A stretch of 37,287 nt of DNA from Prevotella sp. (GTDB lineage: Bacteria > Bacteroidota > Bacteroidia > Bacteroidales > Bacteroidaceae): the NCBI GenBank assembly GCA_017554385.1, contig JAFZIL010000086.1:1-37287 (forward strand), read 5' to 3'. The translations under genes were made by a program, and so were the position numbers. Positions 1-37,287 of this stretch are shown here, one piece after another; the stretch's first letter is position 1; every line of letters begins with the position of its first letter. Under the pieces are notes generated by a model, which saw nothing but the letters and a program-made list of their open reading frames with translations, did not search any database and was not told the DNA's origin.

Positions 1-1
1 C

Positions 2-370
2 TGCGATGCAGAGATTATCAACGACTGGCACCAGCGACGGGGCTTCGAGATGATAGGCTACCACTACGTCATACTGCCCGACGGCACCATTGAGCACGGC
101 CGACCGCTGTTCTACGAGGGTGCCCACTGCAAGGCCGGTGGCAGGAACCACGACAGCATAGGCGTGTGCTACGTAGGTGGCCGAAACGCCGACGGTGTCT
201 GTGCCGACACCCGTACGGAGCGGCAGAAAGACGTGCTTAGAAAGCTGTTGAAAGAGCTGCTCAGTCGATTTCCCAAAGCCAGGATCGTAGGCCACCGCGA
301 CTTCGACAAGGGCAAGGCCTGTCCCTGTTTCGATGCACGCACGGAGTACTTTCCCCTATTTTCTGCGTAA
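2..370 (+). CDS. N-acetylmuramoyl-L-alanine amidase, phage/T7-lysozyme type (5' end cut off)
   Basis: This is the C-terminal 122 residues of an amidase_2-family enzyme that cleaves the bond between N-acetylmuramic acid and the stem peptide in peptidoglycan. The reading frame is open to the left edge of the window, so the start is missing. Visible family marks are the YHYVI segment with the first zinc-ligand His, the GGRN/IGVCYVGG segment that forms the substrate groove, and the C-terminal GHRDF...KACPCFD block, which carries the second His and the Cys ligand. These are the T7-lysozyme-like zinc ligands (His, His, Cys). Proteins of this type are frequent in Bacteroidales as prophage remnants or stand-alone lysozymes. 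No other phage gene is visible in this window, so the origin cannot be settled. Confidence is high for the family and low for the role. Confidence 0.88.
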   Translation, partial: CDAEIINDWHQRRGFEMIGYHYVILPDGTIEHGRPLFYEGAHCKAGGRNHDSIGVCYVGGRNADGVCADTRTERQKDVLRKLLKELLSRFPKARIVGHRDFDKGKACPCFDARTEYFPLFSA

Positions 371-380
371 AACGCGCAAA

Positions 381-418
381 TGTCTAATTAGACATTTGGA
401 CATTTAGACATTTAGACA
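381..418. repeat. Palindrome plus 8-bp tandem repeat (GACATTTA)
   Basis: A perfect 14-bp palindrome, TGTCTAATTAGACA, at 381-394 runs into about three units of GACATTTR ending near 418. It lies between the convergent ends of the amidase and MerR genes. It belongs to the same class of short-unit arrays found throughout the window. A role as a transcription end is possible but no T-tract supports it. Confidence 0.7.
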
Positions 419-451
419 GTATTGCAGAATCTCTATTGCAGCGGATGGATG

Positions 452-802
452 CTACTGCAGCCCGTCAAGCTGGTGCTTCAGGGCAACAAGGTCGTCGCGC
501 ACGCTGATAAGCCTTGACAGCACGTCGGCAGAGCGGTCGGCACCGTCACGGTTGGCATTGATCATCTTCTTGGCGGCAGCCAGTTTGAAACCGCGCACCT
601 TCACAAGATTGTGAATCAGCTTGATTTGCTCAATGTCCTTGGCCGAATACTGGCGCACCTTGTTCGGTCCTGACGTCTTAGGTTTCAGGTAGGGGAACTC
701 GGTCTCCCAGTAACGGAGCGTACTCTCGTTCAGTCCAAACATCTCTGCCACCTCTTTGATAGAGTAGTAGAGCTTCAAATCCTTATGTAAGTTCAGTGCC
801 AT
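452..802 (-). CDS. MerR-family transcriptional regulator
   Basis: A 116-residue DNA-binding protein. The N-terminal half is a MerR winged helix-turn-helix: YYSIKEVAEMFGLNESTLRYWE (residues about 12-33) followed by the wing segment with RQYSAKDIEQIKLIHNLV. The C-terminal half is a predicted helix (residues 75-115) that would form the antiparallel dimer coiled coil. No Cys cluster or ligand domain follows, so the inducer is unknown. It is the last gene of a minus-strand run, 12 bp downstream of the GH28 gene, and is probably co-transcribed with it. Short MerR proteins of this shape are common in Bacteroidetes and their targets are mostly unknown. The start at 802 is chosen because the HTH begins shortly after it. 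Confidence 0.9.
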   Translation of the reverse strand: MALNLHKDLKLYYSIKEVAEMFGLNESTLRYWETEFPYLKPKTSGPNKVRQYSAKDIEQIKLIHNLVKVRGFKLAAAKKMINANRDGADRSADVLSRLISVRDDLVALKHQLDGLQ

Positions 803-814
803 AATCGGAACGTT

Positions 815-2230
815 TTATTCGTTTCTACATTCTATAAGCCGTACATTGTCAAGGGTCAGCTGCGCCGTCTGAGAGTCAATGTCCTGTCCCACCTGATGAT
901 AGATGATGGTACAGTCGCTGATGTCGATGTCATGAACACACTGCATACCGCGGATGCCCGCAGCCTTGATGCCCGTCTGTGCACCACGGCAGACCACCCG
1001 ACTGATGTGGATGTCCTGGAAATTCGGTGCCCATCGGCGCTGCTCCTCAGTATACTGGGGCTCCTTTCCGTTGTCACCGGCATGACGGTTCACGTAGTCG
1101 CACTGGAAGCTGATAGCCTCGCCTGCAATGTCGTTCATCTGTATGTCACTGATGAACAGCTGTTCGGTCTTGCCTCCACGGTCTAATGAGCTCTTGAAGC
1201 GCAGACCTACGTCAGTACCGCTGAAACGGTTGTGGCGCACCACAATACGGCGCATACCACTCGCCGTCTCACTGCCTAAGACAAAGCCTCCGTGAGCATG
1301 GAACACCGTATTGTCCTCGATGACGATATCCTCACAGCCTGCCACCTGATGGCTTGTAGAGGGCATGCCGCTCTTCATGCAGATACCATCGTCGCCCACC
1401 GATACTGTTGAGCGCACGATAAGTGCCTGATGACAGTCGGAGAGGTCGATGCCGTCGCCGTTCTGCACATTCCATTCTGAGCGCACGCTGACACCGTCGA
1501 TGATTACGTTCGTGCAGTAACAGGGGTGCAGATGGAAGCGGGGGGCGTTCTGTATCGTTACTCCCTCGACAAGCACGTTCTCGCAATCGGTGAGGCGTAT
1601 CAGGTCATTACGCATCGATTCTTGGTCCTTAGCGTTGTCGGCTATGTCGGGATAGCCGTTTTTCATCTGCCACGGGTACCAGAGCTGTCCGTCATCGGTC
1701 ACCTGACCACCCATGTTCAGGTATTGCTTCCACTCCACATCGCTCATCTTTCCTCTTTTCACGGGGCGCCATTGCTGGCCTCCGCCGTCAATGATGCCTT
1801 TTCCCGTAATGGCAATGTTCTTGCGCTTCGACGCACGGATGCATGGGTAGACTCGCTTGGCGCCAGCATTCTTGTCTATATAGAGGCGTTTGTCGGGAGA
1901 GAAACAGACCATCGCTCCCTGCTGCAGATGCAGCTCGATGTTGTCCTTCAGCATGATGGGTCCCGTGAGCCATACACCCTCAGGCACTACCACACGACCA
2001 CCGCCCAGCTTCGTAAGCCGGGAAACAGCCTTCTCGAAGGCAGCTGTACAGAGGGTCACCCCATCGCCTACGCCTCCGCAGTCGGCTATCGAAACCTCGT
2101 TCTGCGGTATCACTACCGGCTCGACGGCCTTTACCGTGACGGGCAGTCCCTCATAGTATTTCGTATAGTCGGCAGCGCTGACCACGACGAACATGAATAG
2201 CAATAGCAGGAAAGAACTGAAACGCCTCAT
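815..2230 (-). CDS. Glycoside hydrolase family 28 (polygalacturonase-like), secreted
   Basis: A 471-residue enzyme expected to hydrolyse galacturonosyl linkages in pectin. Residues 1-19 are a signal peptide ending near VVSAAD. The rest is a right-handed parallel beta-helix with GH28 marks in order: the early DCGGVGDGVTLCTAAF segment, NGDGIDLSDC and VGDDGICMKSG (the catalytic Asp residues), HGGFVLGSE in the place of the classical GHG motif, and RFKSS in the place of RIK. The HGG and RFK forms suggest an exo-acting or rhamnogalacturonan-type bacterial GH28 rather than a plant-type endo-polygalacturonase; that is inference. It sits between a housekeeping block and a MerR gene, while the other pectin genes lie at 6818-12985. 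The start ATG at 2228-2230 lies against a heptamer repeat. Confidence 0.9.
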   Translation of the reverse strand: MRRFSSFLLLLFMFVVVSAADYTKYYEGLPVTVKAVEPVVIPQNEVSIADCGGVGDGVTLCTAAFEKAVSRLTKLGGGRVVVPEGVWLTGPIMLKDNIELHLQQGAMVCFSPDKRLYIDKNAGAKRVYPCIRASKRKNIAITGKGIIDGGGQQWRPVKRGKMSDVEWKQYLNMGGQVTDDGQLWYPWQMKNGYPDIADNAKDQESMRNDLIRLTDCENVLVEGVTIQNAPRFHLHPCYCTNVIIDGVSVRSEWNVQNGDGIDLSDCHQALIVRSTVSVGDDGICMKSGMPSTSHQVAGCEDIVIEDNTVFHAHGGFVLGSETASGMRRIVVRHNRFSGTDVGLRFKSSLDRGGKTEQLFISDIQMNDIAGEAISFQCDYVNRHAGDNGKEPQYTEEQRRWAPNFQDIHISRVVCRGAQTGIKAAGIRGMQCVHDIDISDCTIIYHQVGQDIDSQTAQLTLDNVRLIECRNE

Positions 2231-2254
2231 GGAGAATTGATAATTGATAATTAT
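2231..2254. repeat. 7-bp tandem array (TAATTGA / TCAATTA family)
   Basis: Three 7-bp units, GAATTGA, TAATTGA and TAATTAT, fill the 20-bp gap between two minus-strand genes. The stop codon of the upstream gene (2251-2253) is inside the array and the ATG of the GH28 gene (2228-2230) touches it. On the minus strand it ends in TTCTCC next to ATG, like the related array at 6101-6123. Confidence 0.8.
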
Positions 2255-3150
2255 TTCAACGTTCCCACCGACTTCACCGTCATTTTCTGGCCCATGGTGT
2301 TTATTTCCTTCTCCACGCTGATGGCCTTCATCCAGCCGTCGTTGCCCATCTCGTAGCTGCCTTTCTCAGTAGCTTCTATCTTCAGCATACCGCTTGACAG
2401 CACCATGTCGATGTTCTGCTTGATCATCTCGGCCTGGTCGGGAGCCATCTCCGAGACCTTCTCAATAATCATTTTCTTCAGGGCTTCCTTGTCCATGTCC
2501 AGATTAGCAGTCATGGTAATCTTGCCACCGGGGCTGACAAAGTACATGCGCTTCATCTTAAGGCCCTGATCGTTCACGTATTCATCCTGACTACCTGTCG
2601 ACAGGGTCATGCCGTTTAGTGCAAGTGCGCTCGTGCTCTCCTGCAGACTTTTAACCATAGCCTCCTCGGTAGCAGATGCCATGACCTGCTCCTTCAGCTT
2701 TTCCTTCGGCATTATGCTCTCCGCTTCGGGTGCAGCCTTGAACATCTCGTCAAACATCTTGTCGGCAGCCTCGGACATATTCTTCTTCACCGTTTCGAAG
2801 TTCTTGATACCCTTTACCTTGCCTTCTTTGTCCACAACAATGTCGATGGCAGATTGTGCCATCAGCTCTGACGAAGCAGTAACCAGACGGTTGACGAGGT
2901 CGTTACTATCGACATCCGACTTGAAGTTCTTTGTCTGGTAGTTGACTACAAAGCCGTCAGCAGTCTCTTCCGTTACATTGTAGACGGCATCCGACGTGAA
3001 CGTCATGTCCTTACCTGCCACGTTCATAGTGGTTGTAAAAGCATAGGTTTTCACGTCGCCCTTCTTCATTGTCGGGTTTACCTTCAGACTTTGTGCCTGC
3101 GCCAGCAAGCAAACGAGCAACATAGTGCTCAACAGAAACAGTTTCTTCAT
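2251..3150 (-). CDS. Secreted/periplasmic protein of unknown function
   Basis: I do not recognise a named family. From the Met at 3150 the protein is 299 residues with a clear signal peptide (MKKLFLLSTMLLVCLLAQAQ). An in-frame upstream extension to 3198 exists, but it puts 16 mostly polar residues before the signal, so 3150 is preferred; a weak AAGG lies upstream of it. The mature part looks like alternating beta strands (KTYAFTTTMNVAGKDMTFTSDAVYNV) around a charged helical middle (residues about 110-170), with no Cys cluster or catalytic motif. Composition and layout resemble the DUF6263-like secreted proteins of Bacteroidetes, but that is a weak impression. It follows cdsA in the same direction with a 48-bp gap. 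Confidence 0.75.
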   Translation of the reverse strand: MKKLFLLSTMLLVCLLAQAQSLKVNPTMKKGDVKTYAFTTTMNVAGKDMTFTSDAVYNVTEETADGFVVNYQTKNFKSDVDSNDLVNRLVTASSELMAQSAIDIVVDKEGKVKGIKNFETVKKNMSEAADKMFDEMFKAAPEAESIMPKEKLKEQVMASATEEAMVKSLQESTSALALNGMTLSTGSQDEYVNDQGLKMKRMYFVSPGGKITMTANLDMDKEALKKMIIEKVSEMAPDQAEMIKQNIDMVLSSGMLKIEATEKGSYEMGNDGWMKAISVEKEINTMGQKMTVKSVGTLK

Positions 3151-3198
3151 ACCTTGATATAATTTTCTCAATTGTTTATTATTCATCCGAACGGTCAT

Positions 3199-4047
3199 CT
3201 AAAACAGCGTGAGCGTGTAGAGATAGACCACAGCAGCGGGGATAGCCATGAGCGAGGAGTCGAAACGGTCGAGCATGCCTCCGTGGCCGGGCAGGATGTT
3301 GCCGCTGTCCTTGATGCCGAGCGTTCGCTTAAACAGACTCTCAATGAGGTCGCCCCACGTACCGAAGATGACGATGACCAGACCTAAGCCTGCCCACTCA
3401 CAGGCAGAGAGGCCCAGGTCGTTGACACCGTACTGCTCAGTAAGATACCACACCAGGACAGCGATAGCCATGACCAGCACGCCTCCTCCGATGCTTCCTT
3501 CCCACGACTTGCCCGGCGATATGCGGGGAAAGAGCTTATGACGCCCCAAGAGCGAGCCGCACAGATAGGCTCCCGTGTCATTCATCCAGAGGAACACGAA
3601 CACGGAGAGGGGCACCAGGTAGGTGTACTGTACCGACTGGCCATTCCAGCGATAGGCCAACACGTTGAGCAGCGAGAACGGCAGGGCGATATAGAGCTGG
3701 GACATCATGGTGTAAGCCCAGTTGTTGATGGGATCCTCGGCCTTCAGGTAAAGCTCGGCAATCATCAGGTAGATGATGCTCACGAGATAGGGTATGAACA
3801 CCGTCGACGGCGTGATACCACTATTATAGCCCGCCATAGCGAGGAACAGGTAGACGCCTGCTACGGTAGAGATGAAGCGATTGACCTGCACACCCGGCCG
3901 TTCATTGACCAGGCCGCAGAACTCCCAGACGGTCATGCCCGTGACCAAGGCAAAGAACAGCGCCATAGCCCGTGGGTTTAGGAAACAGGTGACAACGGCG
4001 GCGACAAAAATAAGTCCCGTAATAGTCCTAACAATAAAGTTCTTCAT
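3199..4047 (-). CDS. cdsA: Phosphatidate cytidylyltransferase
   Basis: A 282-residue inner-membrane enzyme that makes CDP-diacylglycerol from phosphatidate and CTP, the branch point of phospholipid synthesis. About eight hydrophobic segments are visible. The CTP_transf_1 signature near the C-terminus is complete: ESLFKRTLGIKDSGN followed by LPGHGGMLDRFDS, with the conserved Ser, Lys-Arg, Lys-Asp and Asp-Arg-x-Asp residues. PGKSWEGSIGG earlier in the chain is the other conserved block. It lies 16 bp downstream of ftsH, the common rsfS-ftsH-cdsA order in Bacteroidetes, which supports both the call and co-transcription. Confidence 0.96.
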   Translation of the reverse strand: MKNFIVRTITGLIFVAAVVTCFLNPRAMALFFALVTGMTVWEFCGLVNERPGVQVNRFISTVAGVYLFLAMAGYNSGITPSTVFIPYLVSIIYLMIAELYLKAEDPINNWAYTMMSQLYIALPFSLLNVLAYRWNGQSVQYTYLVPLSVFVFLWMNDTGAYLCGSLLGRHKLFPRISPGKSWEGSIGGGVLVMAIAVLVWYLTEQYGVNDLGLSACEWAGLGLVIVIFGTWGDLIESLFKRTLGIKDSGNILPGHGGMLDRFDSSLMAIPAAVVYLYTLTLF

Positions 4048-4063
4048 AAGACAAAATCATCAT

Positions 4064-6097
4064 TTATGAATTAGTATTGTCGTTATTCTCCTTTTCTTTT
4101 TCAGCCAGTTCGCGTTCACGCTCCGCAGCCATGCGCTCGGCATCGGCACGCATCTGGGCCTCGAGGAGTTCCTCGGCACGACTGGTCCAAGGACGCTTAC
4201 CGAAGATGCGCTCGACGTCCTCGGCAAAGATGACTTCTCGGTCGACGAGCAACTGAGCCAACTGTGCGTGACCGTCCTTGTGCTCGGTCAGTATCTGCTT
4301 GGCACGTTCATATTGCTCGTTGATCATGCGCAGCACCTCGTCGTCCATGATTTTCGCCGTGGTCTCTGAGTATGGACGCTGGAACTGGTACTCCTGATTA
4401 CTATAATAGCAGATGTTAGGCAGCTTTTCGCTCATGCCGGCGTAAGCAATCATGCCATAGGCCTGCTTCGTCGTACGCTCCAGGTCGTTCATGGCACCAG
4501 TCGATATCTGTCCGATGAACAGCTCCTCGGCAGCACGGCCTCCCAAGAGCGAGCACATCTCGTCGAGCATGGCCTGCTTCGTCTGCAGCACGCGCTCCTC
4601 GGGCAGGTACCAGGCGGCACCCAATGCCTGGCCACGTGGCACGATGCTGACCTTCACCAACGGGTTGGCAAACTCGGTGAACCACGAGATGGTGGCGTGA
4701 CCTGCCTCGTGGATGGCGATAGAGCGCTTCTCCTGCTCGGTCATCACCTTCGTCTTCTTCTCCAGACCACCGATGATGCGGTCTACAGCGTCAAGGAAGT
4801 CCTGCTTGCCCACCTTCTCGCTATTGTGTCGGGCAGCAATAAGCGCAGCCTCGTTGCAGACGTTGGCGATGTCGGCACCTGAGAAACCGGGCGTCTGACG
4901 GGCCAGGAAGTCGATGTCGACAGTCTCGTCAATCTTCACAGGCTTCAGGTGCACGGCGAAGACCTCCTTACGCTCGTTCAGGTCAGGCAGGTCGACGTGT
5001 ATCTGACGGTCGAAGCGGCCTGCACGCAGCAGGGCCGAGTCGAGCATGTCGGCACGGTTGGTGGCAGCGAGGATGATGACACCGCTGTTCGTTCCAAAGC
5101 CGTCCATCTCGGTGAGCAGGGCGTTCAGCGTGTTCTCGCGCTCGTCGTTGCCACCCATGGCGGGGTTCTTCGAGCGGGCACGACCCACGGCATCGATCTC
5201 GTCAATGAAGATGATACAGGGCGACTTCGTTTTCGCTTGCTGGAACAGGTCGCGCACACGACTGGCACCTACACCGACGAACATCTCGACGAAGTCACTT
5301 CCCGACATCGAGAAGAACGGCACGCCAGCCTCACCGGCCACAGCCTTCGCCAACAGCGTCTTACCTGTTCCCGGAGGACCCACGAGCAGTGCGCCCTTGG
5401 GAATCTTTCCGCCCAGGTCGGTATATTTCTGCGGGTTCTTCAGAAACTCCACAATCTCCTGTATCTCCTGCTTGGCACCGGCCTGTCCGGCAACGTCCTT
5501 GAACGTGATGCCCAGGTCGCCACCCTTCTCATACATCTGAGCACGACTCTTACCCACATTGAAGATGCCGCCCATGCCGCCACCCATGCCACCGCCCATG
5601 CGGCGCATGAAGAAGAGCCACAGCAGGATGATGAAGAACAGGGGGAAAAGGCTGGAAATGAGGTTCGTCAGGAAACCGTCGCGCTGATTCTCGAACGACA
5701 GTTTTCCGGTGAACTTCCCTTCATCGCGCTTCTCGTCGAGGAATTTCTCCAACTGTTCAATGCCGCCATATTCCACAGTGAGATATGGATCCTTTCCCGT
5801 CTGGTCGGAACCTTTGTGAAACACGTCGCGTATATGCTCAGGCTTCACGTACATCTTCAGTACACCCTGTCCTTTGTTCACGACAATGCGCGAGGCATAG
5901 CCGCTGTCGACGAAGACCCTGAACTCCGTATACGACGTTTCCACCTGTTCAGACATCTTCTGAATGCCCGTGCTGCCACCATCGGTAAAATAGAGCAAGA
6001 GCAGTGCCGCGATGGCCAGGATATATATCCAGTTCATGTTGAACCGAGGCATATTCATCTTCGGTCCGTTATTCTTGTTTGGTTGTTTCTGATCCAT
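4064..6097 (-). CDS. ftsH: ATP-dependent zinc metalloprotease FtsH
   Basis: A 677-residue membrane AAA+ protease that degrades unstable or misassembled membrane proteins. Order of parts: a Gln/Asn-rich cytoplasmic start, TM1 (about 22-40), an extracytoplasmic FtsH_ext domain, TM2 (about 148-166) followed by a run of [12 protein letters not shown], then the AAA domain with Walker A GPPGTGKT, Walker [12 protein letters not shown], the pore motif MFVGVGASR and the second region of homology ([21 protein letters not shown]). The zinc site is HEAGH. The C-terminus is a charged helix rich in Glu, Arg and Lys. Length is usual for the family. It is preceded by rsfS (29-bp gap holding a heptamer array) and followed by cdsA. 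Confidence 0.98.
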
Positions 6098-6100
6098 TAG

Positions 6101-6123
6101 TCAATTATCAGTTGTCAGTTCTC
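6101..6123. repeat. 7-bp tandem array (TCAATTA / TCAGTTG / TCAGTTC)
   Basis: Three 7-bp units at 6101-6107, 6108-6114 and 6115-6121 plus CC fill the gap between the rsfS stop (6127-6129) and the ftsH ATG (6095-6097). The unit family is that of 2231-2254 in the opposite orientation. Confidence 0.75.
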
Positions 6124-6126
6124 CAT

Positions 6127-6486
6127 TTAGTCAAGGTCGGGTACTCGCGTCAACTTTGCATCAGCCCAGAGGTGCTCCAAGTCATAGTACTCGCGCATAT
6201 CGGGCACAAACACGTGTACCAGAACGTCGGTATAGTCCATAGCCACCCAAAGGGCGTTCTCCAGACCTACCACCCGCAAGGGTTTCTCCTGCAGTTCCTT
6301 GCGCACCATGTCGTCTACGCTCTCAGCAATAGCATCCACCTGAGTGGGCGTGTTGCCTTGGCACACCACAAAATAGCGGCAAATGGTTCCTTCTATGCCA
6401 TCGAGGTCGGCCACCACGATGCCCGAACCCTTCTTTTCTTGTATTCCCTTGATGATTGTGTCTACTAATCCAGTGATATGTTCCAT
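6127..6486 (-). CDS. rsfS: Ribosome silencing factor
   Basis: A 119-residue protein of the RsfS/Iojap family, which binds ribosomal protein L14 and blocks joining of the 30S and 50S subunits when nutrients are scarce. The family fold is visible from the order VVADLDGIEGTICRYFVVCQGNTPTQV, then VGLENALWVAMDYTDVLVHVFVPDMREYYDLEHLWADA, with the conserved Trp-Val-Asp/Asn-Tyr surroundings and the REYYDLEHLW tail. It heads the minus-strand run toward ftsH and cdsA. A TACCTTTG box lies 30-38 bp upstream of its ATG. Confidence 0.96.
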   Translation of the reverse strand: MEHITGLVDTIIKGIQEKKGSGIVVADLDGIEGTICRYFVVCQGNTPTQVDAIAESVDDMVRKELQEKPLRVVGLENALWVAMDYTDVLVHVFVPDMREYYDLEHLWADAKLTRVPDLD

Positions 6487-6516
6487 CTAATATATAAAAT
6501 ATGTGTATTGATGCTG

Positions 6517-6524
6517 CAAAGGTA
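6517..6524 (-). promoter_or_regulatory. Bacteroidetes -7 box for the rsfS-ftsH-cdsA run
   Basis: On the minus strand the sequence reads TACCTTTG, an exact match to the Bacteroidetes -7 consensus TAnnTTTG, 30 bp before the rsfS start. No good TTTG -33 box lies at 19-21 bp; the best candidate is a T-rich stretch near 6541-6545. Confidence 0.6.
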
Positions 6525-6595
6525 GTGTAAATTCTCCTAATAAAACGCCTGTTGACACTTTTTTTGAGGATTTTTATAAAAAAGTCGGCAAAAAT

Positions 6596-6626
6596 TTTGG
6601 TGGTTCGCAAAAAAGTAGTACCTTTG
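6596..6626 (+). promoter_or_regulatory. Promoter of tRNA-Gln
   Basis: TTTG at 6596-6599 and TACCTTTG at 6619-6626 are separated by 19 bp, fitting the Bacteroidetes sigma-70 consensus (TTTG, 19-21 bp, TAnnTTTG). The tRNA begins 42 bp downstream. A small inverted repeat, AAAACCG (6634-6640) with CGGTTTT (6649-6655), lies in the leader, so the 5' leader can fold before RNase P processing. Confidence 0.75.
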
Positions 6627-6668
6627 CAACCGCAAAACCGAAAGGATACGGTTTTCACCAATAGCGAT

Positions 6669-6742
6669 TGGGGTATGGTGTAATGGTAACACTGCAGATT
6701 CTGGTCCTGCCTTTCCTGGTTCGAGTCCGGGTACCCCAACCA
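6669..6742 (+). tRNA. tRNA-Gln (anticodon CUG), CCA encoded
   Basis: Cloverleaf: acceptor TGGGGTA (6669-6675) with TACCCCA (6732-6738), discriminator A6739 and encoded CCA at 6740-6742. The D stem is GTG/CAC. The anticodon stem is GCAGA/CCTGC around loop TTCTGGT with anticodon CTG at 6701-6703. The T stem is CCTGG/CCGGG with loop TTCGAGT. The U1-A72 acceptor end fits glutamine tRNAs. The pair closing the anticodon loop is A6698-C6706, a mismatch. Confidence 0.95.
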
Positions 6743-6747
6743 AAACA

Positions 6748-6784
6748 AATCGCCAAGTTGTTGGACTTCAACAACTTGGCGATT
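6748..6784. terminator. Bidirectional intrinsic terminator (tRNA-Gln and PL11 gene)
   Basis: A perfect 16-bp stem, AATCGCCAAGTTGTTG with its complement, around loop GACTT. On the plus strand it is followed by TTCTTTT. On the minus strand it is followed by a T-rich stretch (TTTGTTTT), so it can also end the PL11 transcript that stops at 6818. Confidence 0.9.
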
Positions 6785-6817
6785 TTCTTTTACCCACTTT
6801 GTCAATGCTTAAAGACC

Positions 6818-9800
6818 TCACTTCTTCACCGTGATCTTCACAGCTTTGCCTTCTTGTTTGCGTCCGTTGAGGGGACGAAGGATATAGATGCCGGAGGGCA
6901 AGGTTTCAAGAGCCTTATCATAGGGCAGTTGCTGGCGCAGGAGATGACCGTCGGCGGAATAGACATTGACGAGGGAGCCGTCACTGCGGAGGCTGCCGAT
7001 GCCGTCGGCCACAGCAGCAACACGCACACGGCCATCGGTATTGAGCGTCGAAGCGTCGAACTCGTAGACATTGCCTACGGCCTCGCAACGTACGATGACA
7101 TCGCCTGTTGCCGAGCTGAAGCCCTCGGCAAAGACCTGTATCTCGTCGCCCACGTTGAGCTGACGGCCCTCGGGCACGACGATGACGAGGGTTTCGGCGT
7201 TGTGCGTAATCTTTCCGCTGACCTTTAGCTGGGTGTTGATGGTTCCCGTTCCGAGCATACAGCGCACGGTGGCACCCTGCTGCAGCGTGAGGTTATTGCC
7301 TATGCGAAGCGAACCGGCAGCCGTGCCGAGTCCACCTTGGATGGTGCCACCTTTCTGCACGATGACATTTGAGAGCAGGGCTGTGCCTTGGAGCGTGCCT
7401 CCAGAAGCAACGGTGACAGCAGCCGAGGTAAATGCGTTTTGCGTAGCATTCTGCACCGTGAGCGTACCACCGCTGACGGTGATGGGAGCCGTATGACCAG
7501 GAGTGAAAAGCGTGAGTTTGCCTGCGCCCACCTTAGTGACACTTTTTCCCTTCAGCAAGCCACTGAAGCGCGAGTCCTCACCAAGGAAGCCCACCTGATA
7601 GCTACTCTGCGAACCGCCCAGCACACCGTCTTCGGCAGTGCCCGAGAGCGTACCTACCTTCAGCGTGGCCGAAGCATCGCTGCCGCCTCCACTCTGCATA
7701 TAGGATAAGGTTGTTCCTGCCCCCACGACAAGGCGCGTCTTCTGCATGTCGGTAACGTTCGTCATCAGACGGAAGTTGCCGCCATCGCCTATGGCTGTAA
7801 GCTGTCCCTCGAAGTCCTTGAACGAGGCTCCCACGTCACAGCGCACATACTTGGTACGGATAGTGAGCGAGCCCTTACCCTGGAACGAGCCGTTAATCTT
7901 ACCACGCGAGGAGCCGACGATGGTGTTAGTAGTGCCTTCCTGCACGGTGACCACATGGTTGAAGGTGGGCACTGTCGAGGTATTGTTCACGTCGATCTGA
8001 TCCACCTCACCGCCAGCCAATACCATCGGACTGCCCACCTTACCGAAAGTGGCATTCCAGGCCCCCTGAGCCACCGAGCCTTTTTTCACGATCAGCCCTG
8101 CAAAGCTGTTCGTACCTCCATAAGTAAAGTTGATACGTCCGGGACCGTCCTTCAACAAATAGCCCGAGCCCTTGACCTGACCCTTCAGCGAGAGGGCACT
8201 ATTGCTTTGGGCGATACGGATGGTAGCGGTATCGGTGAGGGTGATGATGTGGTCGGTAGCCATATTGTCCTTCGACAGCACCAGTGTGCCACCGTTGATT
8301 TGCAGGTTGCCTTCGGTCTTCTCCGATGCTCCGATGGCACTCTTCTGCCCTCCGTCGTAGAAGTTGGGCACGGTGAGCGTTCCGCCATTGACGATGGTAC
8401 GTCCCGTAAAGTCGCTGTATTTCATGTTCAGCGTGACGTCTGCAGCGGGATTCACGGTGACGTCACCCTCGCCCGAGATGCCGCCCTCTCCGTTAAGGAT
8501 GTACTTGCCGGCATCGAAGCAGACGCCACGCGTCACCATCATCTCATTGACGGTGATGGTCTTGTTGGCACCAGACTCGTTGAACACCACTTTGTCGCCA
8601 GCCACAAACGAGGTCGGAGAATCTTCAGCTGAGGCTGAGCCTCCGCCTACAGAGAAATTCTTGGCCTTATAATCCCACACGCTGCTCTCGCTGCCCGTCC
8701 ATACGACGTTCTCGGCAGGGGCGCGCATGGCGTTGATGACAAGTATGAGACGCTTGCCGTCCTCTATCTCGAAGTCGTAGTTGATGCCCTCGAGTCCACG
8801 CGTCTGCAACTTGCTGACGTCGCAGGTGAGCGTACCCGTGCACTCGGCAAGGACGTAGCGTGCACCATCCTGCGACAGCAGGTTGACGGTGACGTAGTTG
8901 GTACCGCTGAAGGTCAGGTCGCCCTCGACCATGAGCTTGCCAATCTTGTTATCGCCAGCCTCCACCTCAATATATACGTTGCCGGGCAGAGTAACTGACT
9001 TCTTGAACGTGATGACTCCCTCTTTGCCTGTTGGCATCAGTCGGCAGCCTTCGTAGTTCAGAGCGCCCTCGAAGGTGATGTCGCTTTCAAGCACAGCATT
9101 GCCGCTGAGTGTACCACGGGCCTGGAGCTCAACAGGACCGCTGATGGTACCGTTGACACTAAGCGTGCCCTCGCTGATGATATTCTTTCCGGTGTGGGCG
9201 AGGTGGCAGTTGAAGCTGGCAGTGCCCTGCATCGACTTGATAAGCTGTCCGCTGCCCGTTGTTCCCTGACCGTTGAACTCGTAGTCATGGTTTCTTGGGG
9301 TCATCAGGTAGAGGCAAGAGGGAGCGACAGTATTGCTGAAGGTGATGGCCGTGGTGTTGTCGCCCGCAATGTCGAACATCAGGCTCTTGCCGTCGGCGTA
9401 TGTGGCTGGGGAGGACATATTGAAAGTGGCAAAACCACTTTCCACAGTGCTACCACCTTTCCAGCGGAGGTCGGCCTCGAAGACGGGGGGCAGAGGCGGC
9501 ATGGGCATGTCGCCACCCAGGTAGTAGCCCGTGTTGGGATGTTGGTAGTAGCCGCGAGTAGTACAGTCGAGACGGTAATGCGGGTCTTGCTGCAAGCAGT
9601 AGATGCTGTAGCTGGTAGGCATGTTCGTGGTGTAGCCCACAAGTCCGGTAGAACCGTTGGCATCCTGCTTCGCCAGGATAATCTCCTCGCGCCAGTCACC
9701 AGTGATGTCGCCCATAAAGGCAGGACGGGTGCCGGTTCCGCCGTGGGTCGCCCAGCTGCTCTCCTGCGAGAACTCACAGAGACGGTCGCCCAAGACACGT

Positions 9801-11467
9801 GTAATCATCATGTTGGTGCCCCAGCCGCTACCGCCAGGCGAATTGAGCCATTCGCGCTGCAGGCGTCCGTCCCACCATACGCCCTCGAACATCGAGCCCG
9901 AACGGGTCTGTCCGGTCTTCTCGCCCTTGCAGTCGTAGACGAACTCGTCGGCATAGCTCAATATCTCGTAGCCCTTATGGCTGTTGTCGATGTCGAGACA
10001 GGCACCGCGGCCCACGTCGTAGACGCTGGGCAGATACCATTCCTTGATGTGCTCGCCTGTCATAGGATCAAACAGCAGCTGGCCCAGAAGGGCACTCTGC
10101 TGGATGGCGAACTGCTCCAGACCGGGACGGTCGGGGTCGATATCGCTAAGGATGTAACGGTCGCCGTGACCAATGCCCGGACTTTGGAACCAGCCCTTCA
10201 AGGGGTTCACGGAGTAGCCACCCTGTATCATCTCGTCACAGCCGTCGCCGTTGACGTCGGCTACACGCAGCTGATGGAACTCGGCAGGCCAGGGACGCTT
10301 GTCGTTGCGGCTCCACGTAGCACTGTGGTGCCAGTTGGTGGGTGTGCCGCCACTCCAGTCGAAGTCCCATGTGAACACATAGTTATGGTGGGTCTTGTCA
10401 GCATCCCTGTCCAGACACTCCATCACCAGCGAAGGATGTATGCCGTCAAGATAACAGATACAGAAATGACCATCCATAGCCGAGTAGCCGTCGCTCATGT
10501 AGCGGGGTCGGCTGGTACGGGTATAGCTGTCGCTGCCGTCGGTCACCTCACTGTACTTCAACTCGTTGCAGGCAATCTCAGCACCCGTAGCACCATCGAT
10601 GACCGATATGTAGAACGGGCGGTTGCGTGCTGTCTGCGTACGGTAGTCGACAATGCCATCGCCGTCGACGTCGGGCACTGCACTACCCATAGCATACTTT
10701 CCCCACGTCTCATTCTCCTTGTCCCAGAAACGGGTGCCGTCGCTTGAACGTACCATCACCTCGCAGCGTCCGTCGCAGTTGATATCGTAGGCCACGACCA
10801 TATCGTTCTGGCCACCACAGATGTTCACGTTCGGTCCCATATCCACCGTCCAAAGCAACTCACCCGTGAGCTTGTAGGCCTGTATCTTGTGGGAAGTAGT
10901 GGCGGTGTTTTCCGACTCGTCGCTCTCCTCACCGCTTGCAGAGCCTGCAAAGAGACGGTCGACGACCACAGCATCATACTCGCCGTTGCCGTCGATGTCC
11001 ATAGGCCAGCAGAACTTCGTGCGGTAGTCGTTACGGCTGATAACGGTGTTGTCGAAGTCGAAGTTGAACCACACGTTGGGATAGGCCTGCGTCTTATAGA
11101 GGAACGGACGGCTCATGGGGCCCTCGGTGCCGTCAGGACTGATAGCCGTCACAGCATACTCGGTGTTGTTGGTCAGCGACGAGGGGGCATAGCAGGTAAC
11201 CTTCAGCGGTGCGCTGTTCATCTTCGTAAAGTTGCTGGCTCCCTGTGCACGCCGGTAGACGTTGTAGGTAGTGCCCTCGGGTTCCTGCGCCAGCTTGCGC
11301 CAAGAGATAAGATTACCCTGTCCGGCAGCACTGGTCACGCTACGGATGCTGCTGCCTGAACGGTTTACGGCAACGACGGCACGGTCGAGCTTCTGCTGGT
11401 AACGCTGGGCGCCTGCATGCATGGGAAGCAAAGCCGTCAAGAGGATTAGTTTTAGTAGTTGTTTCAT
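6818..11467 (-). CDS. Rhamnogalacturonan lyase (PL11) with long beta-strand repeat region and T9SS tail
   Basis: A 1549-residue exported enzyme. Signal peptide is residues 1-20. Residues about 22-650 match polysaccharide lyase family 11 (YesW/YesX type), which cut the RG-I backbone of pectin: an N-terminal fibronectin-like part (ISWRKLAQEPEGTTYNVYRR) and a propeller with repeated calcium-binding loops such as DIDGNGEYD, DINCDGRCE, DVDGDGIVDYR and DVNGDGCDE. Known PL11 enzymes are about 600-650 residues. The remaining 900 residues hold Gly/Thr-rich strands with GGTLTV, GTLSVNG and GGTLQGT motifs, like autotransporter-associated beta-strand repeats. The last 60 residues (VNVYSADGHLLRQQLP... LPSGIYILR) are a T9SS type-A sorting domain. 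It is probably attached to or released at the cell surface. A 39-bp gap with a heptamer array separates it from the esterase gene upstream. Confidence 0.9.
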   Translation of the reverse strand: MKQLLKLILLTALLPMHAGAQRYQQKLDRAVVAVNRSGSSIRSVTSAAGQGNLISWRKLAQEPEGTTYNVYRRAQGASNFTKMNSAPLKVTCYAPSSLTNNTEYAVTAISPDGTEGPMSRPFLYKTQAYPNVWFNFDFDNTVISRNDYRTKFCWPMDIDGNGEYDAVVVDRLFAGSASGEESDESENTATTSHKIQAYKLTGELLWTVDMGPNVNICGGQNDMVVAYDINCDGRCEVMVRSSDGTRFWDKENETWGKYAMGSAVPDVDGDGIVDYRTQTARNRPFYISVIDGATGAEIACNELKYSEVTDGSDSYTRTSRPRYMSDGYSAMDGHFCICYLDGIHPSLVMECLDRDADKTHHNYVFTWDFDWSGGTPTNWHHSATWSRNDKRPWPAEFHQLRVADVNGDGCDEMIQGGYSVNPLKGWFQSPGIGHGDRYILSDIDPDRPGLEQFAIQQSALLGQLLFDPMTGEHIKEWYLPSVYDVGRGACLDIDNSHKGYEILSYADEFVYDCKGEKTGQTRSGSMFEGVWWDGRLQREWLNSPGGSGWGTNMMITRVLGDRLCEFSQESSWATHGGTGTRPAFMGDITGDWREEIILAKQDANGSTGLVGYTTNMPTSYSIYCLQQDPHYRLDCTTRGYYQHPNTGYYLGGDMPMPPLPPVFEADLRWKGGSTVESGFATFNMSSPATYADGKSLMFDIAGDNTTAITFSNTVAPSCLYLMTPRNHDYEFNGQGTTGSGQLIKSMQGTASFNCHLAHTGKNIISEGTLSVNGTISGPVELQARGTLSGNAVLESDITFEGALNYEGCRLMPTGKEGVITFKKSVTLPGNVYIEVEAGDNKIGKLMVEGDLTFSGTNYVTVNLLSQDGARYVLAECTGTLTCDVSKLQTRGLEGINYDFEIEDGKRLILVINAMRAPAENVVWTGSESSVWDYKAKNFSVGGGSASAEDSPTSFVAGDKVVFNESGANKTITVNEMMVTRGVCFDAGKYILNGEGGISGEGDVTVNPAADVTLNMKYSDFTGRTIVNGGTLTVPNFYDGGQKSAIGASEKTEGNLQINGGTLVLSKDNMATDHIITLTDTATIRIAQSNSALSLKGQVKGSGYLLKDGPGRINFTYGGTNSFAGLIVKKGSVAQGAWNATFGKVGSPMVLAGGEVDQIDVNNTSTVPTFNHVVTVQEGTTNTIVGSSRGKINGSFQGKGSLTIRTKYVRCDVGASFKDFEGQLTAIGDGGNFRLMTNVTDMQKTRLVVGAGTTLSYMQSGGGSDASATLKVGTLSGTAEDGVLGGSQSSYQVGFLGEDSRFSGLLKGKSVTKVGAGKLTLFTPGHTAPITVSGGTLTVQNATQNAFTSAAVTVASGGTLQGTALLSNVIVQKGGTIQGGLGTAAGSLRIGNNLTLQQGATVRCMLGTGTINTQLKVSGKITHNAETLVIVVPEGRQLNVGDEIQVFAEGFSSATGDVIVRCEAVGNVYEFDASTLNTDGRVRVAAVADGIGSLRSDGSLVNVYSADGHLLRQQLPYDKALETLPSGIYILRPLNGRKQEGKAVKITVKK

Positions 11468-11476
11468 CTGTTTTTT

Positions 11477-11511
11477 GTTTGTAGTTTGTAGTTTGTTGAT
11501 TATCGTTTATT
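11477..11511. repeat. 7-bp tandem array (GTTTGTA)
   Basis: Three near-perfect units, GTTTGTA, GTTTGTA and GTTTGTT (11477-11497), followed by GATTATC and GTTTATT in the same 7-bp register. It fills the gap between the esterase stop (11507-11509) and the PL11 start (11467), overlapping the stop. Confidence 0.75.
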
Positions 11512-12985
11512 GTTTAATCGCCTCGGCTATGATTTCCGCTATGATCTGTGCACCTTTCTCAGTGGGGTGGATGCCATCGCGTTGCATGGTCTCGCCGTCG
11601 GCCTTGAACTCAGCATGAAGATCAACGACCCGCAGCTGGTTTCTCTGTGCTACCTTATTTATAATAGGTATGATGGCGTTGGTGATGACCGAGTCGCTGA
11701 TATTCCACGAGGGCTTTAGGGCAGGGATGGGCGTACAGAGGATGATGCGGGGCTTGCGATTAATATGCGGACGCTTGCTCTTCTGTCCCTTCACCAACAC
11801 GGCCTGCGGACGCAGCTTGTCGATCATCTGTTGGAGATCGGCCTCGAACTCATTGCCATACTGCCAGTTCTCGGGCTTCGAATCGTTGGTACCCAGCTTG
11901 ATGACCACGATGTCGGGCTGGAAAGCCAGGGCATCGCGCCACGCCTGCTCCTGCATGAAAGGATGATCGCCCTTGTTGAGCAAAGTGCGGGCACTGACTC
12001 CACAGTTGTGCACGTCGTAGCCATTGCCGAGAAGCTGTTGCAGGCGAGCAGGATAACCCCGCTGCGGAGCCATGTCGATGCCGTGGCCATCGGTGATGCT
12101 ATTGCCAATGCAAGCCACCTTGACGGAACCAGGAAGCGGTGAACGGTGAGCAGAGAGCCACGTAGAGAGGTCGTTGAGCATCTGCTCGTGATACTTGAAG
12201 TTACTGCGGAAGCCAAAGCCATGGCCACCCGAGGGGTAGACGTGCAGCGCACATTCGTTGCCAGCCGAGCGCATGGCCGTGTAGTAGGCGATGCCGTTCG
12301 TCACGGGTGGAACAGCGCGATCGTCGTTGGCCAGCAGGATAATGGCGGGAGGTGTGAGATGGCGTCGCACGGCATTCTGGTTCGAGTATTCGCGCACCAG
12401 CTTTTTGTCGTTCATCCCCTCCTTGCCGAGAAAGCCCAGACAAGAGCCTTTATGGCTCTCATGCTCGTTCATCGAGATGACGGGATAGAAGAGGATGGAG
12501 AAGTCAGGACGTTCAGACAGTTCACTATGCGTCGACACCGTCGAAGCAAGGTGACCGCCAGCAGAGAAGCCCATGATGCCCACATCGCGGGGATTGACAG
12601 CCCATACCTCTGCCGAGTCACGCACGGTGCGGATGGCCGTGCGGGCATCGCTCATGGGAATCTCGCGGTCGCCGTTGGGCATGCGATAGGTCAGCACAAA
12701 GTAAGCAATGCCCTGACGATTGAACCACTCGGCCCAGTCATGGCCTTCGTTCTGCATGGACAGATGGCTGTAGCCACCGCCAGGACAGTCGACAACAGCT
12801 CGGCCCGTAGGTACTGCCGGCAAATAGGCTACCATGTTGGAACTGCCATCAGGGGTGATGTTCACGGTAAATTTCTTTGCTAACCAGTCAGACTGCTGGG
12901 CAGTCTGTGCACTGACAAACACCACGTGGGAAAACAGAGTAACCACCATGGTGACTGCGGCCATCATCATTAACTTATTTTTCAT
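11507..12985 (-). CDS. Two-domain secreted esterase: alpha/beta hydrolase plus SGNH/GDSL hydrolase
   Basis: A 492-residue protein from the Met at 12985; an upstream Met at 13015 is unlikely because it would place 10 residues before the signal peptide. Residues 1-27 are the signal. Domain 1 (about 35-280) is an alpha/beta hydrolase with oxyanion-type DCPGGGYSHLS, nucleophile GFSAGG (Ser141), Asp222 in LANDDRAVP and His255 in PSGGHGFG. Domain 2 (about 286-492) is SGNH with GNSITDG (Ser296), the Gly in NCGVSA, GTNDS (Asn367) and DGIHPTEKG with the catalytic Asp and His. Both domains appear intact. Such fusions commonly remove acetyl groups from plant polysaccharides, and with PL11 next to it rhamnogalacturonan or pectin deacetylation is the likely job; the substrate is inferred from context. 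It is transcribed toward the PL11 gene. Confidence 0.88.
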   Translation of the reverse strand: MKNKLMMMAAVTMVVTLFSHVVFVSAQTAQQSDWLAKKFTVNITPDGSSNMVAYLPAVPTGRAVVDCPGGGYSHLSMQNEGHDWAEWFNRQGIAYFVLTYRMPNGDREIPMSDARTAIRTVRDSAEVWAVNPRDVGIMGFSAGGHLASTVSTHSELSERPDFSILFYPVISMNEHESHKGSCLGFLGKEGMNDKKLVREYSNQNAVRRHLTPPAIILLANDDRAVPPVTNGIAYYTAMRSAGNECALHVYPSGGHGFGFRSNFKYHEQMLNDLSTWLSAHRSPLPGSVKVACIGNSITDGHGIDMAPQRGYPARLQQLLGNGYDVHNCGVSARTLLNKGDHPFMQEQAWRDALAFQPDIVVIKLGTNDSKPENWQYGNEFEADLQQMIDKLRPQAVLVKGQKSKRPHINRKPRIILCTPIPALKPSWNISDSVITNAIIPIINKVAQRNQLRVVDLHAEFKADGETMQRDGIHPTEKGAQIIAEIIAEAIKQ

Positions 12986-13004
12986 TGTTTTGTAGATTTT
13001 GCCG

Positions 13005-13012
13005 CAAAAGTA
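13005..13012 (-). promoter_or_regulatory. -7 box for the esterase-PL11 pair
   Basis: The minus strand reads TACTTTTG, matching TAnnTTTG, 20 bp before the esterase start at 12985. No clear TTTG -33 box at 19-21 bp is seen, so this may need an activator. The call is tentative. Confidence 0.45.
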
Positions 13013-13071
13013 CAAAAAAAGGCTGAATATTCATCTATTTCGCTACAATTTGTCATTATTTTACGAAAAAA

Positions 13072-13103
13072 TTTGTCTCTCTCACATATTTTAATTAATT
13101 TTG
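13072..13103 (+). promoter_or_regulatory. Promoter of the signalling-TonB-NRPS operon
   Basis: TTTG at 13072-13075 and TAATTTTG at 13096-13103 are separated by exactly 20 bp, a full match to the Bacteroidetes vegetative promoter. The first gene starts at 13137, so the leader would be about 25-30 nt. No comparable promoter is seen before any of the next five genes. Confidence 0.8.
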
Positions 13104-13136
13104 CAAACAATTAAAAACCAACAATCACACTACAAA

Positions 13137-14300
13137 ATGGCAGTAAAAATACTTAGCGTCGACGACGAGAACGACCTCGAGTTGCTGTTGACGCAATACT
13201 TCAGAAGGAAGATACGCAAAGGTGAATACGAATTTGTCTTTGCCCACAACGGACTGGAAGCCTTGACCATGATGCTGAAGCATCCCGACATCGAGATCAT
13301 CCTCTCGGACATCAACATGCCAGAGATGGATGGTCTGACACTGTTGGCAAAAATCAACGAGATGCGCAACCCCGCCCTGAAGGTAATCATGGTGAGTGCC
13401 TATGGTGACATGGGCAACATACGCCAGGCCATGAACAACGGAGCCTTCGACTTCGCCACAAAGCCTATCGACCTTGACGACCTGAGCGTGACCATCGAAA
13501 AGGCCATCGAGCAAATCAACTACGTGCATGCCTCCCAGCGCGAGCACTCTCAGTTGGAATCGCTGAAGGGCGACCTGGCGGTGGCACGTGACATACAGCA
13601 GGCCATTCTCCCGCTGACGTCGCAACTCAAGCCCTTCATTCAGGACAAATTGGACATCGCTGCGTCGATGACACCAGCAAAGGACGTGGGCGGCGATTTC
13701 TACGACTTCTTCCGCATTGACGACACTCATATCGGACTGATTATTGCCGACGTGAGCGGCAAGGGCATTCCCGCTGCCATCTTCATGGCCGTCAGCCGTA
13801 CGCTGATCAGAGCCACAGGCATTCGCGGCGTGAGTCCGTCGGAGTGCATCTCCTACTCAAACAAACTATTGGCGCAGGAATCTGTAAATAGTATGTTCGT
13901 CACCGTATTCTACGCCATCTTCGACTTGACCACAGGCACAATGACCTATTGCAACGCCGGCCACAACCCGCCCTACCTGCTGAAAGCCAGCGGCGAGGTG
14001 ACGGCACTGCCTATGACGGGCGATGCAATGGTAGGTGCCATCGACGATCTGGACTTCCATGAGGCAACCACCAAACTGGAGAAAGGCGATGCACTGGTCA
14101 TGTTTACCGACGGTGTCACCGAGGCCGTGAACACCTCCTTTGAGGAGTTTGGCGAGAAGCGGCTGACGGCTACGCTGGAACAGTTGTCCAAGGCAAACTG
14201 CCAACAGATTATTGACAGCGTGAAAACCGATGTGGCTGCCTTCGTAGGCGAAGCAGAACAGAGTGACGACATCACGCTACTGACGGTGAAAAGGATTTGA
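13137..14300 (+). CDS. Response regulator with PP2C-type (SpoIIE/RsbU) phosphatase output
   Basis: A 387-residue protein. Residues 1-125 are a CheY-like receiver: acidic pocket Asp9-Asp10, phospho-acceptor Asp58 in LSDINMPEMDG, switch residue in MVSAYGD and the conserved Lys in ATKPID. A helical linker (about 126-165; SQLESLKGDLAVARDIQQAILP) leads to a PPM/SpoIIE Ser/Thr phosphatase with metal-binding residues in DVGGDFYDFF, IIADVSGKG and MFTDGVTE, and SDDITLL at the end. By analogy with RsbU-type regulators, phosphorylation of the receiver would control dephosphorylation of a target, classically an anti-sigma antagonist, but no such partner gene lies here. The ATG at 13137 is chosen over the upstream in-frame codon at 13101 because that lies in the promoter box. 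Its TGA stop is the first TGA of a heptamer array. Confidence 0.93.
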   Translation: MAVKILSVDDENDLELLLTQYFRRKIRKGEYEFVFAHNGLEALTMMLKHPDIEIILSDINMPEMDGLTLLAKINEMRNPALKVIMVSAYGDMGNIRQAMNNGAFDFATKPIDLDDLSVTIEKAIEQINYVHASQREHSQLESLKGDLAVARDIQQAILPLTSQLKPFIQDKLDIAASMTPAKDVGGDFYDFFRIDDTHIGLIIADVSGKGIPAAIFMAVSRTLIRATGIRGVSPSECISYSNKLLAQESVNSMFVTVFYAIFDLTTGTMTYCNAGHNPPYLLKASGEVTALPMTGDAMVGAIDDLDFHEATTKLEKGDALVMFTDGVTEAVNTSFEEFGEKRLTATLEQLSKANCQQIIDSVKTDVAAFVGEAEQSDDITLLTVKRI

Positions 14301-14329
14301 GGTTTGAGATTTGAGGTTTGAGGTTTGAA
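14295..14329 (+). repeat. 7-bp tandem array (RTTTGAG), five units, forming a stop-start junction
   Basis: Five units (14295-14301, 14302-14308, 14309-14315, 14316-14322 and 14323-14329) alternate ATTTGAG and GTTTGAG. The stop TGA of the phosphatase gene (14298-14300) is in unit 1 and the TTG start proposed for the next gene (14325-14327) is in unit 5, with 24 nt between them. Confidence 0.9.
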
Positions 14330-15911
14330 TAAGCGTAACATCATAACAGGCGTAGCCGGACTGTTGCTGGCAGGAGCGGCAGTAGCAGGACTGGCAGGAT
14401 GGCAGGCCGAGAAGAGGCGTGCCGAGGGACTGGAGTCGCAGCTGGCCGACCTGCAACAGCAGGAGAAACGGTCGGCAGTAGTGCGCAGCGTGAGCAAGCA
14501 GATGGAAGAGATTGCCTATCAGCAGAAGGAAATCTCGGACGAGCAGCGCGTGGAAGCACAGCAACAGACGATCGTAGCCAACGAGGAGCGACAGAAAGCA
14601 CAGGCTTCTGAACAACAGGCCAGAGCGTCTGAGCAAAGGGCACTCGAATCGGAACGCCAAGCCCAAGACGCACGTCTGTTGGCAGAGAACGAACGACAGG
14701 TAGCCGACCACCAGCGCTCGCAGGCAGAACTGTCGAGAAGCATCGCTGACACCTTGCGCTACAGGGCCTTGGGCCGTTCGCTCGGATCGCTGTCGATGAC
14801 ACAGGCACAGTCGGGCAACAAGGACATTGCCGACCTGCTGGCCTACGCTGCCTACGTCTATACCAACCGTTACAAGGGCGACCTGTACAACTCAGCCGTG
14901 CTGCAGCCGCTCATGACGGCAGGCCAGAGCAAACAGTCGTGGGCTGTACACAACGGGGCAGTGACCTGTATAGACTTCGTACCGGGCAGCGACGACGAAC
15001 TGGTGAGCGTGAGCAACTACGGTGAGATTATCCATCATAAGAAGACGGGCAACCAGCTGAAGTCGACCGTGCTGCTGAAAGACAACCAATACGATTTCCG
15101 ATATGCCTCCATGAACGACAAAGGTACCATCAGTGCCATCAGCCGTTCAGGCCATCTTATCCTGCTGGAGAATGGGCATGCAAAGAAAGTCTACCAAATC
15201 GCAGGAGTGGAACACCCCAACTGGATGTCGCAGGTAAACAACGACCAGATCATTGTCAGCGGTGACAGGAGCATCGCTTTCTTGAACCAGAACAACTATC
15301 AGCAGACAGGTACCCACACCTTCAACGCCAACATCACAGCCTACGGCAGAAAGAACAACCATCCTGTGCTGTTCGACAACAAAGGACAGATGCACGAGGT
15401 GGTGAGTGCCAGTAACATACAGACCAAGAGCGTGCCCGTCAAGGGAACGGTGACTGCCTATGCCGAATCAAAGAATGCTGGCATCGAGGCCTACGGCATG
15501 AGCGACGGCAGCATCTACGTGATTGACCGGCAAGGCAACGTGAGGACGCTCGTGGGTCACCGCTCACGCATCTCCCGACTGAAGCTCAACGGGAAACGAC
15601 TCTTCTCCTCAAGCTACGACGGTACGCTGAACCTCTGGATGATCACCAACGACAAGAACGAGAAAATCGATCCCATGCCACTGTTTACTGCTGGCACATG
15701 GATCATATATTTCACCAACGACGAGGCGAAGAAATACCTGTGGACAGGCGACCAGAAAGGAACCCTGACCGAGGCACTCATCGACATCCCGACGATTGTG
15801 GCGAAAGTGAAAGGACAGCTCAAGCGCGATCTGACAACCGAGGAATGGAACTACTACATCGGACAGACCGTGCCAAGGGAGTCGTTCCTATCGGAAAAGA
15901 GTAAGAAGTAA
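14325..15911 (+). CDS. Membrane-anchored coiled-coil/WD40-like protein
   Basis: A 528-residue protein from a TTG codon. The TTG is chosen because the next Met is after the membrane segment and coiled-coil start (residue 61). Residues 6-24 (IITGVAGLLLAGAAVAGLAG) are a membrane anchor or uncleaved signal. Residues about 28-145 are a long coiled coil rich in Glu, Gln, Ala and Arg with repeated QQAR/EQRA/ESER units. A segment ALGRSLGSLSMTQAQSGNKDIADLLAYAAYV follows, resembling the helical part before WD40 repeats in STAND-type ATPases. The rest (about 200-510) is propeller-like; the best WD40 repeat is VGHRSRISRLKLNGKRLFSSSYDGTLNLW. No enzymatic motif is seen. It sits between the phosphatase and the propeller kinase, suggesting a scaffold or sensor in the same pathway. 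The function is unproven. Confidence 0.82.
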   Translation: MNKRNIITGVAGLLLAGAAVAGLAGWQAEKRRAEGLESQLADLQQQEKRSAVVRSVSKQMEEIAYQQKEISDEQRVEAQQQTIVANEERQKAQASEQQARASEQRALESERQAQDARLLAENERQVADHQRSQAELSRSIADTLRYRALGRSLGSLSMTQAQSGNKDIADLLAYAAYVYTNRYKGDLYNSAVLQPLMTAGQSKQSWAVHNGAVTCIDFVPGSDDELVSVSNYGEIIHHKKTGNQLKSTVLLKDNQYDFRYASMNDKGTISAISRSGHLILLENGHAKKVYQIAGVEHPNWMSQVNNDQIIVSGDRSIAFLNQNNYQQTGTHTFNANITAYGRKNNHPVLFDNKGQMHEVVSASNIQTKSVPVKGTVTAYAESKNAGIEAYGMSDGSIYVIDRQGNVRTLVGHRSRISRLKLNGKRLFSSSYDGTLNLWMITNDKNEKIDPMPLFTAGTWIIYFTNDEAKKYLWTGDQKGTLTEALIDIPTIVAKVKGQLKRDLTTEEWNYYIGQTVPRESFLSEKSKK

Positions 15912-15933
15912 AGGATATAGGAGAAATGAGATC

Positions 15934-18831
15934 ATGACAAAACGTATATTCTTGTTCTTCACCCTGCTATGGTGCTGCACGGGCATTGCACGGGCACAGG
16001 GAGGTATTCCCTTCATCCGTAATTTCACTGCTACGGAATACGGTGCCCACAACCGTAACTTCGACATTGTCTGCACCAAGGACAACACCGTGTTCGTAGC
16101 CAACTTCGAGGGGCTGCTCTATTACGACCATGCCGAATGGCGCATCCTGCACACACCGGGCATCACCCGTATCACCGACCTCTTCATCGACTCGAAGGGT
16201 ACCGTCTGGACTGGCGGTTATAACTATATCGGCAAGGTAGAGGCCACCCCAAACGGAGAGTTAAAGCTGCGCGACATGGCCAGCCGCACTCCCGTCAAGG
16301 GCGAAGTGAGAAACATCTGGGAAGATAAAGGACAGCTGCTATTCCTCGTGGGTGACTCGACGGTCTATACCATAAGCCCCAACGGTATCAGCCTAGAACA
16401 GGGAAAGAAAATCCCCATTGACAACACAGTCTTCGGCAACGAATACACGATAGTACAACGACTGCCCATAGGCAATGAACTGCTGGCACTTGCCACGAAC
16501 GGCAGCGGCATCGTCATTACCAATGCCAAAGGGCAACGGCTCTATACTATCACCGAGACCAACGGCTTGTGTTCGAACAACGTAAACCATATTGCCTACG
16601 ATGGTACAGGTACCTTATGGGGAGCCACCGACAACGGTCTGTTTGCCATAGCACTACCCGCCGTCTACTCGCACTTTACTGCCAACGAAGGACTGCCCGG
16701 TGAGGTGCTGGCCATCCAAAAAGGAACAGGTGGACAGCTATACGTAGGCACGCTGAACGGTCTGTATCGTCGGGACGGTATGGCTTTCGTGCCCGTTCAT
16801 GGTGTTATCCATGCTTGCTGGGCACTGCAGCCGATGGCTGGCAACCTGATGGCTGCCACGTCTGGAGGTGTCTATCGCGTTAGCAGCAATGGCTTGGTCA
16901 CCCAGCTCACCTCAGCTTCAACGACTGCCTTATTGGTGAAGGGCGATTACTTCTATACCGGCGAGCTCGATGGTGTCTACAAGAACACCCTTTCAGGAAA
17001 CAGAGAGCGCATCTGCGACGGAGAGAAAGTGACGAAGATCTACGAGGACAGCAAAGGCTGCCTGTGGTTTCAGAACCTATATGGACAAATCTGGAAAACA
17101 GAAGCCGGAGCAAAGATGCCCCGACTGCTGGGCAAGGAAGATGGAAAGTCGGACGATGCCGCTACACTTGTCGACATCGACAGACAGGCTGTTGTCGTCG
17201 GTGCCACCGACACGAAGCCCTTCCCCTACCCGCAATTCTCCTATACCGATGGCAACGGACTGACATGGCTCACCGATAACGAGGGTAAGAACCTCTATGT
17301 GTGGAAAGACAATAAGCGCATTGGCGACTATGCTCCCCTACTCTACCGCCTTGCTGACAAGGCCACCCGCGCCATCCTTACCGACAACCAATATCTATGG
17401 GTAGGTGGCGACTTCGGTCTCACCATCATTGACAAGCAGCAGAAAGACCCGATGCAGGCGAAGACTCCCGTACTTCAGTTCCGCTCGATAACGGTCAACG
17501 GCGACAGCGTGCTGTGGGGAGGCTTCGGAAAACAGCCATCTTCACTTCCTCGACTGTCGAGAGACGAGCGTAACCTCCGCTTCACCTTCGCAGTCAACCA
17601 AACACCGCTCTTAGGTCATACCGACTATCGCTATCGCATGAATGGTGGCGTGTGGAGTGCCTGGTCGTCATCGACTGAGGCAAGGTTCTTCAATCATCCC
17701 AGTGGTTTCTTCCAGCTTGAGGTACAGGCACGCGACAACATGGGACGCCTGTCCGACATCATTGGCATTAACTTCAGCATCAGCCTGCCGTTCTTCGCTC
17801 GCTGGTACATGCTGCTGCTCTACCTTGTGCTCTTGGCTCTCGCTGTTGTTGGCATCATCAGGTGGAGGTTGCAGCGCCTGGAAAAAGAGAAGGTGCGTCT
17901 GGAAAACATCGTGCAGGAACGCACTGCCGAGGTGGTGAAGCAGAAAGACGAGATTGAAGAGAAGTCAAAGAGCTTGGAGACAGCACTGAAAGACCTCGGT
18001 GAGGCCCAGCACGAGCTGATCCGCCAGGAAAAGATGGCCACAGTGGGTAAGCTGACACAGGGTCTTATCGACCGTATCCTCAACCCGCTGAACTACATCA
18101 ACAACTTCTCGAAGCTGTCGGAAGGACTGTTGAAGGACGTGGAAACGAACATCGACGACGACAAGGACGGAATGGATCCTGAGAACTATGAGGACACAAA
18201 GGACGTGCTCAACATGCTGCGCACCAATCTTCAGAAGGTTGGCGAGCACGGACAGAACACCACCCGCACGCTGAAGGCTATGGAGGAGATGCTGAAAGAC
18301 CGTTCGGGCGGCATCGTCCCGATGGACTTGGCAGCCGTACTGCGTCAGGACTATGAGATGTTGGGCAAGTACTATGAGAAGGATATTGCCCAATATGGCA
18401 TCAAGACCCGTCTTGAACTGCCCGAGGGTGAGCTGCACATCAACGGCAATGCCGACCAGTTGAGCAAGACCTTCATGAGCCTGCTTGGCAACAGCATCTA
18501 TGCCGTAAGCAAGAAAGCCCAGCGCCAGCAGTACCAGCCAGAGGTGAGCATCATTGTATCCAACCTCAATCCTCAAACCTCAAATCTCAAACCTCAAACC
18601 TCAAACCTTATCGCCATCACAATCCGCGACAACGGTATAGGTATCGAGTCCACCATCATCGACAAGATCTTCGACCCCTTCTTCACCACGAAGACCACGG
18701 GAGAGGCCGCTGGTGTGGGACTTTACTTGAGCCGTGAGATCGTGCAGAACCACGGAGGCGACATCAGCGTCAATTCCATCAAGAACGAATATAGCGAGTT
18801 CATCATCACACTGCCCGCTACAACCTTATAG
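15934..18831 (+). CDS. Periplasmic propeller sensor kinase lacking the phospho-acceptor histidine
   Basis: A 965-residue protein. Signal peptide is residues 1-22. Residues about 25-540 form a two-domain propeller of Reg_prop type (ITDLFIDSKGTVWTGGYN and VNHIAYDGTGTLWGATDNGLF are typical blades), followed by a Y_Y_Y-like domain (about 545-615; DYRYRMNGGVWSAW), a transmembrane helix (about 622-640) and a coiled coil. The dimerisation helix reads VGKLTQGLIDRILNPLNYINNF: where HisKA domains have His-Glu, this one has Asp713-Arg714. The ATPase domain looks complete: N box LLGNSIYAV, G1 RDNGIGI, F box FDPFFTTK and G2 GVGLYLSREI. The protein probably senses a ligand in the periplasm and acts through a partner kinase. 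No receiver or AraC output is fused, unlike classical Bacteroides hybrid sensors. A 42-bp heptamer array is inserted in frame just before the G1 box. Start ATG is 22 bp after the previous stop. Confidence 0.9.
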   Translation: MTKRIFLFFTLLWCCTGIARAQGGIPFIRNFTATEYGAHNRNFDIVCTKDNTVFVANFEGLLYYDHAEWRILHTPGITRITDLFIDSKGTVWTGGYNYIGKVEATPNGELKLRDMASRTPVKGEVRNIWEDKGQLLFLVGDSTVYTISPNGISLEQGKKIPIDNTVFGNEYTIVQRLPIGNELLALATNGSGIVITNAKGQRLYTITETNGLCSNNVNHIAYDGTGTLWGATDNGLFAIALPAVYSHFTANEGLPGEVLAIQKGTGGQLYVGTLNGLYRRDGMAFVPVHGVIHACWALQPMAGNLMAATSGGVYRVSSNGLVTQLTSASTTALLVKGDYFYTGELDGVYKNTLSGNRERICDGEKVTKIYEDSKGCLWFQNLYGQIWKTEAGAKMPRLLGKEDGKSDDAATLVDIDRQAVVVGATDTKPFPYPQFSYTDGNGLTWLTDNEGKNLYVWKDNKRIGDYAPLLYRLADKATRAILTDNQYLWVGGDFGLTIIDKQQKDPMQAKTPVLQFRSITVNGDSVLWGGFGKQPSSLPRLSRDERNLRFTFAVNQTPLLGHTDYRYRMNGGVWSAWSSSTEARFFNHPSGFFQLEVQARDNMGRLSDIIGINFSISLPFFARWYMLLLYLVLLALAVVGIIRWRLQRLEKEKVRLENIVQERTAEVVKQKDEIEEKSKSLETALKDLGEAQHELIRQEKMATVGKLTQGLIDRILNPLNYINNFSKLSEGLLKDVETNIDDDKDGMDPENYEDTKDVLNMLRTNLQKVGEHGQNTTRTLKAMEEMLKDRSGGIVPMDLAAVLRQDYEMLGKYYEKDIAQYGIKTRLELPEGELHINGNADQLSKTFMSLLGNSIYAVSKKAQRQQYQPEVSIIVSNLNPQTSNLKPQTSNLIAITIRDNGIGIESTIIDKIFDPFFTTKTTGEAAGVGLYLSREIVQNHGGDISVNSIKNEYSEFIITLPATTL
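18565..18606 (+). repeat. In-frame 7-bp array (CTCAAAC), six units, inside the propeller kinase gene
   Basis: Six units from 18565 to 18606 (42 bp, two complete 21-bp frames) encode SNLNPQTSNLKPQT-like residues between strands of the ATPase domain, just before IAITIRDNG. The protein stays open because this orientation has no stop in any frame. Confidence 0.92.
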
Positions 18832-18837
18832 CTGCCT

Positions 18838-19662
18838 ATGGAACAACAAGTAGAAACGCTTAAACAGCAACTGAAGAACCAGGAGAAACTGGCATCATTA
18901 GGAATGCTCAGTGCCGGCATTGCCCATGAGATCCAGAATCCGTTGAACTTCGTTATCAACTTCAGCAAGATGTCGGGTAAGTTGCTCAACGACCTGACCG
19001 AGATTGTCGAGGACAACGAGGACAACCTCTCTGAAGACGATCGCGAAGAGGTAGAGGATATCGTTGCCGACCTGAAGGAGAACATGGCAAAGATTGTGGA
19101 GCACGGTGAGCGCGCCATCAGCATCATACAGGGCATTCTGCTCGTATCGCGCGGCAAGGAAAACGAGTTCCTGCCTTCCGACGTCGTCCGACTGGTCAAG
19201 GAATACGTGTGGCTGTCGTACCACGCCATGCGTGCCAACTACAAGGGGTTCAACATCAGCATTCATGAGAACTACGAGGAAGGTCTGCCCCAAATCATGG
19301 TCATCCCTCAGGACCTGAGTCGCGCTGTGCTCAACGTGATGAACAATGCCTGCTATGCGGTGTGGAACAAGGCGCAGACCGCTCCCGCTGACTACAAACC
19401 CGAGGTCACTGTCACCGTAGCTGCCACTCCCCCGACGCTCACCATCTCTATTGCTGACAATGGTGAGGGAATGAACGAGCAAGTACGCCAGCACATATTC
19501 GAGAACTTCTTCACTACGAAGCCTGTGGGCAAGGGAACAGGACTGGGCATGGGCATCACCCGCGACATCATTGAGAACAAGCACGGTGGCACTGTCAGCT
19601 TCGAGTCTGTCGAAGGCCAGGGTACCACGTTCACCTTCACCATACCTATGAGGGAAAAGTGA
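18838..19662 (+). CDS. Soluble histidine kinase without sensor domain
   Basis: A 274-residue kinase with only a short coiled coil (residues 1-20), a HisKA-like helix pair and an ATPase domain. The phospho-acceptor is present: LGMLSAGIAHEIQNPLNFVINFSKMS with His30. The ATPase has N box LNVMNNACYAV, G1 ADNGEGM, F box FENFFTTK and G2 GTGLGMGI. The dimer helix is clearly related to that of the preceding gene (both have NPLN followed by NFSK.S), yet here His is kept and there it is Asp. Start ATG at 18838 follows the previous stop by 6 bp, so tight co-translation is likely. With no sensor of its own, it most plausibly receives its signal from the membrane partner and phosphorylates the receiver at 13137. 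That pairing is inference. Confidence 0.93.
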   Translation: MEQQVETLKQQLKNQEKLASLGMLSAGIAHEIQNPLNFVINFSKMSGKLLNDLTEIVEDNEDNLSEDDREEVEDIVADLKENMAKIVEHGERAISIIQGILLVSRGKENEFLPSDVVRLVKEYVWLSYHAMRANYKGFNISIHENYEEGLPQIMVIPQDLSRAVLNVMNNACYAVWNKAQTAPADYKPEVTVTVAATPPTLTISIADNGEGMNEQVRQHIFENFFTTKPVGKGTGLGMGITRDIIENKHGGTVSFESVEGQGTTFTFTIPMREK

Positions 19663-19689
19663 AGAGTGAAAAATGAAAAGTGAAAAATG
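19655..19689 (+). repeat. 7-bp tandem array (AAAAGTG / AAAAATG), five units, forming a stop-start junction
   Basis: Five 7-bp units: AAAAGTG, AAGAGTG, AAAAATG, AAAAGTG and AAAAATG. The kinase stop TGA (19660-19662) straddles units 1 and 2 and the ATG of the next gene (19687-19689) is the end of unit 5. As at 14295-14329, exactly 24 nt separate stop and start. Confidence 0.9.
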
Positions 19690-22158
19690 GAAATAATGAA
19701 TAAACGACTAAGACACCAGATAACAGATTTGGCAAGAAAAACCTTTTTGCCTTCTTATCTTTTTACCTTCTTACTCTTTTTCCTTTTTACTTTTACTCCC
19801 ACAGCCTTGTCAGCTCAGGAGGCTGACGGCAGCCTGCGACAGATTTACGAACAGGCAGAGAGCGACTATCAGATAGGACGTCTGGAGCAGTCGCTCGAAC
19901 TGTTGCAGAGCAACCTCGGACGCTTCAGCGGCAACCTGCGACAGAGTGCTTACCGCCTTATCGCCCTCTGTTACCTGGGACAGGACAAGATGGAGGAGAC
20001 CGAGAGCTACGCCTCGCTGCTGCTCAAGGAGAATCCCTACTACAACTCCGTGCAGGATCCCACCCGTTTCGAGGATATCGTAAACCGTCTGAAGTCAGGT
20101 CAGAGTGCCACCATCACCACGGCTTCGAAGCTGGCCGAGTCGGTCGAAGAAGCGCCTGTACCAGTGACGCTTATCACTGAGGAGATGATACGTCTGAGCA
20201 CCGCCCGTAACCTGTTAGAGCTGCTGGCCGACTATGTACCGGGCATCAGTATCGTTGAGGGCGAAGAATCTAACTTCAGCATGCGTGGCATGTTTGCCTA
20301 TTCGCAGGAGAACGTGCTCATCATGCTCAATGGCGTACGACTGAACAGCTACTGCACCAACTCCGTTGCTCCCGACTACCGCATCTCGTTAGCCAACATC
20401 AAGCAGATCGAGGTGCTGCGCGGCGCTGCCTCGTCACTCTATGGAAACGTGGCTCTCAGTGCTGTGGTCAACATTATCACGAAGGACGGAAACAGCGTCG
20501 ATGGCGTAAAGGCCACCATCGGTGCCGGTAACTATAACACCTATAAGGTCGATGTCATCGTGGGAAAGCAATCGCTCAACACGAACCTGCTGGTGTGGGG
20601 GTCGCTCTATAGTTCTAAGGGCACACGCCACGACATTGCTGCCGACGATCCGTTCGATGCCTACGGCTTGATACCAGTCGACGGAAGTATCTATACCAAC
20701 GGATACAACGGAAAACCTGCCTACGATCTGGGAATCTCCTACAAGTGGAATCACTTCAACCTGCAGGCCAGCCACCAATACAGCAAACGTGTCTACCCCT
20801 ATAACAACATGTTCATTGCCACGACCTACAGCTACGACCGCTACAGTCCCATAGACGGTGTGCGCCCCGGACGTGGCGTGTCGGCCACCAATGCGAGCTT
20901 GAAATATGCCAACGACTGGAAACAGCTGTCGTTAGAGACCAACGTGAACTTCAACCACGAGAGCACCAACCTCTATAACATGCCCAGCGACACCCTGCCC
21001 AGTTTCTTAACTGGAGCAGCCGCATATTTCGACTGGAAAGACGAGTATTTCGACACCGGCACCATCTCACTGGAATCAGGACCATTCCAGACACAAAGCT
21101 GGAAAGACATGAACATCAGTGGCGACCTCAAAGCCATCTACCAGTATTCGTTAAACCGAATAGGGCAAGGCAGCCTGCTCGTGGGTCTGCAGTACGACTG
21201 GTTCAACCTCTATTATAATGATTTCGCCTTGGGCGACCACTTCGACCGCATCATCATCAAAACTGACAACGACCGCTCTCCCATCTTCAAGAACAACATC
21301 GAGAGCACCTTTTCGGGCTTCACCCAGCTGAAGCACTTCTTCACCCCGACCCTGATTCTCAACGCCGGTCTGCGCTACGACCACAAACACCGCTATAACG
21401 GCACCAACAAAGACGTGCTGTCACCACGTATTGCCCTGGTATGGAGTCCCACGAAAACGACCAACTACAAGCTGTCCGTAGCCCGTTCGTTTGTCGATGC
21501 GCCCTACTTCTACCGCGTTTCCAGTGTAGTCTATCCCGGCAACGAGGATCTTAGTCCCCAGTACTTGAACAACATTCAGCTATCGGCCTCGCTCGCCTTC
21601 CCCAGTATTCACTGTCGCTATGAGGGGAACCTGTTCTGTAACTACGTGAAGGACATCATCACCTTAAGCAATAGCGAATACGCCAATGCCGGTACCGTGT
21701 GTAATGCCGGCTTGGAGAATATCCTTACCTACGACACGCCAGGCCTTAAGGCACGCGGAACGGTCTATCTGCAACGGGTGCTTGAAGTCGACGGAAACTC
21801 CGGCGAGGGCCATACGCTCTACTCCGTTCCCGATATCACAACCCATCTGCAAGTGTCGAAGCAGCTCTTCAAAAGCCTGTGGCTCGTAGCCAAAGGCTCG
21901 CTGACCAGCAAGCAGACCTATATCTATCCCAGCAACATGGTCTACCGTGGAGGTGAAGGGCTGGTAGGAACAACGGTCGACCTGCCCAGCTGTTTCCTGC
22001 TCGACCTTGGCGCACGCTACTCCTGGAAATGGCTCGATGCCTCGCTCACCTGCCAGAACGTGCTTGACCATCAATACCGCTTGGGAGGCGACCGCATGCC
22101 GGTACTGCAACAGGGCGCAACGATTCTCGGCACCCTCTCTGTACATCTAACCAAATAA
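19687..22158 (+). CDS. TonB-dependent outer-membrane receptor with TPR-like N-terminal region
   Basis: An 823-residue receptor for active uptake across the outer membrane. The N-terminus has a long signal peptide whose hydrophobic core (FLPSYLFTFLLFFLFTFT) is encoded by an octamer repeat. Residues about 45-120 look like a pair of TPR helices (IYEQAESDYQIGRLEQSLELLQSN, LIALCYLGQDKMEETESYASLLL). The plug domain follows (VTLITEEMIRLSTARNLLELLADYVPGISIVEG, IKQIEVLRGAASSLYGNVALSAVVNIITKDG), then the 22-strand barrel to the C-terminal strand (QNVLDHQYRLGG...TLSVHLTK). It lacks the CarboxypepD-like domain and SusD partner of glycan receptors and is shorter than SusC. It resembles vitamin or siderophore receptors more. 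Its neighbours are two kinases upstream and an NRPS downstream, so a peptide or metallophore ligand is a reasonable guess. A second possible start is the ATG at 19696. Confidence 0.93.
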   Translation: MEIMNKRLRHQITDLARKTFLPSYLFTFLLFFLFTFTPTALSAQEADGSLRQIYEQAESDYQIGRLEQSLELLQSNLGRFSGNLRQSAYRLIALCYLGQDKMEETESYASLLLKENPYYNSVQDPTRFEDIVNRLKSGQSATITTASKLAESVEEAPVPVTLITEEMIRLSTARNLLELLADYVPGISIVEGEESNFSMRGMFAYSQENVLIMLNGVRLNSYCTNSVAPDYRISLANIKQIEVLRGAASSLYGNVALSAVVNIITKDGNSVDGVKATIGAGNYNTYKVDVIVGKQSLNTNLLVWGSLYSSKGTRHDIAADDPFDAYGLIPVDGSIYTNGYNGKPAYDLGISYKWNHFNLQASHQYSKRVYPYNNMFIATTYSYDRYSPIDGVRPGRGVSATNASLKYANDWKQLSLETNVNFNHESTNLYNMPSDTLPSFLTGAAAYFDWKDEYFDTGTISLESGPFQTQSWKDMNISGDLKAIYQYSLNRIGQGSLLVGLQYDWFNLYYNDFALGDHFDRIIIKTDNDRSPIFKNNIESTFSGFTQLKHFFTPTLILNAGLRYDHKHRYNGTNKDVLSPRIALVWSPTKTTNYKLSVARSFVDAPYFYRVSSVVYPGNEDLSPQYLNNIQLSASLAFPSIHCRYEGNLFCNYVKDIITLSNSEYANAGTVCNAGLENILTYDTPGLKARGTVYLQRVLEVDGNSGEGHTLYSVPDITTHLQVSKQLFKSLWLVAKGSLTSKQTYIYPSNMVYRGGEGLVGTTVDLPSCFLLDLGARYSWKWLDASLTCQNVLDHQYRLGGDRMPVLQQGATILGTLSVHLTK
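19743..19798 (+). repeat. 8-bp tandem array (CTTTTTAC / CTTCTTAC) encoding a signal-peptide core
   Basis: Seven octamers in register (CTTTTTGC, CTTCTTAT, CTTTTTAC, CTTCTTAC and variants) span 19743-19798. Read in frame they give the Phe/Leu-rich hydrophobic core of the receptor's signal peptide. Confidence 0.8.
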
Positions 22159-22183
22159 CACCGCTCATCAGCTCCTCATCCCC

Positions 22184-25100
22184 ATGCCTCACTCCATTCC
22201 ACTGACAGAAGAACAAAACGGTATCATGCTCGACTGGGTGCAGCATCCCGACCTCACTCAGTACAATGTCTGTTGCCTTCATTCTTGTCCTCCATCGGTC
22301 GATGCAGAAAAGCTTTACCAGTGTCTGATAAGAATGGTAGAACGTCACGACATCTTCTATACACGTATTGCTCACGATGACGAGGGGTTCTGTCAGTACA
22401 TAGACCGTTCCCAACAGTTGGAGTTAGACTATGTTGAGATGGACGAGGCCGACTTCGACGCCTACAAACACAACTACATCCGACCCATCAACGTGTTCCG
22501 CGACGCACTAGTCCACATGGCCATTGTCAAGACCCAGGAACACGTCCACTTCATCATCGATGCCAGCCATCTCATCATCGACGGTGTTTCCTGCAGCCTG
22601 ATCTGGAATGAGCTGACCAAGGAATACCTTCAGCAACAGGACGACAACTCTTCGGCCATTCAGCCTACCCCCCTCGGCATATACGTGGCGAAGGAACAGG
22701 AGCAACTTCACTCGCCTGCCTACCAGCAAGCCGAAGCTTTCTACAAGAAAGCCTTCGAAGGCTACACCATGACCCGCATTCCGTCGCCGCATCCAGAAGC
22801 CATCGGTGAGTTCATCTGCGCTGTGACCAAGATGCAGAAGACCGAAGTCGAAGCGTTCTGCAAGTCCTACGGTCTGTCACCCAACATCCTCTTCATGGCA
22901 GCCTCTGCCATTGCCTTTTCAGCCTTCTCTGGCGAACAGCGGGTGGCCTTCTACAGTGTCAACCACGGACGGAGCGACCGTCAGATCCGTGAAGCCATCG
23001 GCATGTTTGTCAAGACCATGCCGTTCAAAGCCGACCTGACCAACGGCGACCAGCCTATACTCGACTTCGTTCGCGACTTCAAGCACCAGATGATGTCCAA
23101 CATCCGCTATGGTGTCTACCCCTTCAACCACTTCTGCCGGGAGTTGAAAATACAGCCGGAGAACTCGTTCAATTTCCACGTCACAGCCAAGAACGCAACC
23201 ATTGGCGACCTTCCTGTCGATGCCGAACAGTACTACAGTGGTCCTGTTGCCGACAGCATGACCGCAGGGGTATGGGACAAGGGCGACAACTACGAGATAG
23301 AGATTGTCTACAACGACCAGCGATATGACCATTGGCTCATGCAACAGTTGGCCAACACCATCCGTAGCATCACCGAGAACATCATGTGCCATCCCGATGC
23401 CACTCTTGCCACACTGCCTCTGGTTACCGAAGACGAGGCACGCGACATCCTCGAAGTGAGCACGGGCGACAGTCTGCCTTCACCTGCCGACTACGAGCTT
23501 GACTTCGTGTCGATGTTCTGCCATCAGGCACAGCTCAGCCCTACAGCAATCGCCTTGGTCGACCATGTCGGCAGCCTCACCTACGAAGAGCTCGACCGTC
23601 AGTCATCGTTACTCGCCCATCACCTCATCAGTGAGAAAGGGGTCACTGCCGGCGACCGTGTAGTGATCAAGATGTCTCGCTGCAAGGAGTTCATGGTAGC
23701 TGTCATTGCCGTCATGAAGGCAGGGGCATGCTACGTGCCCGTCGATCCCAACCTGCCAGCTGAACGCATTCAATACATTGTAAATGACTCCTGCGCCCGT
23801 CTAATTGTCAATGACGAGTGGATCACCTCCCAAACCTCAAACCTCAAACCTCAAACCTCAAATCTCAAACCTCAAACCTCAAACCTCAAATCTCAAACCT
23901 CAAACCTCGCCTACATCATCTACACCTCCGGCTCCACTGGTCTACCCAAGGGTGTCGTCATCTCCCATCGTGCCTTGGCTTCGTTCGTCCGTACCTGCCG
24001 TCATACCTATCAGCTCACGTCAGCCGACCGGATTCTCTGTCATGCCAGCTTCAGCTTCGATGCCTCCGTCGAAGACCTCTTCCCCATACTCACCTGCGGT
24101 GGCGAGCTACACATCCTTGACGAGGCCATACGCACCGACCTGCCAGCCATCAAGACCTACATTGAGGAACATCATATCACGGGTGGCAACTACACCACCG
24201 CCTTTGGCGAACTGTTGCTCATGTCCTATCCCGACCTGCCCCTTCGCTATGTCACCCTCGGTGGTGAGCGGCTCGACCGCATGCCACAGGGGCTCACCTG
24301 TCGTTTCTTCAACTCCTACGGCCCCACCGAGTTCACCGTCGATGCCACCTTCTGGGAAGCACCACAACAAACCTCAAACCTCCACTCCTCCACCCCCCCC
24401 ATCGGTCGTCCCGTCTGCGACTGTCAGGCACTCGTACTCGACGAGCGAGGCCGTATCCTGCCATTAGGATGTCCGGGCGAGCTCTGTCTCTCCGGCCCTC
24501 AGATAGCCGACGGCTACTGGCAGCGTCCCGAACTCACTGCCGAGCGCTTCGTCGACGGCAAGTTCCGCACCGGCGACTTCGTGCGTTGGCAATCCATCCC
24601 AGCAAACCTCAATCCTCAAACCTCACTCCAACTCGAATACATCGGACGCCACGACCGTCTGGTAAAGCTTTATGGTTTCCGCATCGAATTAGGCGAGATC
24701 GAGGCAGCCATCATGGCGCAGCCCCACATCGTACAGGCCATAGTCCTGGTACGTGTGGTCAATGGTAACACCCGCCTCTGTGCCTGGTTCACCGCTAACC
24801 AGCCAGTAGACACAACCCAACTGAAGGCATCACTCAGCCAGTCGATGCCCCATTACATGATTCCCGCCATCTACCAGCAGATCGACACCATTCCCCTAAC
24901 TACCAACGGCAAGATCGACGAACAAAAACTGCCAACAGAGCATTTGACCCTTCACTCCCCTTCACTCCTAACTCATAACTCCTCCCTCCTAACTCATAAC
25001 TCCCCCTTAGAGTCCCTTCTCCACGACATCGTCTGCGAGACCCTGGGCCTTGAATCTGTCAGCGTCGAAGCCGACCTCTTCTCCGATCTCGCCCTGTCGT

Positions 25101-25915
25101 CGCTACAGGCTGCCAGCGTGGCTTTCAAGGCCATGAAACAGGGACTCGACATCAACGTCTCCACACTCTATCGGGCACGCACCATCCGTCAGGTCGTAGC
25201 CGCCTCTTCATCCTCACAGGAGAATATCGGGGACACTGCACTACCCCTTATGCTGCTCATCTGCGGCTATCCTCACCAGCATCCACATTTTGATGCCTTC
25301 ATCGAGATCTTCAGCAAACGCTTCTCCATCTTCGTCATCGACTCGTTTATTGAAGCATTCCGTGGAGGCAAGCCTGTATCCTACGAACGTCTCATGGAGC
25401 AATACGTCGACATCGTCAATCGCGAACTGCGCAACCGTACTATCAGCGTCATCGTCGGATGGTGCTTTGGCGGCGAGCTGGCCCTCCTCCTTGCTCAACG
25501 AATCAAGGAACAATTCAACAGCCCGCGCGTTCTGGTACTCGATGGCATCTATCGTCATTCAGACTTCGTAGAAGTCGTTCCTGAGAGCGCCAAAAATGAT
25601 GAGACACTTGTCGATTATATCCGCATCAGCAACGCACTTGCCCTTCAGCTACCCGAACCTCTTTACGATGGCGATGCCCTGTTCTGTTATGCCGGCATCA
25701 TCCCACCCTACCGTTCGTCCGACTTCCCCGACCTGCTCCTGACGCCAGCCGAGGAGGAAGAGCTGCGCAGGCTAAGCCGCGAGAACGAGACCCTGTGGCG
25801 CCAGCACTATCCCAACGCCGGCTTCTACCAGTTGAGCCGCCACCACTATGAGTTCCTGTCGCGTGAGAACCTGCTCGACGTTGCACAGATACTAAAGAAC
25901 CACTGGAATCTATAG
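22184..25915 (+). CDS. Single-module nonribosomal peptide synthetase, C-A-T-TE, with Cys thioesterase
   Basis: A 1243-residue synthetase. Condensation domain (about 1-430): LTEEQ start and core motif SHLIIDG, where HHxxxDG has lost its first His but keeps catalytic His129 and Asp133. Adenylation domain (about 445-920): LTYEEL, MKAGACYVPVDP, YIIYTSGSTGLPKG, FDAS, NSYGPTE, FRTGDFVRW, YIGRHDRLVKLYGFRIELGEIE and TTNGKID are all present. Carrier domain (about 945-1010): DLALSSLQ with Ser973 for phosphopantetheine. Thioesterase (about 1020-1243): nucleophile elbow GWCFGG with Cys1094 in place of Ser, and His in RHHYEF. By eye against GrsA numbering the pocket reads D-A-E-N-V-L-S-V-D-K; two acidic positions hint at a basic amino acid, low certainty. 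Four stretches of heptamer repeat are inserted in frame. It is last in the operon, 25 bp after the TonB receptor. No phosphopantetheinyl transferase or exporter is in the window. Confidence 0.93.
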   Translation: MPHSIPLTEEQNGIMLDWVQHPDLTQYNVCCLHSCPPSVDAEKLYQCLIRMVERHDIFYTRIAHDDEGFCQYIDRSQQLELDYVEMDEADFDAYKHNYIRPINVFRDALVHMAIVKTQEHVHFIIDASHLIIDGVSCSLIWNELTKEYLQQQDDNSSAIQPTPLGIYVAKEQEQLHSPAYQQAEAFYKKAFEGYTMTRIPSPHPEAIGEFICAVTKMQKTEVEAFCKSYGLSPNILFMAASAIAFSAFSGEQRVAFYSVNHGRSDRQIREAIGMFVKTMPFKADLTNGDQPILDFVRDFKHQMMSNIRYGVYPFNHFCRELKIQPENSFNFHVTAKNATIGDLPVDAEQYYSGPVADSMTAGVWDKGDNYEIEIVYNDQRYDHWLMQQLANTIRSITENIMCHPDATLATLPLVTEDEARDILEVSTGDSLPSPADYELDFVSMFCHQAQLSPTAIALVDHVGSLTYEELDRQSSLLAHHLISEKGVTAGDRVVIKMSRCKEFMVAVIAVMKAGACYVPVDPNLPAERIQYIVNDSCARLIVNDEWITSQTSNLKPQTSNLKPQTSNLKSQTSNLAYIIYTSGSTGLPKGVVISHRALASFVRTCRHTYQLTSADRILCHASFSFDASVEDLFPILTCGGELHILDEAIRTDLPAIKTYIEEHHITGGNYTTAFGELLLMSYPDLPLRYVTLGGERLDRMPQGLTCRFFNSYGPTEFTVDATFWEAPQQTSNLHSSTPPIGRPVCDCQALVLDERGRILPLGCPGELCLSGPQIADGYWQRPELTAERFVDGKFRTGDFVRWQSIPANLNPQTSLQLEYIGRHDRLVKLYGFRIELGEIEAAIMAQPHIVQAIVLVRVVNGNTRLCAWFTANQPVDTTQLKASLSQSMPHYMIPAIYQQIDTIPLTTNGKIDEQKLPTEHLTLHSPSLLTHNSSLLTHNSPLESLLHDIVCETLGLESVSVEADLFSDLALSSLQAASVAFKAMKQGLDINVSTLYRARTIRQVVAASSSSQENIGDTALPLMLLICGYPHQHPHFDAFIEIFSKRFSIFVIDSFIEAFRGGKPVSYERLMEQYVDIVNRELRNRTISVIVGWCFGGELALLLAQRIKEQFNSPRVLVLDGIYRHSDFVEVVPESAKNDETLVDYIRISNALALQLPEPLYDGDALFCYAGIIPPYRSSDFPDLLLTPAEEEELRRLSRENETLWRQHYPNAGFYQLSRHHYEFLSRENLLDVAQILKNHWNL
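23828..23908 (+). repeat. In-frame 7-bp array (CTCAAAC), about ten units, inside the NRPS adenylation domain
   Basis: Ten uninterrupted units of CTCAAAY (23836-23905), with a partial unit before them, encode tandem SNLKPQT heptapeptides between core motif A2 and the A3 loop YIIYTSGSTG, about residues 549-575. Known A domains have only a short loop there. Confidence 0.95.
24366..24384 (+). repeat. Short CTCAAAC array between A5 and A6 motifs
   Basis: Two units of AAACCTC (about 24369-24383) encode QTSNL inside the NRPS gene, followed by a C-rich stretch encoding SSTPP, between NSYGPTE and GCPGELCLSG. Confidence 0.75.
24604..24629 (+). repeat. Short CTCAAAC array between A7 and A8 motifs
   Basis: Units CTCAATC, CTCAAAC and CTCACTC (24608-24628, exactly 21 bp) encode NLNPQTS between FRTGDFVRW and YIGRHDRLV of the NRPS. 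Confidence 0.8.
24954..25006 (+). repeat. 7-bp array (TAACTCA/TAACTCC) in the A-T linker of the NRPS
   Basis: Units TAACTCA, TAACTCC, TCCCTCC, TAACTCA and TAACTCC run in perfect 7-bp register at 24969-25003, preceded by two copies of CCTTCACTCC. They encode LLTHNSSLLTHNS in the linker between adenylation and carrier domains. A longer pure array would expose TAA stops; the TCCCTCC unit prevents this. Confidence 0.85.
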
Positions 25916-25936
25916 AAAAAAGAGACAAAGGGCTCC

Positions 25937-25960
25937 GTGAGGGTGTCATAGTCACCTCAC
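25937..25960. terminator. Possible hairpin between convergent genes
   Basis: GTGAGG (with one extra G before TG) pairs with CACCTCAC across a short loop, in the 36-bp gap between the NRPS stop and the stop of the minus-strand gene, overlapping the latter. The minus strand reads into a T-rich tract (CTTTGTCTCTTTTTT). Plausible but weak. Confidence 0.4.
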
Positions 25961-28900
25961 CACTGTCTTCCTTCCATTGATGATGTATATGCCTTTTTTG
26001 ATGATGGAGGATGGAGAGTGGACGGTGGAGAGTTTGCGTCCTTGCAGGTCGTAGACAGCAGTTCCCGTTTCTGATGGCTTTTGCTTCGTTTCCGTAATCT
26101 CGGTGGTATTGCCGATATGGATATTGAACGGCTGACGATAGCTGCCCACCATGTCGCTGCTGAATAGCAGGGATTCATGGGCCGTAAAGGTGGCGCCTGT
26201 CGACAACTGGGTCACCACGAGACTGACGGGAACAGTTTCCTCGCCATAGACCGTGAGGTAGATTCTGTCGCCCACCAGTTGGCTGATGCCTCGCAGTTCG
26301 CTACCGGAGATAGCCTCAACATAATAGTCGGAAGCATCATCGACGCTACCGTCCATGACTACACGTGCGGTGATGTTCATGGTGTGGGGATAGCGGTGAG
26401 GAAGGAGTACTGACCCCACCCCTGCCCCTCCCCTACAAGAGAGGGGAGTGCCTAACGGAGTCCCTACAAGGGAAGGGTAATCCTGGCGTGATGCGAACTC
26501 GTCGTTGCCCGAGAGGGTGCTTGATAAATTCAAGGTGGTATGATCGAAGTTATAGGCAAGCTGCTTGGTCGTAACCGACTTATAGAGATAGCCGGCACCG
26601 GGGATTAGCTGACTGAGCGTACCCTTCCACTCACCCTCGGCATACTCGGCAAATGCCGTCTGACCTACGATGCAGTCGCCCTCCTCGGCATTACCCATCA
26701 CGCCGAGCGGCATGGCCTCATCGTGCGGATAGCCCACCCAGTTCCAGCCTGCCACGACATCAACGGGCAGGTCGGGATCGCAGACATAGCCCTTGAACGC
26801 CCAGCTGACGGGCTTCGTCGTCTCGACCTTATAGCCCACGCCCGGCTCCAGGCTGTTGACACCGCCCACAAAGCCTAACTGCGGGTCGTTGATGAGCTCC
26901 TCGGTCTGGCTGAGCACGCGGTTCAGCCCTTCGGTCTTTCCCTCTAACGACAGCACGCTGCTCAGATAGCCCGACACCCAGTTCCAGCCTTCGGCAAGGG
27001 CAAAGGTCTGGTAGGTGTCGCCCTCACCGGGAATGAACGTCACCCGGAAACTGCTACTGCAGTTGCTGCCCGTATATTTGTTGGCCAACCCTGGGGTACC
27101 TAACTTGATGTCGCTCAGGCTTACCTGATAGCTGCCCTCACCGACCGTCTCGCCCACGGGGCGCAACAGCAGGCTCAGCACCAGACCCTCGCCCGGTGCG
27201 ATGCCAGCGTCGGACATGAAATAGCCGAAGCAACGCAGTTTGCCCGTTCCGACAGGCAGCCAGGTAAGGGTCATGCCCGTAGCCCTCTCCGTCAGCGTGT
27301 AGTTACCGTCGAACGGCTCATACTGTGCTGCGGGATAGGTCAGGTCGAACTGTATGCCTGTCACCGCGTCGTAGTTGTCTATCGACACATCGACCGACAG
27401 CGGCTTGTCGGCAAACACGTCGGGCGTGGCTACGCTGAGGTAGTTGGGCGCAAAGCGGCTGCCCTTCACCGTGACCTCCTTCAGACGGAGATTGGGGTCG
27501 TTACTGTATATCTGCATCAGCGACTCGAAGGATGCCTCCTCCAGATTGTTGTAGACCACCGTAACCGTGGCTGCATTCCATGTGGAGATAACGATGGGGA
27601 GCGATTCCTTGATCGAGAAGTGCTCGTTGTCGAAGGCAATACGGCTCACGGTGAGCGGTGCCGACCCGTAGTTCCTGATGGTCAACTGCTTCTCGCAGGC
27701 TTCCGTCAGGCTGACGGCTCCGAAGTCGAGCACGTTGTCGGTGACGATGTCCGGGCTGTTGATAGAGACGGTTGTCCCATAGACAGCCGATACCACGTTC
27801 TCCACCATATTGTTGATCGTGGCGGTGAGCACCGTCTTCGAGGGTGTCAGCTGAACGTCGTAGGGACCCTTGAGCCTGACGCGCATCGAACCGATGACAC
27901 CATCGTTGCCCGTAAAGGGCGTGTCGGAGGGCGAGTAGACGATGATGCGCAGCTTGCTGCCCGTCAGCGATACCACGCTCACATGGTCCTGCTTGCGGTC
28001 GGGGGCGATGGCAAAGCTACCGTCGACATACTCCAGGGCATCTGGCATATCGAACTCCACCTGCATGCCGCTCACGGCATCCATATTATTCATCGTCATC
28101 TGGACCGTCACCTCCTCGTCACTGTTGCCCGAGGCAGGCAGCATGTGCAGCTCGTTCACGGCGTATGGGTCGGCCTTCAGCTTGATGGTGTTCAGCTTCG
28201 ACACGCTGTTGCACACCACCTTCAGCGACCTCTCAATGCTACCTCGGTTCACGGGGGCGTAGGTCACGTTCAGGGCTTGTGATGCGCCCGGAGCTACGAT
28301 GAGCGGCAGCGGGGTGGTGGTAGAGAAAACGTTCACGTCAGTAAAGTCCATCGATGTCAGCGTGAGGTCGGCATTGCCCGTGTTCCTTACCGTGACCATC
28401 TGTGTATAGGTGCTGCGGATGGGGACATGACCGAAGTCTACCGTCATCGTACTATATTCGGCCTTGGCACAGCGGGTAATGACCGTGCCACCCACTGCCG
28501 AGGCATCTATCTGCGTGCCGTTGCTGTCGGCAAGCACCGTCCTCGTAGGTTGCAGCACCGTGCTGGCAGGCTGGGTGCCCAGCTTCAGCCGGAACGTCAC
28601 CACCTCACCGCTGTTATCCGTAAAGGGGGTCATCGCCAACGAGTAGACCAGCACGTTGAGCACGTCGTCCTTCACACCCACGGTCAGCGAGTGACTGGCA
28701 CAGCGGCTGCCCAACTGCTCCGAACCCTCGACGAGCGTCAGTCCGTCAGTCAGGGGGATGGTCACCTGCATGGAGGCCACGTCGGCGGTGTTCTCCACCG
28801 ACAGGCTCACCGTGACTTCCTCGCCCGGTCCGCCTTCGGCTGAAGACACCATGACCTTATTGTCGTATTCAGGCTCCTGCGGGGGGTCTTCAGGATCCTG

Positions 28901-29596
28901 AGGGGGATCTTCGGGATCCTGAGGGGGATCTTCGGGACCTGAGGCCCTTGTAAGTGTCACGTTGTCGAAGAACACCTTTGCATTGCTGTTGGAACCGCCA
29001 GAAACGGCTCCCAGGCCTACCTGTATCCTACCGGTAGTCTCTGCGTCGAGCGTAAAGCTTACCTCGTCAACAATCCATGTGTTGGACGGGAAGGAGTTGC
29101 GGGATGAGAGGAAAGAGGCACCATCGGCAACGAAGCCCAACTGAGACTTGCCTCGAGTGGCCGAGTTACCGTTGTATGCGTCGACGGTCAGCGTGTATTC
29201 GCCAGCGGGAAGGGTCACTTCCTGCCAGTAGGTCACAACGCCGTCCCACCCTACGGAGATGCCAAGAGTGCCGCCTGTGGCATTGCCGTCCTTGTCAGTA
29301 TCAGGGACAGATACGCCGTTTAGCTGACCTGACGTGCCATAGCCAATAACGCCTGATACAGACCACACAGCTCCTCCGTTGCTTGTCCATCCGGTAACCG
29401 GCAGAGAGTTCGGAGTATCCTGGGTTTTCAGATTCGTTGTCTGAAAGTCTGCAGCGACATCAAATGAGGCATTGGTAATGGAGACAGTAGCTGCCCTGAC
29501 TCCTACGCCGAAGCACAGGAATAAGAAAAGGAGCCTCCCCCTGCCCCTCCAAAAGGAGGGGTGAATGAGCTTACTAATCATATGAAAACTCTTCAT
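25952..29596 (-). CDS. T9SS-exported protein with three cohesin-like domains
   Basis: A 1214-residue surface protein. Signal peptide is residues 1-35. Residues about 37-215 look like a carbohydrate-binding beta-sandwich (NASFDVAADFQ, GWDGVVTYWQEVTLPAGEYTLTVDAYNG, FFDNVTLTRA). A linker of three PEDPPQD repeats follows (218-242). Then come cohesin-like domains at about 243-374, 478-605 and 715-855 (ENTADVASMQVTIPLTDGL, NNMDAVSGMQVEFDMPDAL, DNYDAVTGIQFDLTYPA), with two Hydin/choice-of-anchor-D-like domains between (VDFGHVPIRSTYTQMVTVRNTGNADLT; LDFGAVSLTEACEKQLTIRN). Two GWNWVS/GWNWVG modules lie at about 860-1010. The C-terminus (VYDLQGRKLS...KKGIYIINGRK) is a T9SS type-A sorting tail. GC-rich palindromic repeats are inserted in the signal peptide and near residue 1040-1060. 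It may be a scaffold, with its downstream partner the dockerin-bearing subtilase encoded just upstream; that is inference. Confidence 0.85.
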   Translation of the reverse strand: MKSFHMISKLIHPSFWRGRGRLLFLFLCFGVGVRAATVSITNASFDVAADFQTTNLKTQDTPNSLPVTGWTSNGGAVWSVSGVIGYGTSGQLNGVSVPDTDKDGNATGGTLGISVGWDGVVTYWQEVTLPAGEYTLTVDAYNGNSATRGKSQLGFVADGASFLSSRNSFPSNTWIVDEVSFTLDAETTGRIQVGLGAVSGGSNSNAKVFFDNVTLTRASGPEDPPQDPEDPPQDPEDPPQEPEYDNKVMVSSAEGGPGEEVTVSLSVENTADVASMQVTIPLTDGLTLVEGSEQLGSRCASHSLTVGVKDDVLNVLVYSLAMTPFTDNSGEVVTFRLKLGTQPASTVLQPTRTVLADSNGTQIDASAVGGTVITRCAKAEYSTMTVDFGHVPIRSTYTQMVTVRNTGNADLTLTSMDFTDVNVFSTTTPLPLIVAPGASQALNVTYAPVNRGSIERSLKVVCNSVSKLNTIKLKADPYAVNELHMLPASGNSDEEVTVQMTMNNMDAVSGMQVEFDMPDALEYVDGSFAIAPDRKQDHVSVVSLTGSKLRIIVYSPSDTPFTGNDGVIGSMRVRLKGPYDVQLTPSKTVLTATINNMVENVVSAVYGTTVSINSPDIVTDNVLDFGAVSLTEACEKQLTIRNYGSAPLTVSRIAFDNEHFSIKESLPIVISTWNAATVTVVYNNLEEASFESLMQIYSNDPNLRLKEVTVKGSRFAPNYLSVATPDVFADKPLSVDVSIDNYDAVTGIQFDLTYPAAQYEPFDGNYTLTERATGMTLTWLPVGTGKLRCFGYFMSDAGIAPGEGLVLSLLLRPVGETVGEGSYQVSLSDIKLGTPGLANKYTGSNCSSSFRVTFIPGEGDTYQTFALAEGWNWVSGYLSSVLSLEGKTEGLNRVLSQTEELINDPQLGFVGGVNSLEPGVGYKVETTKPVSWAFKGYVCDPDLPVDVVAGWNWVGYPHDEAMPLGVMGNAEEGDCIVGQTAFAEYAEGEWKGTLSQLIPGAGYLYKSVTTKQLAYNFDHTTLNLSSTLSGNDEFASRQDYPSLVGTPLGTPLSCRGGAGVGSVLLPHRYPHTMNITARVVMDGSVDDASDYYVEAISGSELRGISQLVGDRIYLTVYGEETVPVSLVVTQLSTGATFTAHESLLFSSDMVGSYRQPFNIHIGNTTEITETKQKPSETGTAVYDLQGRKLSTVHSPSSIIKKGIYIINGRKTVVR
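26004..26031. repeat. 7-bp array (RTGGANR) in the T9SS tail
   Basis: Units ATGGAGG, ATGGAGA, GTGGACG and GTGGAGA encode, on the minus strand, LSTVHSPSS between GRK and KKGIYIING. The subtilase gene has a different heptamer array at the equivalent place. Confidence 0.7.
26413..26482. repeat. GC-rich palindromic element inserted in frame
   Basis: Arms CTCCCCT and AGAGGGGAG around ACAAG, with flanking ACCCCACCCC and a second TCCCTACAAGGGA hairpin. On the minus strand it encodes YPSLVGTPLGTPLSCRGGAG near residues 1038-1061 of the cohesin-like protein, a composition unlike its flanks. Confidence 0.75.
28870..28940 (-). repeat. 21-bp tandem repeat encoding PEDPPQD
   Basis: About three copies of a 21-bp unit containing GGATCCTGAGGGGGATCTTC encode PEDPPQD/PEDPPQE, an acidic Pro-rich linker between the N-terminal sandwich and the first cohesin-like domain. 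Confidence 0.85.
29534..29564. repeat. GC-rich palindromic element in a signal-peptide coding region
   Basis: A perfect stem CCCCTCC-AAAA-GGAGGGG (29544-29561) with CCTCCCCCTG on one side. Read on the minus strand it encodes HPSFWRGRGR, the basic n-region of the signal peptide of the cohesin-like protein. Confidence 0.8.
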
Positions 29597-29620
29597 ATTG
29601 CTGTTTTTTTCGATTATGTG

Positions 29621-29653
29621 CTTCCCCCTCCCTTGGGGAGGGTTGGGGAGGGC
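29621..29653. repeat. GC-rich palindromic element between two T9SS genes
   Basis: CCCTCCC and GGAGGG arms around TTGG, followed by a second TTGGGGAGGGC, in the 61-bp gap between the subtilase stop and the cohesin-like gene. It is the same family as the coding copies at 29534, 26413 and 30015. Confidence 0.8.
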
Positions 29654-29657
29654 TTTC

Positions 29658-32600
29658 TTACCTGACCACCTTCTGTCCGTTGACGATAAAGACGCCCTTC
29701 TTAAGAGTGGAGAGTTGAGATTTGAGATTTGAGAGTTTGCGTCCCTGCAGGTCGTATATACCCTCGACGTTCATCACGTCGCTGCCCATGCGGTCGATGC
29801 CGGTGGTCTCGCTGCCGATGGCGGTAACGTTCTGTCCGTAGGCATCGCTCAGTCGCATGGAGGCCACGCGGCCCTCACCGACATGGAGCAGGGCGTGCTT
29901 GCCGGGCTCCAGTGTCTTGCCCTTCATGTTGTATGCCAGGAACAGCAGGTCGTTATCGCTCAGCCAAGCCGACACCTGCTCGAAGCCATTCAAGTCCTCT
30001 GCCACTGTAACACTACCCTCGCCACTTGGAGAGGGGGCGGGGGTGAGGCTTACCTGCACCTGTACTCCTGCCAGCGCCACGTCGCTCTCCACATAGAGCG
30101 TGCCGTTCACGATGCTGTAGAAGGCGGTGGCCTGGCTCATCACCCTTGCTCCGGCATCCGGATGCAGAATCTTCTGGATGATGCCGATGACGTCGAGGAT
30201 GTCAATCAGCTCGTCGCTGTTCATGTCGGCAGCATCGAAGATGAAGGGTTTCGGCTCCTTGCCTGCGGCATAGTTCACGGTGGTAACTACGTCGGACACG
30301 TCTACGTCGCCCGAGCCGTTGGCATCGCCCAGGGTAGCGGTCAGCGGGGTAGCCGTCACCACGTTCGATACGTCGTACTCTGTCAGACCTGTTGACAATA
30401 CCTTATAATAATAGTAGTAGGTCTTGCCCGGCACTACGTCGTAGTCCGTATACTCAGTAGTCTCAATGTCGAGCACTTGGTTGTTCAGACAGAGCGTGTC
30501 GGCCACCAGCGTGCTGTCGGTCACGTTGCCTTGCCAGTCCTTCGTGTATTTCCAATAGGGCTCACCATGACGGTAGACGTTGAAGCCCATCGCATCGTCG
30601 AAGTCGTTCTCGTCGTTGTTCCACGTCAGCACCACGCGTCCCATCTTCGCCTCGGCAGCAAAGCCGGTAGCCAGACTTCCTGCGGCATTAACAAGCACGT
30701 TGAAGCGGGTCTTCTCGTAGGGACACTCAAAGAACTCGTTGTCCTCGGCACCCTGCACATAGATACGGTTCTTGCCGTCGCTCATGGTCTTGCCGCTGAT
30801 GGTCTTGTAGGCGGTATAGACGGTGCCGTCCTCGTTCCAGGAGCCGTCCTCGTCGACCTTCTGCTGCGTGTAGGGCTCACGAACACCGAAGGAGATCTGC
30901 GGAGCCACTTCCTTGTTCATCGGACGGTTGAACCAGACCTCGAACTTGTGCCGCCCTACGCCAAGCGGAGCAATCTCCTCAAACTCGTCCTGTGCATCCT
31001 TGCCGTTGACACAGACTTTCCACACGATGCCGTGGGCCTCGGCAAACGGACGGTCTGGCATATTGCTCAAGTTCGTCCATGAGAAGGTATCTCCATTGCC
31101 TATCTCCAAGACATACGGACGGATGATGTCCTCGCGAGCAGTGCCAAGATAGGAAGGATAGTCAGACTTGTCTTCCTTGGGTTTAAAGGAACTTAATCCT
31201 ATAGTATTGTAGAATTGCTCACCATCAGTAGTCCAGATATTAAAATTGTTGAAATAATTGAGATATGCCAGTTGGGAGTATGGAACAAAATATTCTCCAC
31301 GGATGTTCACCATATTTGAATACCTTAGACTATTAGAAATAGTCTGAAAATTAAATTTTCCAGAGGTACAATTGGTGATGGTATTGCGTATACCATCAAG
31401 GTGCGTAATATCAGGATGATCCCACTCCCTATCAGAGGGCAATAGGAAACAATCCTTCATATAGGGATGATAAGTTTCATTTCTTGCTATAAAATCTTCC
31501 ATCCGGCAATAGGATATGGTGTCTCTCGGATGAGAGTAAATATACCACTCGAAATACATAGAAATCCCGGCATAGTGACTATACGGTTTATCTTCTGTCT
31601 TGACTGGCGAGAACTGGCTGCTATATTCCTTTGCATCAGCTATCATCCTCAGAACAACTGGGGTCAGATAATTGGGGTCGGTCAATCGATCCTGATAAGC
31701 AGTATAGTCAGCGTCTGTCTGATTCAGATAATTAGACAGATAAAACCACTTATCATTGTGTTCTTCACTACTATAGCACTGAAAATACCAGTTATTAACC
31801 TTGATTGGAGTCTGATCAGTACGCCTTATGGTGAATAGCGTACTGTCTGCATTCATATAGATATAGCCATCTTCTTTTTGTATTAATCCTTCCGATTCAT
31901 GCGTCTTGATACCAGCCCATGACGCACCATGATAACCTGTAAAGACGATAGGCTTCTCAGGGGTGCCTTTAGCCACCAGCTTACCAAAGGAAGAAATGCC
32001 CACGTTTTCCACGAATTCCAGGCGGGCACCTGGCTCGATGGTCAGCGTAGCTCCCTCCAAGATGCCGATGTTATCGTTGACCAAGTACACATGGTCGGCA
32101 GTGAGCGTGCGGTCTTCGGTGATGAGTCCGCTCACCTTCACCCTGTTCTTCACGGAGACGTAGACGTTCTGCGTGAACTCCTCGTCGGTATCGGGCGTGG
32201 TTGCTGTCAGGGTGAAGCGTATACGGGTGTTGTCGCCAATGCTACTGCTGAACTTCACACTGATAGGTGTCTGTATCTCTGCCCGTCCGTATGCTGAGAG
32301 GCTCAAGCCGAAGTCCACCTCGTCGTTTGCAATCTCAACCACGCTGGCATAGAGGGGATCTACGGCTATCTTCACCTTGATGCCGGTGGCATCGGCCCAG
32401 GTGTTTCTGAGGGTGGGATAGAAGCCAATGGTCTCACCGGAATCCACCTCGCCGTCGCCATTGCCGTCTTCAGCCGTGTCGTCAAAGCGCAGCGAGACAA
32501 AGTCGAGCTTAGGCATGCGAGGCGTGTCGTCGCTATATATCTTGGCGAAGTCGGCTTCCAGATGAATCAGGTCGCCCCAGAGCATATCCTTTGAGGGATA

Positions 32601-34136
32601 GTCTTTCACCATGCTCAGGGCCGATATGGCTCCGGCGAAGAGCGGTGTGGCCATCGACGTGCCGCTGAGCTGCTTGTAGTTGCCGCCTGGCACGGTGCTC
32701 CAGATGTCGACGCCCGGCACGCTGACCTCGAAGTTACGTCCGTCGACACCATCCTCGCTGTAGATGGGTCCGTCGGGGTCGTAGTTACTGAAGCCTGCAC
32801 GCTGGCCGTCGCTCGCAGTGGCCTGCACGCCCAGCACTAAATAGTAGGCAGCAGGATAATGCGGTCCAAGCTTTGGGTCATAAATATCTGCGCTTTGGTT
32901 GCCTGCTGCAGCCACGAGGATGGCGGTCTGGTAGGCCTTGCCGATGGCATCGGTCTCAGTCTTCGAGATGCCTCCAGTATGGCCAAGGCTCATGCTGATG
33001 ACGTCAGCTCCATTGTTGGCGGCATAGACAATGCCTTTACAGACATCGGCAATGCTGCCCACGCCTCGGTCGCTCAACACCTTCACCGGCATGATGAGTG
33101 CCTGCGGGTTGGCTCCCACGATGCCTATGCCGTTGTCGGTAGCAGCGGCGATGCCGGCACAGTGGGTGCCGTGCATGTTGCGGTCGGTGAGGTCGTAGTA
33201 GTCGTCGACGAAGTTCCAGCCGTGGAGGTCATCGACGTAGCCATTGCTGTCGTCGTCGTAGGCCGCTTCGCCCTCAGCCTCCTTCGGGTTGCTCCAGATG
33301 TTGTCCACAAGATCGGGATGGGTGATGTCGACACCCGTATCGAGGATGGCAATAACGGAACGCTTCGTGTTGATGATGGGCTTATCCCATAGCGCTTGAA
33401 TGTTCTGCTGCGTGATGCCGTACTGGCTGACGTAGAGTGGGTTGCTCGCAGGATCAGGGCAGATGGTCGTGGTCTCAGCCTGGTCGTTGGGGTCTTGGTT
33501 GTCTGGATCCTGGTCGTCTGGAGTGTTAGTCGTTTCGTCGTCAGGGGAAGTTACATTTGTACCTAAACCAGTAAACGCCCCATCTCCAAAACCACTAAAG
33601 TCGGTGATATAGACGCGGTAGTTGGGCTCTGCATACTCCACCTCGTCCAGCGCGTTCAGGCGCTCAATCAACTGCAGCGTGCTATCGGCTCGCTGCACGC
33701 TGGTCTTAATCAGGAACACCTTGTCCAGGTTCTTCTCCTCGACATAGCTGGCTCCGTTAGGAGCTTTCCTGCGCCGCAGCTGTGACTTCGGCTTGGCCTG
33801 TTCGGCAGGGAACAGCTTCTCCATGTCGCTGACACCAAATTCCGAGAGCAGACGGTCTACGCTGCTGATGCTGGCAGAACGGAAGCGGCCCTGAGACGTG
33901 CGGCGCACCTGAACGGAACTCTCGTCCCTGAACTTCACCAATACCTCACCGGGCACGAAGTCGTTCCTGCCTACCCGAGAATCAATCTTGTACACGCCAT
34001 CCTCGTTGTCGTTGGAAAGAACGTCTGCTGAGGTTGACGACCAGCCGCCTGATACCTGTGCCAATGCTGTCAGCGGCATGAGGAGGAAGAGCGACAAGGC
34101 TACAAGACAAGAAAGCGAAAAACTCTGTTTGTTCAT
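29658..34136 (-). CDS. Subtilisin-family (S8) protease with dockerin-like domain and T9SS tail
   Basis: A 1492-residue exported serine protease. Signal peptide is residues 1-26; a propeptide with VPGEVLVKFRDES and an acidic Asp/Gln/Pro linker (197-221) follow. The S8 triad is intact: Asp266 (AILDTGVDITHPDL), His322 (MHGTHCAG) and Ser494 (GTSMATP), with Asn413 for the oxyanion. After it come beta-sandwich regions, a fibronectin-like region (LTWNNDENDFDDAMGFNVYR) and at about 1268-1322 a dockerin-like pair of calcium loops (GDANGSGDVDVSDVV, DMNSDELIDILDVI). The C-terminus (IYDLQGRKLSNLKSQ...KKGVFIVNGQKV) is a T9SS type-A tail. A palindromic element encodes SLTPAPSPSGEGS near 1362-1374. The middle of the gene (31185-31920) is strikingly AT-rich. 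It is followed by the cohesin-like gene in the same direction. The substrate is unknown. Confidence 0.92.
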   Translation of the reverse strand: MNKQSFSLSCLVALSLFLLMPLTALAQVSGGWSSTSADVLSNDNEDGVYKIDSRVGRNDFVPGEVLVKFRDESSVQVRRTSQGRFRSASISSVDRLLSEFGVSDMEKLFPAEQAKPKSQLRRRKAPNGASYVEEKNLDKVFLIKTSVQRADSTLQLIERLNALDEVEYAEPNYRVYITDFSGFGDGAFTGLGTNVTSPDDETTNTPDDQDPDNQDPNDQAETTTICPDPASNPLYVSQYGITQQNIQALWDKPIINTKRSVIAILDTGVDITHPDLVDNIWSNPKEAEGEAAYDDDSNGYVDDLHGWNFVDDYYDLTDRNMHGTHCAGIAAATDNGIGIVGANPQALIMPVKVLSDRGVGSIADVCKGIVYAANNGADVISMSLGHTGGISKTETDAIGKAYQTAILVAAAGNQSADIYDPKLGPHYPAAYYLVLGVQATASDGQRAGFSNYDPDGPIYSEDGVDGRNFEVSVPGVDIWSTVPGGNYKQLSGTSMATPLFAGAISALSMVKDYPSKDMLWGDLIHLEADFAKIYSDDTPRMPKLDFVSLRFDDTAEDGNGDGEVDSGETIGFYPTLRNTWADATGIKVKIAVDPLYASVVEIANDEVDFGLSLSAYGRAEIQTPISVKFSSSIGDNTRIRFTLTATTPDTDEEFTQNVYVSVKNRVKVSGLITEDRTLTADHVYLVNDNIGILEGATLTIEPGARLEFVENVGISSFGKLVAKGTPEKPIVFTGYHGASWAGIKTHESEGLIQKEDGYIYMNADSTLFTIRRTDQTPIKVNNWYFQCYSSEEHNDKWFYLSNYLNQTDADYTAYQDRLTDPNYLTPVVLRMIADAKEYSSQFSPVKTEDKPYSHYAGISMYFEWYIYSHPRDTISYCRMEDFIARNETYHPYMKDCFLLPSDREWDHPDITHLDGIRNTITNCTSGKFNFQTISNSLRYSNMVNIRGEYFVPYSQLAYLNYFNNFNIWTTDGEQFYNTIGLSSFKPKEDKSDYPSYLGTAREDIIRPYVLEIGNGDTFSWTNLSNMPDRPFAEAHGIVWKVCVNGKDAQDEFEEIAPLGVGRHKFEVWFNRPMNKEVAPQISFGVREPYTQQKVDEDGSWNEDGTVYTAYKTISGKTMSDGKNRIYVQGAEDNEFFECPYEKTRFNVLVNAAGSLATGFAAEAKMGRVVLTWNNDENDFDDAMGFNVYRHGEPYWKYTKDWQGNVTDSTLVADTLCLNNQVLDIETTEYTDYDVVPGKTYYYYYKVLSTGLTEYDVSNVVTATPLTATLGDANGSGDVDVSDVVTTVNYAAGKEPKPFIFDAADMNSDELIDILDVIGIIQKILHPDAGARVMSQATAFYSIVNGTLYVESDVALAGVQVQVSLTPAPSPSGEGSVTVAEDLNGFEQVSAWLSDNDLLFLAYNMKGKTLEPGKHALLHVGEGRVASMRLSDAYGQNVTAIGSETTGIDRMGSDVMNVEGIYDLQGRKLSNLKSQLSTLKKGVFIVNGQKVVR
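29704..29738. repeat. In-frame 7-bp array (AGATTTG) in the T9SS tail
   Basis: Five units, AGAGTGG, AGAGTTG, AGATTTG, AGATTTG and AGAGTTT, read on the minus strand as LSNLKSQLSTL, between GRK and KKGVFIVNG of the sorting tail. Confidence 0.85.
30015..30049. repeat. GC-rich palindromic element inserted in frame in the subtilase
   Basis: CCCTC and GAGGG arms around GCCACTTGGA, followed by GGGCGGGGGTGAGGC. On the minus strand it encodes LTPAPSPSGEG, a peptide that breaks the local beta-strand pattern. Confidence 0.75.
31185..31920. other. AT-rich block inside the subtilase gene
   Basis: Hand counts give about 28% G+C for 31201-31260 and 30% for 31321-31380, against about 58% for 32341-32400 in the same gene. 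The block encodes about residues 740-985, rich in Asn, Tyr, Ile and Lys. The reading frame is continuous across it. It suggests a domain acquired by recombination from a low-GC source. Confidence 0.75.
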
Positions 34137-34190
34137 ATCTTCATTCGTTTTAGGTTGTTACAAATATGATGGAAGTGTCCATAATTTCTG

Positions 34191-34222
34191 CAAAATTACA
34201 CAAAAAAGAAGAAACGAACAAA
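34191..34222 (-). promoter_or_regulatory. Promoter of the subtilase gene
   Basis: On the minus strand TTTG (34219-34222) and TAATTTTG (34191-34198) are 20 bp apart, a full match to the Bacteroidetes consensus. The start codon is 55 bp downstream. Confidence 0.78.
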
Positions 34223-34264
34223 TTTTCCGACCTTTTTTTGATGTTTCCGTAGATTCCAGACACC

Positions 34265-34312
34265 CCGGAAATTCCGGATAACCCAAAGAATCCGGAAACT
34301 CCGGATAACCCA
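34265..34312. repeat. Two direct copies of a 21-bp repeat in the divergent intergenic region
   Basis: Two copies of CCGGAAAYTCCGGATAAC plus CCA, at 34265-34285 and 34292-34312, differ at one base. Each contains a near-palindrome of CCGGA and TCCGG. They lie upstream of the subtilase promoter. Confidence 0.8.
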
Positions 34313-34332
34313 GGAACCCAGTCAATACAGAC

Positions 34333-34429
34333 GTCTCATTTCCTTTTCTATTTGTCTCATGCTGTCGTCGCATTCCTAAACTGACACATTTTCCCTAATT
34401 TGAGACATCTTTTCCCAACAGTGAGACAT
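34333..34429. promoter_or_regulatory. Five spaced copies of a TGAGACAT-like motif (possible operator array)
   Basis: Reverse-oriented copies lie at 34333 (GTCTCAT) and 34353 (TGTCTCAT), and forward copies at 34382 (TGACACAT), 34401 and 34422 (TGAGACAT). Neighbouring copies are about 19-21 bp apart, or two helical turns, except one 29-bp step at the orientation switch. The array ends 20 bp before the -7 box of the AraC-type gene. Confidence 0.55.
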
Positions 34430-34448
34430 CTGTATGGCCGCATTGTCG

Positions 34449-34456
34449 TATCTTTG
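34449..34456 (+). promoter_or_regulatory. -7 box of the AraC-type regulator gene
   Basis: TATCTTTG matches TAnnTTTG, 20 bp before the ATG at 34477. No TTTG box lies at the right spacing; copies of TGAGACAT occupy that region, so the promoter may be activator-dependent. Confidence 0.6.
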
Positions 34457-34476
34457 CAGCGCAAAAAACCAAATTA

Positions 34477-35142
34477 ATGAACCATAAAAAGACCGCAGAC
34501 CTTATTTGGTGTTCTGTACTGCCCCTCGTGGGGTGTGCGGAACCGGGGCATGAGTGCGAGGCAACGGAAATGATAGCGATGTACCGTATCATTACTGTCT
34601 CTGCCCTTGCCCTCTGTCTGCTTCTCGCTTACTTCTTATGGCGCTCCTATAAATATAATAAGGTGTTATCCGAAAAGCTCGAGCGACTCGATGTTCCGCT
34701 CGGCCCACAGGGACGCTTGCCAGAGCAAGAATGCATCATACATAATGCGGAGCCTATTACTGAGGAGCCTACTATCCAGGAGCAAACCGTCCAGGAGCCT
34801 ACTATGCAGGAGCAACTCTTCCGTAGGCTATGCCAGCTCATGGACGGTCCCGACCAGATCTACACCGACAGTGAACTGGACCGCAGCCGACTGGCACAGC
34901 TCCTCGGCACCAACGAACACTATGTCAGCGATGCCGTCAGTGCCAACACAGGCGGGGGCAGCATCATTGACTTCCTCAACGGCTACCGTCTGCGACATGC
35001 CGTCCGTCTGCTCACCAACACCAAAGACCCTATCGGACTTATTGCTGAACTGTCAGGTTTCTCACGCCGCTCCTTCTACCGTGTGTTTGACGAAGCCTAC
35101 CACATCTCACCGTCAGAATTCAGAAAAAACCTACGAAAATAA
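34477..35142 (+). CDS. Membrane-anchored AraC-family transcriptional regulator
   Basis: A 221-residue protein. A hydrophobic segment (about 36-53, IITVSALALCLLLAYFLW) is followed by a charged stretch with short EPTIQEQ/TVQEPTMQEQ repeats, and the C-terminal 110 residues are an AraC helix-turn-helix pair (ELDRSRLAQLLGTNEHYVSDAV; DPIGLIAELSGFSRRSFYRVF) ending in SPSEFRKNLRK. Single-pass membrane plus AraC domain occurs in Bacteroidetes, often beside fimbriae or polysaccharide genes. The ATG at 34477 fits the promoter box; a start at 34579 (MYRIITV) would still keep the membrane segment. It has its own terminator and is divergent to the subtilase. The likely targets are the fimbrillin genes downstream, by position only. 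Confidence 0.88.
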   Translation: MNHKKTADLIWCSVLPLVGCAEPGHECEATEMIAMYRIITVSALALCLLLAYFLWRSYKYNKVLSEKLERLDVPLGPQGRLPEQECIIHNAEPITEEPTIQEQTVQEPTMQEQLFRRLCQLMDGPDQIYTDSELDRSRLAQLLGTNEHYVSDAVSANTGGGSIIDFLNGYRLRHAVRLLTNTKDPIGLIAELSGFSRRSFYRVFDEAYHISPSEFRKNLRK

Positions 35143-35146
35143 CGTG

Positions 35147-35174
35147 AAAGCCTGCAGAAATGCAGGTTTTCTCG
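35147..35174 (+). terminator. Intrinsic terminator after the AraC-type gene
   Basis: Stem CCTGCA (35151-35156) with TGCAGG (35161-35166) around GAAA, followed by TTTTCTCG and further T residues. It starts a few bases after the TAA stop. Confidence 0.75.
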
Positions 35175-35225
35175 TTTTGGCACACTCTTTTCTTGCCGTG
35201 GCACAAAGGTTTTTGCGCCTTGCCG

Positions 35226-35233
35226 TACCTTTG
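35226..35233 (+). promoter_or_regulatory. -7 box of the fimbrillin-like gene
   Basis: TACCTTTG matches TAnnTTTG, 23 bp before the ATG at 35257. A TTTG at 35212-35215 is only 10 bp away, so the -33 box is not convincing. Confidence 0.55.
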
Positions 35234-35256
35234 CAGCGGAAATAAAAGCTAAGAAT

Positions 35257-36267
35257 ATGACTGAACTGAAACTTATCTTCACCGTGGCCCTCGCAGCTGC
35301 CATCATTGTGGTCTTGCTTGCGCTCGTGTGCATCATTATCTATCAGCGGTGGCGCATCGGCGACAAGAACGCCGCCCTGATCCGCTTCATCAACGAGAAC
35401 GCTGAGATGCGCCAGAAGATGCTACGTGCAGGGCTGTTGTCCTTCGCGCTATTGCTTTCCTGTTGCAGTAGTGACGATGACGACAACGTCAGGTACATCA
35501 ACATCGATGCTACCATAGGCAGCATCAGTCCGGCCAGCATGACGTTTAAGACTGGCGACAAGATGACGATCTATGCCTGGACGGGCAGTGACAGCACCGT
35601 TCCTGACAATCTCGTCGTCGACGGCGTCGAGTGTACCCTCGACAGCGAAGATCGCTGGACGGCATCCGCACAGCTGGCGTGGAGCAATGAAGACACCCCA
35701 CATTATTTTATAGCCTTCTATCCGGCGCGCACCGTCAGCAACTTCACTGCCGACCCCTATACGCTCAACACGTCAGACCAGCAAGGCTCCGACCTGCTCG
35801 TGGCACGCAACCTGATGGGGCTGATGCCCAACGACAATTCCGTGCCTCTGCTATTCGGCCACGCCATGTCGCGACTCGACGTCAACCTGGTGTTCCGCAA
35901 CCAGTGGGCTACGACGCCTACCGTAAGCAGCGTCATCGCCAAGGCTGCGAACAGCTGCACCATCGACTATCTGGCAGAGACCTATAACGTGGGCTCACAG
36001 ACCGACATCGTACTGCCCGCCACCGTTACCACCGAGGGCTACGCCCTGAGCTACAGCAGCATCATGGTTCCCCAGAAGTTCCGCACGCTGACCATCACTG
36101 TCGAAGGAAAGACCTACACTTTCACCCACACGCAGGACATACCACTCACGGCTGGTAAGTTCGTCACCCTGAACCTCTTTGTGGGCACGGACCGCCTCGA
36201 CCTCGGAGCCGTCAGTATCGACGACTGGGTGGCAGGACCCGTTATCGAAGGAGGAAGCATGTTATAG
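35257..36267 (+). CDS. Fimbrillin-family lipoprotein with an extra N-terminal membrane segment
   Basis: A 336-residue protein. The body (about 75-336) resembles Bacteroidetes fimbrillin-family subunits: DKMTIYAWTG, HYFIAFYP, LLFGHAMSRLDVNLVF, a late MVPQ block and a C-terminal strand VSIDDWVAG. A lipoprotein signal ends at Cys69 (RAGLLSFALLLSCCSS). Before it lies an unusual 50-residue extension with its own membrane helix (about 5-29). The usual start for such a protein would be Met51 (35407) or Met55 (35419); the full start at 35257 is kept because the -7 box at 35226 fits it and the frame is open. Two translation products, or an old fusion of a small membrane gene to the lipoprotein, are possible. 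The stop TAG (36265-36267) overlaps a heptamer array. Confidence 0.82.
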   Translation: MTELKLIFTVALAAAIIVVLLALVCIIIYQRWRIGDKNAALIRFINENAEMRQKMLRAGLLSFALLLSCCSSDDDDNVRYINIDATIGSISPASMTFKTGDKMTIYAWTGSDSTVPDNLVVDGVECTLDSEDRWTASAQLAWSNEDTPHYFIAFYPARTVSNFTADPYTLNTSDQQGSDLLVARNLMGLMPNDNSVPLLFGHAMSRLDVNLVFRNQWATTPTVSSVIAKAANSCTIDYLAETYNVGSQTDIVLPATVTTEGYALSYSSIMVPQKFRTLTITVEGKTYTFTHTQDIPLTAGKFVTLNLFVGTDRLDLGAVSIDDWVAGPVIEGGSML

Positions 36268-36328
36268 TTAATAGTGAAAAGTGAATAGTGAAAAGTGAAT
36301 AGTGAAAAGTGAATAGTGAAAAGTGAAT
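36266..36328. repeat. 7-bp array (AGTGAAA / AGTGAAT), nine units
   Basis: Nine units in strict register, alternating AGTGAAT and AGTGAAA after a first AGTTAAT, overlapping the stop codon of the preceding gene. Same family as 36487-36507 and 19655-19689. Confidence 0.92.
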
Positions 36329-36372
36329 AGTTAGTGATGATAAAAAAATAACTTGGTACAAATAATTAATGG

Positions 36373-36444
36373 AACACGAAGATACGAAGACACGAAGTTT
36401 TTCGTTCTCGTGAAATAATCTTCCTTTCTTCGTTTCTTCGTGTT
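36373..36444. repeat. Inverted repeat of ACACGAAG octamers
   Basis: AACACGAAGATACGAAG (36373-36389, continuing with ACACGAAG) is matched 16 of 17 by the inverted copy at 36428-36444. Internal 8-bp periodicity (ACGAAGAT, ACGAAGAC) is visible. The RNA could form a large hairpin between the two fimbrillin-family genes. Confidence 0.75.
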
Positions 36445-36484
36445 TAGTTAAAATCATACCCACTTATTTATTTACGATTACTTA

Positions 36485-36508
36485 ATAGTGAAAAGTGAAA
36501 AGTGAAAA
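36485..36508. repeat. 7-bp array (AGTGAAA), three units, directly before a start codon
   Basis: AGTGAAA at 36487-36493, 36494-36500 and 36501-36507. The ATG of the next gene is 6 bp further on. No other ribosome-binding signal is visible. Confidence 0.85.
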
Positions 36509-36513
36509 GCGAT

Positions 36514-37287
36514 ATGAAAAAGAATATTTTCCTGATGATTGCCGTTACGGCACTGGTTGCTGCTTGCAGCAGCGATGTTGAAGAGACAATCGTAGCGGAG
36601 AAATGTCCCGTACGTCTGTCGAGCAAGAGCCTGACTGGCATGACCCGTGCCGGCCAGAGCGTACAGCTCACGCAGTTTGACAACGGACAAGAGGTCGGCA
36701 TCTTCCTCGCTGAGGACAATGGCAGCGGTACTGCCGTCACCTCGGGTACTAACGTGACGGCCTACGACCAGCCGCTGACCTACGTAGCCAACGGCTCCGG
36801 TGGCCTCACCAACACGCAGTACTGGCCACAGGACGGCAACGGACTCCACATCTTTGGCGTCTATCCCCTCGCAGCAGCTACAGCAGCTGCCAGCTACAGT
36901 GCCACAGGCGTATCGTTCAGCGTACAGGCTGACCAGAGTACTGATGCCAACTACATGGCCAGCGACCTGATGACGGGCAAGCCCACGGATGGAAATCCCG
37001 TGGTCCGTACCAACTCTGCCGTACCCCTGACGTTCACCCATCTGCTCACTAAGATTAACGTCAATCTGACCGCAGGTGACGGTTTCACACAGGCAGAGAT
37101 GGCTGATGCCGTGGTCTCTATCCTCGGCACCAAGCTCACCACCACTTTCGATGTGCAAGGAACAACAGTGGGCGAGGCTTCCGGCACTGCCACGACCATT
37201 GCTGCCGGTACTGGTGCAACCACATCGGCCATCATCGTGCCCCAGACGCTTGCTGCCAATACCAGCTTCATTCAGGTGGCCGTAGGA
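36514..37287 (+). CDS. Fimbrillin-family lipoprotein (3' end cut off)
   Basis: An open frame of 258 codons runs from ATG 36514 to the window edge without a stop. It starts with a lipoprotein signal (MKKNIFLMIAVTALVAACSS; Cys18), then a mature part typical of fimbrillin-like proteins: FDNGQEVGIFLAED, YWPQDGNGLHIFGVYP, YMASDLMTGKP, VPLTFTHLLTKINVNL and AIIVPQTLAAN. These conserved segments (ASDL...G, FTHLL.K, VPQ) match the family that includes minor fimbrial subunits and surface lipoproteins. Together with the gene at 35257 it points to a fimbrial locus under the AraC-type regulator, continuing beyond the window. Confidence 0.88.
   Translation, partial: MKKNIFLMIAVTALVAACSSDVEETIVAEKCPVRLSSKSLTGMTRAGQSVQLTQFDNGQEVGIFLAEDNGSGTAVTSGTNVTAYDQPLTYVANGSGGLTNTQYWPQDGNGLHIFGVYPLAAATAAASYSATGVSFSVQADQSTDANYMASDLMTGKPTDGNPVVRTNSAVPLTFTHLLTKINVNLTAGDGFTQAEMADAVVSILGTKLTTTFDVQGTTVGEASGTATTIAAGTGATTSAIIVPQTLAANTSFIQVAVG

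Follow-up and report, generated by a model that had tools for sequence, protein, structure and literature searches.

The window, a stretch of 37,287 nucleotides from a Prevotella sp. genome, contains a six-gene operon on its plus strand. In order of position, the genes encode a receiver-PP2C phosphatase (gene 1, 13137–14300), an anchored WD40 protein (gene 2, 14325–15911), a propeller sensor pseudo-histidine kinase (gene 3, 15934–18831), a soluble histidine kinase (gene 4, 18838–19662), a TonB-dependent receptor (gene 5, 19687–22158) and a nonribosomal peptide synthetase, NRPS (gene 6, 22184–25915). They are separated by 24, 22, 6, 24 and 25 bp, and both flanking genes lie on the minus strand. 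A Bacteroidota-type promoter (TTTG-N-TAATTTTG) is located upstream of gene 1 on the plus strand (13072–13103). It fits TTTG-N17-23-TAnnTTTG, which we take to be the Bacteroidota promoter consensus, and the same pattern precedes gene 1 in relatives. The 150 bp preceding gene 1 contain the strict pattern in 35 of 70 loci, the window included, against an expectation of 0.3 from base shuffles, and do not contain it in the other half; upstream of genes 2, 3, 4, 5 and 6 it occurred in 2/75, 0/78, 0/80, 0/75 and 0/26 loci, respectively. A scan for E. coli-type promoters resulted in 10 sites (9.2 expected from shuffles), and a terminator scan of the window performed no better than shuffles. A first-pass annotation of this DNA had read the six genes as one operon behind a single promoter, and the gene spacing and promoter counts agree with it on both points.

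For comparison we kept 80 loci of 178 relatives; L071 and L213, L088 and L219, and L083 and L218 were each treated as one place. Genes 1–5 form a conserved unit in ruminant-gut Prevotella. Two records not labelled as MAGs carry the cassette as well, those of Prevotella sp. P6B1 (L104) and of Prevotellaceae bacterium MN60 (L059), the latter together with an NRPS. The spacing is at most 100 bp between genes 1 and 2 in 65/70 loci, between genes 2 and 3 in 72/75 and between genes 3 and 4 in 75/79, and gene 4 overlaps the start of the receptor gene by 4 bp in 43/73. Three copies of gene 3 have no adjacent gene 4 (L212, L214 and L217). Outside the genus, 7 of 11 genomes have a WD40 protein and a receptor no more than ~7 kb from the pseudokinase, and no NRPS was seen there; in two of the 11 (G304 and G404) the kinase pair came without a WD40 or receptor match in the regions fetched. 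A distance matrix among the parts was calculated for the 54 loci that have a single, usable receptor together with usable genes 3 and 4. The distances of the WD40 protein agree best with those of the gene 3 propeller (0.77), and those of the receptor barrel track no head gene (0.01–0.07). Part of the distance correlations, both here and between NRPS and receptor (below), could come from shared recombination.

Gene 1 encodes a protein of 387 residues with Pfam matches to both Response_reg and SpoIIE/PP2C. Residue D58 and the PP2C aspartates D187, D205, D325, D377 and D378 are conserved in all 70 aligned rows. The earlier receiver-PP2C label agrees with this, both domains being matched and the receiver Asp and the PP2C motifs conserved. 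The closest solved structure over the full length is 3eq2, annotated as a 'probable two-component response regulator', and the NCBIfam RssB model gave 128.5 bits, far under its cut-off of 700. Gene 2 (528 residues) comprises an N-terminal membrane anchor, a coiled-coil-like stretch and a WD40 part, the last with a single weak WD40 repeat match in Pfam. Its TTG start codon lies inside a heptamer repeat, so the exact start is uncertain. Gene 2 was aligned as 32 of 72 eligible rows plus the window (alignment A1). It was found at E ≤ 1e-30 in 67 of 200 genomes of the genus; it resembles the WD40 portion of larger proteins, two of which scan as nSTAND1-WD40.

The gene 3 protein (965 residues) matches Reg_prop and HATPase_c over their cut-offs and Y_Y_Y under its cut-off, has one transmembrane segment (residues 624–642) and gave no Pfam HisKA match at E 0.001. 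Residue 713 is an Asp, and Asp-Arg stands in place of the His-Glu of the H-box. This degenerate H-box, IDRILNP (18067–18087, plus strand), does not vary across the 78 readable rows (79 aligned). The pseudo-DHp domain around it ranks with the best conserved regions of the protein, with a mean identity to the window of 82% versus 44% for the propeller. Alignment A2 comprised 20 of 77 eligible gene 3 pieces plus the window. The first N-box Asn, present in gene 4, is also missing from gene 3, which makes ATP binding by gene 3 uncertain. Gene 4 encodes a soluble kinase of 274 residues with HisKA and HATPase_c domains and no transmembrane segment. Its phospho-acceptor, His30 (codon 18925–18927, plus strand), is a His in 80/80 aligned rows. 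The descriptions of gene 3 as a propeller sensor without the His and of gene 4 as a kinase without a sensor were thus both correct. A return of the His in gene 3 where gene 4 is missing is ruled out, since the three copies without an adjacent gene 4 keep DRILNP.

In a tree of the kinases (one place, L292/L312, enters twice), 23 pseudo and 31 canonical rows lie on opposite sides of one branch with 100/100 support. The pseudo form occurs in 11 genomes outside the genus, eight of which have an intact kinase in the same ~3-kb locus, and its clade covers several families and two classes of Bacteroidota. Gene 3 is a true pseudo-histidine kinase, a member of one Bacteroidota clade that usually stands beside an intact kinase. 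That it is an old and dedicated pseudokinase is a point absent from the first-pass annotation. One might instead regard gene 3 as a degenerate, decaying kinase and gene 4 as its replacement, acting alone. The loss of both the H-box His and the first N-box Asn would suit such decay, but the identical motif in every readable row, the strong conservation of the H-less domain and the spread of the clade over families and classes argue against it, and we consider it highly improbable.

The receptor encoded by gene 5 has 823 residues. The TonB Plug domain is its sole Pfam match at E 0.001; no STN match was obtained. Before the plug lies an N-terminal head (19819–20136, plus strand), which is TPR-like at most: several TPR families match it below threshold, and the best PDB match has an E-value of 0.013. 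Of the earlier description as a TonB receptor with a TPR-like head, the first half is thus secured by the Plug domain, whereas the second stays at sub-threshold similarity. The head is 44–65% identical to those of receptors of the genus and 41, 31 and 27% identical to those from other families (alignment A3, 11 of 33 eligible heads, the window and three outside receptors). In the receptor tree the window's receptor is located on a long branch.

Gene 6 encodes a one-module NRPS of 1243 residues. Condensation (PF00668), AMP-binding (PF00501) and PP-binding (PF00550) domains all score over their cut-offs, and the A domain has relatives in the PDB, of which LgrA was aligned. The C-terminal end is thioesterase-like by its position, a Cys-containing GWCFGG motif and its resemblance to the ends of other NRPSs; it gave no Pfam thioesterase match at E 0.001, and its PDB matches are at chance level. 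Of the proposed C-A-T-TE architecture, C, A and T are thus established and the TE is left without a Pfam match. The pocket letters of the A domain are D-A-E-N-T-G-S-V-D (six extracted by script, the remaining three read by eye from the alignment with LgrA), at what we assume to be the pocket positions in GrsA numbering. With two acidic letters the pocket would fit a basic amino acid, a prediction from sequence to which we give little weight. No PPTase/AcpS (PF01648) was found in the window's genome, an absence that says little given an assembly completeness of 81%.

Eight of the 80 loci have too little sequence behind the receptor and were dropped from the NRPS count. Among the remaining 72 decidable loci the NRPS is present in 25 and absent in 47, which rules it out as a core part of the operon. 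Where present, the NRPS gene either immediately follows the kinase gene or comes after the receptor gene. The 20 regions from other genera contained one NRPS match among the matches listed (52 bits, a 564-residue open reading frame in L302). With its absence from most loci and this single match, we regard the NRPS as exchangeable cargo. Homologous gene order therefore answers in two ways the earlier concern that the kinases or the NRPS might be unrelated neighbours: the kinases are not, genes 1–5 being kept together, but the NRPS is frequently missing.

On trees of the same 58 loci, the NRPS layout changes three times along the receptor tree versus 13 times along the kinase tree. Like the other trees of this analysis, they were built with a quick method and include near-identical rows; only loci with a single, usable receptor and with usable genes 3 and 4 were kept. 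For 21 loci, NRPS and receptor distances gave a rank correlation of 0.405, reached in 0 of 1000 permutations, whereas NRPS and kinase distances gave −0.049, reached in 718 of 1000; L097 and L101 (two receptors) and L037, L052 and L070 (missing parts) were omitted from this test. The loci L055 and L075 are an individual example: their first three proteins are 99, 96 and 96% identical, while the receptors (that of L055 being cut at 522 residues) share 39% identity and the NRPSs are different. The receptor thus appears to be swapped together with the NRPS behind the relay, which suggests that the two act together. Receptor and NRPS are co-inherited and are likely to be the functional pair that had been suspected. 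A mere passenger, inserted downstream of a well-expressed operon and unlinked to the receptor, would account for the many loci without an NRPS and for its variable position. It would not be expected to follow the receptor tree rather than the kinase tree or to show correlated distances, and in 200 genomes of the genus a condensation domain was found by eye ~4–9 kb downstream, on the same strand, of at least 11 gene-2 places. We therefore judge the passenger explanation to be improbable.

The first-pass annotation had the kinase pair report to the gene 1 phosphatase. The residues fit this part of the proposal, as the receiver Asp, the PP2C motifs and the kinase His are all conserved, and gene 4 may feed gene 1. 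The annotation did not name an output, which is probably STAS/RsbW partner switching, judging from gene neighbourhoods in other families and in some Prevotella operons and from copies elsewhere in the window's own genome. STAS and RsbW genes adjoin the kinase pair in five loci (L285, L286, L287, L292 and L293) and lie ~9–11 kb from it, near the WD40 gene, in three more (L305, L307, there on the opposite strand, and L309). The kinase/pseudokinase pair is a unit in several families and is linked to STAS/RsbW. Among the 80 loci RsbW occurs in eight and STAS in two; RsbW was not found in the fetched stretch of the other 72 relatives, and neither gene was found in the window. The window's genome encodes both on contig C78 (RsbW, L208:3720-4148; STAS, L207:13746-14048), and this RsbW is 48–51% identical to five cassette-linked copies. 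In 29 genomes of the genus, the window's own included, RsbW scored at least 50 bits in 16/18 genomes with SpoIIE versus 0/11 without, as counted by eye and with some of the hits being PP2C-RsbW fusions.

Based on these results we propose that the operon is a trans-envelope, receptor-coupled signalling unit with an exchangeable receptor-synthetase cargo, a reading that we favour with some reserve. The outer-membrane receptor would bind or import a small molecule. Through the periplasmic head of the receptor and the WD40 protein, which would be held at the inner membrane by its anchor, this state would reach the propeller of gene 3 in the periplasm. Having no phospho-acceptor His at the usual place, gene 3 would control the soluble kinase, most simply as a heterodimer via the conserved H-less dimerisation domain. 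Gene 4 would then phosphorylate gene 1 on its receiver, and the PP2C domain of gene 1 would dephosphorylate a STAS protein and so flip a STAS/RsbW partner switch. The NRPS could make a small, amino-acid-derived molecule, the likely ligand of the co-inherited receptor; in the loci whose run contains no NRPS, the operon's own product cannot be the ligand. We infer all physical contacts, the location of gene 2 in the periplasm, the direction in which the signal travels, and the identity of ligand and product as small molecules of this kind.

The relay could also simply regulate the receptor and NRPS genes as ordinary targets, for example by switching on a siderophore-like system under metal limitation, with a receptor that does not signal. 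The promoter common to all genes and the exchange of the cargo independently of the relay are what one would expect for regulated cargo. With relay and cargo in one predicted transcript, however, the relay would regulate itself, and a receptor and a WD40 protein lie close to the pseudokinase in most of the outside genomes, where no NRPS was seen. We consider this regulatory explanation rather unlikely, and retain receptor-coupled signalling as the preferred one. More tentatively, and with somewhat more doubt than confidence, we suggest that the operon belongs to an undescribed Bacteroidota class of such systems. Its members would combine a TonB receptor that bears an additional head, a WD40 protein in the periplasm (either by itself or attached to an nSTAND1 NTPase), a pseudo-histidine kinase with a propeller and its soluble kinase, a receiver-PP2C protein and a STAS/RsbW switch. 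In ruminant-gut Prevotella this assembly would serve as a plug-in head for exchanged receptor-NRPS pairs, each strain listening to a peptide-derived molecule that it or a neighbour makes. If true, outer-membrane receptors would have a further route to the cytoplasm besides FecA-type sigma signalling, and Bacteroidota STAS/RsbW switches would gain an input. Natural receptor-synthetase pairs would help to guess the small molecule handled by each receptor, and several families would offer a natural test case for a pseudo-histidine kinase that steers a real one.

The Bacteroidota hybrid two-component systems of polysaccharide utilisation loci consist of a Reg_prop propeller, a Y_Y_Y-like region, a transmembrane segment and a histidine-kinase core, and gene 3 shares this arrangement. 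Unlike them, it has lost the H-box and no receiver or AraC domain was found in it; nor did Pfam identify a SusD-like gene among the six. In the open-access PMC literature, the matches listed do not name the present combination in their titles or abstract openings. Expressed Prevotella NRPS clusters in the rumen have been described (PMC8241843), and the main text of that article contains no match for 'TonB' or 'histidine kinase'. In the FecA-FecR-FecI system (PMC9249621), the TonB receptor carries an additional domain at its N-terminus, located in the periplasm, and is encoded together with inner-membrane signalling proteins. Gene 5 likewise has an N-terminal head and inner-membrane signalling partners; it differs in having no STN match at E 0.001 and no FecR or ECF sigma factor among the six genes, and its output would be phosphorylation. 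Kinase-like proteins without autokinase function that act on a real histidine kinase are known from DivL-CckA of Caulobacter (PMC4211667) and ChrS-HrrS of Corynebacterium (PMC9491836). DivL has a Tyr at the His position, whereas gene 3 has Asp-Arg for His-Glu, which places it outside the DivL family; its sensor is a propeller, and the neighbouring gene encodes its partner, a soluble kinase. In the Corynebacterium case the ChrS pseudokinase is a laboratory-evolved CA-domain mutant, unlike gene 3, and the heterodimers reported there involve the native kinases and not the truncated form (PMC9491836). In HsbR-HsbA of Pseudomonas aeruginosa, and likewise CrsR-CrsA, a receiver-PP2C regulator that is phosphorylated through a relay of kinases removes phosphate from an anti-sigma factor antagonist (PMC6482189). 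HsbR carries its own kinase/anti-sigma domain and receives its input from hybrid kinases and HptB, whereas in the Prevotella system RsbW is a separate gene and the input would come from the pseudokinase/kinase pair, the WD40 protein and the TonB receptor. As in HsbR, receiver and PP2C domain are united in one protein, gene 1, with the Asp residues in place, and STAS and RsbW are encoded in the same genome on contig C78.

The genome containing the window (contig C86) comprises 3.06 Mb in 98 contigs and is 81% complete. For comparison we kept 80 of 178 related loci (L036–L115). Their records are assigned to Prevotella, Prevotellaceae, Bacteroidaceae or Bacteroidales and often have titles pointing to ruminant guts, which suggests that the window comes from Prevotella sensu lato. 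The six plus-strand genes with gaps of 6–25 bp described in the first-pass annotation were borne out. The claimed domain set was found as well: a receiver-PP2C phosphatase, a WD40 protein, a His-less propeller sensor (hereafter pseudokinase), a kinase, a TonB receptor and a nonribosomal peptide synthetase (NRPS; genes 1–6), with the thioesterase (TE) end of gene 6 and the TPR-like head of the receptor weaker than stated there. As far as the contigs reach, genes 1–5 keep this order in the relatives with few exceptions: neither gene 1 nor a receptor was found in L057 and L082, gene 1 is not in place and gene 2 is missing in L074, and L093 is without gene 2 and receptor. Frames are broken in a few loci (e.g. 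L060, L061 and L070). Spacing is 100 bp or less between genes 1 and 2 in 65/70 loci, genes 2 and 3 in 72/75 and genes 3 and 4 in 75/79, and the kinase stop and the receptor start overlap by 4 bp in 43/73. A pattern following the Bacteroidota promoter consensus occurs in the 150 bp ahead of gene 1 in 35/70 loci, against 0.3 expected, the other half lacking the strict pattern; before genes 2, 3, 4, 5 and 6 it was found in 2/75, 0/78, 0/80, 0/75 and 0/26 loci.

Tandem repeats of the heptamer TTTGAGG/CAAACCT (25 matches in the window versus 0.19 expected) are located between genes 1 and 2 (14294–14328), with the frame kept, and in frame inside gene 3 (18559–18607) and gene 6 (23830–23906 and 24602–24629). 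None of the 14 orthologues listed has the insert in gene 3. Many cassettes of the Prevotella type (L043, L054 and others) encode, downstream of the receptor, an AAA-type ATPase of 395–396 aa, with or without an NRPS, followed in several cassettes by a pyruvate:ferredoxin oxidoreductase-like gene (names assigned by eye). On the minus strand of the window, a protein matching HYDIN-like Ig and cohesin adjoins a subtilase (25952–29596 and 29658–34136), and a dockerin type I match of the latter is just under the cut-off.

The H-box of gene 3 reads IDRILNP in 78/78 readable rows (79 rows, window included), and the gene 4 histidine is present in 80/80 rows within the motif AHE[IV]QNP (window included). 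Gene 3 has retained G1, G2 and one N-box Asn but has lost the first N-box Asn. Compared with the window, its pseudo-DHp is on average 82% identical (77 rows), its adjoining coil 78% (41 rows), its ATPase domain 68% (77 rows) and its propeller 44% (78 rows). A profile of the pseudo-DHp (alignment A2) was run against two sets of 247 genomes, one from the order and one from the phylum, each including the window's own genome. The 59 loci fetched comprise the window, 11 with DR replacing HE, and 47 with HE only. The 11 DR loci belong to 11 genomes of other genera (L227–L235, L256 and L257), in 8 of which an intact kinase lies within the same ~3-kb locus. A single 100/100 branch of the kinase tree splits 23 pseudokinase rows, one place among them counted twice, from 31 canonical rows, and the two halves of the pair branch broadly alike (L293; L286 with L287; L285 near Prevotella; L290 with L288 and L289). 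Long gene-3-like proteins with an intact His in L296, L299, L300 and L304 may represent the unsplit state. The gene 3 copies of L212, L214 and L217 retain DRILNP with no adjacent kinase.

In 7 of the 11 outside genomes (G254, G573, G635, G289, G235, G344 and G234) the pseudokinase has a WD40 protein and a receptor within ~7 kb, the distance being measured to the receptor and in G254 to both. The regions fetched from G304 and G404 contained neither; in G375 the contig ends, and in G063 the genes are split among contigs. The WD40 proteins of G254 and G573 are short and, like gene 2, anchored. Both larger WD40 proteins scanned (G289 and G344) are nSTAND1-WD40, and all six checked for hydrophobic stretches, one of them cut by the region end, have one transmembrane segment, by position at the NTPase-WD40 junction. 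Gene 2 therefore resembles the C-terminal half of the larger proteins, and a cytoplasmic NTPase would place the WD40 part in the periplasm. The receptor head gave sub-threshold TPR matches only. The heads align across families, with identities to the window of 44–65% inside the genus and of 41% (L285), 31% (L293) and 27% (L306) outside it. Comparison of distances over 54 loci gave 0.77 for WD40 versus gene 3 propeller, 0.44 for propeller versus its own kinase core, 0.18–0.33 for receptor head versus head genes and 0.01–0.07 for receptor barrel versus head genes. This pattern fits a putative chain of receptor head, WD40 and propeller; shared recombination would be an alternative source.

The NRPS is an accessory part of the operon. 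It stands within the same gene run in 25/80 loci, or 25/72 with enough sequence reach: directly behind the kinase in 12 (including L037 and L052, where the contig ends without a receptor seen) and behind a receptor in 13. Architectures range from A-T-TE up to A-C-A-C-A-T-TE. Of 200 genomes from the genus, 67 carry gene 2 (E<=1e-30) and 72 carry condensation domains (E<=1e-20). At least 11 gene-2 places, read by eye, have a same-strand condensation domain ~4–9 kb downstream, so most cassettes show no NRPS. The TE-like end of gene 6 (25226–25912, plus strand), with the motif GWCFGG, had no Pfam thioesterase match and chance-level PDB matches. Cys occupies the usual Ser position; L046 reads GHCYGG, and the remaining loci in which the motif was found GHSFGG or GHSYGG.

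Judged by trees and distances, receptor and NRPS are apparently co-inherited. With loci labeled as no NRPS, NRPS before or NRPS after the receptor, 15 layout changes are needed on the tree of genes 3+4 (71 rows) and 5 on the receptor tree (77 rows). For 58 matched loci the numbers are 13 versus 3, with shuffled means of 19.2 and 19.3; the trees were built by a quick method with near-identical rows left in. Over 21 loci, distances of the last A domain correlate with those of the receptor (rank correlation 0.405; 0/1000 permutations as high) but not with those of the kinases (-0.049; 718/1000). Proteins 1, 2 and 3 of L055 and L075 are 99, 96 and 96% identical, with DNA similarity extending into gene 4, whereas the receptors are 39% identical (L055 copy cut at 522 aa) and the NRPSs also differ. 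The simplest reading would be a receptor-NRPS cargo exchanged behind a fixed head. The main rival to the proposed receptor-coupled signaling is that the kinase-phosphatase relay merely regulates this cargo. The likely output of the relay would be partner switching by STAS and RsbW through the gene 1 phosphatase, whose best solved relative over the full length is 3eq2.

In L285, L286, L287, L292 and L293 the kinase pair and phosphatase are bordered by STAS and RsbW genes; in L305, L307 (opposite strand) and L309 these two lie close to the WD40 gene, at ~9–11 kb from the pseudokinase. Eight of the 80 relatives have RsbW, which in L072 and L079 is fused to a MATE transporter, and 2 have STAS. In L071 (the L213 contig) the genes run STAS-RsbW-phosphatase-WD40-pseudokinase-kinase-receptor-SLC13-HD-RelSpoT, all in one direction; L212 reads SLC13-STAS-RsbW-phosphatase-WD40-pseudokinase-receptor. 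RsbW (>=50 bits) was found in 16/18 SpoIIE-carrying genomes versus 0/11 without (29 genomes of the genus, counted by eye), a co-occurrence inflated because some are PP2C-RsbW fusions; the two SpoIIE genomes without RsbW are 50% and 56% complete. In the window's own genome, contig C78 carries RsbW and STAS, the latter sharing 4 bp with a RelA/SpoT-type gene (L207:12679–14048). These neighbors and the end of the L071 cassette suggest that partner switching is linked to alarmones. STAS also adjoins a RelA/SpoT-type gene in genome G013 (L131 and L149, one place) and, less closely, in G008 (L129). Own-genome contig C49 encodes a MATE protein whose end is RsbW-like (L209:13972–15687; 20.7 bits, Pfam cut-off 27.4), directly ahead of a large NRPS. 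Two acyltransferase genes (PF13444 and PF19576) stand before the MATE gene, and MATE transporters with an RsbW-like ATPase end are also found beside NRPS genes in L072 (18646–20421) and L079. RelSpoT and MATE are leads to the final target of the switch.

Among the titles and abstract starts surveyed in an open-access library, none names the combination. Each step of the proposed relay has a known counterpart: HsbR for the phosphatase step (PMC6482189), DivL (PMC4211667) and ChrS (PMC9491836) for the pseudokinase-to-kinase step, and FecA for receptor signaling (PMC9249621).
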